Shown in pieces: positions 1-64,000 of a stretch of 64,000 bases of DNA; position 1 is the stretch's first letter, and every line of letters starts with the position of its first letter. Position numbers and translations under genes: made by a program. The notes under the pieces are model-generated. The model was given only the letters and a program-made list of their open reading frames with translations, did not search any database and was not told where the DNA came from. Source of the stretch: Alicyclobacillus fastidiosus (GTDB lineage Bacteria; Bacillota; Bacilli; Alicyclobacillales; Alicyclobacillaceae); the NCBI RefSeq assembly GCF_026651875.1, contig NZ_CP104067.1, positions 62,001 to 126,000 of the forward strand. Direction: 5' to 3'.

Positions 1-746
1 CCATCGCAGCATCGCTAAATATCGCCTGTCTTTTTCTCATTTGCGAAATTTTTTGGTCTAATTCTTGGATTGCTTTATTATCGTTGTCGATCATACGAGT
101 TACTAGTTGAATCTTTCTTTTGAGTTCCTCTTCAATTTTCTTCAGAGTTCCCACGGAATTCGCCTCGCGTGACTCATGGCCTCGGTGCGGCACAAGAGAC
201 TTACATAATGGACACTCAATAGTCTGATCGGGAATCACTAATGTGTAGTTAAGTTCAAGTGTGGCGAGTATTTCTTCCCTTTCATTGTCGTAATCTTGCC
301 TTAGAAATTTCTTTGAACTGACAGACAATAGGTAGTCATTTTTCTCTCTTTCATATTGAACTATTTGGTTTACGATTCCGGTGAGGTCCTTCTTTAGGGT
401 TGCATACATTTCAGTCTCTTCGTTTCGATTACCCTTGCTGTCGTTAACAATCGACGCCTTTTCTTTACTTCGCGTCTCTATTTCATTCAGATTGTGCTCA
501 TGTTTGAGCCATAGAGTCGTGTAGTCTTCTGCATCCTTGTCCCGTAAATAGGATTTCAAACCCACTATTTCGGTCTTAGTATCGGCAATTTTGTTTTTTG
601 CATCCACGAGCTGTTGTTTTACATTATCGATATCTGGACTAATCAGATTGAATAGGACTTCAAAAGCACGTGGGTTCTTGTAACGCTTGAAACTATCTTT
701 GTGGGACAAGAAATCACTCGTTCCTAATTCGTGCTGGTGTGTGTTT
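1..746 (-). pseudogene. Rad50/DUF3732-like ABC ATPase of an ABC-3C system, middle part, cut off by IS21
   Basis: The minus strand is open from about 746 to the window edge and continues the ATPase that starts at 3760. The translation is a long charged, coiled-coil-like stretch. It carries one CPLC motif (codons at 203-214), preceded by VIPDQTIE, the arrangement of a zinc hook as in Rad50-type ATPases. The downstream ATPase lobe lies outside the window. An IS21 element separates this part from the N-terminal Walker A part. Removing 2,521 bp (element plus a 4-bp duplication) joins the two parts in frame. The family name DUF3732 is recalled from family knowledge; the zinc hook and frame continuity are seen directly. 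Confidence 0.75.
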
Positions 747-879
747 TGTCAAGAAGATTTCCCTGGTTTTATCATCACTTTTTCCTTGGTGTAATCATCG
801 ATTTTTCCCTGGTGTGATCAACTAAAATCCCCTGGTATTATCACGAGAATTCCCTGGTGTATTTCCAGTTCTGTTTGGG

Positions 880-1620
880 TCATTTTTGCCGCATCAATGC
901 GTGTTTTAGTCGGTAGCTTTCTCCCTCAAACACAACAAGTTGTCCATGGTGCGCCAGACGGTCAATCATTGCAGCAGCCATCTGGTCATCCGTGAAAATA
1001 CCGCCCCATTTGGAGAACTCCAGATTCGTGGTGATCACCAAACTTCGTCTCTCGTAACTAGCTGCAACCACTTGAAATAATAGCTGCGCCTCTTCACGGT
1101 CCATCGGAAGGTAACCCCACTCATCAATGACCACAAGCTGAGCCTTTTCTAGTTCCTTCATTATGCGTTCTAAAGATCCAGCGCGTTTGCTCTCGCTCAG
1201 TCGTGTCACCAGGGATGCTGCGGTGAAAAACCTCGTAACAATTCCCATCTCACACGCTTTCGTTCCTAAGGCAATGGCAAGGTGTGTCTTACCAGTGCCG
1301 ACAGGACCATACAGAACGAGGTTCTTTTTCTCCTGGACAAACTGACACGAAGTCAGTTCATCCAGGGACAAGGTAGAGGGCAGGCGAAGTGAACTGAATT
1401 CGTACCCCTCCAGCGTTTTTCGTACAGGGAACGCAGCTCGTTGAAATAAACGAATTCTCCGCTGACGCTCGCGGTGCTCCAATTCCTCCCGGAACACCTT
1501 ATGTAGAAACTCCTCCTGTCTTGGCGTAGCTTCTAAATCGCATAACCGTACCGCATTCTGACTCAGGATTAATTGTCGGCAGTATTGTGAGATTTCTAGT
1601 CGTATCTCACTGCGGTCCAT
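880..1620 (-). CDS. istB: IS21 transposition helper ATPase IstB
   Basis: A 246-residue AAA+ ATPase that acts with IstA in target selection and strand transfer. The Walker A motif YGPVGTGKTH and the Walker B segment LVVIDEWGYLP are visible, followed by the sensor segment VITTNLEF. I start it at the ATG at 1620, which has GGAGGTG six bases upstream; the longer reading from 1656 lacks such a site. It overlaps the end of istA by 14 bases, suggesting translational coupling. Length and motifs are normal for IstB and nothing looks broken. Confidence 0.93.
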   Translation of the reverse strand: MDRSEIRLEISQYCRQLILSQNAVRLCDLEATPRQEEFLHKVFREELEHRERQRRIRLFQRAAFPVRKTLEGYEFSSLRLPSTLSLDELTSCQFVQEKKNLVLYGPVGTGKTHLAIALGTKACEMGIVTRFFTAASLVTRLSESKRAGSLERIMKELEKAQLVVIDEWGYLPMDREEAQLLFQVVAASYERRSLVITTNLEFSKWGGIFTDDQMAAAMIDRLAHHGQLVVFEGESYRLKHALMRQK

Positions 1621-3097
1621 GCACTTCACCTCCGAATGCGGGTAGTAAAACATCATACTGGCTCATGTCGGGTCCAGGCTCCCCTGGCGTATCCAGACCG
1701 TAGTGAGCAATCCGAGCCGCAACAACTGCTGCATTGACCTCAATGCCTTGTGTGCGTTTGCGAACAATTGCTTCCTGTATCGAAGTCACCGCAACGTCCA
1801 AGCCATATTGGTTAGACAAATCCTTCATGAGGCGTAACGCTTGCCGTAACCCACTCCTGTCCTGCTCATCCATGTAATCACGAACCTCGTAGGACATTTG
1901 GCTACGCATCAGGCTGTTTCGCCATGCTCCTGGTTTTACAATCAATTGATCTAGCATCGTTAACCAGTCGACTGTGTCTGTCCGCTCTGTACCGAACTCC
2001 CTTTCGTGGCGAGAGATAACGTCACCCGCTTCATCAAGTGGTTCAATGAAATGTGCGCCGATCCGGACAATAATCTCCCGGTCTGCATACAGCGGCGAGG
2101 AAGAATAAGTGTGCTTGCCATCAAGTATGAACTTGCCATAGCCGTTGGTCTTTACATGCCCATATCGGCAAGATTCAAACGGCGCGTTTGGGAGTGCTCG
2201 CATGGCTTCCTTGTCCTTCTCAAACAACTCGCAGATAGGTACTCCTTTCTTGTAGTGCTCGCGGCTATTATCCAAATCGCATAGTTCGAATAATTCAGTG
2301 TTCCACTCATGCAATGACACTTTGGATGGTAGGGGAACCATGTAATTTCTCCGAGCGTAACCAACCTTGTTCTCCACATTTCCTTTTTCATGACCGCTAT
2401 TCGGATTGCAGAATGTAATCTCAAATCCGAAATGGGCTTGGAATCGCTTAAACAACTGTGTAAGGCGAACTAGCTCTCCAATTCGCCTGCCGGCTGCTGT
2501 GGCATTGTCAATCACAAGTCGTGACGGAACACCCTCAATATGATAAAAGACGTCCATTAATCCTTGGCATAAGCATTCAGCAGTTTCACCGAGAAAGCAC
2601 TGAACAAATCCTGCATTGCTATGCGGGAAAGATACCACCAGATACTTCGTAACGCGTCGCACGCCGTTTACAATCACATCACATTCACCAAAATCAGCCT
2701 GAGCCTCTCCAGGATGCCACTGAAGTTCAAGATAGCCCTTCTTACTAAGGTGCTGGCGTTGACGAAATGCGGTCACGTATCGGTTCACGGTCGGGTACGA
2801 ACAGTTGAACTCCGGAAACTTTTTCACGAGTCGGTCATATACTCGCTTCCCCGTATGACGTTGCTTGTACCGATTTTTAGCATCTTGAAGAAGCCATGCA
2901 TCAATGGTTGGCTTGTAGGGATCCAACTTGGATGGCTTAGACACTGGCACAGGCAGCCTTGGGGAGAAGTCCTCCTGCTTCATGTATTTCCGAACGGTCT
3001 TGGGATCTAGCCCCAATTCCTTTGCAATCTGATACGCTCCTTTCTCTTGGAGTTGCAGTTCCTTGATCCGGTGAATCTGCTCCATACTCATCGTCAT
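1607..3097 (-). CDS. istA: IS21 transposase IstA
   Basis: A 496-residue DDE transposase. The N-terminus holds a helix-turn-helix (RIKELQLQEKGAYQIAKE onwards). The integrase core shows the acidic residues in QADFGEC, LVIDNATAAG and GHEKGNVENKVGYARR. The ATG at 3097 follows a GAGGAGAAAGG ribosome-binding site, so I prefer it to the upstream in-frame ATG. istB follows with an overlap. The protein looks intact, so this IS copy may still be active. Confidence 0.93.
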   Translation of the reverse strand: MTMSMEQIHRIKELQLQEKGAYQIAKELGLDPKTVRKYMKQEDFSPRLPVPVSKPSKLDPYKPTIDAWLLQDAKNRYKQRHTGKRVYDRLVKKFPEFNCSYPTVNRYVTAFRQRQHLSKKGYLELQWHPGEAQADFGECDVIVNGVRRVTKYLVVSFPHSNAGFVQCFLGETAECLCQGLMDVFYHIEGVPSRLVIDNATAAGRRIGELVRLTQLFKRFQAHFGFEITFCNPNSGHEKGNVENKVGYARRNYMVPLPSKVSLHEWNTELFELCDLDNSREHYKKGVPICELFEKDKEAMRALPNAPFESCRYGHVKTNGYGKFILDGKHTYSSSPLYADREIIVRIGAHFIEPLDEAGDVISRHEREFGTERTDTVDWLTMLDQLIVKPGAWRNSLMRSQMSYEVRDYMDEQDRSGLRQALRLMKDLSNQYGLDVAVTSIQEAIVRKRTQGIEVNAAVVAARIAHYGLDTPGEPGPDMSQYDVLLPAFGGEVHGPQ

Positions 3098-3263
3098 CCT
3101 TTCTCCTCCTCGCATTTCTACAAAGAGGATTGTAAGAAGCAAATGACACAATTAGGAGAGATACACCAGGGAAATTTCCAGATCAGATCAGGGATTTCCT
3201 GATGACATCAGCAAGGATTTCTTAATGATTAGATCAGGGAATTTCTGATGATCGAAACCTCCA

Positions 3264-3760
3264 TTTTTATTTGACCATACACACTGGTGGACGTAAACAT
3301 ATCGGAAGACGTCCCTAAAAGACACAGTTTCTAGCTCTTGTTTGTTGCTATGTCTCTGGTGCTTAACTAGTTTATACTCGCTAAGACGTAACTTTCGCAT
3401 GAGGAACTGCATAAGCTCCTCTTGGTTTACCACTTTGGGCGTATATCCGTCTAACTCATTGAAAGAACAGTAGTATATGCTAAACTTGCTTTGTCTCTCC
3501 TTAAGTAAACGGCCTATCGTAAAGGTTTCCTCATCTTGAGTAACCTCAAGAAAAACCCGATCGCAGTGTAAATTTAGCTCTCTCTGCACCGTCAAATCGA
3601 TCTTTTGAGTCCTTCCCAAACAATAGTCGATCAAATTTAGAACAAGGGACTTTCCAGAGGTTTTGTCTCCCCTGATGATGGTTAATCCCTTGTTAAACTC
3701 AATCGTGCGTCTGTATGCCGTGCCTTGGATCACTAATTTAGTGAAAATCATTCGAGTCAT
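3264..3760 (-). pseudogene. Rad50/DUF3732-like ABC ATPase, N-terminal part
   Basis: The first 165 or so codons of an SMC/Rad50-like ATPase. The Walker A loop GDKTSGKS follows ITIIRG-type beta-strand residues, and a YCLG segment comes after it. The coding sequence runs into the IS21 end after VWSNKN; the remaining codons of the open frame come from the IS. On deletion of the IS the frame continues as SNKNTHQHELGTSDF into the part at 1-746. The start overlaps the end of the neighbouring middle-component gene by 23 bases, so the genes form one operon. In ABC-3C systems the ATPase is thought to sense or act on nucleic acid and to control the effector partner; that role is family knowledge. Confidence 0.75.
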
Positions 3761-4283
3761 TACGCTCTCCCCTAAGTATCTTTATGTTGGCAGGCGAAAA
3801 ATCAATGGTGTTTAAAGTATACAAATACTGTTCTGAAAGCCTCGTAAAGTAATCCGACTTCAGGTGCTTGACGAACGAAAGTCCTGCTAAAGTTAGCGCA
3901 ACCTCAAGGTCGCTTGACCTGACATTGAGATTTCCTTTTATCTCGATGTAGTCCATCTGAAACAGTCGCAAAAGCAGATTGTTAACAACAGTTTCAAACC
4001 TGAAATAGCGATTGGCCGAATATCCGTTGAAGATCATTCTGTTAGATGCGAACAAACTAGCGAGATTAAAATTTGCGATGCTGTAGTAAAATACTATTTC
4101 CGACACTTTCCTGAAGCGTTTTCGTCTGCGACTCGTAAGTACATCCATTAACACGGCTGTTTTTGTCAAATCCAACACTTCGTTTTCAAACAGCAGTTGG
4201 ACCGATGGAGGAACGACGCGGTCATCTGACAAATCATATGCCTGCAAGTCTCTTGTCCCCCCACCATACTTTGTTGTCTTCAT
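3738..4283 (-). CDS. probable ABC-3C middle component
   Basis: A 181-residue protein between the SIR2 gene and the ATPase gene. It shows no catalytic motif; the segment ENEVLDLTKTAVLMDVL and a winged-helix-like pattern further on (LLRLFQMDYIEI) are the only notable points. Position and size match the small 'middle component' of three-component ABC-ATPase conflict systems, so the call rests mainly on context. The start is uncertain. An ATG with an AGAGGT site near 4341 gives only about 20 codons before a stop in the same frame, and an acidic, coding-looking stretch in another frame (about 4284-4370) ends at a run of six G. A frameshift near 4260 is therefore possible. Confidence 0.5.
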   Translation of the reverse strand: MKTTKYGGGTRDLQAYDLSDDRVVPPSVQLLFENEVLDLTKTAVLMDVLTSRRRKRFRKVSEIVFYYSIANFNLASLFASNRMIFNGYSANRYFRFETVVNNLLLRLFQMDYIEIKGNLNVRSSDLEVALTLAGLSFVKHLKSDYFTRLSEQYLYTLNTIDFSPANIKILRGERNDSNDFH

Positions 4284-4373
4284 CAGCCAGAAGATGTATT
4301 AGTCCTCTGTTCTCGTTCTCGTCGGACTTGTTACCCTGGAATAACTCTGCATATCGACCATAATCAATTACCT

Positions 4374-5165
4374 CTAAGCTTTTATGCACTGCGGTGACAA
4401 ATGGCTATCTCCGTATTTCTTAAAGGTATCCACATAGTGCTCCTTGTACTTTGTAAACACTTTGAGGAAAATTGCATCGATCACTCGCATGCTCATACCA
4501 CTTTTTTTCAATTCTCTTATGTATGTGTCTGCCGCAATGTAAAACAACTTGGCCAATTCAATTGTATCAGCATCGATGTTTTCAAGTTTTAGCTTTCTGA
4601 AAAACAAATTCCCTTCAACGTCCCGCTCCCGATCCGGCAATCCAGCACCAACGATAACTTCATGTTCGGAACCGTTTGGCTTATTGGCCGAACCGCCACT
4701 ACCCTGATCAGACGGATCTAATAAGGGCTTCGATACATACTGTAGAATTTTCCTTATCTCCTGTACATGTGATGACCCCTCCGTACTATACGGAATCGTG
4801 AGTAATCCATATTCCTCTCTTAGCTTTTTGATTTTCTCTTCAGGCGGATCTGATAGAATGATGTAGTGGGTGCCCTTGAACGATTCTTTGTGGTGGCTGA
4901 TTAAGGTTTGTATAAATTGATCGTCAAACGAAAAGCCTAAAAATAAGATCCTCTTCGTACCAGTAACAAGACGTAAGATATTATCGTACTTATGTTCACC
5001 ATATAATTTCTCATACCCCGTCCGACTAATAACGATCGTGCCAGAATTGCTAGTAAATCCGTGAAGATGGCACACTCTCCTTTCGTCAAACAGATTCTGA
5101 GTTGAAGATTCAATGTCCTTAAGCTGTATTGGAATATTCTCGCAATCCAAATGCCTATATGAGGT
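4374..5165 (-). pseudogene. SIR2-like effector of the ABC-3C system, C-terminal two thirds
   Basis: This is the distal part of the gene that starts at 7181. It contains the second half of a SIR2/NADase-like Rossmann domain: HLHG, then SGTIVISRTGYEKLY, then ILFLGFSFDDQFI and HYIILSD. A linker follows (SDQGSGGSANKPNG), then a helical C-terminal domain of about 85 residues ending in QCIKA. That C-terminal domain would be the ABC-3C partner-binding module. The sequence left of 5166 joins directly and in frame to 6792 when the IS is removed, giving a 393-residue protein. SIR2 domains in phage-defence proteins typically deplete NAD; that activity is inferred. Confidence 0.7.
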
Positions 5166-6791
5166 TGTCCGAAAAGCATCCGATTCGAGTAAATGTCTAG
5201 CCAAATACATGAATACAGGCTTCCTGATATGGGATAAGTTTACTTGGTAATTTGGTGAATGCCTCCGTATGGGAACACATTGCCTGCTCACCCTTGAAAA
5301 TGGGCGCACGAACCCCTTGTCAGTAACATTGGCTTTTGTTTATTTTCCAGGTTCTGCTTGCCTATGCAGCGATATCGAGTTTCAATTGCTCGGCCTGGAC
5401 TGTATACATTTGTGTAATTCGCTCTATGTGGTCATCAGGCAGCATGGTCTCTCGAATGTGACCTATCCTCGCCTGCATGAGCTGGAATATATCCTGCATG
5501 GTGAAGAAGGACTGTACTCGTTTGTTTGTTCGTACAGGCACCTTCTTGTGTTTCATAACTGTTGTCAACTCATTGGACTCTTGCGCAAAGGACAGCTCAA
5601 TCTGCCTTCTGAAATCAAGCATCTGGGCATGCAGCATGGTGCCTTGTGGCACCGGGCCGTATGCAATCGGTTTGTCGTCAAAGGAAAATTCGAATTGCCT
5701 GCTGCATACCCCGGATAGCGGGCATGACTGGCATTTCTCTGAGTCCCCACGAAACCAGGAAGTGGCCGTTTTCCAGTCAAAGCCATCCCAAATCAGTCGT
5801 TCGCCTTGTTCGCACTCAGGTTGCCCATGTTCATTACATTCCTCTGGCATCACCATACCACTGCGAAACCCTGTAACCACAGCCATACTGTGTTTGTGGT
5901 ATGCCTCCTTCTGGTCATCCGCATCTATGTAACCCATGTCGGCAACGAGATACTGAGTGCGCATTTCGTTAATCTGCCGGAGTTTCTCTATCAGTGGAAG
6001 CATCACTCGAATGTCGCCCACATTCGCAGGCTTAAGGATAGACAACAAGGCCACAGGTCCTTGAGATGTTCTTACTGCAATCGAGTGCTTCCGGTAACCA
6101 ACGAAGAAACGGTTCTGGTTCACCTTGCTGCGCTGTGCCCCATAGGTGGCGTCCGGGTCAGAAAACGTTTTTTCACATGTGCAAACTGACTTAACCTCAC
6201 AATCGCAGCGTTTTTTCTTGTATCCGTTGACATTGGCGTAAATCGGACGAGAGTCAATAGCGGCGAGGGTGTCCTGGATGAATCCCTCCATGTGAATGGA
6301 TTGACGTATAAACTCGTCACGAATTTGTTCGAATACGTCCGGCCCTACTTTGTTACGGAAGTCACTCAGGCTCTGGTGTGACGGAACCTTTGCTGGATTG
6401 GGTACACCGATGAAGCTGCGCCACGCCTGGTTCTTTGGGTCTCGCAACTGTTTGCACAATTGACGGAATGAGGTAATCTCCGGCCTAGTGAAATACAGAT
6501 AGTGCATCCGGAAATAGGCGATTGGAGATGCGGGTCTGCGTCCTCTCTTGTCGTACAGGGGTCCGACGAGCAGGTCCAGGAATGAGTCGTCAATGTGATC
6601 TACGTAATCAACGAGTTCGGGGTCGAAGCCAAGCGTGTTATAATAGGCGTATGGAAGCAGGTCTAACTGCAAATCTATGGAAAAACGCACCTCCAGAACT
6701 GGAAAATTTGACGGCTGGATACCTTCAATTTTACCAGTTTTGCGGATCGGTGCGTTTTGCTATTTACTCAAAATTGCGGGCTTTTCGGACA
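5166..6791 (-). mobile_element. IS1182-like insertion sequence, 1,626 bp
   Basis: Both ends read TGTCCGAAAAGC inward and share a following GAGTAAAT, which defines the terminal repeats. One transposase gene fills the element. There is no target duplication. Instead, the joined flanks form an imperfect palindrome (CCTATATAGAG, then CGAC, then CTCATATAGG) and the insertion lies near its centre. Insertion into hairpin-like targets without duplication would explain why simple removal restores the SIR2 reading frame. Confidence 0.85.
5362..6690 (-). CDS. IS1182-family DDE transposase
   Basis: A 442-residue transposase of the IS1182/IS4-like DDE class. It starts MRFSIDLQLDLLPYAYYNTLG and has the N-terminal domain with SHQSLSDFRNKVG. 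The catalytic core starts at AAIDSRPIYANVNG. A cysteine cluster (CDCEVKSVCTCEK) and a second one (CQSCPLSGVC) are present, as in this family. The coding sequence lies wholly inside the element bounded by the TGTCCGAAAAGC repeats and shows no disruption. Confidence 0.9.
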   Translation of the reverse strand: MRFSIDLQLDLLPYAYYNTLGFDPELVDYVDHIDDSFLDLLVGPLYDKRGRRPASPIAYFRMHYLYFTRPEITSFRQLCKQLRDPKNQAWRSFIGVPNPAKVPSHQSLSDFRNKVGPDVFEQIRDEFIRQSIHMEGFIQDTLAAIDSRPIYANVNGYKKKRCDCEVKSVCTCEKTFSDPDATYGAQRSKVNQNRFFVGYRKHSIAVRTSQGPVALLSILKPANVGDIRVMLPLIEKLRQINEMRTQYLVADMGYIDADDQKEAYHKHSMAVVTGFRSGMVMPEECNEHGQPECEQGERLIWDGFDWKTATSWFRGDSEKCQSCPLSGVCSRQFEFSFDDKPIAYGPVPQGTMLHAQMLDFRRQIELSFAQESNELTTVMKHKKVPVRTNKRVQSFFTMQDIFQLMQARIGHIRETMLPDDHIERITQMYTVQAEQLKLDIAA

Positions 6792-7181
6792 CGCTCTATA
6801 TAGGATTTCTTCATAATTTGTAGTTAAATGAAGTTTGAATCTCATATTTGCTAAATCAGAGTAATTATGTAGAGAATCATCGTCCAATTTAATCTGCCGT
6901 TGTCGAATCAATGTTACGATCTCTTTTTGTATTTCGTCATCCTCGATAAATGCATGCTTCTTCAAATCGTCTATTGCCCCCCAATAGTCTCCTAGGTCCA
7001 GATTCATATCCACAGCCGACTTGATATATTCTCTTTTGCCGACCGCATATTTCAAGGTAATCTCCTCAATTAATTGCTTCCATGTCGGTACGTTGAAGGG
7101 AACTGACAACCCTGCACCGATGAACGGAACCACCTTGTCATTGTGGTAATCCTCTCTTAGTTCCTCTAGGTAAACACTCAT
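6792..7181 (-). pseudogene. SIR2-like effector, N-terminal third
   Basis: The first 130 codons of the SIR2 gene. The signature VVPFIGAGLSVPF is the NAD-binding loop of SIR2-like domains, and the segment ends at HLTTNYEEILYRA, the usual TTNYD-type motif. The start at 7181 is chosen because GAGGG lies six bases upstream; the in-frame ATG at 7202 lacks a site. The gene is cut after RA by the IS1182-like element and resumes at 5165 with TSYRHLDCEN. Confidence 0.78.
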
Positions 7182-7380
7182 TGGAGTCCCTCGTTTCAAC
7201 AATATCGCTTCGGAACCAACGTATATTGATTACGTCGTTCGACAAATATGACCAAAATCCTCCAATTGCAAAATGAAAGGTCATCCGTTTTCCCTTTGTA
7301 CACTGTTCACGTTCACATCCGCCCCTTTTCACCTGTTGCCGCAGAGCGGTGGAATTACGCCTTGGCGACCGCAGAGCGGG

Positions 7381-7520
7381 TATCGCAGGGTATCGCAGGG
7401 TATCGCAGGGTATCGCAGGGTATCGCAGGGTATCGCAGGGTATCGCAGGGTATCGCAGGGTATCGCAGGGTATCGCAGGGTATCGCAGGGTATCGCAGGG
7501 TATCGCAGGGTATCGCAGGG
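7381..7520. repeat. 14 perfect tandem copies of the 10-mer TATCGCAGGG
   Basis: The unit TATCGCAGGG is repeated 14 times without a mismatch from 7381 to 7520, followed by one degenerate copy (TGTCACGGGT). The 10-bp unit is about one helical turn and is not a multiple of three, so all apparent reading frames through it are artefacts. It lies about 200 bp upstream of the SIR2 gene and 420 bp upstream of the recombinase start. Confidence 0.97.
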
Positions 7521-7941
7521 TGTCACGGGTCAGGCTGGTGCTGAGTGCAATTGCCGGCTCGCGCCCGGGCCGCCCCACCCCTATAGGCAGTTGGATGTCC
7601 GAGATCTTCCCCGGACGGGACTTGCAACTTTTATTGTATCCAAACGAGCCTCTACCAGTTTTTCTAGAAGAACTGCTATTGACCTTTGCTGCCCGATTAC
7701 GACATAACTCTAAACTGACAAATCCGCATTTTTATACAGTTTATTATTATTAATATACACGAGAATATTACTTGACGTGCAGAAAAGGAGATCAGTGTTG
7801 ATATTACTGCGGAAACTAAGCGTCGTCCATTTGTTCACTTTTGGCCGCCGATAGCAGGGTTTGCTACCTTTCCTTTTGGGAATGCTAATTTACTAGAGTT
7901 GAATCGTAGTTTCACTAGAGTCCCAAGGGGAGGTTGAACTC
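7521..7941. other. intergenic, no gene seen
   Basis: About 420 bp between the tandem repeat and the tyrosine recombinase. AT content rises after 7640. I see no convincing coding frame or RNA gene. The only clear signal is the ribosome-binding site AGGGGAGG just before 7942. Confidence 0.5.
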
Positions 7942-8783
7942 ATGATTCTGTCTCAGGTGTCCGAAACATTTTTGAGCGTTCGAAGTCAGGAGGGATTCTC
8001 GCCGTTTACGATTCGCGCCTATCGGCAGCAACATAAATTGTTGTTGCGGACATCGGCGACTTACCGTTGGAAGAAGTGACACTGAATATATTACGCGACC
8101 ATCTTAGTCATCATGAACACTTAAAGCCTTCAAGTCTTGGCCACAAAATCCGATCCATCAAGAGTTTATTCGGATGGCTTGTTGAGGCAGACCTGCTCGT
8201 AAGAAACCCTACACTCAAATTGAAGGAGCCCAAGCAAGGAAAGCGAGATCCGAAGGCTCTGACGATAGACGAACTGGAATTGCTTCGTGACTCGTGTAAC
8301 TCCTCCCTTGAGCATGCGTTGGTTGAATTCTTTTTCGCTACGGGCGGTAGAATATCCGAAATTCAACGGTTAAATCGAAATGAAATCGACTGGCATCGTG
8401 GCGCAGTAACGGTCCTTGGTAAGGGTGACAAGGAACGTGAGGTGTACTTTGGGGCAAAGGCACGGATTTGGGTGAAACGATACCTTCGAGAGAGGAACGA
8501 CCATGACCCCGCTCTGTTTGTCACCATGCGCCAGCCGCATCGGATGTCCGTGCATCAGATTCAATACTTTTTTAAACGAATTGCTGCACGATGTAATTTA
8601 ACAGAGCGAGTCAGCCCACACAAGATGAGGCATACGCTTGCCACTATGCTGTTAAACCAGGGTGCCCCATTGGTGGCCGTACAATCAATCCTTGGCCATG
8701 AAAAGCCAGAGACGACGCAATTATACGCTACGTTGAGTGGAACATCTCGCCAGCAAGCATACGAACGTTACTTCGTTCAATGA
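7942..8783 (+). pseudogene. XerC/D-like tyrosine recombinase with a 1-nt frameshift
   Basis: The full gene starts at the ATG at 7942, eight bases after AGGGGAGG. The N-terminal arm-binding part (ILSQVSETFLSVRSQEGFSPFTIRAYRQQ) is in one frame. After LLLR the frame shifts by one base near 8048 and continues DIGDLPLEEVTLN to the stop at 8783. The catalytic residues are all present: Arg in GGRISEI, Lys in GKGDKER, HKMRH, LGHEK and the nucleophile Tyr in TTQLYATL. Length is about 280 residues once repaired. A TTG at 8067 could start a shortened catalytic domain. Either a recent pseudogene or a single base error. Confidence 0.8.
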
Positions 8784-9015
8784 CAATCTTAATGGCTTGG
8801 GGGGGGGACGGTCTCCAGGCCTACCAATGTGGTAAAATAATGCATAGAAATACAACGGTTGGGCTTACCAGCTTCTTCAACAAACGGGCAGCTATGTGCA
8901 AAAAGAAACTAGCTATCTACTTGCATACAAATATGTAATTTATTCTATAGCTGTTTAAATTTATTGCATATACAACAAGAGATTGTAGGCAATTAGATTC
9001 CGAGAGAGGGGGCCC
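8784..9015. other. intergenic with a run of nine G
   Basis: About 230 bp with no gene. It holds a run of nine G near 8800 and, around 8884-8900, the motif CGGGCAGCTATGTGCAA, which recurs near 39214. Confidence 0.4.
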
Positions 9016-9404
9016 ATGTGGGAATCATTGTCCCAAGCATGGAAAGCCTGTTTTGAGGAAGCATGGGAATCTTTTCGTAATGGTCAATTCCGACTGGAGC
9101 TGTACTTGTTAAATGAGAATGAGCCAATCGTTTATCGCGGAAGAGATCGGGTTAATGAGATCTATACACCTGAGTATCAAACCTGTTCCAATCGTCTAGC
9201 ACATGCTGAAATTAATGTGCTGTTGCAGGTAAGGCAAACTGACTCGGATCAGTTTCAAGTCATGTGCTATACACGACGACTGAGCCCTGTGTTCTCTGTT
9301 TTGGAGCTAACGTAATGTCAGGTGTCCGTAGCATTCGTTACGCGGCAAGCGATCCGGTCGCAGGGGGAACGGGCCTTAGAAATCAACCAATACTTTTATA
9401 TTGA
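9016..9404 (+). pseudogene. CMP/dCMP-type deaminase with a 1-nt frameshift
   Basis: A zinc-dependent nucleoside or nucleotide deaminase-like gene in two frames. The first frame has the zinc and proton-shuttle motif HAEINVLLQ (residues 67-75). Near 9273 the frame shifts by one base and the second zinc motif follows as TTTEPCVLCFGANVMSG, ending at the stop at 9404. The ATG at 9016 follows GAGAGGGGG. Repaired, it is about 129 residues, normal for small tRNA- or CMP-deaminase-like proteins. The substrate cannot be told. Confidence 0.72.
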
Positions 9405-9658
9405 ATAGAAATATTAATATACAACAAGCACCGAAAATCTTAAGCAAGGTATAACGCGGATACTTAGGACAGTTTATGTTTTGCAGAGACGTCGAAAACA
9501 GCGGGCATATATTCCGTTTAATTGTAGCCACTCACAATTCAAAGTGTTAATGGGCCGGCGTTTTGATACGGTAAAGTCAATTTTTACATAAGCGCACTTA
9601 AGAAAGGGCATGATTTGCAGAGAATGTCGATTTATTAACTTTTAGTAGAGGCTTGCTT
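9405..9658. other. intergenic leader
   Basis: About 250 bp between the deaminase remnant and the YiiX-like gene. It is AT-rich, with no coding frame seen; it probably holds the promoter of the next operon. Confidence 0.4.
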
Positions 9659-10333
9659 ATGAGGTACTCACGAAACGGTCGCTGGAGAAGGTATAAACAA
9701 TCGCGTAAGCTCCTGAGGCTTGGATTATATTCTGGATTGTTGGCTACACCTTTGCTCGTTGGGGTGGTTCCGGTAACATGGGCTCACGATCAACACACAT
9801 TAACCATTATGAGCACGGTGCTCGAAGGCGCTATTCATGGACGCTTTAATGGTTCCTACCAAGGTCATCCGAATCAGGCAGTGTTCGATGATCTCGTTCC
9901 AGGTGACATCATCTTTTGTCACGATGCGGGAGGTGGGTACGGGTATTACACCCACTGCGCACTGTACGTAGGAAATGGGAAAGTTGTAGAATCCTCCAAC
10001 TTTCGAGAAGGCACCCATGTGATTCCGGTTCAATCCTTTCATGGGTACGATGAGGTACGTGTCAAACGAGTGCTGTGCTCATATCCACTTCGGTTACGTG
10101 CAGCCCATTATGCTCTTGCCCAAGTTGACCGTGGTTACAGCATTTTTGGTGGGCTCCACGACCACAATAGTATGTATTGTAGTAAATTGGTCTGGTCTGC
10201 CTTTGATGCGCAAGGAGTGCAACTATGCGCGCAGAGTCGATGGATTATTCCGGACGATCTCGCCGTCAGTCCTAAGCTACAAGAGGTCAAAACATCATCA
10301 CTTGGCAAGGGAGTTTTAAGTCGCTTTAAGTAA
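9659..10333 (+). CDS. secreted YiiX/NlpC-P60-like cysteine peptidase
   Basis: A 224-residue protein with a basic N-terminus, a hydrophobic stretch (LLATPLLVGVVPVTWA) and a likely signal-peptidase site after TWAHA-like residues, so it is exported. The mature part fits the permuted papain fold of YiiX/YebB proteins: PGDIIFCHDAGGG, then THCALYVGNGKVVESS and the catalytic-cysteine motif MYCSKLVWSAF. Such enzymes hydrolyse amide bonds in cell-wall peptides or acyl groups; the substrate is unknown. I start at the ATG at 9659 (AGAGG seven bases upstream) rather than the TTG at 9653. A small membrane protein follows 34 bases downstream, probably in the same operon. Confidence 0.75.
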   Translation: MRYSRNGRWRRYKQSRKLLRLGLYSGLLATPLLVGVVPVTWAHDQHTLTIMSTVLEGAIHGRFNGSYQGHPNQAVFDDLVPGDIIFCHDAGGGYGYYTHCALYVGNGKVVESSNFREGTHVIPVQSFHGYDEVRVKRVLCSYPLRLRAAHYALAQVDRGYSIFGGLHDHNSMYCSKLVWSAFDAQGVQLCAQSRWIIPDDLAVSPKLQEVKTSSLGKGVLSRFK

Positions 10334-10367
10334 GGCATGCGTAACAGGTATCCACGGGAGGGGCGAT

Positions 10368-10805
10368 ATGCGATTAGTTTTTATTGATTTCTATTTTTTT
10401 ACAATATTGACGGTATCCCTGTGTACTGGGATGACATTGCTGCAACGTGTAGTTTCATCATTCTGGATTATTACGTTCGTGCTTTGGTCAACGAATGAAT
10501 TGAGGAAGGGTCTCTCAATCGGAACGCTTGTCCGGAAATCTTTCTATGGCCAGTTCCCGGCCATTGTACTTGTCTTTACCGCGCCAATTACTCATCACTT
10601 ACACATTGATGGTTGGACAGATGGAATTCTAGCCCTATGGGAAACGCCATTTGAGCCACTATTCGAACTTCTTCCTCCATTTCATATGGGTAATTTTTCA
10701 GGCATGTACCTTGAAGATTGTACCTCGCCTTTTCTCCTTCCTGCGCTCATCATGCTTCTGGGATTTATAGTTCGGATGTGGCAAAACCTAGGGCGCAATT
10801 CATAA
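10368..10805 (+). CDS. small multi-pass membrane protein, unknown
   Basis: 145 residues with about four hydrophobic segments (residues 8-28, 30-45, 60-75 and 122-138). A hydrophilic loop is rich in His, Glu and Pro (THHLHIDGWTDG, then ETPFEPLFELLPPFHMG). The start follows GGAGGGG. It lies right behind the exported peptidase gene, so the two may work at the membrane together. I recognise no family. Confidence 0.55.
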   Translation: MRLVFIDFYFFTILTVSLCTGMTLLQRVVSSFWIITFVLWSTNELRKGLSIGTLVRKSFYGQFPAIVLVFTAPITHHLHIDGWTDGILALWETPFEPLFELLPPFHMGNFSGMYLEDCTSPFLLPALIMLLGFIVRMWQNLGRNS

Positions 10806-10946
10806 ACCCATTGGAGGATTGTCCTTATACGAAGTTAGAGTCTCAGGTATTGGTGTAAATTCAAAGGCTGGATCTTGACGAAAGAGCCATTGAGTGCAAT
10901 CTACTAAAAGTGACGACCAAATCACACTAGTAGAGGAGGTACTACA

Positions 10947-11018
10947 GTGGTTTCTACAGACAAGATCGCACTTTTGGAACTGATTCGTCAGAGTGGACAC
11001 TTCACAGCCCATAAGTGA
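10947..11018 (+). pseudogene. 23-codon remnant behind a strong ribosome-binding site
   Basis: AGAGGAGGT lies six bases before a GTG that opens a 23-codon frame (VVSTDKIALLELIRQSGHFT and so on). The peptide resembles the beginning of a larger enzyme, for example a phosphoribosyltransferase (LLELIRQSG), but stops at once. I read it as the 5' stub of a deleted gene. Confidence 0.35.
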
Positions 11019-11175
11019 TTACATAGGTGACGTCATTGCTTATTAAACCGAATGAACGACGAAAAATGTTATGAGCTTAACGGGAGCCTATGCGACAGAT
11101 GATATTGGGCTTTCTTATTGCGTTAAAGGGCATGTTTACTCAAACGAGACTATTGAAAAACGAAGGTGAATTAAC

Positions 11176-11467
11176 GTGGCAGACTATGTGAAGCATGTTC
11201 GTGATTTGATTGGCAATGAGAAAAATTATTATGGTGGTTGCGGGAGCTTTTGTCTTCAACAGTGAAGGGAGCCTGCTCTTACACCAACGCACTGATAATG
11301 GGTTTTGGGGATTTCCTGGTGGCTACATGGAATTAGGGGAGACCTTGGAGGACACGGCACGACGAGAAGTTTTTGAAGAAACAGGCTTGTCACTTGGGCA
11401 ATTAAAGTTGTTCCAGAACAACTTCATGCCTTTAATGATTTATTATCGGGTTGTTCAATACCAATAA
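11176..11467 (+). pseudogene. Nudix hydrolase, frameshifted and truncated
   Basis: The gene starts at GTG 11176 after AAGGTGA and reads ADYVKHVRDLIGNEK. An extra A in a run of five near 11225 shifts the frame, and the Nudix domain continues as IIMVVAGAFVFNSEG. The Nudix box is complete: GGYMELGETLEDTARREVFEETGL fits GX5EX7REUXEEXGU. The protein then ends early (YYRVVQYQ), missing about 50 C-terminal residues of the usual 150. Two lesions make loss of function likely. Confidence 0.78.
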
Positions 11468-11608
11468 TCAATTGAAAACGTTCTGTCGCTAAGGGGAAAC
11501 TGGGCAAGCTCAATTGTTGTTCATTGCATAAAAATACAGTTTGAACCGTGAGATCTTTATTGCACTACTGGGCAGGAAAACTCAAGATGAAATGAGGAGG
11601 AATGATTG

Positions 11609-12016
11609 ATGAATATAGAACAAAAATTGTACGATGCTGCAGTTGAATTAATTAAACAAAGATACCCTGTTGGTTGGGGCGGTGCTGCAGCCATGTATAC
11701 AAAGGGTGAACGTATTTTAACCAGTGTCGCACCTGAAGTGCTCGTTGATGCAACTAACGTATGCATTGAGACTGGAGCAATCCTGGAGGCTCATAAATTC
11801 AATGATCCTGTGACCTACTCCATTTGTGTGGTTCGTGACGATGAAAATTCCAAGTTCAAGATTTTGACTCCATGCGGCATTTGCCAAGAGAGATTGATTT
11901 ACTGGGGGGAAGATGTTAAGGCTGCGGTGTTCACGGAGAATGGTGAATTGGATTACAAGACGCTAAAAGAAATTCAACCATATCATTGGGCGAAGGCATA
12001 TGAAGGCGAAATTTAA
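11609..12016 (+). CDS. cytidine deaminase family protein
   Basis: 135 residues. The zinc site is C-x-E (ATNVCIETGAI) plus PCGICQERL, as in the small cytidine/blasticidin-S deaminases; catalysis would be hydrolytic deamination of a cytosine nucleoside. AGGAGG lies eight bases before the ATG at 11609. The length is normal and the gene looks intact. It stands alone between a broken Nudix gene and foreign fragments. Distinguishing cytidine salvage from drug-deaminase activity is not possible from sequence alone. Confidence 0.82.
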   Translation: MNIEQKLYDAAVELIKQRYPVGWGGAAAMYTKGERILTSVAPEVLVDATNVCIETGAILEAHKFNDPVTYSICVVRDDENSKFKILTPCGICQERLIYWGEDVKAAVFTENGELDYKTLKEIQPYHWAKAYEGEI

Positions 12017-12112
12017 TTGAACTATTGGGTGCGAATGTTCAAGAAGACCACTACAGAATACTGTGTATGAATATGCATGAATATGAATGCTATTGTTTGG
12101 GCTGTGTTTTCC

Positions 12113-12455
12113 TTACAGGCAGCTTTGCGGACCAATGGGTTGAATCAGGTACCAGACAATGCCTGCAACAGCGGACCTAAATCCTGCTCTAGCTTCCGTC
12201 TTACGACCATTTAGAAGTTTCACACCCTCAATGATCCCATAGACTGTCATGATTGTATTCCATGCTGCAACAAAGAGGTTGGTGGTCCCTATACCATTTT
12301 GTAGAACATACACGATTTGAACAAGAGTGATAACGCCCCACATACAGGAAGTGACAATTTGAATAATCCCCGCGGCACGGACTTTACCACTATATTTACG
12401 TACAGGTTGTTGTGTTTTCGGTGATTCAGTGTGCAGAAGAATGGGTAAAAAGCCC
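12113..12455 (-). pseudogene. membrane protein fragment, 5' end lost
   Basis: The minus frame ending at 12113 encodes three hydrophobic segments (AAGIIQIVTSCMWGVITL, GTTNLFVAAWNTIMTVYGII and AVAGIVWYLIQPI), a small integral membrane protein. Its 5' end merges near 12455 into unrelated GC-rich DNA that codes on the other strand for an ABC transporter piece. No start codon with a ribosome-binding site is seen, so it is a truncated gene. Confidence 0.45.
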
Positions 12456-12460
12456 ACCGG

Positions 12461-12580
12461 CTGGTGCGGTCGGGGTCCACCGTGCTGTTGACAACGCAGT
12501 ACCTCGATGAGGCCGACCAATTGGTTGACCGGATCGCGGTCAGCGACCGGGGCCGTGTCGTCGTCGAAGGGGACCGTGGA
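12461..12580 (+). pseudogene. fragment of a DrrA-like ABC transporter ATPase
   Basis: About 40 codons of an ABC ATPase: [19 protein letters not shown], then DRGRVVVEG. This is the H-loop region and following beta strands of daunorubicin-resistance-type exporters. The fragment is much richer in G and C than its surroundings, suggesting DNA from a high-GC donor such as an actinobacterium (inference). Nothing else of the gene is present. Confidence 0.65.
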
Positions 12581-12693
12581 TGTACCGGTCAAGACCACCG
12601 TTTTGAGGGGGCTTTAATCTGCAAAACGCTCAGTACTATATGTCACGTTTGGGTCATATGGTTGAACATCGGCACGGACGCGGCCGGATATAA

Positions 12694-12707
12694 GTTGAAC
12701 GTTCAAC
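12694..12707. promoter_or_regulatory. perfect 14-bp palindrome, likely TetR operator
   Basis: GTTGAACGTTCAAC is a perfect palindrome 50 bp upstream of the TetR-family gene. Size, symmetry and position fit a TetR/FadR-type operator, probably autoregulatory and controlling the catabolic operon. No second copy was noticed in the cluster. Confidence 0.65.
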
Positions 12708-12756
12708 AAAAATCCATTCCAAGGTATGGAAACTGGATGAGATGAGGAGGTGAACG

Positions 12757-13335
12757 ATGGCCAAGAGAGCTGATCGCAAACAGACGATCCTCGTCGCGGC
12801 GCGAACTTTGTTTAGTCAAAGAGGTTATCACGGCGTTTCCTTAGGTGACATTGCACATGAAGCGGGACTCAGCGTTGGACTCATTTATTACGTGTTTCCG
12901 AAGAAGGAAGACATCCTGCTTGGGGTGGTGAAAGAGGCCTCCCTTCTCTATCGGGAAGTGTTTCAGAAAATTAAGGATATCGACGATCCGATAGCGCGCA
13001 TCGATGCCCTCATGCGGGATTTGTATGAAGAACTCGACAACGGATCGAGGATCCTCATGATTCTGTATAAAGATCTTTCCACGATAGATAAGGAGACACG
13101 CCAACAGATTCTCGAACTTGAGCGCGAAACGAAGGCGAAAATCGTCGATATCATTGACGAAGGAAAGCAAAATGGCATTTTCAAACAGGCTGTCTCTTCC
13201 GAACTTGTGGCATTCAACCTGATAGGGATTGGACACTTGTGGGCATTGAAGAAGAGTTGGTTGTTCGGTGAGATGCCTCTTGAACGCTTCGTCGAGGAGC
13301 AACAGCAGTTGGTACATTCCATGCTGTTGATGTAA
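12757..13335 (+). CDS. TetR-family (FadR-like) transcriptional regulator
   Basis: 192 residues. The N-terminal helix-turn-helix is clear: KQTILVAARTLFSQRGYHGVSLGDIAHEAGLSVG, split as usual by YYVFPKKEDIL. The C-terminal ligand domain resembles FadR-type acyl-CoA-sensing regulators, though that is inferred from the neighbouring acyl-CoA genes. GGAGGTG precedes the ATG. A perfect 14-bp palindrome lies just upstream. The gene heads a same-strand run to about 24.6 kb, so it probably represses that cluster until a CoA-ester inducer appears. Confidence 0.88.
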   Translation: MAKRADRKQTILVAARTLFSQRGYHGVSLGDIAHEAGLSVGLIYYVFPKKEDILLGVVKEASLLYREVFQKIKDIDDPIARIDALMRDLYEELDNGSRILMILYKDLSTIDKETRQQILELERETKAKIVDIIDEGKQNGIFKQAVSSELVAFNLIGIGHLWALKKSWLFGEMPLERFVEEQQQLVHSMLLM

Positions 13336-13386
13336 GCGTTTACAGATTCGGTTGCATGTTTTGGACAGAAGCGTCCGGGAGGGGGA

Positions 13387-14337
13387 ATTGCCATCGCCAA
13401 CATCGTTCCGATTCGAATCACGACTCCTTATCCGGAAGGCAGTGTCAATGCGTATTTGCTCTTGGGAAACCCTGTCACTTTGATAGACACCGGCATCTGG
13501 CTTGACGATTCCGTCCGTCAGATCCATCAAGCCTTGATGAACGTAGGGCTCGACTGGAAGGATATTGACCAGATTGTCGTGACGCACATGCACACAGACC
13601 ATACCGGTGGTGTCCATGCTATTCAGCGGGAAGTGGATGCACCGATCTTTGTTCATTCTGGCGCCCGCTTTGCATTACAGGGTGGCATGGCGGAATTCGA
13701 GCGTGTGAATGCCTACTTTCAAGATTTTTTTCGCGCGTGTGGCGCCGAAGGAAAAGTGACGCGCAATCACAAATACCGGGAGCAAAAGTGGGCAGGTGTT
13801 CACTACGTGGACGACGGCGATGTCATTCGGGCTGGAAGTCGAGACTATCAGGTCTTATATGTGCCTGGACACAGTCAGACGGACATCTGTTTGTGGAATG
13901 AAGAAGCTGGCGACGCGTTTGTTGGGGATCATCTTTTAAAGGATATTTCGGCCAACGCGTTCATGGAACCGCCGTCTCCAGCACAGGCGGACCGGTTGAA
14001 GGCACTACTTCAGTACAGGAGTTCGATGGCGCGCACGAGAGCCTTGGCGTTTCGAACCGTGTATCCGGGACACGGGAGCCCGTACGTCGGGCACCAATCG
14101 TTGATTGATGCGCGTTTTCAAGAGCATGAAGAGCGTTGTGAGGCGATTCTTCAACACGTTCAGGACGGGCTAAGCACGATTTATGAGATCAGTTCTGCTA
14201 TGTTCCCATGGCTTCAGGGGGGTGCTGTGTTTCTCGGGCTTTCGGAAATTATGGGGCACATGGACCTGTTAGTAGAACGCTCTGTCGTGAAAGTGGAAAG
14301 CAATCAGGGTGTGCTGGTATACACGGCACAATCATAA
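13387..14337 (+). CDS. MBL-fold metallo-hydrolase, rare start codon likely
   Basis: A metallo-beta-lactamase-fold hydrolase of about 315 residues. The metal motif THMHTDHTGG is complete, with later ligands in VPGHSQTD, FVGDHLL and YPGHG. Family members begin with a strand like IVPIRITTPYPEGSVNAYLL, and this is encoded upstream of the first TTG at 13456. The frame holds no ATG, GTG or TTG there. It runs back to the tetR stop, and the candidates are ATT (13387) or ATC (13393), placed just after GGGAGGGGG. A rare start codon is therefore likely. In acyl-CoA clusters such proteins may act as thioesterases or lactonases. Confidence 0.78.
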   Translation: MAIANIVPIRITTPYPEGSVNAYLLLGNPVTLIDTGIWLDDSVRQIHQALMNVGLDWKDIDQIVVTHMHTDHTGGVHAIQREVDAPIFVHSGARFALQGGMAEFERVNAYFQDFFRACGAEGKVTRNHKYREQKWAGVHYVDDGDVIRAGSRDYQVLYVPGHSQTDICLWNEEAGDAFVGDHLLKDISANAFMEPPSPAQADRLKALLQYRSSMARTRALAFRTVYPGHGSPYVGHQSLIDARFQEHEERCEAILQHVQDGLSTIYEISSAMFPWLQGGAVFLGLSEIMGHMDLLVERSVVKVESNQGVLVYTAQS

Positions 14338-14352
14338 CAGGAGGGGTTTAGA

Positions 14353-15111
14353 ATGAGTCGTTTTGAGGGGCGCGTTGCGCTTGTCACAGGTGCCGGTCGC
14401 GGTATTGGGGCTGCAACTGCCAAGTGTTTGGCGGCAGGCGGAGCTAAGGTTGGTGTGTTTGATGTGAAAGAGGAGTTTACGAAGGAGACAGTGGAAGCGA
14501 TCCAGGCGGCTGGCGGCGAGGCCATCGGCGTCGGTTGTGACGTCTCCGTGGCACAAGAGGTTGAGATGGGATTCGCGCAAGTAGCCGAGAAGTTCGGCAA
14601 ACTGGATATTCTCGTCAACAATGCAGGCTTACTCCGCGACAATCTCTTGTTCAAGATGTCGGAAAATGATTGGGACACGGTGTTGGACGTGCACCTCAAG
14701 GGCAGTTTCTTGTGCAGTCGTGCCGCGCAACAGTACATGGTCAAACAGAAATACGGAAAAATCGTCAATACTAGCAGCACCTCGGCCCTCGGCAATCGCG
14801 GTCAGGCAAACTATTCCGCCGCGAAAGCAGGACTTCAAGGTTTCACGAAGACATTGGCCATCGAACTTGGGCCCTTTAACATCAATGTCAATGCGGTCGC
14901 ACCTGGTTTCATTGCAACGGATATGACGAAGGCGACGGCGGAGCGCGTCGGCATCGACTTTGAAGAAAACAAGCGTCTCGCCTCCGAACGCATTCCTCTA
15001 CGCCGCGTTGGCAGCCCAGAAGATGTGGCGAACGTTGTTGCATTTCTCGTGAGCGACGACGCGAGCTACGTGTCCGGGCAAGTCATTTATATCAACGGCG
15101 GCAGCCGCTGA
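14353..15111 (+). CDS. SDR-family oxidoreductase, FabG-like
   Basis: 252 residues, classical short-chain dehydrogenase. Motifs: TGAGRGIG for the cofactor, NNAG, the catalytic Ser in TSSTSA, and YSAAK (Tyr and Lys). It ends with VSGQVIYINGG, typical of 3-oxoacyl-ACP reductases and 3-hydroxyacyl-CoA dehydrogenases. The acidic residue after beta-2 (FDVK) suggests NAD rather than NADP. AGGAGGGG precedes the ATG. It is probably the 3-hydroxyacyl-CoA dehydrogenase of the local pathway. Confidence 0.9.
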   Translation: MSRFEGRVALVTGAGRGIGAATAKCLAAGGAKVGVFDVKEEFTKETVEAIQAAGGEAIGVGCDVSVAQEVEMGFAQVAEKFGKLDILVNNAGLLRDNLLFKMSENDWDTVLDVHLKGSFLCSRAAQQYMVKQKYGKIVNTSSTSALGNRGQANYSAAKAGLQGFTKTLAIELGPFNINVNAVAPGFIATDMTKATAERVGIDFEENKRLASERIPLRRVGSPEDVANVVAFLVSDDASYVSGQVIYINGGSR

Positions 15112-15181
15112 ATCAGCGGCGAAAGGCAAAGGTAAATCGAATTCAGGGCAATCATCTCTACCAATTTAGGGAGGTTATTAT

Positions 15182-16351
15182 ATGGATTTTAGATTGACGA
15201 AAGAACAAAAGCTCGTCCAACAAACCATTCGCGAATTCGTGAAAAACGAACTGATGCCACTCGAACAAGACGTCTTGCGAAACGAGCGTGAAGGACGCCC
15301 CGGGATGGAGCGCGAGAAGATTCGCGCACTCCAAAAGAAGGCGCAAGAGCTCGGGTTCTGGGGGATCAATACGCCGGAAGAGTACGGTGGCGCAGACTTA
15401 GGGCCAGTGATGTCCGCCTTGATTGCGATGGAACTCGGCCGGACGTTTGTACCGTTCAACTTCGGCGGCTCTGCGGACAACATTCTCTATTACTGCAACG
15501 AAGAGCAAAAAGAGAAATACTTGCTGCCAACCATCAACGGCAAGCTGAGATCGTGCTTCGCACTCACCGAGCCAGGGGCTGGTTCCGACGCTGCCAACAT
15601 TCATATGTCAGCAGTCAAGGACGGTGACCACTGGGTTCTCAACGGCGAGAAAGTCTTCATTACAAACGGCAACGAGGCGGACTTCGCCATGGTGTTCGCC
15701 GTCACGGATAAGGAGAAAGGTGCACGCGGTGGGGTGACCTGCTTCCTGGTTGATCGCGATATGGGCTGGCGGTCCGAGTACATCCATACGATGGGTGAAT
15801 GGGGACCAGCGTCGCTCGTCTTCGAGGACGTTCGTGTGCCGGAAGAAAACATTCTCGGTGAACTCGGAGGTGGCTTCAACCTCGGTATGAAGTGGATTGG
15901 CCAAGGTCGCTACATGATTCCTGCCCGCGGCGTCGGTGCGGCAGAGCGCTTACTCCAAATGGCCATCGATCACTCCAAAACACGTGTGACATTCGGCAAG
16001 CCGATTGCGGAACGCCAAGCGATTCAATGGCAAATTGCCGACTCAGCTGTGGAAATTGAGGCCACCCGTTGGCTTGTTTTACACGCGGCATGGTTGGCGG
16101 AGAATGGCAAGGATCCACGCCACTATGCTTCCATGGCGAAACTGTTCGGCGCAAACATGGCGAATGACGTTTGCGACAGAGTGCTGCAGATTCACGGGGG
16201 CATGGGTTATACGAAAGAACTGCCGATTGAGCGCTGGTATCGCGAAATGAGAGTCTGGCGCATCTTTGAGGGCACGGACGAAATCCAACGCTTCATTATC
16301 TCGCGCAATCTGCTTCGCGGTCACGTGAAGGTCGGAGACTTGATGGACTGA
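15182..16351 (+). CDS. acyl-CoA dehydrogenase
   Basis: 389 residues, full length for the family. N-terminal helical part (FRLTKEQKLVQQTIREFV), middle beta domain with CFALTEPGAGSDAANI and WVLNGEKVFITNG, and C-terminal part with QIHGGMGYTKELPIERWYREMR and IFEGTDEIQ, which carries the catalytic Glu at the usual position (FEGTDE). It would introduce the alpha,beta double bond into an acyl-CoA using FAD. The next gene starts five bases after its stop, so transcription is shared. Confidence 0.93.
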   Translation: MDFRLTKEQKLVQQTIREFVKNELMPLEQDVLRNEREGRPGMEREKIRALQKKAQELGFWGINTPEEYGGADLGPVMSALIAMELGRTFVPFNFGGSADNILYYCNEEQKEKYLLPTINGKLRSCFALTEPGAGSDAANIHMSAVKDGDHWVLNGEKVFITNGNEADFAMVFAVTDKEKGARGGVTCFLVDRDMGWRSEYIHTMGEWGPASLVFEDVRVPEENILGELGGGFNLGMKWIGQGRYMIPARGVGAAERLLQMAIDHSKTRVTFGKPIAERQAIQWQIADSAVEIEATRWLVLHAAWLAENGKDPRHYASMAKLFGANMANDVCDRVLQIHGGMGYTKELPIERWYREMRVWRIFEGTDEIQRFIISRNLLRGHVKVGDLMD

Positions 16352-16356
16352 CGCGA

Positions 16357-17031
16357 ATGAGATTCGAGACGCATCTGCATACAGCCACCGGATCGCACGA
16401 CGGCGCCATTCAACTGGAAGAGTTGGTGAATTGGGTCAACACATCCGACATCTGCGGCGTATGTATTACGGATCACGACTATGTGTGGACCCGACGGGAT
16501 GCACAGGCCTTACGTGATGCGACGGACGTGATTGTTATCTGCGGCGTAGAGGTCACGACGAACCTCGGGCATGTGCTCACGTACGGCTTGGATGCGTATT
16601 TGCCAGGGATTCACGATATCGAGGTGCTGCGTCGATACGTGGATGAAGTCGACGGCGTGATGGTCTTGGCGCATCCGTTCCGCAGTGAGATTTCGCCGTA
16701 TTACACGTACGGGCATATACCAAAGGGACTTCCGCCTTGGGAGGAAGTCGTGAGACGTCCCGTGTTTCAGTATGTGAATGCACTGGAGGCGTGCAATGGG
16801 TCTGGTGTTCCACAAGAGGAAAATTTGGTAAGACAGGCGGCCAAGGACTTGGGATTGCCCGTGACCGGCGGCAGTGATGCACACCACGCCGATAAGTTGG
16901 GGTTGTGCGTCACCGAGTTTACGGTGGACATTTCGTCAGAGCGCGCGTATATCGAAGCCATCCGCGAGGGGCATTGCAACGGAGTGGACTTACGGTTGCA
17001 TGGAAAGGTGGGGGAGTCACGTGTTGATTGA
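16357..17031 (+). CDS. PHP-domain metal-dependent phosphoesterase-like protein
   Basis: 224 residues with the PHP metal motifs in order: HLHTATGSHDG, CITDHDY, CGVEVTT, LAHPFRSE and GSDAHH. PHP proteins hydrolyse phosphoesters or act on nucleotides; the substrate here is unknown. It lies inside the acyl-CoA gene run, five bases after the dehydrogenase and overlapping the next start by 11 bases, so it belongs to the operon. That is an unusual partner for beta-oxidation-type genes. Confidence 0.8.
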   Translation: MRFETHLHTATGSHDGAIQLEELVNWVNTSDICGVCITDHDYVWTRRDAQALRDATDVIVICGVEVTTNLGHVLTYGLDAYLPGIHDIEVLRRYVDEVDGVMVLAHPFRSEISPYYTYGHIPKGLPPWEEVVRRPVFQYVNALEACNGSGVPQEENLVRQAAKDLGLPVTGGSDAHHADKLGLCVTEFTVDISSERAYIEAIREGHCNGVDLRLHGKVGESRVD

Positions 17032-17446
17032 CAAGAATGTCATTGGGCGCACTGGGGAAGCGCGTGCCATCGAGATCGAAAAGGGAGCTATTCGCAAATT
17101 TGTGGAGGCGATTGGCGACAAGAATCCGCTGTATTGCGATGAGGCGTACGCACAAGCCAATGGATATGCGAGTCTCGTCGCGCCGCCGACGTTTCCGACG
17201 ACATTTCGCTTACCATTGCCTGATGTGCATTTCGAATTGAGTCGCGTCCTGCACGGCGAGCAGGAATACACCTACGAGCGCCCGATTGTCGCGGGGGACG
17301 TACTCCGCTGTTCCAGCCGTGTGGCGGATGTGTATGAGCGGTCTGGCAAGCTTGGGAACATGACTTTTCTCGTGACGGAAATCATAGGCGAAGATGTCGG
17401 TGGACATCTCGTATTCTCAGGTCGGAGTACCATCATCCTGCGGTAG
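17021..17446 (+). CDS. MaoC-like hotdog protein, FAS1-dehydratase N-domain type
   Basis: About 141 residues starting at GTG 17021 (or TTG 17024) five to eight bases after GGTGGGGGAG. The sequence GAIRKFVEAIGDKNPLYCDEAYAQANGYASLVAPPTFP is the conserved start of MaoC N-terminal (FAS1_DH-like) hotdog domains, followed by HGEQEYTYERPIVAGDVL. These usually form a heterodimer with a catalytic MaoC partner, which is the next gene. Role: enoyl-CoA hydration. Confidence 0.85.
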   Translation: MLIDKNVIGRTGEARAIEIEKGAIRKFVEAIGDKNPLYCDEAYAQANGYASLVAPPTFPTTFRLPLPDVHFELSRVLHGEQEYTYERPIVAGDVLRCSSRVADVYERSGKLGNMTFLVTEIIGEDVGGHLVFSGRSTIILR

Positions 17447-17464
17447 TCATAGGGAGGGTTGAAG

Positions 17465-17881
17465 ATGAGTCTCATCGGTTTTGCAGAGGCTGAAGTTGGC
17501 ACGGTTGCACCACCGCTGGTGAAGCCGGCGATTGAAAAAGTGCAGCTGGTCAAATACGCGGGTGCATCAGGGGACTTCAACCTGATTCACACAGATGACG
17601 AAACGGCACGCAAGGTGGGACTGCCTGGCGTCATTGCACACGGCATGCTCAGTATGGGCTTCCTCGGCCAGTATGCCAGCGAGTTGGTCGGCAATCGAGG
17701 ATATGTGCGACAACTGAAGGTCCGGTTCGCCGGCATGGTGCGTCCCGGCGACGTGCTGACGTGCACTGGGCACGTCGTTGCGAAGAATGAACAAGAAAAG
17801 ACCCTCACATTAGCGATTCAGGCGGCCCGCGATGAAGGAAAACCGCAGACGATTGGCGAGACCACCCTTCAGTACCTATGA
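17465..17881 (+). CDS. MaoC-like enoyl-CoA hydratase subunit
   Basis: 138 residues from the ATG at 17465, six bases after AGGGAGGG. It has the hydratase-2 motif YAGASGDFNLIHTDDETA with the catalytic Asp and His, then GLPGVIAHGMLSMGFLGQ. It should hydrate an enoyl-CoA to a 3-hydroxyacyl-CoA together with the upstream MaoC-like subunit. The pair resembles split hydratases of steroid side-chain degradation (ChsH1/ChsH2 type), which is an inference from architecture only. Confidence 0.88.
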   Translation: MSLIGFAEAEVGTVAPPLVKPAIEKVQLVKYAGASGDFNLIHTDDETARKVGLPGVIAHGMLSMGFLGQYASELVGNRGYVRQLKVRFAGMVRPGDVLTCTGHVVAKNEQEKTLTLAIQAARDEGKPQTIGETTLQYL

Positions 17882-17990
17882 GCAGAAGTCCGAGAATGTC
17901 GACACCCATCTTGTTTCTTATGGGAACGGTGTTCTTAACCAGGCACTTTAGGGAATTAAGGTACTCAAGCACAGTGAGGTGATGAATCCA

Positions 17991-19136
17991 ATGACGTCAG
18001 ACCGGATAGCTGCAATTGTCGGTGTCGCCGAATCTGATCTGGGCTATACGCCGGGTAAAACGGTCCTGCAATTGCAAGCGCAGGCAGCGAAGGCTGCCCT
18101 TGCAGAAGCAGGTTTCACCAAGGATGACGTGGATGCTGTCTTCACAGCGGGCAATTGGGCATGGGCACCGAATCTCATGTTGGCGGAGTATCTTGGCATT
18201 CAGCCGAAATTTACCGACGGTACGAACATCGGCGGGAGTTCCTTCGAAGCTCACGTCGGTCATGCGATGGCGGGCATCAAGGCAGGACTGTTCGATGTCG
18301 CATTAATCACGTACGGCAGTACGCAGAAATCGAATCGGGGCAGAATGGCGATGTCTCCATACGTCACATTGACAGAACAGTTTGAACGTTGGTGCGGATT
18401 ACCGACTCCTGTCGGCGCGTATGCGATGGCTGCGATGCGCCACATGCACCAATATGGCACCACGAGTGAACAACTTGCTGAAATTGCCGTTGCGACGAGA
18501 AAGTGGGCAACGATGAATGAGAAGGCCATGATGCGGGATCCCATTACGATTGACGACGTGTTGAATTCGCGCTGGATTGCAGAACCGCTTCACTTGCTCG
18601 ACTGTTGTCTCGTGACAGACGGCGGTGGCGCCGTGGTTGTCGCGTCGAAGCAGGCGGCAGCCAGAGCAAAGACAAAACCGGTCTGGATTTTGGGGCACGG
18701 GGAGACGCATACGCACAACAGCATCGTCAACATGCCAGATTTGACGGTAACCGGAGCGCGAGAGTCGGGCCGCAAAGCGTTTGAGATGGCCGGTATCGGC
18801 CATCATGAGATCGATGTGGCAGAGATTTACGATTCGTTCACCATTACCGTCCTGTTGACGTTGGAAGCGCTCGGTTTCTGTCAGTTTGGTGAAGGTGGCG
18901 CGTTTGTGAGTGGTGGACGGACTGCTCCAGGCGGAGACTTCCCGATGAACACGAACGGCGGTGGCCTTTCCTATTGTCATCCGGGGATGTACGGCATCTA
19001 TCTTCTCATTGAAGCCGCGAGGCAGTTGCGGGGAGAGTGTGGAGATAGGCAAGTGGCGGACGCAAAAATCGCCTTGGTCAACGGCACTGGCGGTGTCCTA
19101 TCTTCTACTTCTACTGTGATACTAGGGAGGGATTGA
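17991..19136 (+). CDS. thiolase-fold protein lacking the nucleophilic cysteine, aldolase-like
   Basis: 381 residues of the SCP2-thiolase/lipid-transfer type. I start at the ATG at 17991, with GAGGTGATG upstream. Where true thiolases have Asn-x-x-Cys, this protein reads TDGTNIGGSSFEAHVGHA, so the cysteine is missing. The late segment NTNGGGLSYCHPGMYGIY keeps the HP motif and offers a tyrosine, and AEIYDSFTI another. Cysteine-less members paired with a DUF35 protein, such as Ltp2, are retro-aldolases that cut a 3-hydroxyacyl-CoA side chain. The next gene is exactly such a DUF35 protein, starting one base after this stop, so the aldolase call is well supported but not proven. Confidence 0.8.
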   Translation: MTSDRIAAIVGVAESDLGYTPGKTVLQLQAQAAKAALAEAGFTKDDVDAVFTAGNWAWAPNLMLAEYLGIQPKFTDGTNIGGSSFEAHVGHAMAGIKAGLFDVALITYGSTQKSNRGRMAMSPYVTLTEQFERWCGLPTPVGAYAMAAMRHMHQYGTTSEQLAEIAVATRKWATMNEKAMMRDPITIDDVLNSRWIAEPLHLLDCCLVTDGGGAVVVASKQAAARAKTKPVWILGHGETHTHNSIVNMPDLTVTGARESGRKAFEMAGIGHHEIDVAEIYDSFTITVLLTLEALGFCQFGEGGAFVSGGRTAPGGDFPMNTNGGGLSYCHPGMYGIYLLIEAARQLRGECGDRQVADAKIALVNGTGGVLSSTSTVILGRD

Positions 19137-19137
19137 T

Positions 19138-19548
19138 ATGGAGAGCCGTTTTCCATTACCCGTTCGTGACGGTGATTCAGCGCCCTACTGGGAAGGCGTC
19201 GATGAGGGTCAATTGCGCATTCAAAAGTGTCAGACCTGCGAGCGACACATTTTTTATCCAAGATCCATTTGTCCACATTGTTTTTCAGACGTAATTGATT
19301 GGGTGACAGCCAGCGGCGCCGGTCGCATTTACGCTTACACCGTGGTACATCGGTCATTCGGTCCATTTGCGGAGGAGACGCCGTTTGTCGTCGCCATTGT
19401 CGAACTGGCCGAGGGCGTGCGCATGATGACGCGCACCAAAGGGCCGCGTGACCTAGTCCGCATTGGCGCACCTGTTCGCGTCACGTTTGAGAAAATCGAC
19501 GACAACCTGACCCTCCCCTACTTCGAAGTTGTGGACGACGCGGACTAA
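19138..19548 (+). CDS. DUF35/ChsH2-like zinc-ribbon OB-fold protein
   Basis: 136 residues. The rubredoxin-like zinc site is CQTCERHIFYPRSICPHC, followed by the OB-fold part with GRIYAYTVVH. Such DUF35 proteins bind and stabilise thiolase-fold aldolases or thiolases and help bind CoA. GGGAGGG precedes the ATG. Adjacency (one base) to the thiolase-fold gene predicts a stable complex. Confidence 0.9.
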   Translation: MESRFPLPVRDGDSAPYWEGVDEGQLRIQKCQTCERHIFYPRSICPHCFSDVIDWVTASGAGRIYAYTVVHRSFGPFAEETPFVVAIVELAEGVRMMTRTKGPRDLVRIGAPVRVTFEKIDDNLTLPYFEVVDDAD

Positions 19549-19581
19549 GTCTTTGAATTTGAGTTGGGAAAAGAGGTCTAT

Positions 19582-20370
19582 GTGACGATGTACAACTTTA
19601 CAGGCAAACGGGTCCTGGTGACTGGGGCATCACAGGGTATCGGGGAACATATCGTGTACGGCTTTGCAGAAGCTGGTGCAAAGGTTGCTCTGCTGTCGCG
19701 GCGCGAAGAGAAATTGCTGTGGGTGAAGGCGCAGCATCCTAAGCTCGTAGAGGCACCAGTGTACGCGGCGGACGTGCGAGACGAGCACGCCATCGCGTGC
19801 GTCTTTGATGATATCGAGAGAAATTTCGGCGGGATCGACATTTTGATCAACAATGCTGGTGGCAGTTTCTATGCGAAGGCAGCAGATTTGAGCCCGAACG
19901 GGTTTGCGTCGGTGCTCAACATCAATCTGCTGGGGCCGTACATCCTTTCCAAAGCCGCGTTTCGGCTGATGTCTGAACAACGTCGAGGGGTAATTGTTAA
20001 CATCGGCTCGGTCGCCGGCCGCGACAGTGCGCCGGGCATGGTCGCGTACGGTGCTGCGAAGGCGGGACTCGTCAACATGACGCGCACCTTGGCCACCGAA
20101 TGGGGCCCCTTGGGGATCCGAGTCAACACGGTCGCACCAGGGCCGATTCTCACGGATGCAGCAAAGGACGTGCTTTATCAGAATTCGGCGAAGCGGATTG
20201 AGCGAGCAGGCAAAACGAGATCCGTCGGGCGGCTAGGCGTTCCTGCCGACGTCGTGGAGGCAGTCCTGTATTTAGCATCGCCATCTGCAGCATTTATCAA
20301 CGGGACCACGTTGTACGTCGACGGTGGACCTACGGTGGCTCCCGTGGTGGATCAGGAGGTGGTTGAGTGA
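19582..20370 (+). CDS. SDR-family oxidoreductase
   Basis: 262 residues from GTG 19582 (AGAGG five bases before; ATG at 19588 is an alternative). Motifs TGASQGIG, NNAGG, Ser in NIGSVAG and YGAAKAG show a classical SDR. The ending INGTTLYVDGG is typical of acyl-CoA or keto-ester reductases. It is the second dehydrogenase in the cluster. The following ligase gene starts inside its stop codon (4-bp overlap GTGA). Confidence 0.88.
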   Translation: MTMYNFTGKRVLVTGASQGIGEHIVYGFAEAGAKVALLSRREEKLLWVKAQHPKLVEAPVYAADVRDEHAIACVFDDIERNFGGIDILINNAGGSFYAKAADLSPNGFASVLNINLLGPYILSKAAFRLMSEQRRGVIVNIGSVAGRDSAPGMVAYGAAKAGLVNMTRTLATEWGPLGIRVNTVAPGPILTDAAKDVLYQNSAKRIERAGKTRSVGRLGVPADVVEAVLYLASPSAAFINGTTLYVDGGPTVAPVVDQEVVE

Positions 20371-22496
20371 GTACACTAACGAGTCCGGAGCGGTTATGCC
20401 AATTCTTCCATCCGAAAAGCATTGCGCTCGTTGGTGCGACAGATAAATCGAGATGGTCACTTTTCACTTATCTAAATGTGAAGAGTTTTGGGGGGCGAGA
20501 CGGAGCGACGATTCACTGTGTTCATCCGAAGCATGCCGTGGTGCACGGACAGAAGGCGGTCGCATCATTGCTCGATATCGAGGAACCGGTTGATCTCGCA
20601 TATGTCATGGTGCCAACCACCCAGGTGCTGCAAGTTCTGAGAGACGCGGATGCGGCGAACATTCGCAATCTGGTGATCCTCACATCGGGATTTAGCGAGA
20701 TCGGACCAGAGGGGAGTGCGTTGGAACGCGAGGTGCTCGAATTTGCAGAGTCGCACAACCAAGTGCTGCTCGGCCCAAATGGCAACGGGTTCGTGAATGT
20801 CTCCGCTCAGTTGACGCCGTACGGCCTTCCGATCACGCCGCCGTTGAAGCCTGGCCCTGTGGGGATTGTCCTGCAGAGCGGCGCTTTGGCCAGTACAGTT
20901 CTGACGCTTGCACAAGCACGAAACGTGGGGCTCAGTCTGTTGGTGTCCATGGGCAACGAAACGATGATGTCGGCGACGGACGTCATGGACTATTTAATTG
21001 AGGACGAATCGACGAAAGTCCTCGCAGTCTTCCTGGAGTCGATTCGTCAGCCGAAGGAATTTGAGTGCATTGCAAAGAAAGCCCTGGCACATGGTAAGCC
21101 CATTGTTGCGATGAAAATCGGCCGCAGCGAACACAGCGCCAAAACGGCGATGGCTCATACAGGTGCGCTCGTCGGCGACGATGCCGTCAATGATGCGGCA
21201 TTCCGTCAACTGGGAGTTATCCGCGTGCACTCCTTGGAAGATCTCATTACGACAGCAGGTCTTCTTGGCTATACGCCGCCCTTGACCGGCCGCCGATTAG
21301 GTGTCGTAACGCCGTCTGGCGGGGCGTGCGACATCTTGTCCGATCGCGCTACTGACGAAGGTATCCTTTTGCCAGAGTTCGCCCCGGAGACGGTCGATCG
21401 ATTGAAAGAGATTGTACCCACCTTCTCCACGGTTCACAATCCACTGGATGTCACAGGCTTCGTCGTAGTCGATGGCACCCTGATGCGCCGTGCACTCGCT
21501 GTGGTCTCGAATGACCCAGGCTTTGATTTTCTCTTATGCCTAACGGATCCGCCGAGAGCGGAACCAGAGGATGTCGGCCCCTTGTTCGACCAATATGGGC
21601 AACTTCGAGACGTCATTCAACGGTCCAACATTCCTATCGTCATCGTGAGCAACAGCTCTATCGACATCACACCATTTGGTCGATCCGTTCTCGAAAAGTT
21701 CAATTTACACTTCGTCGGCGGGATGGAACACGGCATGTCTGCTCTTGGGAAGGCCGTGTGGTGGCACGAAAAATACCGTGAAACGAAAGCCCAATCGCAT
21801 GCGTACGAAATCCCGCGAGGACCAGAGGGGCGGTTGCCTGCAGGAGAATGGAGCGAACACGCGGCACGGGCTTTTTTGGCGGAACATGGTGTGCCGGTTG
21901 TGCCTGGCGTGCTTGCAGGGACATTGGATGAAGCCATCAATGCGGCGAACTCCGTCGGCTATCCGGTCGTGTTAAAAGTTCAGTCTCCCGATATTCAGCA
22001 CAAGAGTGATGTCGGTGGCGTTGCTTTAGGGCTTCAATCTGAAGCGGAGGTTCGGGACGCATTTGAGAGGATTCTCGCATCAGTCAAACAGCACGTCCCA
22101 AACTGCCAACTAGACGGCATTCTCGTCTCCCCGATGCGGGGGGATGGCATTGAGATGTTGGTCGGGGTCGTTCGTGATGCGCTCTGGGGCCCAGTGCTTG
22201 CCGTGGGCATGGGGGGGATCTTTGTCGAAGTCCTCAAGGACACGAGTCTACGTGTCCTGCCGGTGACGCACAATGACATCCGTGGCATGTTGCAGGAGCT
22301 GCGCAGCGGATCGCTCCTACAGGGCGTTCGTGGTAGAACAGGGGCTGACCTAGACCGGTTGGTAGACGTCATCTATCAAATTGCTCAGGTCGCCGTTTGT
22401 CACGCCGAACAATTGCGGGCGCTTGAAGTGAATCCACTGTGGGTACGCGGTTCGCACGTTGAAGCACTCGATGCACTGGTGTCTATAGAGAACTGA
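20367..22496 (+). CDS. ADP-forming acetyl/acyl-CoA synthetase, fused alpha and beta subunits
   Basis: 709 residues. CoA-binding domain first (FHPKSIALVGATDKSRW, then GPNGNGFVN), then the succinyl-CoA-ligase-like domain with the phospho-histidine segment MAHTGALVGDDAV, and finally an ATP-grasp domain starting EHAARAFLAEHGVPVVPG with VLKVQSPDIQHKSDVGGV. It would activate a carboxylic acid to its CoA ester with ATP, giving ADP and phosphate. It starts at GTG 20367, coupled to the upstream SDR. It is the probable entry enzyme of the pathway. Confidence 0.92.
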   Translation: MSTLTSPERLCQFFHPKSIALVGATDKSRWSLFTYLNVKSFGGRDGATIHCVHPKHAVVHGQKAVASLLDIEEPVDLAYVMVPTTQVLQVLRDADAANIRNLVILTSGFSEIGPEGSALEREVLEFAESHNQVLLGPNGNGFVNVSAQLTPYGLPITPPLKPGPVGIVLQSGALASTVLTLAQARNVGLSLLVSMGNETMMSATDVMDYLIEDESTKVLAVFLESIRQPKEFECIAKKALAHGKPIVAMKIGRSEHSAKTAMAHTGALVGDDAVNDAAFRQLGVIRVHSLEDLITTAGLLGYTPPLTGRRLGVVTPSGGACDILSDRATDEGILLPEFAPETVDRLKEIVPTFSTVHNPLDVTGFVVVDGTLMRRALAVVSNDPGFDFLLCLTDPPRAEPEDVGPLFDQYGQLRDVIQRSNIPIVIVSNSSIDITPFGRSVLEKFNLHFVGGMEHGMSALGKAVWWHEKYRETKAQSHAYEIPRGPEGRLPAGEWSEHAARAFLAEHGVPVVPGVLAGTLDEAINAANSVGYPVVLKVQSPDIQHKSDVGGVALGLQSEAEVRDAFERILASVKQHVPNCQLDGILVSPMRGDGIEMLVGVVRDALWGPVLAVGMGGIFVEVLKDTSLRVLPVTHNDIRGMLQELRSGSLLQGVRGRTGADLDRLVDVIYQIAQVAVCHAEQLRALEVNPLWVRGSHVEALDALVSIEN

Positions 22497-22540
22497 CAGG
22501 CTGGCGGCGTCAAGTCGCCTAGCTCAACTATCAAAGTTTT

Positions 22541-22555
22541 TTGAAAACGGTTACA
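22541..22555. promoter_or_regulatory. cre-like site for CcpA
   Basis: TTGAAAACGGTTACA matches the catabolite-responsive element consensus WTGNAANCGNWNNCW at every position. It lies 144 bp before the transporter start, in the 200-bp gap that separates it from the ligase gene. This suggests carbon catabolite control of uptake; binding is inferred. Confidence 0.5.
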
Positions 22556-22698
22556 TTTTCCGCTAGCAGAGGGAATATATAGATACCCAAGAGCGAGGAA
22601 AAGGGTTGCGTTCATCTGATTATATCTGAATATTAAAACTAATGTGAAGTCGGTAAGGGGCAAAATCGCAACCGCCCGAGTAGAGGAGGATAAAGCGT

Positions 22699-23997
22699 AT
22701 GATGAGTTGGGTACAATCTCGATACATCATGAAGTATCCAGTCGGCTGGATGCGCGTAGGTTTGCTTGCCCTCGTGATTATTGCCAACATTGTCGCAAAC
22801 TATGAAGGGGAACTGGCACCAGTCGTTCCCATCATGCTTCCAGACTTGCATTTATCTTTGACGGACTACGGTTTCATCGTTGCAGGGAGTGCTGTCATTT
22901 CAGCGATTGTGGCGCTTATCTCTGGTCCATGGATCGACAAGTACGGACGTATGTTCTTTGTTGTCGCAGGAACGCTCGTCACCGCCATTGCTGTGTTCGC
23001 AATGTGCCTCGTTCACAACACAACGCAATTTATTATTGTTCGTTTCATCATGGCCATCATTCTAGGTGTCTGCATTCCGGCGACGACAGGGCTGATTCGG
23101 GACTTTACACCACGTGTTGGACGCGCCTTAGGCTTTGGACTTTGGACCTTCGGCCCGGTAGGAGCGAACTACTTGGCTGCGGGTGTCGCGGGTGCTACAT
23201 TGCCGAAGTTTCACAATACGTGGCAATCGCAGTTTGTCATTATGGGCATCTTCTGTCTCATCGTCGCGCTGATTGTTGCCTTCCTCATTCGCGATTTGTG
23301 TCCTGGTCTACGCGCCCAAATCGTTCAAGACCATAACGATGTTGCGAGTGTCAACCAGTCTTCAAAGGATAAAGATGAAACCATCGCGTCGACGAAACTG
23401 GTGTATGGTTCGTTTCGCATTTGGGCCCTGGCAGTCGGTATCGTCCTGTTCCTGCTCTTGTACTTCTTTAACCAAGCATTTGGCCCGGTGTATTTAACGA
23501 CCGTGTTCAAGTATTCGCCGGCAAAAGCGTCTACCTTTGCTAGTTACTTCTGGCTTGCCAACATGGTTGCGTTGGTCGTGGTTGGTTGGCTGTCCGACAG
23601 ATTGCGACTGCGCAAAATCTTTTCCTTCATCGGTGTCATCGGCTTACTCCTCTTTATGTACTTCTGGATTCACCTAATCGGTCATCATGTGTCAACTGGA
23701 ACCATGATACTGTACAACTCATTGTCAGGTGTTCTCCTTGGGATTGGGTTTGGACCTTGGATGGCCTTGTTCTCAGAAAACCTTGAAGACATTCATCCAA
23801 CCTTGCAGGCAACTGGCTGGGCAATCTGGGCATTTGCGACCAATGTCCTTGTGGCTGTTGCTGGGTCCATCACCTTTCCAGTCGCAGATAAATATGGCTT
23901 TGGCGCTTGGTTCGACGTGTGCTGGATAGGTGCCGCGGTTTACGGTGTTCTCATCTTTGTCGGTCGAGGACCTTGGTTCAAGAGCAAACGCGCCTGA
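22699..23997 (+). CDS. MFS transporter, probable organic-acid uptake
   Basis: 432 residues with about 12 hydrophobic segments. The loop between segments 2 and 3 reads SGPWIDKYGRMFFVVAG, a classic MFS motif, and the second-half equivalent is VGWLSDRLRLRKIF. GAGGAGG precedes the ATG. A cre-like site and a possible separate promoter lie upstream. The neighbouring CoA ligase suggests import of an organic acid. Substrate not determinable. Confidence 0.88.
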   Translation: MMSWVQSRYIMKYPVGWMRVGLLALVIIANIVANYEGELAPVVPIMLPDLHLSLTDYGFIVAGSAVISAIVALISGPWIDKYGRMFFVVAGTLVTAIAVFAMCLVHNTTQFIIVRFIMAIILGVCIPATTGLIRDFTPRVGRALGFGLWTFGPVGANYLAAGVAGATLPKFHNTWQSQFVIMGIFCLIVALIVAFLIRDLCPGLRAQIVQDHNDVASVNQSSKDKDETIASTKLVYGSFRIWALAVGIVLFLLLYFFNQAFGPVYLTTVFKYSPAKASTFASYFWLANMVALVVVGWLSDRLRLRKIFSFIGVIGLLLFMYFWIHLIGHHVSTGTMILYNSLSGVLLGIGFGPWMALFSENLEDIHPTLQATGWAIWAFATNVLVAVAGSITFPVADKYGFGAWFDVCWIGAAVYGVLIFVGRGPWFKSKRA

Positions 23998-24082
23998 AAC
24001 AATATGCCGCGTGTGGCGGTGGCCGCGCGCGGCAGGGCAACGCAAGAAAGTAAGTTGGAAGAAATCATAGGGAGGAAACAAC

Positions 24083-24608
24083 ATGGATCGAGATCCAGTG
24101 ATTATCGCGGCCGTTCGCACGCCGATTGCCCGCATGGGTGGCGCGCTTGCGTCCGTTCCCCCACATTATTATGCGGCTACCGTAATTGCGGAGTCCATTT
24201 CGCGTGCCAATGTACAGCCAGACATGATAGATGATGTCGTGATGGGCAACGTCCTGGGAGGAGGCGGTAATATTGCACGCGTGTCAGCGCTGAAAACAGC
24301 GTTATCGCTTGCCATTCCAGGCCTAACGGTGGATCGACAATGCGGGTCAGGACTGAACGCCCTTCATATAGCGGCACAAGCCATCCAGGCGGGAGACGGC
24401 GATATCTACATCGCCGGCGGGGTAGAGAGTTACAGTCAAGCACCTTATATGATGGCCAAGCCAACGACTCTGTACAGCTTGCAACCTCCTCAATTTCAAC
24501 GATTAAAATTGTCGCCGCGCGAAGTCGGAAACCCGCCGATGGGCATTACGGCAGAAAATCTCGCAAAGAAATACGAGATTAGTCGTGAAGAACAGGATCA
24601 GTTTGCCC
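24083..24608 (+). pseudogene. acetyl-CoA acetyltransferase (thiolase), truncated by a MITE
   Basis: The N-terminal 175 residues of a classical thiolase: IIAAVRTPIARMGG and the nucleophile motif DRQCGSGLNALHIA are intact. After REEQDQFA the reading frame enters the 109-bp MITE at 24609 and stops. Sequence beyond the MITE does not continue the thiolase, so the C-terminal half (with GHPxG and CxG) is deleted, not merely interrupted. The gene had AGGGAGG before its ATG and was the last of the catabolic run. Its loss leaves the cysteine-less homologue as the only thiolase-fold enzyme here. Confidence 0.85.
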
Positions 24609-24717
24609 GGTTCTGGTGCAAAAAATTTTAGGCACGCCATATATAGTGAACATGGACCTGATTTGATTCAAAATCCCGTCCAGATATGGTGTGTACAAAT
24701 ATTTTTGCACCAGAACC
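24609..24717. mobile_element. 109-bp MITE with IS6-type terminal repeats
   Basis: Both ends read GGTTCTGGTGCAAAAA inward, the same ends as the IS6-family element at 35144-35971. The inside has no gene. One half is similar to the 100-bp copies at 38707 and 39532 (for example ACACCATAT in the left arm when reversed). The flanking 8-mers differ, so a deletion or other rearrangement followed insertion. Confidence 0.85.
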
Positions 24718-24985
24718 ACCCGCTCAAGGTCCAATGCGTTATTCGTGTTATCGAGCACCAACAGCCCCCCTCTACACAACTGCATGCCATCTATCTCTGA
24801 CATACACACTCTGGTGTAACATCACACGGTCCTTCCTTTCAAGAGACAGGGCTGGCTACCGTGGTACAATAGTGACAAAAGTGGGCTTGACTCGGGCGAA
24901 TGTAGGCGTCGTGAAGTAAGCCGCATCACGTCTGTATATCCGTATGTAGTGCAGGAGGTTAACCAATCAACAAGAATGGATCAAC
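24718..24985. other. intergenic, no gene seen
   Basis: About 270 bp between the MITE and a small reading frame. A TGGTACAATA near 24860 could be a -10 element. An AGGAGGT at 24952 is followed by no well-spaced ATG. Confidence 0.35.
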
Positions 24986-25159
24986 ATGTTCGTAATAAAA
25001 GGAGCAGGCAGCAGAAAGACAGGCTTTCGAGCAATCAGCGAGGTCGTGTCGGCTCGTGGTCATGGTAACCGAGACCTGATTACGTTGCTTCTGGACAAGG
25101 TGATGCAATCTAACGACCCAAAGTATCTTCCGCTGCTTTCGGAGGTGGGAACCGATTGA
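24986..25159 (+). CDS. 57-residue hypothetical protein, doubtful
   Basis: A short frame (MFVIKGAGSRKTGF, then LITLLLDKVMQSNDPKYLPLL) that reads like coding sequence but has its ribosome-binding site (AGGAGGT at 24952) too far away. It could be the tail of a gene truncated upstream. No family recognised. A 24-bp direct repeat starts 36 bases after it. Confidence 0.3.
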   Translation: MFVIKGAGSRKTGFRAISEVVSARGHGNRDLITLLLDKVMQSNDPKYLPLLSEVGTD

Positions 25160-25194
25160 GTATATAAGGTTCAGGTGATGATTCGCCGAGTCAT

Positions 25195-25218
25195 TCAACA
25201 ACTGGAGTCATGCAGAAC
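25195..25218 (+). repeat. 24-bp direct repeat, first copy
   Basis: TCAACAACTGGAGTCATGCA plus four more bases recurs without mismatch at 26350-26373. The two copies bracket the zinc-finger/TPR gene. Confidence 0.8.
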
Positions 25219-25249
25219 GTAACAACTCATAGAAAGGACCAGACGCAAG

Positions 25250-26341
25250 ATGAAAAGGACACCGAAAACATCACCTAAGGTGCAGATGAATCCGCGGCTG
25301 ATGGCAGCTATTGGAATTGAGCGACAAGAGAACAACACATCAGTTGTACAGCTCTCTGCGTTGCCTGGCACATATGCAGAGATCGTTCATCGCAAACGGC
25401 AGTATGTTCCGAACGATTACACAGAGAACAAACAATGGTTGACATGTCGCGGGTGCGGCCGGCGGGGTCAATATGACCTCGGCCTGATTGTGGTTCATCC
25501 GGAATTATTCCAAAAAACAAATCCATTCGCCCATGCTGGTCACGAAGAAGAGAGTCTTGGACAAGTAGCGCAGGATATTTATGATTACATTCAGTTTACG
25601 GGGTATTTCCGATGCAAGCATTGCAATGGGGGAGGGGAGTGGTCGTTCGGGAATGACTTTATAATGTTCCTCCTAGCAGCCACGCTTCGATGGAGTGTAA
25701 CGGATGACGATGATGGATCGGTGGTTCAGTTCGGTAGCTTTCAATCCTTCGATGGACATGAACCCAAGTCGGCGACGGATGCGGAGGAGCATTTGCTTGA
25801 CCTAATTGTGCAAAAACCAGATGACGCATTTCTGTGGAACCGCCTTGGCAATGTGTATCGACGTGGTGGTGCGCCTGAGCTTGCTGTTGTTGCCTTCGAA
25901 CAATCTCTTCGCAATGACAGTGCTCAGGTAGAGTCGCACGCATCACTGGCCAATATTCTCTACCACATTGACGAACTTGAAGCTTGCATCCGTCATTCTC
26001 ATTTAGCCCTTGCCCATGCGAGGTTCTACACTAAGCTCGAGTTTACTGAACGCCATAAAATGATTCGTCTGTTGCTTCGCAATTTGCTTGATGCATCGAT
26101 GGCTCTGGATAACACTGACTTGTTTCTGCCCTCCAGGGAATTGATGGAAGCTGCCGCTTTTCACCACGGAAAACCTGTTGCAGAGTCAGATGGAATTCTG
26201 GATCTTCGCTCATTTGATTTATATCTCGATGACATCGACAGCTTTGCAGGCCTTGCGGATGTTTACGTTGGTTCACTAGGGCGAACGCGAAAATCGACAG
26301 GGTCCAGGCATCACAAAAAGAAAAAGAAGCGCAAGAGATAG
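25250..26341 (+). CDS. zinc-finger and TPR protein, unknown function
   Basis: 363 residues. Two CxxC pairs, CRGCG (residues 64-68) and CKHC (residues 121-124), probably form one zinc site. Residues 185-270 look like tetratricopeptide repeats (AFLWNRLGNVYRRGGAPELAVVAFEQSL, then SHASLANILYHIDELEACI). The protein ends in a very basic tail (HHKKKKKKRKR type), suggesting nucleic-acid or membrane contact. The start at 25250 follows GAAAGGA weakly. It is bracketed by a 24-bp direct repeat. I recognise no named family. Confidence 0.6.
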   Translation: MKRTPKTSPKVQMNPRLMAAIGIERQENNTSVVQLSALPGTYAEIVHRKRQYVPNDYTENKQWLTCRGCGRRGQYDLGLIVVHPELFQKTNPFAHAGHEEESLGQVAQDIYDYIQFTGYFRCKHCNGGGEWSFGNDFIMFLLAATLRWSVTDDDDGSVVQFGSFQSFDGHEPKSATDAEEHLLDLIVQKPDDAFLWNRLGNVYRRGGAPELAVVAFEQSLRNDSAQVESHASLANILYHIDELEACIRHSHLALAHARFYTKLEFTERHKMIRLLLRNLLDASMALDNTDLFLPSRELMEAAAFHHGKPVAESDGILDLRSFDLYLDDIDSFAGLADVYVGSLGRTRKSTGSRHHKKKKKRKR

Positions 26342-26349
26342 GTTAGTAC

Positions 26350-26373
26350 TCAACAACTGGAGTCATGCAGAAC
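26350..26373 (+). repeat. 24-bp direct repeat, second copy
   Basis: Second perfect copy of the repeat at 25195-25218, nine bases after the end of the TPR gene. Confidence 0.8.
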
Positions 26374-27381
26374 CTAAGTGTTGAATCAACCATGGTGGCG
26401 TCCCCGATTAACCAAAGTAACGTGCCAGGTTCGATAATATGCGACTCGACCTACTTACGAACAATCAAAAATATCCAAGGGTGAGCAATGGTCGCCATGC
26501 AGATGCCTGTACCCGTGTCTCATCGTTCAATTGACCACATTTAAGTAGATATCCCGTTCCTGAGTATGTACCGTGTGTGGCTGAATTGGAAGGGGGAGGA
26601 ACAAAAGGTTAAAAGGGGAAAGAGGTAACACCTCGGCTGATATTCGGTCGAGGTTTTCGATGTCAGTGAAAGGATGACGGTAGTCGCAAGGTGAACGGCC
26701 TTGTGGTGCAGGTAGTGATATCTCAATCCCCTAAACGGGCTTATTTCATTGACTCAAAATGACCATCGAAGAGGTAAAAAATGAACGTTTTATTCTACTT
26801 TTCCGCGTCATAAGGCCTAGAGGCTATCACAATTAATCTTTCTTCTCGAAGTGTCTGTTGGTTTAAAGCTTTTCAACTAGGTGCACACGGTTTGTAAAAG
26901 ACGCGGTTTGTTGAGAAACCTCGGCATAATCGACACGTAGGCAACGGAGACACAGTTAGCCCCTTCACTACAGTCGCAGAGTAGAAGCTTGGAATAGTAG
27001 TGTTTCCCATTAAAAGTGACATTTTGCTCATTCCAAGTCTTGAGTGAAGCCAAATATAAAACGCAGGGTATTTGTACTAAGCCGTAAGGCGGGCTATGGT
27101 TCAAACTGGATGACCGCAAAAGTTAGGGCTAGACATTCTGCAGATAAACATCATCGCGTCGTAATTTTGCAAGGCCACGATTCGCCTCCAAAAGTCGTTA
27201 AGTTCGAGTCCACGTCTTTTGATCCAGAAAGCTCCCTTTGTGCAAGGCAAGTTAAAGTGAATTCGCTCTTGGTTTCTAACCCTGTTCTAACATTCTCTGA
27301 CCGCTCACATAAGGCAAACCTAAATAAACTCAAAGCTTGTTTACGGGTCAATTTTAAACTTGTATTATCCATGCCATTTTT
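26374..27381. other. 1-kb stretch without a clear gene
   Basis: I see no recognisable protein. A frame at 27044-27496 overlaps the integrase 3' end on the other strand and has no family features. A hairpin ACCTCG/CGAGGT followed by TTTTC near 26630-26657 could be a weak terminator. The right part next to the integrase gene would be the expected place for an attachment site, but I could not define one. Confidence 0.4.
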
Positions 27382-28539
27382 CTACACAGAGTCTGGGGTG
27401 TCGAAAAGTCGCGCACCAAACGTGTCAACTGCCTTACGCTGCATTCTCGGTAGAACATGGGCGTATCGATTCAATAAAACATCCGCTTTTTCGTGACCGA
27501 TGCGTTCTTGAACGACCTTGATACTCTCGCCTTGTTCCAGGAGTAAACTGGCATGAGTATGGCGTATATCGTGAATCCGAATTCTCTTTAACCCAGCTTT
27601 TTCAACAATCTCGTTGTACGCCTTGGTTACATTACTACGAAAAATTGGAGTTCCCTTTTTTGTACAGAACACCAAATCCAAGTCGATTTGAAAGTGCTCA
27701 CCACCCAGTTCTCTCAACTGGTTCCAATGTATCCGGTGATCTAGAAGGGCTTTCGTGACCTGCGCGTTAATATCGATGGTGCGTCGGCCAGCCTTTGTTT
27801 TCGGAGGCCCAATTTTGTATCCTCCCTTAACAAAAACCACCTGCTGTGTGACACTTAGTGTGTTTTCATCGAAATTAATGTCCTGCCATCGTAATCCTAA
27901 AACTTCGCCAATTCGCATACCTGTTGTAAATAACAGGAGAAAGAGAGGATATAGTGAGTTTGCCTCTGCAAACTTCAGGAACGTCCTGCCTTCATCTAAT
28001 GTCCAAACGTTTAAGTCCGGTTCCTCCACTTTCGGCTTATCTACTAGGTCACATGGATTCATGCCAATATACCCCCACTTTACTGCTCGTTTAAATATCT
28101 GATGAAGTAGCAGGTGTACGTGCAAAATGGTACGCTCTGAAATGTTTCCAGGCTTTCCATCAGATCGGGGCATTTGGCGTATCACTGAGTAAAAGTGCTG
28201 AATTTGCGGGGCCGTTAAATCCTTTAATTTCTTTGAACCTAGTTGAGGAAGAATGTAAACACGCAAATTCCAGCTGTATGAACGCCATGTCGTGGGGCGA
28301 ACTTGGTTCTCCTTGTCTGTAGCCCATGCTTCAACAAAATCCTTGAAGAGCAAGGTAGTAGGTTCAACATAAGAATTCGTTCCGATTTCCACTAGTCGCT
28401 TCGCGAGTGCAAGCTCCGCCTCGCGTTTGGTGCGAAACCCTGATTCCCACTTTTGCTTGCGTTTCCCGTTTGGAAGAACTCCGATCGTGTAGACAATATA
28501 CCATCTGTTCCCCTTTTTCGTGACTGTGCCCCTCATCAT
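27382..28539 (-). CDS. int: phage/ICE-type tyrosine integrase
   Basis: About 385 residues. N-terminal AP2-like arm-binding domain (GTVTKKGNRWYIVY, then KWESGFRTKREAELAL), SAM-like core-binding domain (FKDFVEAWATDK), and catalytic domain with all residues: Arg in TTGMRIGEVLGLRW, Lys in PKTKAGRR, HDIRHTHASLLL, IGHEK and the Tyr in LNRYAHV. I choose the ATG at 28539 because GAGGTG lies just upstream. It faces away from the excisionase at 28867, an arrangement usual for integrative elements. Confidence 0.92.
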   Translation of the reverse strand: MMRGTVTKKGNRWYIVYTIGVLPNGKRKQKWESGFRTKREAELALAKRLVEIGTNSYVEPTTLLFKDFVEAWATDKENQVRPTTWRSYSWNLRVYILPQLGSKKLKDLTAPQIQHFYSVIRQMPRSDGKPGNISERTILHVHLLLHQIFKRAVKWGYIGMNPCDLVDKPKVEEPDLNVWTLDEGRTFLKFAEANSLYPLFLLLFTTGMRIGEVLGLRWQDINFDENTLSVTQQVVFVKGGYKIGPPKTKAGRRTIDINAQVTKALLDHRIHWNQLRELGGEHFQIDLDLVFCTKKGTPIFRSNVTKAYNEIVEKAGLKRIRIHDIRHTHASLLLEQGESIKVVQERIGHEKADVLLNRYAHVLPRMQRKAVDTFGARLFDTPDSV

Positions 28540-28595
28540 GTTCACCTCATTATTTCTTTCAATCGGTTATCATTGTTCACATATTTACGTAAACA

Positions 28596-28631
28596 AAAAC
28601 ACGCCATGGGAAATATCCCATGGCGTGTTTT
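28596..28631. terminator. perfect 16-bp hairpin with A/T flanks
   Basis: Arms at 28596-28611 and 28616-28631 (AAAACACGCCATGGGA and its complement) with a 4-base loop. The outer four pairs are A:T and provide a T run on both strands, so it can act as a bidirectional terminator. It lies between the integrase start and the next genes. Confidence 0.7.
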
Positions 28632-28791
28632 AACGGACACGCAATATACAACTTTATGGCGTTTAATGTACTACACTTGTTTCTATTGTCAAGAGGAAGT
28701 TGACTTACCCATCACAATTTTTTACTTCGCCTCTTGACGACAATTTTACGTTTTGTTATGGTTAAATCAACTTAAAATGAGCTGCCCGATA

Positions 28792-28838
28792 AAGCGGCCG
28801 AACTGACTTTGCTGTCAGTTTGGCCGCTTTTTGTTTTT
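28792..28838 (+). terminator. strong intrinsic terminator or attenuator
   Basis: The arms AAAGCGGCCGAACTGAC and GTCAGTTTGGCCGCTTT pair with one bulge or mismatch around a short loop and are followed by TTTTTGTTTTT. It lies just before the excisionase gene, so it may attenuate read-through into the element. Confidence 0.75.
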
Positions 28839-28866
28839 CCAGGGTGCTCCAATTGGAGGGACATGA

Positions 28867-29040
28867 ATGAATCAATATATCACTATCATGGAGTTTGCAA
28901 AGCTAGTAAACATCGGTCGCAGTACGGCTTATGAAATGACGAAACAACCTGGATTCCCCAAAATTCAGATTGGTAGGATTATCCGAATTCCTACCGACCA
29001 GTTAACAGAATGGTTGGAAAAACAATCTTTAAACAAATAA
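28867..29040 (+). CDS. excisionase/AlpA-like helix-turn-helix protein
   Basis: 57 residues, too short for many gene callers. MEFAKLVNIGRSTAYEMTKQPGFPKIQIGRIIRIP is a MerR/excisionase-type DNA-binding domain ending in LTEWLEKQ. GGAGGG lies eight bases before the ATG at 28867. It follows a strong terminator and faces away from the tyrosine integrase, consistent with a role as recombination directionality factor. Confidence 0.8.
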   Translation: MNQYITIMEFAKLVNIGRSTAYEMTKQPGFPKIQIGRIIRIPTDQLTEWLEKQSLNK

Positions 29041-29061
29041 TCACCATTGGAGTGTTGTTAA

Positions 29062-29217
29062 GTGGGTCAGGAGAACGTCTCAAAGTCCAGAGAAACACCT
29101 ACCACTTTGGAAGACTGTCTAAAGAACCGAATTGATGACCTTTTGTTATCACAGCAGGTCCTTGAGAAACTAATCATTGATCTTAGGAGATGGAATAAGA
29201 ATGGAACCGATATTTAA
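29062..29217 (+). CDS. 51-residue hypothetical protein of the element
   Basis: Starts at GTG 29062, nine bases after GGAG. The sequence is helical and charged (LEDCLKNRIDDLLLSQQVLEKLIIDLRRW), a likely coiled coil. It overlaps the next small gene. No family recognised; supported by tight packing in the same direction. Confidence 0.5.
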   Translation: MGQENVSKSRETPTTLEDCLKNRIDDLLLSQQVLEKLIIDLRRWNKNGTDI

Positions 29218-29365
29218 AAAGCTGGATTTTCCGGGCAGTAAAACTGATACCAAATTTATTTTGTTCAAAGACACGAAAGCCGTTCAAATTCAGTTGCTCC
29301 CTGGCTCAAGTGTTTCGGGAAAAACGAAAGGTATATCTATTCACACCACAGGTAAGAACTTGTAA
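29201..29365 (+). CDS. 54-residue hypothetical protein of the element
   Basis: Starts at the ATG at 29201 with TTAGGAGA ten bases upstream. Sequence EPIFKKLDFPGSKTDTKFILFKDTKAVQIQLLPG suggests a small beta protein. It overlaps the end of the previous frame by 17 bases. Function unknown. Confidence 0.5.
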   Translation: MEPIFKKLDFPGSKTDTKFILFKDTKAVQIQLLPGSSVSGKTKGISIHTTGKNL

Positions 29366-29392
29366 AAAAACCTGTAAGGTGCTGATCATAAT

Positions 29393-29581
29393 TTGGAAAT
29401 AAAGATAGTTAAATCCGTTTACGACGAAACAAAGTCACGTGAATCCGAACTTTGGATCCGAAGAATTTTAACAAAGTTACTCATACAAGAACTGCGACCG
29501 GACCCGATTTATGCGAGTAAATTGCTTAAAGCAAGTGAACGGATGTACGGACCGTTAAATCAAGAAAAGAATTCGTCATGA
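29393..29581 (+). CDS. 62-residue hypothetical protein of the element
   Basis: Starts at TTG 29393 after AAGGT. The sequence reads EIKIVKSVYDETKSRESELW, then RRILTKLLIQEL, mostly helical. Its stop overlaps the ATG of the serine recombinase by four bases (ATGA), which implies translational coupling and supports it as real. Confidence 0.55.
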   Translation: MEIKIVKSVYDETKSRESELWIRRILTKLLIQELRPDPIYASKLLKASERMYGPLNQEKNSS

Positions 29582-30963
29582 GGGAGAGTATGATTCTAAT
29601 GAACAAAAAGCGACCAAACCGTCGAAAGAAAACAGCCGTCTATTATCGCGTTAGCACGGACGGACAGGACTTTCAATTACAGGTAAATAGCATTGCTTCA
29701 TATATTAAAGATGTCCCGTCCGAAGACATCGAATTTTTCCATGATTATGCGGTGAGTGCAAACACAGTACCACTGCAAGAACGGCCAGAAATGCAACGAC
29801 TTTTGAAATGGGCCGAGCAAGGTAGAATTAGTGTCGTTTACGTGTATCATAGGGATCGAATGATGCGTGAACCCTACGAATGGGACGATATCCGCAGCGG
29901 GTTACTAAAACATGGAGTAAAAGTAGTCTTTACTGAGGCCAGTGAACTTCAGATACAGCCTGATAGTGTTGAGAGCTTAATGGGTTACATGGCTTACCTC
30001 GAAGGCCAGGCGATTCGTAGGAAAACGCAAGAAGCTCTTCGTTCCTATCCGACACATTTGTATGGATATATACGGATTTCGCGTAAAGAGTACGTAATCG
30101 ATGAGACAAAGGCTAACAAGGTAAAACACCTGTTTGACGATTTTCATAAAGCTAGTACTTTCGAAGACAGGGTGTCAGTGATTCGAGAGTACTCAAAACT
30201 TTTAAAGCGGCCCGACAAGCGTGTTCTCGCGATGTTAGACACTCCGTTTTACGCTGGCCTTCGGGTCGCAAATGGTCAGTATACGGTTCTTGACTATGCA
30301 CCAGCTATTATTGACCCAGATATGTATCAACAAGTAGAAACTAAATTGCGGGAATTTCAAGATGAGTTATATAATTATAAACTTCAATCTCCTCCACACC
30401 TCGTTGTTCCAGTTTGTGGGCTGTGCGGGCTGCCCATGCACTTAAATACAAACTATTTACCTGATGAAGAGTATGTATGCAGTCGGCACAAACTACGAGT
30501 GCCAGCTCGTGCTTTAGATGTACAACTGCAAGAATTAGTGAAGGAAAGAATCACGCAAATTGATGGTGAAGCTGTTCGCAGGGACACTTCCGTATTTTTG
30601 CGACGTTGGTTTCAAATGCGGGAAAAAGAAATCAATAAGGTAGAGCTAGAGATTCGAAAGCTGTCCGATGACATTGTACACAATTGTAGTCCAGGTGAAG
30701 AAACCGAGAAATTTGAAGTTTTGTCTAAGACAAAAAAGAAGTTGGAAGAATTACTTACGGAACAGGATCAAGCCCACAAAATTCTTAAAGACATTAATAA
30801 TCTAGTTGCAATCGTTAAGGATCAGCTTTCTGATGAGTTCGGAAAAGATGACCAATTGAGACTAGCGACAGATGCATTAATTGACACTGTGCGATTGTAC
30901 CCAACACATGCCGAGGTTGATTTCTGTTGGAGCCAATATCTAGATCTAGGGGAAGGTGCATAA
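29578..30963 (+). CDS. large serine recombinase, first of a tandem pair
   Basis: 461 residues (454 if the ATG at 29599 is used, which has the better spaced GGGAGAG). The resolvase domain has the nucleophile Ser in YYRVSTDGQ and DRMMRE further on. The recombinase domain is short, followed by a zinc ribbon (CGLCGLPMHLN, then CSRHK) and a coiled coil (residues 345-410). Such enzymes integrate or excise DNA by double-strand cleavage without host factors. The second recombinase begins three bases after the stop. The pair recalls ccrA/ccrB of SCC elements in layout only. Confidence 0.88.
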   Translation: MRESMILMNKKRPNRRKKTAVYYRVSTDGQDFQLQVNSIASYIKDVPSEDIEFFHDYAVSANTVPLQERPEMQRLLKWAEQGRISVVYVYHRDRMMREPYEWDDIRSGLLKHGVKVVFTEASELQIQPDSVESLMGYMAYLEGQAIRRKTQEALRSYPTHLYGYIRISRKEYVIDETKANKVKHLFDDFHKASTFEDRVSVIREYSKLLKRPDKRVLAMLDTPFYAGLRVANGQYTVLDYAPAIIDPDMYQQVETKLREFQDELYNYKLQSPPHLVVPVCGLCGLPMHLNTNYLPDEEYVCSRHKLRVPARALDVQLQELVKERITQIDGEAVRRDTSVFLRRWFQMREKEINKVELEIRKLSDDIVHNCSPGEETEKFEVLSKTKKKLEELLTEQDQAHKILKDINNLVAIVKDQLSDEFGKDDQLRLATDALIDTVRLYPTHAEVDFCWSQYLDLGEGA

Positions 30964-30966
30964 ACG

Positions 30967-32508
30967 TTGTCGTTGTTACCTGCCGTAGAATATGTAAGAG
31001 TTTCTGATCCAAAGCAAAAGGGCAATACATCATTGGAAACCCAGACGAGAGATGTCCGTGAGTGGGCATCTCGTCTGGGCTATGAAATCATTAAAATCTA
31101 TCGAGATGAGGCAGTAAGTGGGTACAAAAAAGAGGCCGCAAAGCGACCAGGGGTAATAGAGTTAATGCGCTATCTTAAAATAGGTGATGCCAAAGCTGTC
31201 ATCTTTTACGATGAAACTCGTGCTGATCGACGATTTTCCAGTTGGGTAAATCAAGTCTTTAAACCCGTAAAAGGTGAAAATCCTATGGTTAAGTTCTTCC
31301 GCGTTGGATTGGAAGAAGAGTGGAATCCCTGGTCTCCTGAAGTTGTACTTAGAATGATTACTGGCAGGCAAGAGTCGGAGAATAAGAGAAATAAATCGAA
31401 GGACTTCCAAAAGGGGCTGTTAAAACAGGAAAAGGTCCAGCACCCTGGTTCACGCCCTCCGTATGGATATAGGTATGACAAAGAAACGCGTAATTTGATC
31501 CGAGTACCGTATGAAGCCGATGTCGTCTATTTCATCTATTACGTTGCAAGTTGGGGGTACTCATCACAACAGATTTCGCAAATGCTCAACACACTAAAAT
31601 TGATTCACGTGAAAAGTCATACCTGGAGTGCATCATCTATAGATGTGATTTTAACCAATCAAACATACTTGGGGGATCTTTACTGGAATTTACGGTCTCT
31701 AGAGTCCGATCTTGAGAACCAAGGTCAGCAAATGACCTTATTTAAGGATGTTGTACCAGCTATAATACCAGTTTATCTATGGGAGATTGTTCAGTCCCTG
31801 CGTGAAATTAAGCAACAAAATAAACGAGCTATATCGACGTCTCATTTGTACCAAGGACTCTTAGTGTGCAAAAAATGTGGTATCCATCTTCGAATTAAGG
31901 ACCAAACCCCAAGTAAGCCGACTAAGAAATACGTGTATTACTATTGCTCACAATGCCATACTCGTTTTGAAACTACTACTCTGGATAACAAGATCCTTCA
32001 TAAATTTATTTCCGAATGGGTGAGCACGCTAGACAAACAAATTAACGTCGCAAAATTGGAACTATCGACTTGGAATAAGATATTATCTACAAATTTAGAA
32101 CACTTGGAATTAAAACAATTGGAGTTGCAACATAAGTTGAAAGTGTGTGACCCAGATACGCCAAACTACACAAACTGGGTTGACTTACTTCAAAATCAAT
32201 TATTTGAGAACAAACACGAAATGGATCACGTAAAGGTGACTATTCAAAGAATATCTTCCTTACTCCAAAATGATAACTTATCTTTGACGATAAACCATTA
32301 TCGAGATTATGCCATACAGGAGTTTAACGATACAGAGCTACGAACCCTAATGATTGTTCTGTTACGGTCTATTATCATTTCTGGTGACGGAGCGGTTACC
32401 ATTGAGTATAGGTATACTCCACATGTGGACATCCATAGTGACATGGATGTATTAAAGAAAAGGCTTGAAGGGTCCCGTCTTGAAGCGCAATCACAAAAAC
32501 ACATCTAA
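30967..32508 (+). CDS. large serine recombinase, second of a tandem pair
   Basis: 513 residues. Resolvase domain with Ser in EYVRVSDPKQKGN and the DETRADRRF region; recombinase domain RPPYGYRYDKETRNLIRVPYEADVV; zinc ribbon CKKCG and CSQC; coiled coil (residues 360-430). It is diverged from its neighbour and not a simple duplicate. Both lie downstream of the excisionase-like gene on the same strand. Confidence 0.9.
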   Translation: MSLLPAVEYVRVSDPKQKGNTSLETQTRDVREWASRLGYEIIKIYRDEAVSGYKKEAAKRPGVIELMRYLKIGDAKAVIFYDETRADRRFSSWVNQVFKPVKGENPMVKFFRVGLEEEWNPWSPEVVLRMITGRQESENKRNKSKDFQKGLLKQEKVQHPGSRPPYGYRYDKETRNLIRVPYEADVVYFIYYVASWGYSSQQISQMLNTLKLIHVKSHTWSASSIDVILTNQTYLGDLYWNLRSLESDLENQGQQMTLFKDVVPAIIPVYLWEIVQSLREIKQQNKRAISTSHLYQGLLVCKKCGIHLRIKDQTPSKPTKKYVYYYCSQCHTRFETTTLDNKILHKFISEWVSTLDKQINVAKLELSTWNKILSTNLEHLELKQLELQHKLKVCDPDTPNYTNWVDLLQNQLFENKHEMDHVKVTIQRISSLLQNDNLSLTINHYRDYAIQEFNDTELRTLMIVLLRSIIISGDGAVTIEYRYTPHVDIHSDMDVLKKRLEGSRLEAQSQKHI

Positions 32509-32541
32509 ATAAATGCAAAAAAACCATAAGGGAGCCAGGCA

Positions 32542-32689
32542 ATGAAAACCGAATATATTTGGGGTTTGTTTGTGGTGGATGAAAGGACTCAATTTCCTAA
32601 CTATTATCCGATTGGTATCTTTTCTACACGAGAAAAAGCATTAAACCAACTGCGCAAGTTAGCCAAGGAATATGACTATGAACTAGTTA
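32542..32689 (+). pseudogene. small unknown protein, 5' part, split by an IS
   Basis: MKTEYIWGLFVVDERTQFPN and following residues, preceded by AGGGAGCC. The frame enters the IS terminal repeat after YELV; the visible stop at 32698 belongs to the IS. Joining at the 7-bp duplication CTAGTTA continues the frame into 34321-34442 and yields an 89-residue protein. Confidence 0.7.
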
Positions 32690-34313
32690 GGGTCTACTGA
32701 ATGAACCATAAACCCACGCTTGGCAAGGAATCAGCGTATGATTTGTCGAAGTAAAGTGTATCGATTTTGAGCGGAACAAGCGAAAAACCGTGCACTTGGA
32801 GGACCGGCATTGTACGCGAATCATCAGGACCAACAGATACTTCCCGGAGACTTCTTTCTCCCGTTTGGGGGACGACTTAGCGAGAACAACCGCTGGGTTC
32901 AACTTTCGTATATCCCATGGCGACGTGTAGAACAGGAGTACAGCAAGCACTTCAGCAAGGACGTTCGGGGCTGACGTGCGGTTTCGGTTCGGATGGCGCT
33001 TGGTGCCCTGATTATTCAGGAGCGGGAAGGTTTTTCAGACCGTCATTTGGTCCAGCACATCACGGAAAACCCGTACCTTCAATACTTCATTGGTCTCCCG
33101 GCGTATCAAGAAGAACCCCCGTTTGACCCGTCTCTGCTCACCCATTTTCGCAAACGGTTGGGACCCGACGTCATCAACCAAGTGAATGAGTGGATCGTGC
33201 AAGCCGGACTGAAGGATGAGCAGAATGGCGACGATGACCAAAACAACAATGAACCCCCCAGGGAATCTGGACAGTCCGAAGTAAACAGTCAATCAAAAGC
33301 TGAGGTTCAGGAGCCTCAAACCCATCAAGGGAAGCTCATTCTGGACGCAACCTGTACACCGGCAGACATCGCGTATCCGACAGACCTGTCGCTGTTAAAC
33401 AGAGCGCGGGAGAAGCTGGAAGACATCATTGATACGCTTCACGCGCCGCATAAGGGCGAAGTGAAGAAGCCCAGAGACCGACGTCGTCAAGCACGTCGTG
33501 ACTACTTGAGGACAGCGAAGAACCGTAAGCCGAGTCGTGCTGAGATTCGCAAGGCTGTCGGTCGGCAATTGCGTTATGTGGCACGGAACTTGAAATTCAT
33601 TGAACAACTCGTACATTACACTCCCCTCATGGCACTCTCACGGCGACAATATCGTGACCTTTTGGTCATTGGTGAGCTATATCGGCAACAGCGAGAAATG
33701 TATCAGAGCCGTAGTCATCGGGTGGACGATAGAATCGTAAGCATTGCACAACCCGACGTTCGACCGATTGTACGTGGAAAGGCAAAAGCAAATGTGGAGT
33801 TTGGTGCAAAGGTGTCAATCAGTGTGGTTGAAGGATATACACTGATGGAGAGAACAAGTTGGGACAGCTTCAACGAGGGTTCGACGCTAATTGAGTCAGT
33901 GGAGCGGTACGTTGAGCGTTTCGGATATTATCCGGAGACCATCTTGGCGGACAAAATCTACAGGACACGTGAGAATCTTCAGTACTGCAAAGACCATGAA
34001 ATCCGGATGAGTGGTCCGAAACTTGGACGACCACCAAAGCAAGTCGACCGTGAGCAAAAGAAAATGGAACAACAAGATATGGGCGAGCGCAACGCAGTGG
34101 AAGGAAAGTTTGGTTGGTGAAGGCAAGCGCATCTACGGGCTTGGCTTAATGCGAACGCGCCTTCGGCAGACAAGCGAGACGGTCATTGCCATCCAGTTAC
34201 TGATTATGAATCTCGAAAAGAGGCTACGGCTTCTTTTTTTGCTCATACTCGGAGAACTTTTTGGAACAGATTTCGGCACGACCGTGGTCATTGCGTAGTT
34301 CATTCATCAGACC
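32690..34313 (+). mobile_element. second IS1182-like element, degenerate, with 7-bp target duplication
   Basis: Ends read GGTCTACTGAATGAAC on the left and, reversed, GGTCTGATGAATGAAC on the right. CTAGTTA is duplicated at 32683-32689 and 34314-34320. The transposase inside is frameshifted. Removing the element and one duplication restores a small open reading frame, so insertion postdates the capture of this locus. Confidence 0.8.
32810..34298 (+). pseudogene. IS1182-like transposase, frameshifted
   Basis: The gene is spread over three frames. It starts at TTG 32810 (YANHQDQQILPGDFFLPFGG), stops after KDVRG near 32973, continues as VSVRMALGALIIQEREGFSD to GKFGW at 34120, and ends in another frame (KRIYGLGLMRTRLRQTSETV). 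The catalytic part LILDATCTPADIAYPTDLSLLN and ILADKIYRTRENLQYC is intact. At least two indels make this copy inactive. Confidence 0.88.
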
Positions 34314-34320
34314 CTAGTTA

Positions 34321-34442
34321 AACTTCCAATTGACGAATTCTGTGGACATTTAGACAGGGATGGCGTTTTAAAAGACGGAAACGGGTACTTGCATCACGAG
34401 CATTATCCGTTTAAGACTGATCCTGATAGCGTTTTTCTATAA
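34321..34442 (+). pseudogene. small unknown protein, 3' part
   Basis: KLPIDEFCGHLDRDGVLKDG, then GYLHHEHYPFKTDPDSVFL and a stop at 34442. It is the second half of the gene that starts at 32542. Repaired, the protein is small and acidic, with a conserved-looking GYLHHEH motif. No function assigned. Confidence 0.65.
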
Positions 34443-34608
34443 GATAATGTGCTTTTAAGATTATGCCGCTTTTTGTACTGTACTCAGAAAATTACAAACT
34501 TCAGATTAGGACAAAGTGAGCTATTTGCGAAACGGGTTCCCAAGTCTGATCCTGCATGTAATCAACGATGAGCCTCAATGATCACGGTGCTATTTTGGAG
34601 AATTCAAG

Positions 34609-34625
34609 ATGTGTAAAGAACCGAA
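34609..34625 (+). repeat. 17-bp direct repeat, first copy
   Basis: ATGTGTAAAGAACCGAA is repeated exactly at 34769-34785, 160 bp away, on either side of the 52-bp palindrome. Confidence 0.75.
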
Positions 34626-34703
34626 AGGGACTTCTTACACTCATCGAAGACGATAGTTCCATTTCGTTAAAGTCCCGCATGACGCGGGGGGTTAGGTCTT
34701 TTG

Positions 34704-34755
34704 TTATCGGTTGTTTGCCTATAAAGGGATCCCTTTATTGGTAAACAACCGATAA
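34704..34755. repeat. 52-bp near-perfect palindrome
   Basis: The arms begin TTATCGGTTGTTT and the centre is GGATCC. Only two base pairs of the 26 are mismatched. It could extrude a long hairpin. It is bracketed by 17-bp direct repeats, an arrangement that looks like a small inserted element. Confidence 0.85.
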
Positions 34756-34768
34756 ATGTCTTATCAAA

Positions 34769-34785
34769 ATGTGTAAAGAACCGAA
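34769..34785 (+). repeat. 17-bp direct repeat, second copy
   Basis: Second exact copy of ATGTGTAAAGAACCGAA. Confidence 0.75.
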
Positions 34786-35143
34786 TTTCTTGCAGGCGTA
34801 TAGAATTGACTGAAGTACAGATATATCAGTTGGTCATATTAAAAGCTTCATGTGACGGTATGCCCCCTTAACAAGGGCAGCTTTATTTCTCGACCAAATA
34901 TTGCGTTATGAGGGCCGTAGTTATTTATCTCGTATTGTTTTCTCACTGTAACTCTAATTGCTAAAAATTCATAATTCTGCCACGGGAACCTTTATTATAT
35001 ACTCTATTCGTTCCTAAATTACCGCTTAGTGTCGTTTCTGTTGCAATTGCAAACTTGGTTATTGTTTGAATGGGTGTCAAATATTGAGGTGGCCAAATTA
35101 TGAGTCTTGTCAAAGTTTTGCAACGTATCGATAAAAAGAAATC

Positions 35144-35971
35144 GGTTCTGGTGCAAAAATCAAAAGAGGGTAGAGATGGATCCTAATATCGTTGATATGG
35201 GGTTATGCAGCGAAGTGGAAGAGTTCACTGATAAAATCTACGAGGGAAGAGACAGGTACGTGAGGTGACTTGACCAGTTCTTTCCTTATCATGTGTATAG
35301 CCTCAATGCCCTTGAGTGTATAGTCGGCAGTTTGAAACGATTTGAACCCCATCATCGGATTCGTGATTTTCTTGATGAATCGATGATCTTGTTCAACAAT
35401 GTTATTCAGGTATTTCGTCTGCCGGATGGAGGTTTCTTGCGGTATCTCCATTTCGTCCTTTAATTGTTGTAGTGCCGGAGGGTAAGTAGGGTTTTTATCT
35501 ACGGTGATGACTCGCGGCGTTTGATTGTGTGGAGAAGAAAGCGCTTTTCTGAAGAACCGCTTTGCAGCTTTGACATCTCGACTCGAAGACAGCATGAAGT
35601 CAACAGTTTGCCCTTTAGAGTCTACTGCTCTATATAGATAAGCCCATTTTCCTTTTACTTTAATATAGGTTTCGTCAACTCTGTAGGAATCGGTGGTCGG
35701 CTTCAAATAACGTCGAATACGCTTGTCCAACTCTGGACCGAACTGATGGACCCATCGCAGGATTGTGGTATGAGAAACCTGAACTCCTCTTTCTTTTAGC
35801 AGTTCGACGATGTCCCGGTAACTTAAGCTGTATCGCAAATACCACCGAACCGCCATCAGGATAATATGAGATTCGAAGTGCTTCCATTTGAACGCATTCA
35901 TAATATGCCAGCCTCATCCCTGAAGTTTATCCGGACAATACTAGCACGCCTGCTGTTTTTGCACCAGAACC
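35144..35971 (-). mobile_element. IS6-family insertion sequence, 828 bp
   Basis: Terminal repeats GGTTCTGGTGCAAAAA at both ends enclose a single transposase gene. The size and single gene are typical of IS6/IS240-like elements. The flanking 8-mers (AAGAAATC and GATTTAGA) are not a direct duplication, so the copy has taken part in rearrangement. Its ends match the three MITEs in this window. Confidence 0.88.
35203..35901 (-). CDS. IS6-family transposase
   Basis: 232 residues. N-terminal helix-turn-helix (LSYRDIVELLKERGVQVSHTTILRWV) and a compact DDE core: DETYIKVKGKWAYLYRAVD, VITVDKNPTYPPAL and LNNIVEQDHRFIKK. It is full length and intact. It probably also mobilises the short GGTTCTGGTGCAAAAA-ended elements in the window. 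IS6 enzymes transpose replicatively, which creates cointegrates, deletions and inversions. Confidence 0.93.
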   Translation of the reverse strand: MNAFKWKHFESHIILMAVRWYLRYSLSYRDIVELLKERGVQVSHTTILRWVHQFGPELDKRIRRYLKPTTDSYRVDETYIKVKGKWAYLYRAVDSKGQTVDFMLSSSRDVKAAKRFFRKALSSPHNQTPRVITVDKNPTYPPALQQLKDEMEIPQETSIRQTKYLNNIVEQDHRFIKKITNPMMGFKSFQTADYTLKGIEAIHMIRKELVKSPHVPVSSLVDFISELFHFAA

Positions 35972-36034
35972 GATTTAGAGTTTGGCTGCAAACAACACGA
36001 CAAAGGGAAGAGTGTCCCTTTGTCGTGTTCATGA

Positions 36035-36364
36035 TTACCAGTAATATCCGCCGTAACCATATCCGTAATACGGAGCCGTCGCCAGCGCACCGAGTGTCAA
36101 CCCGGTCAGTGCGCCGAATGCAAAATAACCGAGAGGTGAATACACTAAACTTACCTGATCGTCCTGAACACCCTTTTGGATGGAAAGTTCCACTGAATTC
36201 TCTTCATTGTGGTTAAAACTGACAGCTGCCGTGTATTGACGCAAGTAAATCCCGGACGTAGACACGGAATGCAAAACACCGACGTACTTTCTCCCCGTAA
36301 CATGGTGAGCCACGACCACTCGCCCCACCAGTCGGCATGCAACTGGATACAAAGGGTGATACAT
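36035..36364 (-). CDS. small Gly/Tyr-tailed protein, unknown
   Basis: 109 residues. The first half has an SH3/LSM-like beta pattern (LVGRVVVAHHVTGRKYVGVLHSVSTSGIYLRQ). The end is a hydrophobic segment (YFAFGALTGLTLGALATAPYY) and a GYGYGGYYW tail, as seen in small spore or surface proteins of Bacilli. AGGGAGGGGGAGG precedes the ATG, so expression should be strong. No named family recalled. Confidence 0.6.
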   Translation of the reverse strand: MYHPLYPVACRLVGRVVVAHHVTGRKYVGVLHSVSTSGIYLRQYTAAVSFNHNEENSVELSIQKGVQDDQVSLVYSPLGYFAFGALTGLTLGALATAPYYGYGYGGYYW

Positions 36365-36668
36365 TTGCCTCCCCCTCCCTCATGTTGTTCGTTTCACCAT
36401 ATGTAATGTGAATGCAGGCGGGCGTGTACCGGCGATTGTCTATGGAATACTTGACAGTTATCCGGCTCGTTCCTAGCACCGACACGAAGAGAGTGTACAG
36501 GCTCTGATCTTACGAACTCAGAATCTTGGTGAACAGGAAATGTGTGTATCTTTTCAAGGTTTGTTGCGGTTTATCGAGCAGCGGTATCTAGCCAAGCCCT
36601 TCTTTGGAATGTTTGTATGGTCCCTGGACAACATAAACTCAAAAACAACTCCGGAGGTGCCCTCAAGG

Positions 36669-37103
36669 ATGCCGCTTATTCCCTATGACCCATTTCGTCT
36701 GATAAAACAGGATGGTTCCCGCTTTCCACGGATTTTCGACAGCGATTGGTTTGAAACTCATTTTTCCGGGATGGCGAGAGTTCCGGTTGATGTTCATGAA
36801 ACACAAACTGAAGTAGTTGTGACTGCCGAGATCCCTGGACTGGAGAAGAGGGAAGATGTAAACATCACCGTTCATGACGGCCACCTTCATTTGAACGGTA
36901 AGATTGAACGTACCAGTGAACAGAAAGACGAGAACATGCATCGGACAGAACGCTATTATGGACAATTTTCCAGAACAATTCCACTTCCCACAGAGGTTAG
37001 CGAAACAGGAGCAAAAGCGTCATATAAGAGTGGTATTTTGGAAATCAGGCTGCCGAAAAGTCAGGCACAAATAGGTCGGCAAATTGACGTCGATTTTCAC
37101 TAA
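36669..37103 (+). CDS. small heat-shock protein, HSP20/alpha-crystallin family
   Basis: 144 residues from the ATG at 36669, ten bases after GGAGGT. Alpha-crystallin domain from RVPVDVHETQTEVVVTAEIPGLEKREDVNITVHDGHLHLNG to GASYKSGILEIRLPK. It includes the usual ERYYGQFSRTIPLP segment. An ATP-independent holdase for unfolding proteins. The upstream open frame from 36540 lacks a site and is not conserved-looking. Confidence 0.92.
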   Translation: MPLIPYDPFRLIKQDGSRFPRIFDSDWFETHFSGMARVPVDVHETQTEVVVTAEIPGLEKREDVNITVHDGHLHLNGKIERTSEQKDENMHRTERYYGQFSRTIPLPTEVSETGAKASYKSGILEIRLPKSQAQIGRQIDVDFH

Positions 37104-37272
37104 ATCGGTTTTGCAGTTCGGCACAATGAAGTCTGCGATACATAAGTCGGGGCGATTTGCCCAGATATTTCAGTATCACACCACCTATTGTGCTGAGCCA
37201 TGATTTTTATCGTCTTGTACCGAAGTCTGTTACTGTCAACCTCTTTTCCAAATTCCTTGAGGTGTTGAGGTT

Positions 37273-37711
37273 ATGTGGTTTTGGTTGCTCTTCCTCGTAT
37301 AGACACTCGTACCTGTGTGGCGTCAATACTGAATCAAGTCACAACGCATGCGGGCGATTCGACAAGTGGAGCGCCGACGGGATACACGAGTGATCACATT
37401 GATTCACCGCCAAGAGACGAATAAGTTTTCTTGGAATTCCACTTAGGAATTACATTTCGATTGAGGATTCGGAACAAATTGTACGTGCCATTCGTATGAC
37501 GCCAGATTTCATGCCAATTGACCTCATCTTGCATACGCCGGGTGGAATTGTTTTGGCATCGGAACAGATCGCACACGCACTTAGCCACCATCCGTCAAAA
37601 GTTACTGTGTTTGTCCCGCATTACGCCATGTCAGGCGGAACGATGATTGCACTTTCGGCGGATGAAATCGTGGTAGATGAAAATGCCTGTGTTTTATTGC
37701 TTGTTCGTTCG
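37273..37711 (+). pseudogene. SDH-type serine protease/ClpP-fold protein, decayed
   Basis: The remnant reads MWFWLLFLV, stop, TLVPVWRQ, stop, IKSQRMRAIRQVERRRDTRVITLIHRQET, frameshift near 37412, ISFLGIPLRNYISIEDSEQIVRAI, DLILHTPGGIVLASEQIA and SGGTMIALSADEIVVDENA. This is the SppA-like serine protease family with an N-terminal membrane anchor (serine dehydrogenase proteinase-like). The SGG nucleophile region is present, but two in-frame stops, an indel and loss of the C-terminal half make it nonfunctional. Confidence 0.82.
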
Positions 37712-37742
37712 ACAGCCGTGGGTATAACAGGGGGGCTTAATA

Positions 37743-38693
37743 ATGAAGAATAAGTTACTGTCTGTTTTGATTTGTGGTGCAATTGTGGTAACAGGATGTG
37801 CTCAAGAAGGGAGACAGGGACAAAAATCTCAGAGTATGCAAAACGCAACACAAAGTATGGCCAAAAGCGCATCAGTTCAAAGAGCATTTTCAGATGGCAG
37901 ACTACAAGTGATGCAGCAAGATGAACAAACGAAACGGTCGATTCTCCAAAATACAATGAAAGAACAAGGGATGATGATGGCCGATCCTGAGCTACGACAG
38001 AGACTTATTGTATTCAACACCCAAATGAATCAACTGATGACCAATCACCCAACAGGTAAGGAACAGTTAATGGTATCTACATTAGCGGTGCTGGATGGGA
38101 TAAATGCCGACACAAAAAAACATCAGCAATTAGTCGAAATTCAAAATGAATCTCGAAAGAAAGCATTAAAGGATCCCGTTTTACAACGAGAAATCCTGCA
38201 GCAGGGAGTAAATGAACAGATCTTAAGCCTAAATAACCCATCCACTTCACGAAACGTTAAAGAACTATCGTTAAAGATGAGCGGCGCAATTCTTAACGAC
38301 AAAGATTTTAGGACCAGAAAACTGACTCAAGATGTTCAAGGGTTCAATGATATTTCGGCTACGCCCGCCCTGCGTTCTGAAATGGCAGATGCAATGATAC
38401 CTTTGCTAAAGGATCCGAAAATTGCAAGCGAGTTGCAAAAAATGATTACCATGGCGGTGGCACAAGCAACACAAAAAATGCAAGTGCAGATGCAACAACA
38501 AATGCAACAACAAATGAAACAGCAAATGAAACAACAAATGCAACAACAAATGAAACAGCAAACGAAACAGCAAACGAAACAGCAAACGAAACAGCAACAG
38601 AGCATGGGGACATCAAACCCGAAAAGTTCCTCGGATCATCAATCCAAAATTGGGGAAAAGACGGAGAAGCAGTCGGGAAGCTTGATGGAATAA
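37743..38693 (+). CDS. glutamine-rich lipoprotein, possibly GerD-like
   Basis: 316 residues. A lipoprotein signal peptide ends in VVTGC, so it is anchored on the outer face of the membrane. The middle is helical (QRAFSDGRLQVMQQDEQTKRS, DPELRQRLIVF, KALKDPVLQREI), with a repeated DPxL or DPxI pattern as in GerD-type spore germination lipoproteins. The tail (residues 240-285) is a low-complexity run of QQQMKQQ and KQQT repeats. GGGGGG before the ATG serves as ribosome-binding site. The GerD link is tentative. Confidence 0.6.
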   Translation: MKNKLLSVLICGAIVVTGCAQEGRQGQKSQSMQNATQSMAKSASVQRAFSDGRLQVMQQDEQTKRSILQNTMKEQGMMMADPELRQRLIVFNTQMNQLMTNHPTGKEQLMVSTLAVLDGINADTKKHQQLVEIQNESRKKALKDPVLQREILQQGVNEQILSLNNPSTSRNVKELSLKMSGAILNDKDFRTRKLTQDVQGFNDISATPALRSEMADAMIPLLKDPKIASELQKMITMAVAQATQKMQVQMQQQMQQQMKQQMKQQMQQQMKQQTKQQTKQQTKQQQSMGTSNPKSSSDHQSKIGEKTEKQSGSLME

Positions 38694-38706
38694 CTGTACT
38701 CAACAC

Positions 38707-38806
38707 GGTTCTGGTGCAAAAATATTTGAATACACCATATGTAGTGTGGATTCAGTTACGATACACCACTGTATATTGTGGTTTCGTGAATTTTTGCACC
38801 AGAACC
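38707..38806 (+). mobile_element. 100-bp MITE with IS6-type ends, copy A
   Basis: GGTTCTGGTGCAAAAA ends. Base for base identical to the reverse complement of the copy at 39532-39631. Its right flank is ATCCAATT, which is also the outer flank of the other copy in inverted orientation. Confidence 0.93.
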
Positions 38807-39121
38807 ATCCAATTAGGAGTTGTCGCCGTTGGTTCGGGCGGTGTCACCATGTTCCAGCATCCATCCTACACACATCTGACAGTCTCTTTTTGGTTGATAA
38901 CAGGCTATTTAGCGGTATTCGCTACGATGTTTGCATTTTTTGTTCAACTGACCATGATACGAAGAACTTCACCTTCACGGGTTGCCGTCCTGATGAGTAG
39001 TGAACCCATTTTCGCCGCGTTAGCTTCAGTTCTAATTCTTGGTGAAAGTCTGTCGGTGACTGCTATGATTGGGGGAGCTTGCATTGTTGCAGGAATGTTA
39101 TGGGCCAGGAAATTAACATAA
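38807..39121 (+). pseudogene. EamA/DMT transporter, C-terminal half, inverted away from its N-terminus
   Basis: IQLGVVAVGSGGVTMFQHPS to the stop at 39121 is the second EamA repeat (FATMFAFFVQLTMIRRTSPSRVAVLMSSEPIFAALASVLILGE). It joins in frame, through a single ATCCAATT, to the N-terminal half that ends at 39632 on the other strand. The frame extends upstream into the MITE, but those codons are not transporter sequence. Confidence 0.82.
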
Positions 39122-39264
39122 GCTTGTTCAGTTAACGCGATAACTGAACAGGCTGTCTGTCACTGTTTTTGTATGAATATTCGTTCCCGTTGCCGACGCC
39201 GAAATGTCGCTATCGGGCAGTTATGTGCAAGTTTTTGAACCAAAAAATGACCAATATTATATAC

Positions 39265-39531
39265 TTACATTCCAGTTTCTTTGTACCATTGATTAATGTC
39301 GGTTTGTCCTTCTTTGTCATGAACTCCATGACCAGCACCAGGAACTAAAATGAGATGGGCATTTTTATTTGTCTGTCTCAGCTCATCATAAAAGAACTGA
39401 ACCGATTGCCAAGGAACTGTAGGGTCTGCTGTCCCTTGTAGTAAAAGAGTTGGAGCGTGAATTTTTTTATAGTTAACTGATACACTCTCATACTTTTGCG
39501 AAGAAGGTTTAAAAGGACCATAAAGTGTGAT
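39265..39531 (-). pseudogene. alpha/beta-hydrolase C-terminal fragment
   Basis: LYGPFKPSSQKYESVSVNYKKIHAPTLLLQGTADPTVPWQSVQFFYDELR and ILVPGAGHGVHDKEGQ form the last strand-helix units of a prolyl-oligopeptidase/dienelactone-hydrolase type enzyme, with the acid (GTADPTVP) and histidine (AGHGV). The nucleophile part is missing. The frame is fused through the MITE to the EamA N-terminal half, giving an apparent 332-residue chimera that is not a natural protein. Confidence 0.8.
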
Positions 39532-39631
39532 GGTTCTGGTGCAAAAATTCACGAAACCACAATATACAGTGGTGTATCGTAACTGAATCCACACTACATA
39601 TGGTGTATTCAAATATTTTTGCACCAGAACC
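39532..39631 (-). mobile_element. 100-bp MITE with IS6-type ends, copy B (inverted)
   Basis: Identical, as reverse complement, to copy A at 38707-38806. The outer flank is AATTGGAT (ATCCAATT on the minus strand). Together the copies bound an inverted 725-bp segment. Confidence 0.93.
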
Positions 39632-40263
39632 AATTGGATTGTCGTTAACGCACCTGAGTTCATTTCCTTGCCATCTGTCATTTTCTTCGTGAAAGTCATT
39701 TGAACAGCACGACAAAACGCGGCTCCAAGAACCAAGAAATCCCCAATGTTGATGTGATATCCATGTAAGGTCAGTAAAGCTGTTCCCAGAACTGAAACAA
39801 TCACAGCACCGAGTAAGGTCAACTTGGGTCGCTTTCGATATACAACACTTTGTATCAACGGAACCATTACCGCAAAGAGACTGATGATAAATCCTGCATT
39901 TGCGGCAGATGTATTCGCCACACCGTAGGTTTCAAGTGTGAAGATAGCGAACAAGAATGCTCCAAAGACAATGCCCGTTATCCATGTGGAGCGATTCGCT
40001 TTACGTATTGCTCCGAAAGTCAGTGGCAACATGAGGATTGTGGTCAGTAAAAATCGAATGAACAGGAATTGCATTACGGGTACGCTAGAAACAACATGCT
40101 TAGAAGCCACATACGTGGTTCCCCAAACCAAGGCAACAAGCAACAACGAGATATCCGCTGTCCATCGTGAACGCCAGATTTTATTACACGTGGATACCAA
40201 GGGACTCTGACCTTGACTGGTGACATTTGATGCACCAATCCTAATTTTTTCGATATGTTCCAT
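39632..40263 (-). pseudogene. EamA/DMT transporter, N-terminal half
   Basis: About 210 residues with the first EamA repeat: SLLLVALVWGTTYVASKHVVSSVPVMQFLFIRFL and the following membrane segments up to VLGAAFCRAVQMTFTKKMTDG and ALTTIQ. GGAGAGGTGGAG precedes the ATG. The gene is broken at TTIQ by the MITE; the missing half lies on the opposite strand at 38807-39121. Function before the break: export or uptake of a small metabolite. Confidence 0.82.
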
Positions 40264-40405
40264 AGATACTCCACCTCTCCACTTCTCTCTGTATTCTGAA
40301 TTGTATCATGCTGCTCTGAACTACCTAATTGCGTATAACTGCCCGTTAGCAGAAGAACGTTTCTTGAATTTTCGCTTCCCGTTAGCTGAAGAACAAATCA
40401 CGAAT

Positions 40406-40431
40406 AAAAGGTAGCCCAAAAGCAGGCTACC
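40406..40431 (-). terminator. intrinsic terminator of the GNAT gene
   Basis: Read on the minus strand: GGTAGCC, an 8-base loop, GGCTACC, then TTTTATT. It lies 12 bases after the stop of the acetyltransferase gene. Confidence 0.75.
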
Positions 40432-40442
40432 CTTCACCCTTA

Positions 40443-40949
40443 TCACCGCTTATTCATTTCCCAATAGATCATGTCTTCCGTTTGAGATAACTTTTTCATC
40501 CCGACCTTTTCCAGTACACGAATAGACGGTACGTTGGTGACAAGGCACTCTGCGGTGACACAGCTGACCTTCGGTTGATGGAAAGCCCATTCAATCAACG
40601 CCTGAGCCATCTCCGTGGCATATCCATGCCCCTGGTACTCAGAGATAATGTCATACCCAATTTCAACATTCCCGAGTTGATCTGGTGGGGATTTAAAGCC
40701 CATGGAACCGATCAGGATAGCATCCGAAACATGAACAATCATTCCGCTCCATTTTCCGACCCTGGGATCTTGTTCAAGTTCCTTCAGTGTCATGGGGAAT
40801 ACGAATTCTCGAACTGGATCACTTGGAAAATCATTGGGTACTTCAACATTCAGTATGCGACCTAACTCGACCTTGTCATGAATAGCTGCCAAAGCTAGTT
40901 CTTGATTCCAAGACACCATACGCAGACGTTTCGTCTGTAAATCCGCCAT
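40443..40949 (-). CDS. GNAT-family N-acetyltransferase (RimJ/RimL-like)
   Basis: 168 residues. Starts LQTKRLRMVSWNQELALAAI and has the acetyl-CoA-binding region EIGYDIISEYQGHGYATEMAQALIEWAF, followed by SVRVLEKVGMKK-like residues (PSIRVLEKVGMKKL). Such enzymes acetylate ribosomal-protein or amino-acid amines; the substrate is unknown. GGGGAA precedes the ATG, and a clear terminator follows. An 8-bp stem at 40971-40994 (GGGGATTG/CAATCCCC) lies in its leader. Confidence 0.85.
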   Translation of the reverse strand: MADLQTKRLRMVSWNQELALAAIHDKVELGRILNVEVPNDFPSDPVREFVFPMTLKELEQDPRVGKWSGMIVHVSDAILIGSMGFKSPPDQLGNVEIGYDIISEYQGHGYATEMAQALIEWAFHQPKVSCVTAECLVTNVPSIRVLEKVGMKKLSQTEDMIYWEMNKR

Positions 40950-41325
40950 TATACAATTCCCCTTTAATACGGGGATTGTCGCTATCCAATCCCCTAGAAA
41001 TTTTTATTGAGGACTGGATTTAACGCAATATACACAGGCGTACCCCTTTGCATTTTGAATTATATAAATAATACCATATTTCACACCGACAGTAGTTTAG
41101 CTAAACTGCCCGCTAACGCAGTAACAGTTCTGAACCAATACTGTATATTTATGTATCGAGGAGTCCGAGTCCTTCTCAGACATTCGCACCCGTATGTTCA
41201 AGAAGCGGGATTCGTCCAGATCAGTTGTCATCAACTTTGCCCAATGCCTTGGTTGTTCTGTCCAATTCGTAAGACAGTCCGCCCCCATACCCTTATAAGG
41301 ACCGAAAGGCGGAGGCGTAGGGAAA

Positions 41326-41899
41326 ATGGGCTGGTTAAGTGCGTTCATTACAGCGAATTTGATTGGAATTGGCTCGAATTTCGACAACTGTGGTACAGGT
41401 ATCGCTTACGGAAGTGAAAAGATCAAATTTCCCCATTGGGTGAATGCAATCATCAACGCAGTTGGGGTTTTGTACGGCACTTTTAGGTGCGTACATGGGA
41501 AAAGTCATCGCTCATTATATTACGGTTACACAAGCAGGTTGGGCAGCGTGCATTGTTCTCGTTTACATCGGGTTATTTTTCTGGTATTCCAAATACCTGC
41601 ATCCCCGAGTTTCCCGTACCCACAAACAAATACGTATCCAAAAACCAGGGTGGAAACAAGGAATTGTTCTGGGCTTCGCACTGTCATTTACGAATTTGGC
41701 AATCGGATTTGGGGCTACTGTCTCTAATGCATCTACGATATGGGTAATTGTCTTCAGTATTGCCATCTGGGGCTACATCATGATCTGGCTCGGAAACGTG
41801 GTAGGCATCGGTATTCTCGCAAGACTGCTCGGTGAATACTCGTCTTTTGCCGCTGGACTCTTATTGATCTTAGTCGGGATTCATCAAGTTACAGGATAA
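41326..41899 (+). pseudogene. MntP/YtaF-like membrane protein with a frameshift
   Basis: Two overlapping frames give one protein of about 190 residues. Frame one has the start after GGAGG, AFITANLIGIGSNFDNCGTGIAYGSEKIKFP, up to NAVG; near 41468 a one-base indel shifts to FCTALLGAYMGKVIAHYI and on to the stop at 41899. Six membrane segments and the Asp/Asn pattern FDNCGTGIAYG recall the MntP manganese exporter or the sporulation protein YtaF. With the frameshift only a short N-terminal peptide would be made. Confidence 0.72.
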
Positions 41900-41951
41900 A
41901 CGAGCCGATAGAAAACAACAGTGGTGATAATCCAGTAAAGGGGAATTTCCC

Positions 41952-42275
41952 TTGAACATTTCATCTTTAATAATGGCAATCGTTATCGGGGTTGCCTTCA
42001 ATATGGACAACATTGGAATTGGTCTTTCCTATGGGTCACGTAAAATACATGTGCCCTGGAAATCTGTACTGGTGATTGCGACAACATCCTTATTAGCCGC
42101 CTTGATCGGTGGCATCTCGGGGATTTTTGTCTCATCTTATATTGGTTCTGTAGCGAATCTTATCGGAGGATCCATCTTGATATGCCTGGGTGTCTTCATC
42201 ATCGCCCAGGCACTAATCCAAAGAAAACAGGAGAAACAGGAAGAAGTGAATTTAGCAAAAAAAATAGGTGTCTGA
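41952..42275 (+). CDS. MntP/YtaF-like half-size membrane protein
   Basis: 107 residues from TTG 41952, with three membrane segments. MAIVIGVAFNMDNIGIGLSYGSRKIHVPW is clearly paralogous to the start of the preceding gene (ANLIGIGSNFDNCGTGIAYGSEKI). The protein ends in a charged tail (QRKQEKQEEVNLAKK). It could form a dimer equivalent to a full transporter, or be an N-terminal piece of a truncated gene. The upstream gene lies 52 bases away. Confidence 0.65.
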   Translation: MNISSLIMAIVIGVAFNMDNIGIGLSYGSRKIHVPWKSVLVIATTSLLAALIGGISGIFVSSYIGSVANLIGGSILICLGVFIIAQALIQRKQEKQEEVNLAKKIGV

Positions 42276-42658
42276 ATATTGTTGTGTCGTTAAACTGCCC
42301 AATAATGCAAGAACGCTTCCATCCCTAGAATGAATACTTATACGGATTTCATGTATAACAGGTTCCTGTCTACCCAACATTTCCGGGGCCGATTCACGTC
42401 ATGAGTCATTGCAGTTAGGATACAGTACGACTTTATTTTTGGGTATCCAACTTTATTTTCCACGATCAAATGGGTTATAGATGCCTCTACCACCCTGATC
42501 ATTCGTCTCTCCACGAATTCACTTCTCGAATGGATTCAATCGACGATTGTACAAGTTTAAGCAAGCCTGATTCCCCTAAAAAATGTATTAGCGTATGTTT
42601 TTGTTAAAATGTTGGCCCTACACCTGTCTGCTTACGGTATTAGACCTGCCAATGTGTC
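42276..42658. other. intergenic repeat block, related to 49443-49631
   Basis: From 42293 (AACTGCCCAATAATGCAAG) to about 42468 this DNA resembles 49443-49631. Near 42424-42461 it has two approximate 20-bp direct repeats containing ACTTTATTTT. No gene seen. Confidence 0.55.
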
Positions 42659-44614
42659 ATGTGTCGAGCAGAGTCGGGACACGCGTCCGTACCGGCTAAA
42701 TGTACAGGATCATATAAACAGGAAATGGATGCAACCATTTCATTGAAAACGATGGAAAGTGGTGCAACACCAGACCGAGGTGATCCTGAAAACATGTTAA
42801 CGAGCATTGTAATCCTGACGCACAATGAGTGGACGGTGACTAAAGCGTGCCTGGAAAGTATACGACTGCATACACCGGAACCATATGAACTAATCGTGGT
42901 CGACAACGGGTCAACGGATGAAACGAGTCAAAGTCTCAAAGACCAACAGGACGTAAAACTAGTTCGTAACGAGACAAACCTGGGATTTCCCAAGGGATGC
43001 AATCAAGGCATTGAGGCTGCAAGTGGTGACAGTGTGTTGTTTCTCAACAATGATACGGTGGTTACGAAAAACTGGTTGAAAAATTTGCTCAGGGAATTGC
43101 ACAGCGATGAGCGCGTGGGGATGGTAGGACCTGTCTCCAATTACGTAAGCGGACAGCAGCAAATCCCTGTCACATATCACGAATTATCAGATCTCGACAG
43201 GTTCGCCAAGGAGCATTGCGAGCAACACTCAGGTCAATGGGCTTCGGCGCGCCGTATCGTCGGTTTTTGCCTGCTCGTAAAGCGTTCAGTCCTTGATGAA
43301 ATCGGATGGTTTGACGAACGCTTCGGAATCGGCAATTACGAGGATGATGATTTATGCTTGCGGGCGCTTCAAGCTGGATACTCTCTACGGATTGTCTATG
43401 ACTCCTTCGTCCATCACGTAGGTCATGTGACAGTCCGTAACATCACGGACGTAAACTTTGCTCAACTGTTAGTCCAGAATAAACTCAAGGCTGCAGAGAA
43501 GTGGGGACAGAACATTCACGATTTGATGTTTGAAATGCCGATTACCATTAGCTTGTGTATGATTGTAAAAAATGAGCAAGAGACCATTGCGCGATGCTTG
43601 AATTCTATACGGGACATCGTAGATGAAATTATCGTAGTGGATACCGGGTCAACAGATGATACAGTTGAAATTCTTAAGAGATATACTGATAAGATTTATC
43701 ACTTCGAATGGATCCATGACTTTGCAGCCGCACGGAACTTTGCGTTCGATCGGGCCACTATGGACTACATTCTCTGGCTCGATGCTGATGATGTAATCTA
43801 TGAAAAAGATCGGAAAAAGCTTGCCGAGTTGAAACAATCCCTGAACTTCTCTGTTGATTCCGTGAGCATGGAGTACCATCTCTCTTTCGATCAGGATGGC
43901 AACGTCACATCGAAATCACGTAGGAACCGCCTCGTAAAACGGGCGAACAAGTTTCGTTGGCATGGAGCCGTCCACGAATACCTCTTAGTGGGAGGCAATA
44001 TCCTCAACAGTGATATCGCAGTAACACACGTCAGTGTAGAACATGAATCGGATCGAAACATCCGAATTTATGAGGCTCGATTGGCACGGGGTGAGACCTT
44101 TGAACCACGAGACTTATACTACTACGCCAACGAATTGTTAGATCACCGTCGATTCGAGGATGCTGCCGCGGTTTATGATCAATTTCTCAATACACATCAA
44201 GGATGGATTGAAGATGTTATTGCAGCCTGTGGGAAGTTGGCAGATTGCTATCACAACCTGAATCAACCGGACAAGGAGCAGGAGTACACTCTACGCTCAT
44301 TTTTGTATGATACACCTCGAGCCGACTTTTGCTGCCGTATGGGATATTATTTCCTCCAAAAATCTGAGTGGAAGAAGGCGGCTTTTTGGTATGAACTCGC
44401 AACCAATTTGCCCAAACCTGATGCCAATTGGGGGTTTGTGAACAACGCATACTGGACGTGGCTTCCCCACTTGCAACTGTGCGTTTGTTACGACCGGATG
44501 GGGGATTATCGCAAGGCCTTCGAACATAATGAAATTGCCCGAAGATATCGACCAACACAAGAGTTTGTGTTGCTCAATAAAGCATACCTTGAAAGTCGTC
44601 TCTCAGAAGATTAA
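42659..44614 (+). CDS. double glycosyltransferase family 2 protein with TPR tail
   Basis: About 650 residues. First GT2 domain: LTSIVILTHNEWTVTKACLESIRLHT, VDNGSTDETSQ, FLNNDTVV. Second GT2 domain: ISLCMIVKNEQETIARCLNSI, VDTGSTDDTVEIL, LWLDADDVI. The C-terminal 170 residues look like tetratricopeptide repeats. The true start is unclear; an ATG near 42725 or 42794 may be used instead of TTG/ATG at 42659. The layout resembles SunS-like and spore-surface glycosyltransferases. A collagen-like protein rich in threonine lies 1.7 kb away, so it may glycosylate that protein; this is inference. Confidence 0.85.
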   Translation: MCRAESGHASVPAKCTGSYKQEMDATISLKTMESGATPDRGDPENMLTSIVILTHNEWTVTKACLESIRLHTPEPYELIVVDNGSTDETSQSLKDQQDVKLVRNETNLGFPKGCNQGIEAASGDSVLFLNNDTVVTKNWLKNLLRELHSDERVGMVGPVSNYVSGQQQIPVTYHELSDLDRFAKEHCEQHSGQWASARRIVGFCLLVKRSVLDEIGWFDERFGIGNYEDDDLCLRALQAGYSLRIVYDSFVHHVGHVTVRNITDVNFAQLLVQNKLKAAEKWGQNIHDLMFEMPITISLCMIVKNEQETIARCLNSIRDIVDEIIVVDTGSTDDTVEILKRYTDKIYHFEWIHDFAAARNFAFDRATMDYILWLDADDVIYEKDRKKLAELKQSLNFSVDSVSMEYHLSFDQDGNVTSKSRRNRLVKRANKFRWHGAVHEYLLVGGNILNSDIAVTHVSVEHESDRNIRIYEARLARGETFEPRDLYYYANELLDHRRFEDAAAVYDQFLNTHQGWIEDVIAACGKLADCYHNLNQPDKEQEYTLRSFLYDTPRADFCCRMGYYFLQKSEWKKAAFWYELATNLPKPDANWGFVNNAYWTWLPHLQLCVCYDRMGDYRKAFEHNEIARRYRPTQEFVLLNKAYLESRLSED

Positions 44615-44626
44615 CTGTAGGGGGTG

Positions 44627-44966
44627 GTGAAGTTGGATATCACGTTGTCCATTCTTATCCCATCAGTTCCGGAACGCCTGGATTTCTTAAGATGGCATCG
44701 TACAAGAGTTATACCGTCAAACAACGAATAAATCAGTAGAATTCTTGGTTCTTCTCGAGAAACATCGCACTATAGGAGCCAAACGAAATCTGTTGATAGA
44801 ACAGGCACAGGGTCAGTACGTCACGTGCGTTAGTTGATGATGACGACCGAATTGCGTCGTTCTAGGTAGATATCTTACTCGACTGTATCGCTCAAAGTCA
44901 GGATGCTGACTGCATTGTGTTTGATGTCGCAGTTAAACCAGAACGGTCGTTCGACCGAATCTGTAA
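44627..44966 (+). pseudogene. second glycosyltransferase, decayed
   Basis: GTG 44627 after GGGGTGG opens DITLSILIPSVPERLDFL. The next parts are in shifted frames: ELYRQTTNKSVEFLVLLEKHRTIGAKRNLLIEQAQGQYVTCV, then VDDDDRIASF, a stop, and VDILLDCIAQSQDADCIVFDVAV. The GAKRNLL and DDDD motifs are those of GT2 glycosyltransferases. Several indels and stops make it a pseudogene. It follows the intact glycosyltransferase by 12 bases. Confidence 0.7.
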
Positions 44967-45009
44967 ATAGGGGATGCTGAACAAACGCAAATCCGGGCTT
45001 CACGCCAGT

Positions 45010-45130
45010 CGCAGCGTGATCATGTCGGGACCAGCGCTTTTCATCAGCAAACTCAACATGGACATAAGAGGAGCCCGAAGGGTCTTCTCCAGATTCATGA
45101 CCAACAACTGCAACGCGATGACTGTCAAGG
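45010..45130 (-). pseudogene. IS1182-like transposase C-terminal fragment
   Basis: The minus strand encodes SLTVIALQLLVMNLEKTLRAP, clearly related to the end of the transposase at 32810-34298 (ETVIAIQLLIMNLEKRLR). Only about 40 codons remain. Confidence 0.65.
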
Positions 45131-45451
45131 AAGATGTGACATGGCTGCAGGAGAAAGGCATTGACTCATACATTGTAACGCGACGCTCAAAACACAATGA
45201 GGTACCAGATTCGCCAAGAGGTCGGATTCCGAAACATTGTACCATCCGGAGCGCATGGCCCGGAAACTGAGAACCAGGAAGGCCATTCCATCTCTGCCCG
45301 GCGCAAGGTGATTGTCGAACCCGTATACGGACAAATCAAGAGTTGCCGAGGTTTCGAACGATTCTCCGTGCCAGGACTCTCCAACGCCCGAGGTGAATGG
45401 TCGCTGGTGGCCATGTGCCACAACCTGTTGAAGATTTTCCGTTACAGCTAG
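45125..45451 (+). pseudogene. transposase C-terminal fragment, IS1182-like
   Basis: On the plus strand DVTWLQEKGIDSYIVTRRSKHNE is followed, in a shifted frame, by SARRKVIVEPVYGQIKSCRGFERFSVPGLSNARGEWSLVAMCHNLLKIF, the last part of a DDE transposase with the catalytic Glu in VEPVYGQIK. It overlaps the opposite fragment end to end, so two IS remnants are fused here. Confidence 0.75.
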
Positions 45452-45699
45452 AGTGGGCCGGATGTCGATGCTACCCCCCTACCCGTCAATGTACCCACAA
45501 TCAAGAAAACGGCTATATCCTATCAACCTGATCGATTAAATTGAAAATGCTTTAAATTGGAAATACCTAATGATTTTTCAAATGATATTACTCGGACATG
45601 CTCCTAGGACTGGATTTATCGATTATTCACTAGACCCTAAGTAATTGCTTTGCATAGTTCCGGTGCCTATGGGATCGTACAGTACTAGTTCCTTATTGT
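45452..45699. other. intergenic, no gene seen
   Basis: About 250 bp of AT-rich DNA between transposase debris and an IstB fragment. Nothing recognisable. Confidence 0.4.
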
Positions 45700-45870
45700 T
45701 CCGGACAAACTGACACGACTCAGTTTGTCCGGTTGCAAGGTTGAAGGGAGGCGTATAGACTGAACACTCATACCCCTGAAGGTTTTTTCGGAGACGCGGC
45801 TAATCTGGAATAGCCGTGCCTTTCGCAATCGTTCCTCATGCACGAGCTGACAAAACGGACTGCGGCAGAC
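45700..45870 (-). pseudogene. IstB fragment of a second IS21-type element
   Basis: The minus strand reads LVHEERLRKARLFQISRVSEKTFRG, then SIRLPSTLQPDKLSR. This parallels LEHRERQRRIRLFQRAAFPVRKTLEG and SLRLPSTLSLDELTS of the intact IstB at 880-1620. It is a short relic. Confidence 0.7.
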
Positions 45871-45911
45871 GCTGCATGGATATTGGCTCGAGTATGTCTT
45901 TCTATTTCCCA

Positions 45912-48697
45912 CTATGCGAGTTGTGTGATAACAAGGTGTGCTGAAACAGACCTTGTTCCTCCGGCGAGAGGAGTGATGGTTAGGGCCGTTGATTCGCCAG
46001 CAGGATTTCGTACAGTGAGTACTGAATTGATGACTGTCGTTTGCACAAGAGCCATTCCTACTATCTGAGAAGTACCTGTTGCTCTTCCGACCACCGTATA
46101 GTCTAGATCACCGCCATTGATAGTTAAAATCAGTTGGCCCGCTTCGGTCACACTCACCTGAAACAAGACCTGATAAGTGCCAATTGCAGACAAGTTAAAT
46201 GAACTGGGACCAGTACGGGTAATAGTAGTCCCACTGGTAGGTCCATCGTCCGGAAAACTTACGTCTGTACCGGGGGCAACTGTTGCTGCATTATTAGGAG
46301 GCATCAATGCAAAAAAATCTGCAAAGTTTAATACTCCAGTAGCCCCAGTAGCACCCGTCCAGCTCCAGTGGCTCCAGTGGCTCCAGTGGCTCCAGTGGCT
46401 CCAGTGGCTCCAGTGGCTCCAGTGGCTCCAGTGGCTCCAGTGGCTCCAGTGGCTCCAGTGGCTCCAGTGGCTCCAGTGGCTCCAGTGGCTCCAGTGGCTC
46501 CAGTGGCTCCAGTGGCTCCAGTGGCTCCAGTGGCTCCAGTGGCTCCAGTGGCTCCAGTGGCTCCAGTGGCTCCAGTGGCTCCAGTGGCTCCAGTGGCTCC
46601 AGTGGCTCCAGTGGCTCCAGTGGCTCCAGTGGCTCCAGTGGCTCCAGTGGCTCCAGTGGCTCCAGTGGCTCCAGTGGCTCCAGTGGCTCCAGTGGCTCCA
46701 GTGGCTCCAGTGGCTCCAGTGGCTCCAGTGGCTCCAGTGGCTCCAGTGGCTCCAGTGGCTCCAGTGGCTCCAGTGGCTCCAGTGGCTCCAGTGGCTCCAG
46801 TGGCTCCAGTGGCTCCAGTGGCTCCAGTGGCTCCAGTGGCTCCAGTGGCTCCAGTGGCTCCAGTGGCTCCAGTGGCTCCAGTGGCTCCAGTGGCTCCAGT
46901 GGCTCCAGTGGCTCCAGTGGCTCCAGTGGCTCCAGTGGCTCCAGTGGCTCCAGTGGCTCCAGTGGCTCCAGTGGCTCCAGTGGCTCCAGTGGCTCCAGTG
47001 GCTCCAGTGGCTCCAGTGGCTCCAGTGGCTCCAGTGGCTCCAGTGGCTCCAGTGGCTCCAGTGGCTCCAGTGGCTCCAGTGGCTCCAGTGGCTCCAGTGG
47101 CTCCAGTGGCTCCAGTGGCTCCAGTGGCTCCAGTGGCTCCAGTGGCTCCAGTGGCTCCAGTGGCTCCAGTGGCTCCAGTGGCTCCAGTGGCTCCAGTGGC
47201 TCCAGTGGCTCCAGTGGCTCCAGTGGCTCCAGTGGCTCCAGTGGCTCCAGTGGCTCCAGTGGCTCCAGTGGCTCCAGTGGCTCCAGTGGCTCCAGTGGCT
47301 CCAGTGGCTCCAGTGGCTCCAGTGGCTCCAGTGGCTCCAGTGGCTCCAGTGGCTCCAGTGGCTCCAGTGGCTCCAGTGGCTCCAGTGGCTCCAGTGGCTC
47401 CAGTGGCTCCAGTGGCTCCAGTGGCTCCAGTGGCTCCAGTGGCTCCAGTGGCTCCAGTGGCTCCAGTGGCTCCAGTGGCTCCAGTGGCTCCAGTGGCTCC
47501 AGTGGCTCCAGTGGCTCCAGTGGCTCCAGTGGCTCCAGTGGCTCCAGTGGCTCCAGTGGCTCCAGTGGCTCCAGTGGCTCCAGTGGCTCCAGTGGCTCCA
47601 GTGGCTCCAGTGGCTCCAGTGGCTCCAGTGGCTCCAGTGGCTCCAGTGGCTCCAGTGGCTCCAGTGGCTCCAGTGGCTCCAGTGGCTCCAGTGGCTCCAG
47701 TGGCTCCAGTGGCTCCAGTGGCTCCAGTGGCTCCAGTGGCTCCAGTGGCTCCAGTGGCTCCAGTGGCTCCAGTGGCTCCAGTGGCTCCAGTGGCTCCAGT
47801 GGCTCCAGTGGCTCCAGTGGCTCCAGTGGCTCCAGTGGCTCCAGTGGCTCCAGTTCCTCCGGTGGCACCCGTAGCACCCGTAGCACCCGTAGCACCCGTA
47901 GCACCTGTAGCACCTGTAGCACCTGTAGCACCTGTAGCACCTGTAGCACCTGTAGCACCTGTGGCTCCCGATTGGACTTGCTGCTTCTGTAATACCTTCA
48001 GTGTGATATCGATGACCATCTTTTCCTCAATCATCGTAAAAGTACCTTCCTCGAATGGCGGTGCTATGGTCGGAGTAGGCGGAGGAACCACTACTGTACC
48101 TGGTGTGCGACCTATCGATAAGTCAAATTCCGTGATAGTCGCGGAAATGAGTTCAACGAACGGCAATTCGTTGAAGTTCTCAGTACTGATTTGATTAAAT
48201 TCCGCCAGGTCGCCCATGGACAATACATCCTTTGCCGCGAATCCAGGTTGACCAGCCAACGGTGTAGAAGTAAAGAATTCAAATTCTGACCGAGAATTTG
48301 TACGTATGGGAGTAGGTAGGTTGAGAAAACGCCCTGTTAAATCCGTCACGCAGCTGAACGGTACGTCAATGGTGAGAGATTCAATGTTGGAACTAACAGA
48401 TGTCCCGGTGAAAGTGGTGGGCGTCGCATACTGAATATTCTTACGTACAAACCCTTTCAAAAATAGTTTGTTTGATGGAAGTGCTAGCAGAGATTCCGTT
48501 AAGTTGACCCTTTTGTCAATGGTTTTGATTTCAAGTACTGGTGCGGGGACAGTGAACGTAAAATCCGTGTTCACTTGTACCGCGACCTCAGCAAGTACGA
48601 CCGGTACCTTTGTTACGATGGGACCTACTGTGAGGCTAGGTGCCACAGCGGTGTTGTCACACATTAAATCCAATGCATTAATAGGCGAATCAGCCAA
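45912..48697 (-). pseudogene. BclA-like collagen-type spore-surface protein, frameshifted before its C-terminal domain
   Basis: Start: TTG 48697, seven bases after AAGGAGGGA. The first 230 residues are a spore-coat domain of the CsxC/DUF3794 kind ([50 protein letters not shown]). Then comes a collagen-like region of some 530 residues made of Gly-Ala-Thr triplets. Near 46357-46362 a two-base insertion shifts the frame, so the main frame ends [10 protein letters not shown] at 46328. The correct frame continues [31 protein letters not shown] and a 130-residue BclA-type trimerisation domain to 45912. The frameshift may be real, phase-variable or an assembly error within the repeat. Confidence 0.85.
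46363..47853. repeat. about 165 perfect tandem copies of a 9-bp unit
   Basis: CTCCAGTGG on the plus strand repeats without interruption for 1,491 bp, encoding Gly-Ala-Thr on the minus strand. A degenerate stretch with units like GTAGCACCC and GTAGCACCT follows to about 47960. The lack of any substitution over 165 copies points to recent expansion or gene conversion. All other long frames across this stretch are products of the 9-bp periodicity. Confidence 0.97.
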
Positions 48698-48714
48698 TAC
48701 TAATCCCTCCTTAT

Positions 48715-49107
48715 TTGACACCACACAATATGTCTTGTTCTTCGGATACTCTTGGACAAATACCGGAAGGCATATGTGGAATTTCCTCAAAACCACAGTT
48801 AAAGATCGACGTTTTGTGGAGAACATCTGCTTGGATCAAAGCAAAGACATTGCAGAATTCATTACAAGAAGAAACGATGTCGGATTATAGCCCAGCGTTG
48901 GGTGAAGTAAGCGGGCTATATTTGATTCGTGTGGATGATATGCAAAATATTTGCCGTAGAAAGACAGATGTAGCGCTAATTAGAGGCTTTGGCATCGATG
49001 ACCAAGGTCGACATGGCGAGAGGGCGATTAACATACGCCTAGGCGATATGATTGAGTATGAGATTTCATACTATGAAATGTTATTCAGGCATTTTGAGGC
49101 TCTGTAA
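48715..49107 (+). CDS. hypothetical protein, start uncertain
   Basis: Up to 130 residues. The part from the ATG at 48877 ([60 protein letters not shown]) reads as coding. The upstream part overlaps the leader of the collagen-like gene. No clear ribosome-binding site and no known family. Confidence 0.4.
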
Positions 49108-49628
49108 TATCCGTTTCATATCCAACATTATGGTAATTAGGGAAAATGTGATTGTCCGGACGTGGAGACAGATGTCAGTATAGCTTTGGCTACCGCTATG
49201 GGCATGTACACGAGGGGACCATAACAGTGCGCGCACGCCGGGCGCACAAAGAAAGGCATCCGCCGTTTGACGAATGCCCCAACTTAATACGACGATGTTT
49301 TTGGAATTAGAGACGATTCCTATGTTCGAACAAGAGTGTTAAGAGCCACGAATCACCTGACTTGGGTAATTGTGCTACGCTCTTTCAATCATCATAAATG
49401 GATACTCTATGTATTGATTTAGCAGTGGCGCTATTGGATACTACTGCCCGTTAATGCAGGAATGCGTCCACTCCGAGAATGCATACTTATTCGAATTTTA
49501 TATATAGCCGCATCCTATAACCCCGCATCTGCCTGACGGATTTTCGTAGCGAGTTGTTGCCGCCAGTATACAACTCTATTTTCCAGTACACGACTTTATT
49601 TTTCGGTATATAACTTTATTTTCCGTGA
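49108..49628. other. intergenic with dispersed repeat and 20-bp iterons
   Basis: No gene seen. From 49443 (ACTGCCCGTTAATGCAGGAA) it resembles the block at 42293-42468. It ends in three 20-bp tandem repeats at 49565-49624. Confidence 0.5.
49565..49624 (+). repeat. three tandem 20-bp repeats, transposon-end-like
   Basis: Units AGTATACAACTCTATTTTCC, AGTACACGACTTTATTTTTC and GGTATATAACTTTATTTTCC follow each other exactly, then GTGATCA. Multiple transposase-binding repeats of this kind sit at the ends of IS21- and Tn7-like elements. A partial version is at 42424-42461. Confidence 0.65.
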
Positions 49629-51761
49629 TCACGTAGAGATAACGGATTCCTGTGAAAGACTCAGAGAAGAATTAAACAACTTGATTACCTCTATTTCATC
49701 TTGCGTTAATCTTTCATCTTTAGAAATTGTATTCAACCTCGTGATAATAAGTTCCAAACTTATGTAATGATTTATTGCTTTTAAATCAATACTCTTACTC
49801 ATATGTACATTGACACTACCGAGCGTTTGGGAGCTCACTGGAGTAATGAAATGCATGAGGAATGAGAGCAAATTTCTGTCATCCTCTATCCATCCTAAAA
49901 CCCAATTTATCGGTTCGTTAATGTCCGATATTTTCTCCCACCGATTCAAGATGTATGGTAGCCGCCTCTGACAAATTAATGTTCCTGATTGGGCCAATTC
50001 ATCGATTTTGCGAGAAACAATACCCCTTAAGCCCATAGTGTTGAGGAACCAGTTTAGTTCTTTTTGTTCCTCTTCAACTATGCGGTCGATTATTGAAAAC
50101 ATTACGTACAATGAAGTAGTTAATCCGAATCCTTCGTATAACAATTTCTCTCTGTCACCCTCAAACTCTTTGATTAAACGCCATATCAATCGAGGTACAA
50201 GGTATTCGCTCGTAATTACAGCGAACCCAGCTTGTTGGTTATCACGGGTTATGAACTCGTTACTTAGATTAAGCAGAATCTTTATGATCATAGGCAACTT
50301 TTGTTGAGGTATATCGCTAACGTAGTCTTCAAATTTAATGAGAACCTTTCGGATACGCGGTGTTCGATCAGGCATGACACCTTCCGACATTTTGAGCAGC
50401 GCTTGTTCGAATTCAATCGAATCCGTGAAAGCCAATAGGGTACGTATTTCCTCATTACTAATTTGATTAGTTGGTACACCAAATTTGAAGTAAATCGGAT
50501 AATGTTCCATAGAACAAATACGGAGGTCCTTTCTCCATTGAACCTCATCTTGGTCCGAATACACATAGTTGGACCAAACGGAACGTAACCTTGGAAAAAC
50601 AAGCTCCATAACACTTCTGAGGATTTCCTTTTTGTCCTCTTCGAATTTTTTTAACCATTCTTCGTGAAATACCTGCGCACTTTGTTTATTGTGACCTTCC
50701 TCTATTCCAGTGAATCTGTTCGGATTATTTCGAAGGACTTCATACAGAGAAGGGTATAGAAGTCGAATCACTTCGATGAATATAAAATCAACTAGATCAA
50801 CTTCATTCATTATTGGAGGGTAGTTCACACGGAGAGCATTCATTATCCGTGAGATGTCTCTAGGTTTGGTTATGAGATTTCGAATCCCTTGGTGATAAAT
50901 ATCATTCCACCGTTCGTTGGAGAAATTTACACTTGGCATCCGGCTCAGAAAGGCTTGAAGGGAGCTAATAAACATATTGCTTAAATCGTCGGACATTAGG
51001 ACCGGCAAATCAATGGGGACCTGTATAATTTTCTCCAGATACGTGTGCCCATCTATATTCAAACGGTGCCCGATAGCTTTGCTCGCTTCTTCCTTATCGA
51101 ATGCTAACAAATACATTACATTTGGAAAGTCAGCGATCGCCTTAATAAGACGAATCACTTCGATAACTTCATCCGAGGTTAACCGATCTAAGTCGTCCAT
51201 TACGATTAAAAATTTCTTATTATATCTCTGTATAGCGTTTTTAATTTGGCTCTTCAATGTTGGTACGTCATTACGGAACTGTGACAAAGTCCAATTCAAA
51301 ACACTAGCTATTCGTCCATACCAACTGGGAAGTTTTATTGAGGTTATAAGATTACAAAGTACTTTTAAGTCTTCTATTAGTCTCCACGGACAGTCCGTTT
51401 CCTTAGAAAGTTCATCGCTAAAGGTGTCAAAGAAGCCTCTAATTAAGCTGTCCTTATCGGAAAACCACCAAGGATTAAATTCTATGATTATAGGCGCGGT
51501 TTCGGCAGCTTTTACGTTAGTCTTAATGAATTCCAAAAATGTAGATTTTCCAGTTCCCCATTTTCCATTCACAGCAAATACAATACCCTCACCAGGTGCA
51601 TTTGAAACAATCGATTCTGCAACATGTTTAGCGTACGTAGCGTAATCGAGTTTGTCTAATTCTGGGTTCTTGATTGAAGTGTCTGCACTAAATACATCTA
51701 ATAACAAATGCTCCATCGTCGTATGTTCAATCCTCTTTCTTTTTTGGATGTCTGAGTGCAT
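49629..51761 (-). CDS. KAP-family P-loop NTPase
   Basis: 710 residues. Walker A VNGKWGTGKSTFLEFI, then IIIEFNPWWFSDKDSLIRGFF (the FNPW motif typical of KAP ATPases), Walker B FLIVMDDLDRLTSDEV, and LLAFDKEEASKAI. The long C-terminal region is helical. KAP NTPases are often found with phage-defence or mobile genes; function here unknown. The start may be at 51761 or at the ATG at 51716 (MEHLLLDVFSADTSI), and neither has an ideal site. The stop codon lies at the edge of the iteron repeat, so the C-terminus could be truncated. The resolvase gene lies 21 bases upstream on the same strand. Confidence 0.85.
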   Translation of the reverse strand: MHSDIQKRKRIEHTTMEHLLLDVFSADTSIKNPELDKLDYATYAKHVAESIVSNAPGEGIVFAVNGKWGTGKSTFLEFIKTNVKAAETAPIIIEFNPWWFSDKDSLIRGFFDTFSDELSKETDCPWRLIEDLKVLCNLITSIKLPSWYGRIASVLNWTLSQFRNDVPTLKSQIKNAIQRYNKKFLIVMDDLDRLTSDEVIEVIRLIKAIADFPNVMYLLAFDKEEASKAIGHRLNIDGHTYLEKIIQVPIDLPVLMSDDLSNMFISSLQAFLSRMPSVNFSNERWNDIYHQGIRNLITKPRDISRIMNALRVNYPPIMNEVDLVDFIFIEVIRLLYPSLYEVLRNNPNRFTGIEEGHNKQSAQVFHEEWLKKFEEDKKEILRSVMELVFPRLRSVWSNYVYSDQDEVQWRKDLRICSMEHYPIYFKFGVPTNQISNEEIRTLLAFTDSIEFEQALLKMSEGVMPDRTPRIRKVLIKFEDYVSDIPQQKLPMIIKILLNLSNEFITRDNQQAGFAVITSEYLVPRLIWRLIKEFEGDREKLLYEGFGLTTSLYVMFSIIDRIVEEEQKELNWFLNTMGLRGIVSRKIDELAQSGTLICQRRLPYILNRWEKISDINEPINWVLGWIEDDRNLLSFLMHFITPVSSQTLGSVNVHMSKSIDLKAINHYISLELIITRLNTISKDERLTQDEIEVIKLFNSSLSLSQESVIST

Positions 51762-51782
51762 CCCTTGTCGTACATTTTTATT

Positions 51783-52340
51783 TCACAGCTTACTGGATTT
51801 AATGTATCTATATAAAGTTGGTCTTGATACGTTAAGCATCTTACATACATCATCAATCGAATTTTTGGGGTCATCGAGAAGTGTTTTAGCCATTAGGATT
51901 TTTTTATCATCCATAACTCGTGGTCGTCCACCGAGTCTTCCCCTTGACCGTGCAGCTGTTAAACCAGCATTAGTACGTTCACGAATAATCTCACGTTCAA
52001 ACTCGGCCAACGCCCCGAATACGTGAAATATCAGTTTTCCTCCAGGTGTAGTTGTATCAATGCTTTCTTGAACGCTTCTAAATCCAATACCTCGACTGTG
52101 TAATTGAGTTACAATTTCAATTAGGTGCTTTAATGAACGCCCTAACCGGTCCAGTTTCCAAACAACCAGTGTATCTCCCTCACGAAGGTATTTCAGTGCT
52201 TCCTCCAAACCTTTTCTTTCGGATTTAGCACCACTGGCAACATCCTGATAAATACGTTCACAACCGACTTGCTTAAGTGCATCGCGTTGTAAATCCAAGT
52301 GCTGGTCTTGAGTGGAGACACGAGCGTAACCTATCAACAT
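51783..52340 (-). CDS. serine resolvase/DNA invertase
   Basis: 185 residues. LIGYARVSTQDQHLDLQRDAL contains the nucleophile Ser; VVWKLDRLGRSLKHLIE, GKLIFHVFGALAEFEREIIRERT and the C-terminal helix-turn-helix DDVCKMLNVSRPTLYRYIK complete the Hin/Tn3-resolvase pattern. I start at the ATG at 52340 before LIGYARV. Located 21 bases before the KAP NTPase gene; the two may travel together. Confidence 0.92.
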   Translation of the reverse strand: MLIGYARVSTQDQHLDLQRDALKQVGCERIYQDVASGAKSERKGLEEALKYLREGDTLVVWKLDRLGRSLKHLIEIVTQLHSRGIGFRSVQESIDTTTPGGKLIFHVFGALAEFEREIIRERTNAGLTAARSRGRLGGRPRVMDDKKILMAKTLLDDPKNSIDDVCKMLNVSRPTLYRYIKSSKL

Positions 52341-52660
52341 AATTATCATCCATTCTACTGGAATCACTTAGCATATCATCTCATAACTCAAGATATTTAG
52401 AAGTAATGGAATTTTGATTTTGATATGAGTTTTTTTCGTGATTTATCCTAATCCTACAGCATTGTTGAAGATGAGGAAGGTTGTATCATAAACGAAGACT
52501 TTCTGAACGGGTGATAGTACGAATTCATGGAGGTTATTTAAGAGGAAGAGTTTAAGGTCAGAGGGTGTGTTGGATTGGTGCCAAACTAAACGTATAATTT
52601 CCTCGAAATGATACGATACCGAGAGTAATGTACGGGAATTAGGATTTGTAAGGTTTTCAT
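52341..52660. other. intergenic, no gene seen
   Basis: About 320 bp between the resolvase and the IS4-type element. A short frame on the minus strand (52443-52745) runs into the IS and has no family features. Confidence 0.4.
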
Positions 52661-52665
52661 TTTGT

Positions 52666-54320
52666 ACATGACCTATGCAGTTGTCCCCAACAATTGGTTG
52701 GTTGAAAAGGGACAGAACCACCCGATTTCTAGATTGGGTGGCCAAAGTCTACGAATCAGTCTTGCAAAATCCTTTGCGACTGTGTCAAGATCGAGTGTAA
52801 TCGAGTCTGGTTTATTTCTACTATGGACTCGACGTGTGTGGCAGCGGATGCAAATTAGATTGCGGATCACTTGGCCGTGGGTGCAATCCTCTTTGCCCGC
52901 TGTTTTTCGTTGTGCCCAAAGCAGATACCGAATGAGAGTTTCCGCCGTGAATAGCAGCGTCAGGTGTGCATGAATGTGGTTCTCGTTTTGTGAATGGCAG
53001 TTCAACATACCCAACTCTTGCTTGGCTGTACGAAACAGGATTTCAATATTCCAGCGGCGTAGCCATGCCCCAAGCACTTCCTGTGGAACGTCGTGACGAT
53101 TACTCATCAGCAGATATGCACCCTTGTAGTCGGCCGCGGGTTCGTGGTCTGATTCGTCGGTTGTGTCGATCCTGCTTCGCTCGGTATCCTTAGACTCCTC
53201 CTTAACCCGCCAGCCAACCACTGCAGCAATGGGTGTGTACTTCATTTTTATGATCATTTGTCCTTTACGATTGCGTTTTTCTGCCGGCATCTGTATGTAG
53301 ATATCCTGACAGACTACAGAAGCAACTTTCGCCTTGGGTTGCATCTTCAAGCGCGGATAGACTTCACGAATCAAATCTATGGGCTGTATGGGAACAAATC
53401 GTTCACGCCCGGTGCCCGGTTCAATGAGTCGACGGAACAGCTTCGTATTGCGTTTCGCCTTCGTGATCCAATCGAAATTGGCAGACTCGCACTGACGCAA
53501 GAATGGTTTGCTGAAGTACCAACGGTCCATAACAACCCACAATCGACACGATACTTGTTTGCGAACATCCTGAAGCATGCGCCATGCCAAGTCTAGTTTT
53601 GAAGACTCTTTAGCTGTCTCCGATTCTGGTTTCTTCCAGATGGAATAGGACCATGGGTACTCAACACCGTTTCGGCGAACAGCGTGTAATGCGACGATGT
53701 TCATGGCCCATGTGTAGGTTTTGCTGGAACTGTCGTAAAGCCAATAGAGAAAGGGGATTTTCTTCGCATATGGGTGTGGTGCATGCGTGTCGTCCAAGGC
53801 CAGAACATCGCCATTTGTTAGTGCAGTGTCTGTGTCATCCTGAAGCCTTTCAGTACGCTTATTGTTGAATACATCCCAACCGGAAAACCCGGTCAGAAAC
53901 CGACTGAGTGCGGATTGCGATATCTTCTTCGCGCCGAGTGTCTGTTGCAGTAGACCGTCTTGGTTATAAAACGACGACAATGCATTCACCGAGGGAGAAC
54001 GGTTAATTAATCCGACCACGTAAAGGAAAGCAAGGACCCAGGTCGCCACACCGCGAACTTTGAAAATGCCGGATTGAGATAGTAGCAGAGAGAGGTCAAA
54101 ACGCTCCCACAGGGTACAAAGCAACGGTATCCCACCGACCTGACTGAACGACGATAAAACTTTGAACTTTGGTTTGCATAAATTCGCCACGCACAACACC
54201 CGAATCACTAAGAGGTAGGTAACCAGTACCTTCTCGGCGATTATTGCGGTGTTTTTGATTTGTCAAGTCTTTTCTTGTTTTCGAAATTCCTAATTCATAC
54301 AACAACTGCATAGGTCATGT
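52666..54320 (-). mobile_element. IS4-type insertion sequence, 1,655 bp
   Basis: Inverted ends ACATGACCTATGCAGTTGT at 52666-52684 and 54302-54320. TTTGT is duplicated at 52661-52665 and 54321-54325. A single intact transposase gene fills it; the stop codon of that gene lies inside the left repeat. The element looks complete. Confidence 0.88.
52673..54208 (-). CDS. IS4-family transposase
   Basis: 511 residues. DDE residues appear in LALDDTHAPHPYAKKIPF and WVVMDRWYFSKPFL, with the IS4 signature YxxR-E-K in LRRWNIEILFRTAKQELG. It has no disruption. The upstream 110 bp to the right end carry its promoter. Probably active. Confidence 0.92.
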   Translation of the reverse strand: MIRVLCVANLCKPKFKVLSSFSQVGGIPLLCTLWERFDLSLLLSQSGIFKVRGVATWVLAFLYVVGLINRSPSVNALSSFYNQDGLLQQTLGAKKISQSALSRFLTGFSGWDVFNNKRTERLQDDTDTALTNGDVLALDDTHAPHPYAKKIPFLYWLYDSSSKTYTWAMNIVALHAVRRNGVEYPWSYSIWKKPESETAKESSKLDLAWRMLQDVRKQVSCRLWVVMDRWYFSKPFLRQCESANFDWITKAKRNTKLFRRLIEPGTGRERFVPIQPIDLIREVYPRLKMQPKAKVASVVCQDIYIQMPAEKRNRKGQMIIKMKYTPIAAVVGWRVKEESKDTERSRIDTTDESDHEPAADYKGAYLLMSNRHDVPQEVLGAWLRRWNIEILFRTAKQELGMLNCHSQNENHIHAHLTLLFTAETLIRYLLWAQRKTAGKEDCTHGQVIRNLICIRCHTRRVHSRNKPDSITLDLDTVAKDFARLIRRLWPPNLEIGWFCPFSTNQLLGTTA

Positions 54321-54417
54321 TTTGTATATCTGTTTTGTAAAATGTGGATTAAGAATACATCCGACCAGTCTCGTACATAATGTCTCATATAAAGTACTTT
54401 CTTAGGAGAAACCAACT

Positions 54418-55458
54418 ATGAACTATGAACATCCAATCATTCATCTGTATGAGAACATCCTTTGTCATCGAATAGATGGGTTTTCTCCATATTTTTTTGC
54501 CGGTGATGAAGGCAAACGTAACGCGAGGATTATCACGCGATATGTACTACAGGAGAAAGAGCATTGGAACCATGAGGATATTTGCTGTGGCATTTGTCGC
54601 GAGCTTCTTGCAGAATACCGACTAGCCGGTATGTTAAAAACCTATTTTCAGAACTCTATATTTAAAGTGGTTGAAAACGCTTATCCGGGGGAGTTTCAGC
54701 CCTGGGAATTGATTAAGGCAAGGAAACATGTATTTGTAGGCGAAACGGGAAGAGATATGGCGCGGAAAGCAGTCAGATGGATGGTTGTGGACAAATTAAA
54801 TTATACGTTAAAGGACTTACATAAAATTACTATCAAGACATTTATCGACTACAAATTGGGCAGCGTGGTTAACAAAATATACCGCGGCTCCCCCTGGGCG
54901 GCGATTCAAGATGCGGGATTCGGTCCATTCCACCCATGGGAAATTCATCAGGTTCCCAACGGATATTGGAAGGGCGAGAATGGGCGAATACATGCCATTA
55001 CAGCAACCAAATGGTTGATCGAGGAGAAACTAAGGATCCCCGTCGAAGCGATCCCATCGAGCGTTCGATCTTTGCACTTCAAACAAAATGGAATTGAAAC
55101 GATGCTGAAAGACGTTTTTTCCGGTTCCCCATATCAAGCCATAGAAGCGGCTTATCCTGGAATATTTAAATGCTGGCAATTCCCTTCTGTGGGAAACGGG
55201 TATTGGGGTGGTTCAGAAGGACTTACTCACGCGAGAGAGGCCATGGAATGGCTATTATTCGAGAAATTAAATCTGGAATTTCATGAAATCCCATATCGAG
55301 TATCCCGACAAACTTTTAGACATTACGGGTTGGATAACATGCTCAAGCAACTATTTCATGGCTCGGTCTCCAAAGCGCTGAACCTCATTTATCCTGGGCA
55401 GTTTACAACAGAAATCCTCCAAGGTGCAAAAAGAGCTACTCTCGATAAAGTGAATTAA
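54418..55458 (+). CDS. DUF4046-like repeat protein, unknown
   Basis: 346 residues built of three to four repeats of about 80 residues. Each has the pattern G-YW-x-G-E-x-G-x-x-HA, then AxxWLIEEKL, EIP, a basic helix, ML..F.GSPYQAIEAAYPG.F.PWEF. Examples start at residues 155, 205 and 258. AGGAGA lies ahead of the ATG. A related but broken copy lies at 56690-57445. I recall this repeat type as DUF4046; its function is unknown. Its position next to germination genes may be by chance. Confidence 0.65.
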   Translation: MNYEHPIIHLYENILCHRIDGFSPYFFAGDEGKRNARIITRYVLQEKEHWNHEDICCGICRELLAEYRLAGMLKTYFQNSIFKVVENAYPGEFQPWELIKARKHVFVGETGRDMARKAVRWMVVDKLNYTLKDLHKITIKTFIDYKLGSVVNKIYRGSPWAAIQDAGFGPFHPWEIHQVPNGYWKGENGRIHAITATKWLIEEKLRIPVEAIPSSVRSLHFKQNGIETMLKDVFSGSPYQAIEAAYPGIFKCWQFPSVGNGYWGGSEGLTHAREAMEWLLFEKLNLEFHEIPYRVSRQTFRHYGLDNMLKQLFHGSVSKALNLIYPGQFTTEILQGAKRATLDKVN

Positions 55459-55533
55459 AAATAGTACTAGATACAAGGGCAAATATTGCACCATTAGACA
55501 GATCTGTGATGTCCATGAGAAGGGGTAGTCGGC

Positions 55534-56646
55534 GTGAAGCAATACTTATCTTGGTTTCAAGTAATTGCACTTTCATCCACCAGTTACTTGCCATTGACAT
55601 TCTGGTTCTTCCCTCGCATTGCTGTAGATCATGCAGGTTTAGATGCCTTATGGGCGGTCCTCGGAGTGGTTATTGTAGGGGTAATAACTGGCTGGGTAAT
55701 AGCTCTGAATAATGAGCGATTTCCAAACGCCACGGGAGCAGACATAAGCAGGGTGGTTTGGGGAAAATGGATCGGTACCGCAGTGGATGTGTTGTACTTC
55801 CCAGTTTATCTCAGTTTCATTGCTTTGTGCATTTTCTTTTTCGTTACCGTGTTAAACAGTTTCTTACCAAATACACCATCATGGATATTGGTTGTTACAC
55901 TGTGTCTTGTTGCGGCTAGGGGAGCTTGGCTCGGGATTGAGCCCTTAGCACGTGTTGCCAGCATCGTACACCCATTTACTTGGCTTGGCATAGTTTTCAT
56001 TTTCCTGGTTCTCCTATTTCAAGCACATCGCTTGTGGATTCCACATACAGTGACCAGTTGGACGAACACCATTAACGGTATTTATTATCTGTATCCACTG
56101 TACTTTGGGTTTAATATCGTCCTCATGCTGAACCCCTATTACCAACATAAAAAGCGGCAATCGGTTTGGTATCCCATCATCAGCGCTATCGCTGGAGGAG
56201 TTATAATTGTAATCGTATCTCTTGCGGTGATCTTAAACTTGGGGTGGGAAGCCACAAAAGACATCTCTTTCTCACTTCCATTTGCCATTCAATTACTACG
56301 CTTGACGGGCTCGCCGGTTGAACGAGTGGGAATTCTTATCATTATTCTTGCCACGGCTTTTACGGTGTTGTTTGTTAGTAACGCGATATGGGGGCTGTCA
56401 ACACTGACTGCGCGAATCTTCAATATGTCGGATGACAAATACAAATGGTTTATTTCGCCCGTGGTCGTTCTTACCATGATAGTCGCTTGTTCGTTCCGAA
56501 ATGAACAACAAGGCTTTCAGTTCCTCGATAAATACTTGGTTCCATTGAGTTGGGTCGTAGTGCCTGGCATACCTCTTATACAATGGATGACCGCGAAACT
56601 GCGTGGCCTAAAGACGGAACCTGTGCCAAGTCAGAGAAGGGAATAG
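55534..56646 (+). CDS. GerAB-type spore germination permease subunit
   Basis: 370 residues with ten membrane segments, of the amino-acid/polyamine transporter-like Spore_permease family. Starts KQYLSWFQVIALSSTSYLPLTFWFFPR. GTG 55534 follows GAAGGGG. The B subunit binds or transports the germinant in the inner spore membrane together with the A and C subunits. The partners AA and AC are downstream, separated by an antisense DUF4046-like pseudogene, which is unusual for a ger operon. Confidence 0.9.
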   Translation: MKQYLSWFQVIALSSTSYLPLTFWFFPRIAVDHAGLDALWAVLGVVIVGVITGWVIALNNERFPNATGADISRVVWGKWIGTAVDVLYFPVYLSFIALCIFFFVTVLNSFLPNTPSWILVVTLCLVAARGAWLGIEPLARVASIVHPFTWLGIVFIFLVLLFQAHRLWIPHTVTSWTNTINGIYYLYPLYFGFNIVLMLNPYYQHKKRQSVWYPIISAIAGGVIIVIVSLAVILNLGWEATKDISFSLPFAIQLLRLTGSPVERVGILIIILATAFTVLFVSNAIWGLSTLTARIFNMSDDKYKWFISPVVVLTMIVACSFRNEQQGFQFLDKYLVPLSWVVVPGIPLIQWMTAKLRGLKTEPVPSQRRE

Positions 56647-56689
56647 ACCGAGTTAACGAACCCTAAGGACCTGCATATGAGTGCTCAGT

Positions 56690-57445
56690 TTATATCCCCG
56701 TTTGTTGTTCGAGGATCCATTCCTTCACTTTCTGTAACTTTCCATCAAAAGCTCTTTGAAGAAGGCCAGTACATCGATGCTGAAAGAAGTACCTTAGTGT
56801 TAGCTTTTTTACAGCCTCATGGTAAGAGGAAAATCCGATCCTTTCAAAAAGAAGCCAATCCATAGCTTGTTTAACATGGTCTGGGTCCCGCCAGAAGTTC
56901 ATCGGCACGGTGGAAAATTCCCATGGTTTAAATTGACCAGGATAGACCATATCAATGATGCGGTAAGGTGACTCTCCCAATCGATTAAATACACCGCGCA
57001 ACCCATGTTGCTTAAAAAAGTGGTTCGTAATCCGGAGGGGAATCTCCTTGTGCGGGATCCTGCATTTCTCTTCAATCACATACCGAATCGCATCAAGAGC
57101 CCTCTGTTGTCCCTCGTCACGTTGGCAATACCCATTTGAAACTTGTTTGAACGCCCATGGCTCAAATATGCCTGGGTAAGCGTTTTGAATCACCTGAATA
57201 AAGTTCCAACCATGGGTCATTGCCGGTGGACGTAAACGATAATTCCATAGTATTTCTGCGCTCACGCAACGGGGGATTTCCTCGAGTGGAATGCCCAAGT
57301 AGTCTTCAATTAAATAACGTGTGATATAAGCTAAGTACTTCTTGTCCTAATCTCCGACAAAAAAGTAGTTTGGAAATCGACTTCTCCTGCCATCTAACAC
57401 GTCCTGATAAATTTGAATGACCTTTTCTTTCTCCGTCACTTTCAT
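56690..57445 (-). pseudogene. DUF4046-like protein, interrupted by an in-frame stop
   Basis: Minus-strand gene starting about 57445 (KVTEKEKVIQIYQDVLDGRRSRFPNYFFVGD). A TAG at 57344-57346 is followed in the same frame by DKKYLAYITRYLIEDYLGIPLEEIP and the rest to 56690. The repeats match those of the gene at 54418: NGYCQRDEGQQRALDAIRYVIEEKCRIPHKEIP and SPYRIIDMVYPGQFKPWEF. Only the single stop breaks it. It lies antisense between the GerAB and GerAA genes. Confidence 0.75.
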
Positions 57446-57538
57446 CTCCCCAGTTCGATCCATCCGAGCATAATCACACACTATATGGTTATGATATACA
57501 CATAATCCTAAATTCAACTGATTGGCGGTTGATTTCCA

Positions 57539-59140
57539 TTGTTCAAAAAGCAGAAACCAACACAAAGAAGAGTAGAGCCCCACGTTCCAGACTACCGTAA
57601 TGCTCCGCATTACGATGGGCAGTTAAATAAAGCACTTGACTATTTCGCACCATCCCTCGGCGTCAGCGACGATTACACAGTACGTAGTATCAATGTTGCT
57701 GGACGCTCTGCGGCCTGTCTGTTCATTAACACGATTTGTGATAAAAAAGTCGTTCAAGAAACTCTGCGATCGCTTCATGAGTATCCCTACCCAAAGCGCA
57801 CACAAAATAACTTAGCGCAGTACTTGAGTAAAAAGGTACTACCTAGCGTCGGCGTCACGTTTATGAAAAATTTGTTTGAATTAAGAGAAGCCATCTCATC
57901 CGGACACTTAGTACTCATGATTGAGGGCGTTTCACCCGCGATTGTCATAAGTGCAAAATCCGTGGAACACCGCGCCCCGGAACGACCAGTTGTAGAGTCG
58001 TCGGTTCGTGGGTCGCAGATCAGTTTTGTTGAAAACATTGACATCAATTTGGGTCTTATTCGGCAAGGAATTAAGACAGCCACGTTACATGTTAAACAAT
58101 TGAAAGTCGGATATCGAAGTCGAAGAGAAGTTGCGATTGTATATATTGGGGATGTTGCCAACCCGGTAGCGGTGGAAACGGTGCTGAAACGAATCAAGGC
58201 GATTCATGCCGATGTCATCGTTCAAGGATATGAAATTGAAGGACGGATTGTCGAACATACATGGACACCGTTCCCGCTAACACGTACGATGCAGCGTGTC
58301 GACAGCACAATTAAAGAAATTAACCAAGGGAAGATTGCCATACTCGTCGACGGGGATCCAACGATTATCATGGTCCCGGCAACACTACAAGACTTCTTCC
58401 AAACGGAGGAAGACTTCAGCCGGAGTTTTTATGAGACCACGTTTATTCGCTGGTTACGTATAGTATCCTTCATTTTCGCTTTATACCTACCGGCGTTATA
58501 CATTTCGTTTGTGGATTTCAATCCAGAACTTCTACCCAAAGTACTTGGAATACAGATTGCCAGGTCTCGCACAGGCGTTCCCTTTCCAGCAGTCATGGAG
58601 GTTTTCATTATGCAGACCGTTGTGGAAATTTTACGCGAGGCGACACTTCGTATGCCAAAGCAAATGGGGCAAACCATTGGTATTGTCGGGGGTCTAGTAG
58701 TGGGTGAAGCCTCGGTTCAGGCAGGGTTGGTCAGTAACATTCTAATTATCGTCGTTTCACTAACAGCAGTAAGCGTTTTCGTTAGCCCGAATTACGAGTT
58801 TGCGACCATCGTGCGTCTTGGTAGTTGGGGCATGATTATGAGCGCCAGCTTTCTAGGACTGTATGGCATCTTACTGACATCCATTTGGCTGCTGTACGAA
58901 GTGAGTAGCTTAAAGTCGTTTGGTATTTCATATTTGGACCCGTATAGTGGAGAACATTTTCGAGATTTATTCCTCGACGGTATTATTCAACTACCTCTAC
59001 GGTTCCGCGACAAACGTCCCAGTCACTTGCATCCTCAAGATGACACTGGAGCGACCGTCTATCAGAACCCGGTGCCCCATCCCCAACTTGACAAAGCATA
59101 CCAAAAGCCAAACCAACAACGTCGAGGTCGCGTACGATGA
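57539..59140 (+). CDS. GerAA-type spore germination protein
   Basis: 533 residues. Hydrophilic N-terminal domain (residues 1-260) with the segments YTVRSINVAGRSAACLFI and VIVQGYEIEGRIVEHTWTPFPLTRTMQRVDSTIKEINQGK, then four to five membrane segments (SFIFALYLPALYISFV, GLVSNILIIVVSLTAVSVFV). FPAVMEVFIMQTVVEILREATLRMP is the characteristic conserved helix of GerA-family A subunits. TTG 57539 start. It overlaps the AC gene by four bases, so they are co-translated. Confidence 0.92.
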   Translation: MFKKQKPTQRRVEPHVPDYRNAPHYDGQLNKALDYFAPSLGVSDDYTVRSINVAGRSAACLFINTICDKKVVQETLRSLHEYPYPKRTQNNLAQYLSKKVLPSVGVTFMKNLFELREAISSGHLVLMIEGVSPAIVISAKSVEHRAPERPVVESSVRGSQISFVENIDINLGLIRQGIKTATLHVKQLKVGYRSRREVAIVYIGDVANPVAVETVLKRIKAIHADVIVQGYEIEGRIVEHTWTPFPLTRTMQRVDSTIKEINQGKIAILVDGDPTIIMVPATLQDFFQTEEDFSRSFYETTFIRWLRIVSFIFALYLPALYISFVDFNPELLPKVLGIQIARSRTGVPFPAVMEVFIMQTVVEILREATLRMPKQMGQTIGIVGGLVVGEASVQAGLVSNILIIVVSLTAVSVFVSPNYEFATIVRLGSWGMIMSASFLGLYGILLTSIWLLYEVSSLKSFGISYLDPYSGEHFRDLFLDGIIQLPLRFRDKRPSHLHPQDDTGATVYQNPVPHPQLDKAYQKPNQQRRGRVR

Positions 59141-60291
59141 TATTGTCTTTGAAAAAAAAACTAATTCTCGGTTCACTTTGTCTATTGTTACTCTTTTTGC
59201 CCGGGTGCTGGGATTATGAAAAGATTAATGATCGAGCCCAAGTCATTGGCATTGGTGTTGATCCTGTAGAAGACAAGCCCGGTTACCTATCATACACGTT
59301 TCAAATTCCAGTTTTCGATGTAGGGCAAAGCAAAGGAGATGGACAATCGGAAGTGAGCTCAAGTCAAGCCAGTTCCACTGCGATCTTCCGCAATTTCACC
59401 ATTCAAGCACATGGCGTTGAGGAGGCCATCTCAATCGCTCAAACGAGATATGAAAACTTGTTTTACCTTTCCAACCTTTCGACAGTGATTTTGAATCGTC
59501 AACTGACGCAAAATCAAGTCCAACGAGTGGTCTCGGAGCTAATCCGCATCGTAAACACTGATAAACTTGCTTGGCTTCTTGTCACCCCGCAATCTGCAAA
59601 GGAAATCTTGTCCACTACGGGTGTTACCGCCCCTTCGGACATGATTGAGCGTTTCTTAGGTTCCACGGTCAAACAGCAGGGATACACGACCCGGACAAGA
59701 CTTTGGGAATTTTGGCGGGAGTTACGTGCAATAGGCATGAAACCACGTACCGGACTCGTCAGAGCTGCCGACGGTGGAATTAAGTTGTATGGCCTAATCG
59801 CATTTGATAAAACGCGTCCGAGCCTCGAACTTTCACCGAAGGATACAGTATATTTCAATCTGGTCAATGACAAGATTGAACGATTTTCACAGTGGGTCCA
59901 AGACAAAGATCGGGCATTTCAAGTGAGCAATATACAGAGTCGTAGTCACCTATCGGTCACCATGCAAAGTCAAATTCCAGTCCTGCATGCAAAAATTCAT
60001 GTGACTGGCACCATTACGCAAGATGAAAGCGAAGGTTCAGAACCACTTACGGAACAAGAAATACGCCGCTACGAAAGGGTATTGGCAAACCAAGATCAAC
60101 AGGAAGCGGAACGTGTCTTGCAACGATTTCAACAGAATCGACTTGATGCGTACGGATTTGGGGAATATGTGTTGTTACATCACTTGGCCACGGAACGTTA
60201 TGTTCAGCAACAATGGGCCGAGGCCTTTGCACATGCCAAACCCGACATCCAGGTGAACGTGACTCTGTTACACAAAGGCTCTCTGACGTAA
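59137..60291 (+). CDS. GerAC-type spore germination lipoprotein
   Basis: 384 residues. The signal peptide ends in LLFLPGCWDYEKINDRAQVIGIGVD, so it is a lipoprotein; WDYxEINDxA is the Ger(x)C family start. The rest is the three-domain C subunit ending LHKGSLT. It overlaps GerAA by four bases (ATGA). With AB and AA it completes a receptor, so this locus should be functional. Confidence 0.92.
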   Translation: MILSLKKKLILGSLCLLLLFLPGCWDYEKINDRAQVIGIGVDPVEDKPGYLSYTFQIPVFDVGQSKGDGQSEVSSSQASSTAIFRNFTIQAHGVEEAISIAQTRYENLFYLSNLSTVILNRQLTQNQVQRVVSELIRIVNTDKLAWLLVTPQSAKEILSTTGVTAPSDMIERFLGSTVKQQGYTTRTRLWEFWRELRAIGMKPRTGLVRAADGGIKLYGLIAFDKTRPSLELSPKDTVYFNLVNDKIERFSQWVQDKDRAFQVSNIQSRSHLSVTMQSQIPVLHAKIHVTGTITQDESEGSEPLTEQEIRRYERVLANQDQQEAERVLQRFQQNRLDAYGFGEYVLLHHLATERYVQQQWAEAFAHAKPDIQVNVTLLHKGSLT

Positions 60292-60544
60292 GGAGCATCT
60301 TTCAAACGAGCGTATAAAGTTGAATATGGAGTCCCAACAGCAAAACGACCAAATACAGGCTAAGGGACGAAAATAGCGTTTCGTAGACCTAAGAACCGTT
60401 AATTCGTGCGTATTCGTCAAAACTTCCGAAAATACACCCGTTGAATCAGTCTCACAAATCTACGAAAATGATATCAACAGCAAGGGAATCTCAGCGTGTC
60501 AGTAACGTCATAGTAGTTAACAAACAAATCGGGAGTGATGAAGA

Positions 60545-60841
60545 ATGTTGTTTGTTTATGTGGTAATTGGCTTGTTGACTCTGGGGATGGGATTTGTATT
60601 TACGAATCTCAAACGGTCTATCACAAACTTAAGTCAAGAACATTGCACACTCCGCAAAGAACACATGAATCTGCACATTGAATATATGGAACTTCAGAAA
60701 TATTGCTGTGAACTTGAAACGCGTATCCAGTACCTAGAGCGTAGTCGGCGACTTCTCTCTTATATTGTGAAGCACGCTAATGTCCGCGGAAGTACTAGTA
60801 AAACAAGGGAACTGTGCTTGCCTAACAAGAAAATTTCATAA
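60545..60841 (+). CDS. small membrane-anchored coiled-coil protein
   Basis: 98 residues: one N-terminal membrane segment (FVYVVIGLLTLGMGFVF), then a coiled coil (SQEHCTLRKEHMNLHIEYMELQKYCCELETRIQYLERS). The ATG follows GGGAGTGATGA. Located 250 bp after the ger operon. No family named; it may be a spore-associated accessory protein, but that is speculative. Confidence 0.6.
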   Translation: MLFVYVVIGLLTLGMGFVFTNLKRSITNLSQEHCTLRKEHMNLHIEYMELQKYCCELETRIQYLERSRRLLSYIVKHANVRGSTSKTRELCLPNKKIS

Positions 60842-62246
60842 GGACTCCATGGTTACTACCATTATGGGACGGCCGTCTTTTCCATGAACGGACGAGTGCT
60901 TTTAATGATTATATATCACTTCCAGACCTCTAATGCACTTTTGAGAAGATGTACGTAGGCGTAATACATTGACAAGTCCATCGGTTTAAGACCCTTTCCT
61001 GAAATTCATCTATTTTGATGTAGTCTCGAATAGCCGTCGCGGACGTGTCGAGTTTTGGCTACCAACGTGGGCGTAATCGGGCAATCGTGAGGACTCCTTG
61101 GCTGTTTTGTGTAGTTGCGTTGATGAAGGTACTTCTAAGACTACCCAGTATTATGTAAGTCTCGTTTCGCAAGCCGGGTGTTCGATTTTGGTCTATCTTA
61201 AGGCTGTAACGAAATATTACAAGAGTGGACCATTTATGCATCGGGTCGAAGAACATATTCGACCTAAAAATGTAGGTATCGAGTGTTACGAGCGTACAAC
61301 ACCATTGTCGAATAAGTATGCAATGACTAATGGGTATTTAACTTGGTAAGATACTCTTTTCAGAAAGTCATCTGTTCTTTTACCTACCGACGCTTTAAAT
61401 GGCCTTAATTGCTCTAATCAAACGATAAATCGGAAATTTAATTGGTTGTTTTTGATTCCTATAGAGAACTTATTTGGTTTCTCTAATGAGTTAAAGCATC
61501 ATACCACATTCCTTAGAAAAAGCTGTCACAGTGGACATGGAGGCTTTTTCTAGTGCGATTATTTCAGGAGTGTTTTGAGAAGACGCGAAACATGTTGTCG
61601 GTCAAACACTTTTACCCATACACTTATCCACAGACTATTGCGTGCCTCGTAAAAAATATCTCGCCATTTTTCTACTTTTTACACAGTATCCACAGAGTTG
61701 TTGTAGGTAAGTGTATAAGATATACACAGGAGTTCTTGTGAATAACGGACTACCCCCTGAAACTTGGAACACCGCTTATGGGAGTACATTCCACGTATGA
61801 AAAGGCTCTGAGGCTGCGCACATGTTGCATTGTGCCTGTCTATACAATACTCGGTTTAATGAGGAGAGAACTTACGTGCACCAGCTTCGTAGTGAGTTCC
61901 CTTCTCGTTCGTAAGCAATTCTGTTGAAAACCACGTCTTACTTCACGTACTTTTTCTAACCGGACTTCTAACATACTTCTAACAAACGTCCAATAACGGC
62001 CTAAAATGACGTAACACGTGGTGGAATAAGGTGTGCCAAGAACCCTTATAACACAAGGAAAAACACCACTTCACAGCACTCCATGGATCTAGACTCAACC
62101 GATTCCTAAACCGCGTCGTGCGGGGGTTCGAATCGCCAGAAAAATCTTATGTAGTGCCGGTTTATTTCAGCTAAAAGGCCCGTCCCCACGTTATGGGCAC
62201 CGCTTCGTCATCTCGCTTCTCTCGTGACGGCTGTAAGTGAACAGAC
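60842..62246. other. 1.4 kb without a clear gene; DnaA-box-like sites
   Basis: Frames here are short and without family features. Three DnaA-box-like 9-mers lie close together: TTATCCACA at 61624-61632, GTATCCACA at 61686-61694 and ATATACACA near 61728-61736. A T-arm-like GGTTCGAATC near 62130 is not part of a foldable tRNA. Confidence 0.5.
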
Positions 62247-62285
62247 ATAAGCCACCTCGCCTTCCATTTCGACGAGTTGGCTTAT
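62247..62285. terminator. hairpin downstream of the dehydratase genes
   Basis: ATAAGCCACCTCG and CGAGTTGGCTTAT pair with one mismatch around a loop. It lies 47 bases after the stop of the gene ending at 62332. No T run follows, so its role as terminator is only possible. Confidence 0.4.
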
Positions 62286-62331
62286 ATTCGTTCTCAGACC
62301 ATCCACGCAGCACCACGGAGCCGTCCTGCCC

Positions 62332-63450
62332 CTACCAGTCCGCTACCGATCCGTCATCTTCATGAAGCCACAGTGGATTCTGATGTTCTCCGGTGTATAT
62401 CAATTCCTTCATCGCCTCCTCATCAATGTCTACGCCAAGACCAGGTGTCGTCGGTAACTCGATATAACCGTCGCGAACTTGAAATGGTTGCTTGAACAGT
62501 CCTTCACCAAGATGAACTTGTTCTTGAGCTAAAAAGTTGGGAATAGTGGCGACTACCTGCAAACTGGCAGCGAGATTCATGCCACTGAGTGCGTTGTGTG
62601 GGGCGAAGGAGACAAAATAACTTTCAGCCATGGCAGCAATTTTCTTCGCTTCGGAAATACCGCCGCAGTGACAAACGTCCGGCTGAATCACGGCAGCAGC
62701 TTGTTTCTCGAGCAGCTCGCGAAAACCCCATTTGGTATACAATCGCTCGCCAGTCGCCACAGGGATCGAGGTTGATCGAGCGATGGTTGCCATCGCGTCG
62801 ATATTCTGTGACAGGCAGGGCTCCTCAATAAACACTGGTTGCAAGGGTTCAAATTCCTTGGCTAGACGAATGGCTAAAGCCGGTGCCACGCGTCCGTGAA
62901 AATCGATCGCGAAATCAATACCCCACCCAATTTCCTCGCGAATGGTCTCCATAAACCTCACTTGGCGTCGGATATAATCTGGCGTTTCAATCATCCGCGC
63001 TGGTTCCGGAAGCGCCGTTTTGACCATGGTATATCCCTGTTCGATGGCTTCGTGGCACTGGGACCGTAACGCATCCAGTGTCTCGCCATGGACGTGGCGG
63101 TACATACGAATTCGGGATCGGACAGCACCACCCAGTAAAGTGTAGACTGGTACACCCAGGGATTTGCCAAGAATGTCCCACATCGCCTGTTCAACGCCGC
63201 TCAACGCACTGCATAACACGGGGCCGCCGTGGTAAAAGGTACCGCGATAGATGGCTTGCCAGTGGTGTTCGATTTGCCGTGGATCCTTGCCGATTAGATA
63301 GTCGGTCAATTCTTGTACTGCCTTCTCGACCGTTCTTCCGCGGCCTTCAAGCACGCACTCTCCGTAACCTGTGATGCCTTCATCTGTGTGCATACTAAGA
63401 ATGGCTGAACGAGGCCGAATGTGTTGAATCGAGATATCCGTAATTTTCAT
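62332..63450 (-). CDS. mandelate racemase/muconate-lactonizing-type dehydratase
   Basis: 372 residues from the ATG at 63450, six bases after AGGAGGG. An enolase-superfamily enzyme: N-terminal capping domain (KITDISIQHIRPRSAILSMHTDEGITGYGECVLEGRG), barrel with FAIDFHGRV (metal Asp, then His), FIEEP and ATGERLY (metal ligands), and the late HNALSG histidine motif. Sequence resembles galactonate- or glucarate-type sugar-acid dehydratases. The preceding gene on the same strand is also in this superfamily and lies 11 bases away. Confidence 0.88.
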   Translation of the reverse strand: MKITDISIQHIRPRSAILSMHTDEGITGYGECVLEGRGRTVEKAVQELTDYLIGKDPRQIEHHWQAIYRGTFYHGGPVLCSALSGVEQAMWDILGKSLGVPVYTLLGGAVRSRIRMYRHVHGETLDALRSQCHEAIEQGYTMVKTALPEPARMIETPDYIRRQVRFMETIREEIGWGIDFAIDFHGRVAPALAIRLAKEFEPLQPVFIEEPCLSQNIDAMATIARSTSIPVATGERLYTKWGFRELLEKQAAAVIQPDVCHCGGISEAKKIAAMAESYFVSFAPHNALSGMNLAASLQVVATIPNFLAQEQVHLGEGLFKQPFQVRDGYIELPTTPGLGVDIDEEAMKELIYTGEHQNPLWLHEDDGSVADW

Positions 63451-63461
63451 GATTTGCCCTC

Positions 63462-64000
63462 CTACGGCCGGACCGCAGTCCCGTCCACGGCTCGGGCGAG
63501 TGTCCAAGTTGGCAGTTGATCGACGTACGGATATTTCCTTGCGGCCGTTTCGTCAATGTCCACACCAAGACCTGGTTTGTCGCTGGGATACGCATACCCA
63601 TGCTCAACTTCAGGTGCCCCTGGGAACACCTCGCGCAATTTATCGGTAATAACCGTCCATTCCTGTACTCCAAAGTTTGCGCTGCACAGATCTAAGTGTA
63701 CGTTCGCGGCATGCCCAATCGGTGACACATCGCCTGGTCCGTGCCATGCTGTACGAATTCCGAACGCCTCACACAAGGTTGCCAGTTTTCGTGCCGGGGT
63801 AATGCCGCCGATGGCACTCACGTGGCAGCGGATAAAATCGATCCACCGATTTTCGATCAGCGGCAGCCATTCCAAGGGATTTGTAAACAACTCACCCATG
63901 GCGATGGGAATGGTCGTTCTTCCCCTTAGTTTCTCAAGCCACGCCACGTCCTCGGGTGCTACAGGGTCCTCGAGATAAAACAGTCGATAGGGTTCCAGAT
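63462..64000 (-). CDS. RspA/D-mannonate-dehydratase-like enolase-superfamily protein, 5' part outside window
   Basis: The last 178 residues or so. YLEDPVAPEDVAWLEKLR, PIAMGELFTNPLEW, FIRCHVSAIGGITPARKLATLCEAFGIRTAWHGPGDVSPIGHAANVHLDLCSANFGVQEW are typical of the RspA/ManD family (D-mannonate or D-altronate dehydratase-like). Stop at 63462; the next gene begins 11 bases later. Together they suggest use of a hexonic or hexuronic sugar acid. Confidence 0.87.
   Translation of the reverse strand, partial: LEPYRLFYLEDPVAPEDVAWLEKLRGRTTIPIAMGELFTNPLEWLPLIENRWIDFIRCHVSAIGGITPARKLATLCEAFGIRTAWHGPGDVSPIGHAANVHLDLCSANFGVQEWTVITDKLREVFPGAPEVEHGYAYPSDKPGLGVDIDETAARKYPYVDQLPTWTLARAVDGTAVRP

Follow-up and report, generated by a model that had tools for sequence, protein, structure and literature searches.

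The stretch analysed here, referred to as the window, comprises 64,000 nucleotides of the Alicyclobacillus fastidiosus genome (GCF_026651875.1, NZ_CP104067.1, positions 62,001-126,000, forward strand). It contains a cluster of genes, all on the forward strand, that spans 12757-24608 and whose order is collinear in a same-genus relative, L137, the genome used for cluster comparison. The cluster begins with a TetR-family regulator (12757-13335; Pfam TetR_N; 71% identical and collinear in L137), followed by an MBL-fold metallohydrolase (13456-14337; Pfam Lactamase_B; also collinear in L137), a FabG-like SDR oxidoreductase, SDR1, assigned from family profile matches and a common neighbour in related loci (14353-15111), an acyl-CoA dehydrogenase (15182-16351; Pfam Acyl-CoA_dh domains; 93% identical in L137) and a PHP-domain metallohydrolase of the CehA/McbA type (16357-17031; Pfam PHP and PHP_C; NCBIfam NF038032 at 84.9 bits, cut-off 80). 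Two MaoC genes come next, a (17021-17446, start codon uncertain; FAS1_DH_region) and b (17459-17881; MaoC_dehydratas), and then a thiolase-fold protein of 385 amino acids (17979-19136), a DUF35 protein (19138-19548) and a second SDR oxidoreductase (19564-20370; Pfam adh_short_C2; 83% identical in L137). The gene at 20367-22496 encodes an acyl-CoA synthetase of the ADP-forming type, as originally predicted, with CoA_binding_2, Succ_CoA_lig and ATP-grasp_5 matches, and is followed by an MFS transporter (22699-23997; Pfam MFS_1; 84% identical in L137) and the 5' part of a classical thiolase (24083-24608). None of the profile matches of the cluster genes points to an aldehyde dehydrogenase, which counts against a retro-aldolase.

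The classical thiolase is indeed truncated, as had been proposed. Its open reading frame runs from 24083 to 24631, and its homology to a full-length thiolase stops at 24607; L137 carries a full-length homologue of 396 amino acids at the same place. The remnant keeps the QCGSG motif and is 64% identical to residues 15-192 of a full-length homologue, with nothing significant beyond, and the remaining piece was not found in the window. The gene is interrupted by a 109-bp element without assigned strand (24609-24717), bounded by 34-nt terminal inverted repeats that are 82% complementary. The outer 16-17 nt of this element are identical to the ends of an IS240-type insertion sequence at 35139-35976, whose transposase domain (DDE_Tnp_IS240) lies at 35206-35901, and its ends have 30-40-nt matches elsewhere in the genome. 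The truncation of the thiolase is a case of local decay. In addition, L137 has an MFS gene between MaoC b and the thiolase-fold gene, of which the window keeps only a 46-bp scar (17896-17941, forward strand; 40/46 identities to the start of the L137 gene). Comparison of 13 genes between the window and L137 gives pN values of 0.045-0.18 and pS values of 0.66-0.90, that is, low nonsynonymous change; because the broken thiolase piece also has a low pN, these values reflect past rather than present constraint.

The thiolase-fold open reading frame at 17979-19136 reads TDGTNIGGSSFEAH. In alignment with Cys thiolases, Gly86 stands at the position of the nucleophilic Cys, in agreement with the initial description of a Cys-less thiolase. 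The His of the HDxF motif and the Asn of the NEAF motif are also missing, and Tyr284 is found there instead, while the His of the thiolase GHP motif is present as His334 in CHPG. The nucleophilic Cys is absent from all 80 related loci, which have the Gly as well, so that its loss is, by alignment, a trait of the family. Tyr284, Asp285, Phe287 and His334 are each kept in 80/80, giving the motif YD[S/A]F, in which residue 286, Ser in the window, is Ser in 57 loci and Ala in 23; the conservation at 332-335 is partly selected, given that YCHPGMYG was among the six search patterns that gathered the loci. The 37 rows of alignment A1 likewise lack the Cys and keep the same residues (37/37). In the wider Thiolase_C_1 family, represented by 62 rows, lack of Cys goes with YD in 50 rows and Cys with HD in 7, and 5 are mixed, the exceptions including L131 (Cys with YD) and L121 (Cys-less with HD). 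The protein scores 521 bits (cut-off 421) against NCBIfam NF004811 (PRK06158), whose name, acetyl-CoA acetyltransferase, is at odds with the lack of the Cys.

The report on the bile-acid aldolase Sal describes the same Tyr as required for activity and proposes it as the base, with Gly replacing the Cys, and assigns the same Tyr to the steroid aldolase Ltp2 (PMC12329534). The comparison with the two catalytic tyrosines of Ltp2, suggested at the outset, holds for one of them only, as the position of Tyr344 is occupied by His334 in the window protein. On the other hand, the Cys304Ser variant of Sal is described in the same work as having no detectable activity (PMC12329534), and the window protein carries Ser at this essential position, which counts against a retro-aldolase reading. 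By these two positions in the alignment, the protein belongs to neither of the known clades, Ltp2 and Sal. Phylogenetic analysis places the protein among the aldolases and not the Cys thiolases: it falls in a group of 51 Cys-less rows, Ltp2 and Sal among them, with a support of 92/99, a group that was named after inspection of the tree and in which Sal is a long branch. A topology that joins the 37-row clade of the window to 10 Cys thiolases is rejected (p-AU 0.0036). The structure model of the protein (mean pLDDT 87) gives as best matches Sal (Z 52.6), 4u4e (51.9), Ltp2 (50.8) and TbSLP (50.4), followed by modest margins by DUF35-linked and archaeal thiolases (Z 45-49). Residues 328-333, beside His334, are among the weakest stretches of the model (pLDDT below 50), which weakens the proposal, made from the alignment next to this stretch, that His334 is most likely the general acid.

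The DUF35 open reading frame starts one base past the thiolase-fold stop codon, exactly as first noted, and matches zf-ChsH2 and OB_ChsH2_C, corresponding to a zinc ribbon (CxxC...CxxC) and an OB fold. Its best PDB matches are the DUF35 chains that accompany Sal (9myr_B) and Ltp2 (6ok1_B), and it is predicted to be the partner subunit of the thiolase-fold protein. When related loci are divided by identity, all 31 loci at 75% or more have a DUF35 gene on the same strand at a distance of no more than 6.5 kb; one is nearby in 19/19 loci at 60-75% but in only 10/18 under 60%. The pairing is not due to chance, since it occurs in all 31 close loci and L137 keeps the entire cluster in collinear order. 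In MaoC a, Tyr replaces the catalytic His (GDKNPLY) in the window and in 14/14 loci, whereas MaoC b keeps both Asp and His (GDFNLIH) in the window and in 13/13 readable loci. MaoC a has weak PDB matches to a MaoC-like dehydratase, ChsH1/ChsH2 entries and HadA/HadC-type chains, while HadB chains are within the three best matches of MaoC b. A division into catalytic and inert subunits, as in ChsH1/ChsH2, is described for heteromeric MaoC enzymes in a published account (PMC11321319). The pair is predicted to form a heteromeric hydratase of the ChsH1-ChsH2 or HadA-HadB kind, with the Asp/His dyad in one subunit and Tyr for His in the other. Of the "split MaoC" initially postulated, the presence of two MaoC genes stands; the enzyme is instead an ordinary two-subunit hydratase with a catalytic subunit closest to HadB. 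By the gene arrangement, the split with respect to ChsH2 lies between DUF35 and the inert MaoC.

The related loci span Bacillota, Chloroflexota, Actinomycetota and Pseudomonadota, so that the module is not peculiar to this Firmicute. In the class of at least 75% identity, the neighbourhood includes an acyl-CoA dehydrogenase in 27/31 loci, an ADP-forming synthetase in 17/31 and any CoA ligase in 29/31, and the MaoC pair is found near the enzyme in 12/31, among them Chloroflexota with a different gene order. Its absence nearby in 19/31, 16/19 and 18/18 loci of the three identity classes, from the closest to the most distant, counts against a retro-aldolase.

The reading we favour, to which we give a probability of roughly 0.65, is that the product of the gene at 17979 acts as a retro-aldolase of the thiolase fold, working with the adjacent DUF35 protein in a catabolic operon controlled by the TetR-family regulator. 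The logic of hydratase plus aldolase put forward earlier is supported by the grouping with Ltp2 and Sal, Tyr284 in 80/80 loci, the structural matches to Sal, 4u4e and Ltp2, the DUF35 partner and the catalytic/inert MaoC pair. An organic acid would be taken up by the MFS transporter, activated by the ADP-forming type ligase and desaturated as acyl-CoA by the dehydrogenase, and the two-subunit MaoC hydratase (b catalytic, a inert) would then yield a 3-hydroxyacyl-CoA. This would be cut between C2 and C3, with Tyr284 taking the proton of the 3-hydroxyl; the C-C break would produce a ketone or aldehyde together with the enolate of an acyl-CoA, which would receive a proton from a general acid, most likely His334, to give acetyl- or propionyl-CoA. 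A beta-branched or ring-bearing acid would need such an aldolase step because, without H on C3, ordinary thiolysis cannot follow. The SDRs might act on the carbonyl product, by reduction or oxidation, or take part in a further beta-oxidation round of the ordinary kind, for which the dedicated thiolase would have been lost in the window. In this scheme the gene order, the families, the missing Cys, the conserved Tyr and His, the phylogeny and the fold are seen in the sequence; the reaction, the part played by His334, the complex with DUF35 and the regulation are predictions.

A thiolase or other Claisen-type enzyme independent of Cys, in which SDR1 would make a 3-ketoacyl-CoA that the thiolase-fold/DUF35 pair then cleaves in the manner of BbsAB on benzoylsuccinyl-CoA, appears unlikely. 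The FabG-like SDR is a frequent neighbour (16/31, 18/19 and 8/18 loci in the three identity classes) and would fit 3-keto intermediates, BbsA and BbsB are relatives, the thiolase His is kept as His334 throughout, and NF004811 carries an acetyltransferase name. However, both the nucleophilic Cys and the HDxF His are missing from every one of the 80 loci, the tree rejects a grouping with Cys thiolases, a separate classical thiolase is present in the L137 cluster and the authors of the Sal work maintain that Gly at the place of the Cys precludes thiolysis (PMC12329534).

A non-catalytic or non-cleaving role, as an acyl-CoA-binding protein, a scaffold or a weak decarboxylase like TbSLP, is decidedly unlikely. 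According to the Sal report, other enzyme complexes depend on DUF35 domains to hold them together, and the malonyl-CoA decarboxylase activity of TbSLP is only very low (PMC12329534); yet the active-site Tyr, His and glycines are unchanged across phyla, and close loci usually cluster with a CoA ligase and an acyl-CoA dehydrogenase. It is very improbable that the enzyme is the counterpart, in a Firmicute, of Ltp2 or Sal and acts on steroid or bile-acid side chains. Its nearest characterised relatives do act on such substrates, and the weak ChsH1/ChsH2 matches of the inert MaoC point the same way, but the protein falls outside the Ltp2 and Sal clades in the tree, its second catalytic residue differs from both, and no steroid gene was recognised among the cluster genes. 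Furthermore, the steroid side-chain substrate originally envisaged finds no support in a weak genome-wide test for an HsaC-type dioxygenase (TIGR03213), the only steroid-ring gene sought: the best score was 77 bits against a cut-off of 366, with none over the cut-off in 14 control genomes either.

Returning to the retro-aldolase, to our knowledge activity has been described among thiolase-fold enzymes of this type for steroid side chains only, and we know of none reported for any member of the window's clade. Tentatively, and with somewhat less than even odds, the clade may constitute a third catalytic class of DUF35-dependent acyl-CoA retro-aldolases that would use Tyr and His on non-steroid beta-branched or alicyclic acids, where Ltp2 has two Tyr and Sal a Tyr and a Cys, present in four phyla under what would be a false name, acetyl-CoA acetyltransferase. 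Such a class could fill orphan lyase reactions, for instance the cleavage of 1-hydroxycyclohexylacetyl-CoA to cyclohexanone and acetyl-CoA. If the clade is an aldolase, a group of proteins with that name in at least four phyla is misannotated, the cleavage step is wrong in genome-based models of how branched and alicyclic acids are broken down, and a biocatalyst cleaving (in reverse, forming) C-C bonds, with a solved but unexplained structure in 4u4e, becomes testable. The operon itself encodes the parts of an assay: ligase, dehydrogenase, hydratase and candidate aldolase.

Among known systems, IpfE, from the ibuprofen degradation pathway, is a DUF35 protein. The "thiolase" pair IpfDE is credited with propionyl-CoA release (PMC9195938), and its resemblance to the window pair is one of description. 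BbsAB, the benzoylsuccinyl-CoA thiolase (PDB 7pxp), also joins a thiolase fold to a DUF35 subunit; it is named a thiolase and, in the aligned portion covering that motif, has HDAF where the window protein has YDSF. The steroid C3 side-chain aldolase Ltp2-ChsH2(DUF35) (PDB 6ok1) shares with the window protein the Cys-less fold, the Tyr of YDxF and the DUF35 partner, and operates with the ChsH1-ChsH2 hydratase, like that of the window a two-subunit MaoC enzyme with one inert subunit. It differs in sequence (34% identity over the model), in Tyr344 (His334) and in His296 (Ser286; YDHF versus YDSF), and in the fusion of DUF35 to the inert MaoC in ChsH2, which are separate genes in the window (17021-17446 and 19138-19548). 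Also unlike the Ltp2 system, the window has a catalytic MaoC closest to HadB, an ADP-forming type ligase and no steroid genes seen in the cluster. Sal-Shy(DUF35) (PDB 9myr), a bile-acid C5 side-chain aldolase and the best structural match (35% identity), has in common the Tyr, the Gly for Cys and the DUF35 partner, but Ser286 and His334 replace its essential Cys304 (YDCY) and Gln352, the window hydratase is two-subunit and separate, and Shy has a Cys3His1 zinc site in contrast to CxxC...CxxC. The nearest solved structure is PDB 4u4e, a "putative thiolase" of Sphaerobacter thermophilus listed without function, which is 58% identical to the window protein and shares its GGSS, YDSF and SYxHPG motifs.

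The thiolase-fold protein encoded at 17979-19136 (385 aa) matches Thiolase_C_1 and the NCBIfam model NF004811 (521 bits against a cut-off of 421), a subfamily named acetyl-CoA acetyltransferase. When aligned with Cys thiolases, it displays Gly at the nucleophile position. Its nearest PDB chain is 4u4e, deposited as 'Thiolase' from Sphaerobacter, followed by the steroid or bile-acid side-chain aldolases Sal (9myr) and Ltp2 (6ok1), and by BbsB. In a species-level genome collection, Gly85, Gly86, Tyr284, Asp285, Phe287, Tyr332, His334 and Pro335 are invariant in 80/80 aligned loci (the best 80 of 427), although these loci were picked by six peptide patterns, one of which is YCHPGMYG, so that conservation at 332-335 is partly due to selection; the YDSF and GG motifs are absent from all six. 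An alignment of homologues omitted L001 and L002, which represent the window's own copy. A pattern-free family search, from which 17 homologues were aligned, recovered Gly86, Tyr284 and His334 in 15/17, the remaining two (L017 and L021) being Cys thiolases with HD; the weak partial matches L018 and L019, together with matches lacking loci, were left unaligned. Of the 62 members of the wider family, 50 combine YD with a missing Cys, seven combine HD with a Cys and five are mixed; the mixed rows include one that has both Cys and YD and one that has HD but no Cys. These counts describe a pattern rather than a test because the rows are related. The window's genome contains one Thiolase_C_1 protein at E <= 0.001. 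Elsewhere, the single genomes that harbor the homologous loci L098 and L065 (G041 and G042) present 18 and 17 Thiolase_C_1 matches, respectively; their active sites include other variants (YDGF plus Arg, YDNF plus Tyr, and HDAF without Cys) that would represent more unexplained thiolase-fold clades.

The relationship to the known aldolases was addressed by a maximum-likelihood tree of 62 rows, namely the window protein, four PDB chains (4u4e, 9myr, 6ok1 and 7yvy; TbSLP, BbsB and the SCP-2 thiolases were left out), 28 loci of earlier searches and 29 of 30 from the wider family search, L123 (165 aa) having been removed. The window protein, Ltp2 and Sal, the last being a long branch, are placed in one Cys-less group of 51 rows (92/99, not starred), and the window protein lies inside its own 37-row clade (99/95). 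The 10 Cys rows are separated from the rest by a single branch (88/85, not starred). A constraint uniting the 37-row clade with the Cys thiolases was rejected (lnL 41.8 lower, p-AU 0.0036), the group having been named post hoc from the tree. The AlphaFold2 model of the protein (mean pLDDT 87, with the stretch 328-333, beside His334, among its weakest) gave Z scores of 52.6 with Sal, 51.9 with 4u4e, 50.8 with Ltp2 and 50.4 with TbSLP, followed by archaeal and DUF35-linked thiolases at 45-49, margins that are modest within a common fold that is no proof of function. The window protein belongs to a widely spread clade of a known kind and is probably a thiolase-fold aldolase. The retro-aldolase reaction proposed in the original prediction is plausible, given the retained Tyr and the grouping with Ltp2 and Sal; the restriction to a Firmicute lineage falls, since the clade is broadly spread.

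The DUF35 protein encoded at 19138-19548 combines the two ChsH2 domains with a zinc ribbon of the form CxxC...CxxC, a motif present in the DUF35 proteins of 66/69 loci, and its best PDB matches are the DUF35 chains that accompany Sal and Ltp2. Neighbourhood counts cover 68/84 loci, each with at least 6 kb on both sides and including related species that are not independent. A DUF35 gene is found at most 6.5 kb away in 31/31 loci of at least 75% identity, in 19/19 at 60-75% and in 10/18 below; together with the Gly at the nucleophile position, this indicates that the pairing of a Cys-less thiolase with an adjoining DUF35 protein is real. The MaoC pair is less widely associated with the enzyme, appearing in 12/31, 3/19 and 0/18 loci of the same classes, with Brevibacillus, Bacillaceae and Ktedonobacteria among its carriers and with differing gene orders. 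Subunit b (17459-17881) retains the Asp/His dyad in the motif GDFNLIH, both in the window and in 13/13 readable loci (the L040 row is unreadable), and subunit a (17021-17446) has Tyr in place of His in GDKNPLY, in the window and in 14/14 loci. A rule of one catalytic and one inert subunit has been described for MaoC pairs (PMC11321319), and ChsH1-ChsH2 shows the same division as the window pair. HadA/HadB is also divided in this manner, and subunit b is closest to HadB among solved structures; therefore, the MaoC pair alone is no pointer to bulky substrates. The other close loci hold only a dehydrogenase, the thiolase-fold enzyme, DUF35, a CoA ligase and transporters, and an ADP- or AMP-forming CoA ligase is present in 29/31 loci of at least 75% identity. 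From this gene content, the common core consists of activation, desaturation and the thiolase-fold enzyme, and some other hydratase would have to act in loci devoid of the MaoC pair.

In the window, which belongs to the largest contig of an assembly of 6.0 Mb with an estimated contamination of 9.38%, the cluster occupies 12757-24608 on the forward strand and comprises, in order, a TetR regulator, an MBL-fold hydrolase, an SDR, an acyl-CoA dehydrogenase, a PHP-domain hydrolase, the two MaoC subunits, the thiolase-fold protein, DUF35, a second SDR, an ADP-forming type CoA ligase, an MFS transporter and a truncated thiolase. Locus L137, from a relative of the same genus (G006), has the same gene content and order at 71-93% identity, with one additional MFS gene, of which a 46-bp scar is left in the window at 17896-17941, and a full-length thiolase. 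Across 13 genes compared between both loci, the broken thiolase piece included, pN is low (0.045-0.18) against near-saturated synonymous change; pN and pS are reported in place of dN/dS, as synonymous sites are saturated in 9/13 genes. Promoter-like (10 versus 8.8 in shuffles) and terminator-like sites (8 versus 12.2) are at chance level in 12500-25300. A homologue of at least 65% identity occurs in 15/41 genomes of the family, the window's own counted, a patchiness expected for an accessory catabolic trait.

The classical thiolase of the cluster was correctly described as truncated. It retains QCGSG, and its homology stops at about codon 175, where it is interrupted by a 109-bp element (24609-24717) with 34-nt inverted ends. 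The outer 16-17 nt of this element equal the ends of an apparently complete IS240-type insertion sequence at 35139-35976, which has 21-nt perfect inverted ends and a transposase matching DDE_Tnp_IS240, and matches of 30-40 nt to the element's ends are found elsewhere in the genome. A continuation of the thiolase elsewhere was considered, and no significant second piece was detected within the window; a genome search with a full-length homologue (E <= 0.001) returned only the window piece and four longer paralogues (40-49% identity). On this sequence evidence the cluster is partly decayed, its other genes being open. The broken gene suggests that the Cys-less enzyme was formerly accompanied by a classical thiolase, and the truncation itself is uninformative on aldolase chemistry. 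Just downstream, at 25195-26377, two 28-nt direct repeats that are 96% identical and lie 1155 bp apart enclose an ORF (25250-26341) in which TPR-like and CxxC stretches were noted by eye; this may be a separate inserted unit. Two serine recombinases with Resolvase domains, head to tail and three bases apart (29578-32508), and a nearby phage-type integrase identified by eye (27382-28545) perhaps mark the edge of a mobile island next to the catabolic genes.

Further features were recorded along the window. The perfect 10-bp tandem repeat GGGTATCGCA at 7378-7521 (14.4 copies, 100% matches) is open in several frames on both strands. On the reverse strand, 46328-48826 encodes a collagen-like protein whose array (46362-47962) repeats a 9-bp unit about 167 times (99% identity), with some 11 further copies, and is open also in other frames on both strands; by eye, the product looks like an exosporium-type Gly-X-Y protein. 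A KAP-family P-loop NTPase (49629-51761, reverse strand) adjoins a resolvase-like ORF assigned by eye (51783-52367), and is possibly a defence or mobile-element gene. Spore germination genes of the GerA and GerAC Pfam families (57539-60291) are preceded by a possible GerB-type transporter, noted by eye (55534-56646).

Regarding the substrate, the steroid comparison of the original prediction is best abandoned: no HsaC-type dioxygenase is over cut-off in the genome, a weak test as none is over cut-off in 14 control genomes either, and a steroid substrate has no supporting evidence. A cyclohexanone route through a Baeyer-Villiger monooxygenase may exist but is not supported, a single weak FMO-like match reaching 19.8 bits (22 with neighbours, equal to the cut-off). 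No functional study of the clade was found in the open-licence literature among the matches listed. Plasmid records with a match number 576, and four plasmid regions were read. On plasmid 2 of Polaromonas sp. JS666 (L149, 1-15583), a 61% homologue and its OB-fold partner stand at the end of a long cluster annotated with HMG-CoA lyase, carboxylase subunits, crotonase, acyl-CoA dehydrogenase, MBL hydrolase, MaoC and 'cyclohexanecarboxylate-CoA ligase', a gene content suggestive of branched or alicyclic acids. The Sulfitobacter, Achromobacter and Shinella regions hold other gene mixtures and, as the mixtures differ, no substrate follows from the plasmids. A beta-branched or alicyclic acid is the most likely substrate, a choice held with low confidence.

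According to the Sal study (PMC12329534), the thiolase Cys of Sal is replaced by Gly, the Tyr of its YDCY motif is required for activity and has been proposed to act as the base that deprotonates the beta-hydroxyl, and Ltp2 carries the same Tyr. The suggested check of the Ltp2 active-site tyrosines, made on the alignment, gave a divided answer: one Tyr is kept, and the second is His334. This His occupies the place of Ltp2 Tyr344 and Sal Gln352 in 80/80 loci, and the place of Sal Cys304 and Ltp2 His296 is taken by Ser in 57/80 and by Ala in 23/80. In the same study, activity is undetectable when Sal Cys304 is changed to Ser (PMC12329534); thus, an aldolase reaction in the window protein would require a different proton donor, for which His334, the old thiolase His, would be the best candidate. 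In its second catalytic residue, the window protein differs both from Ltp2, which employs Tyr344, and from Sal, which employs Cys304.
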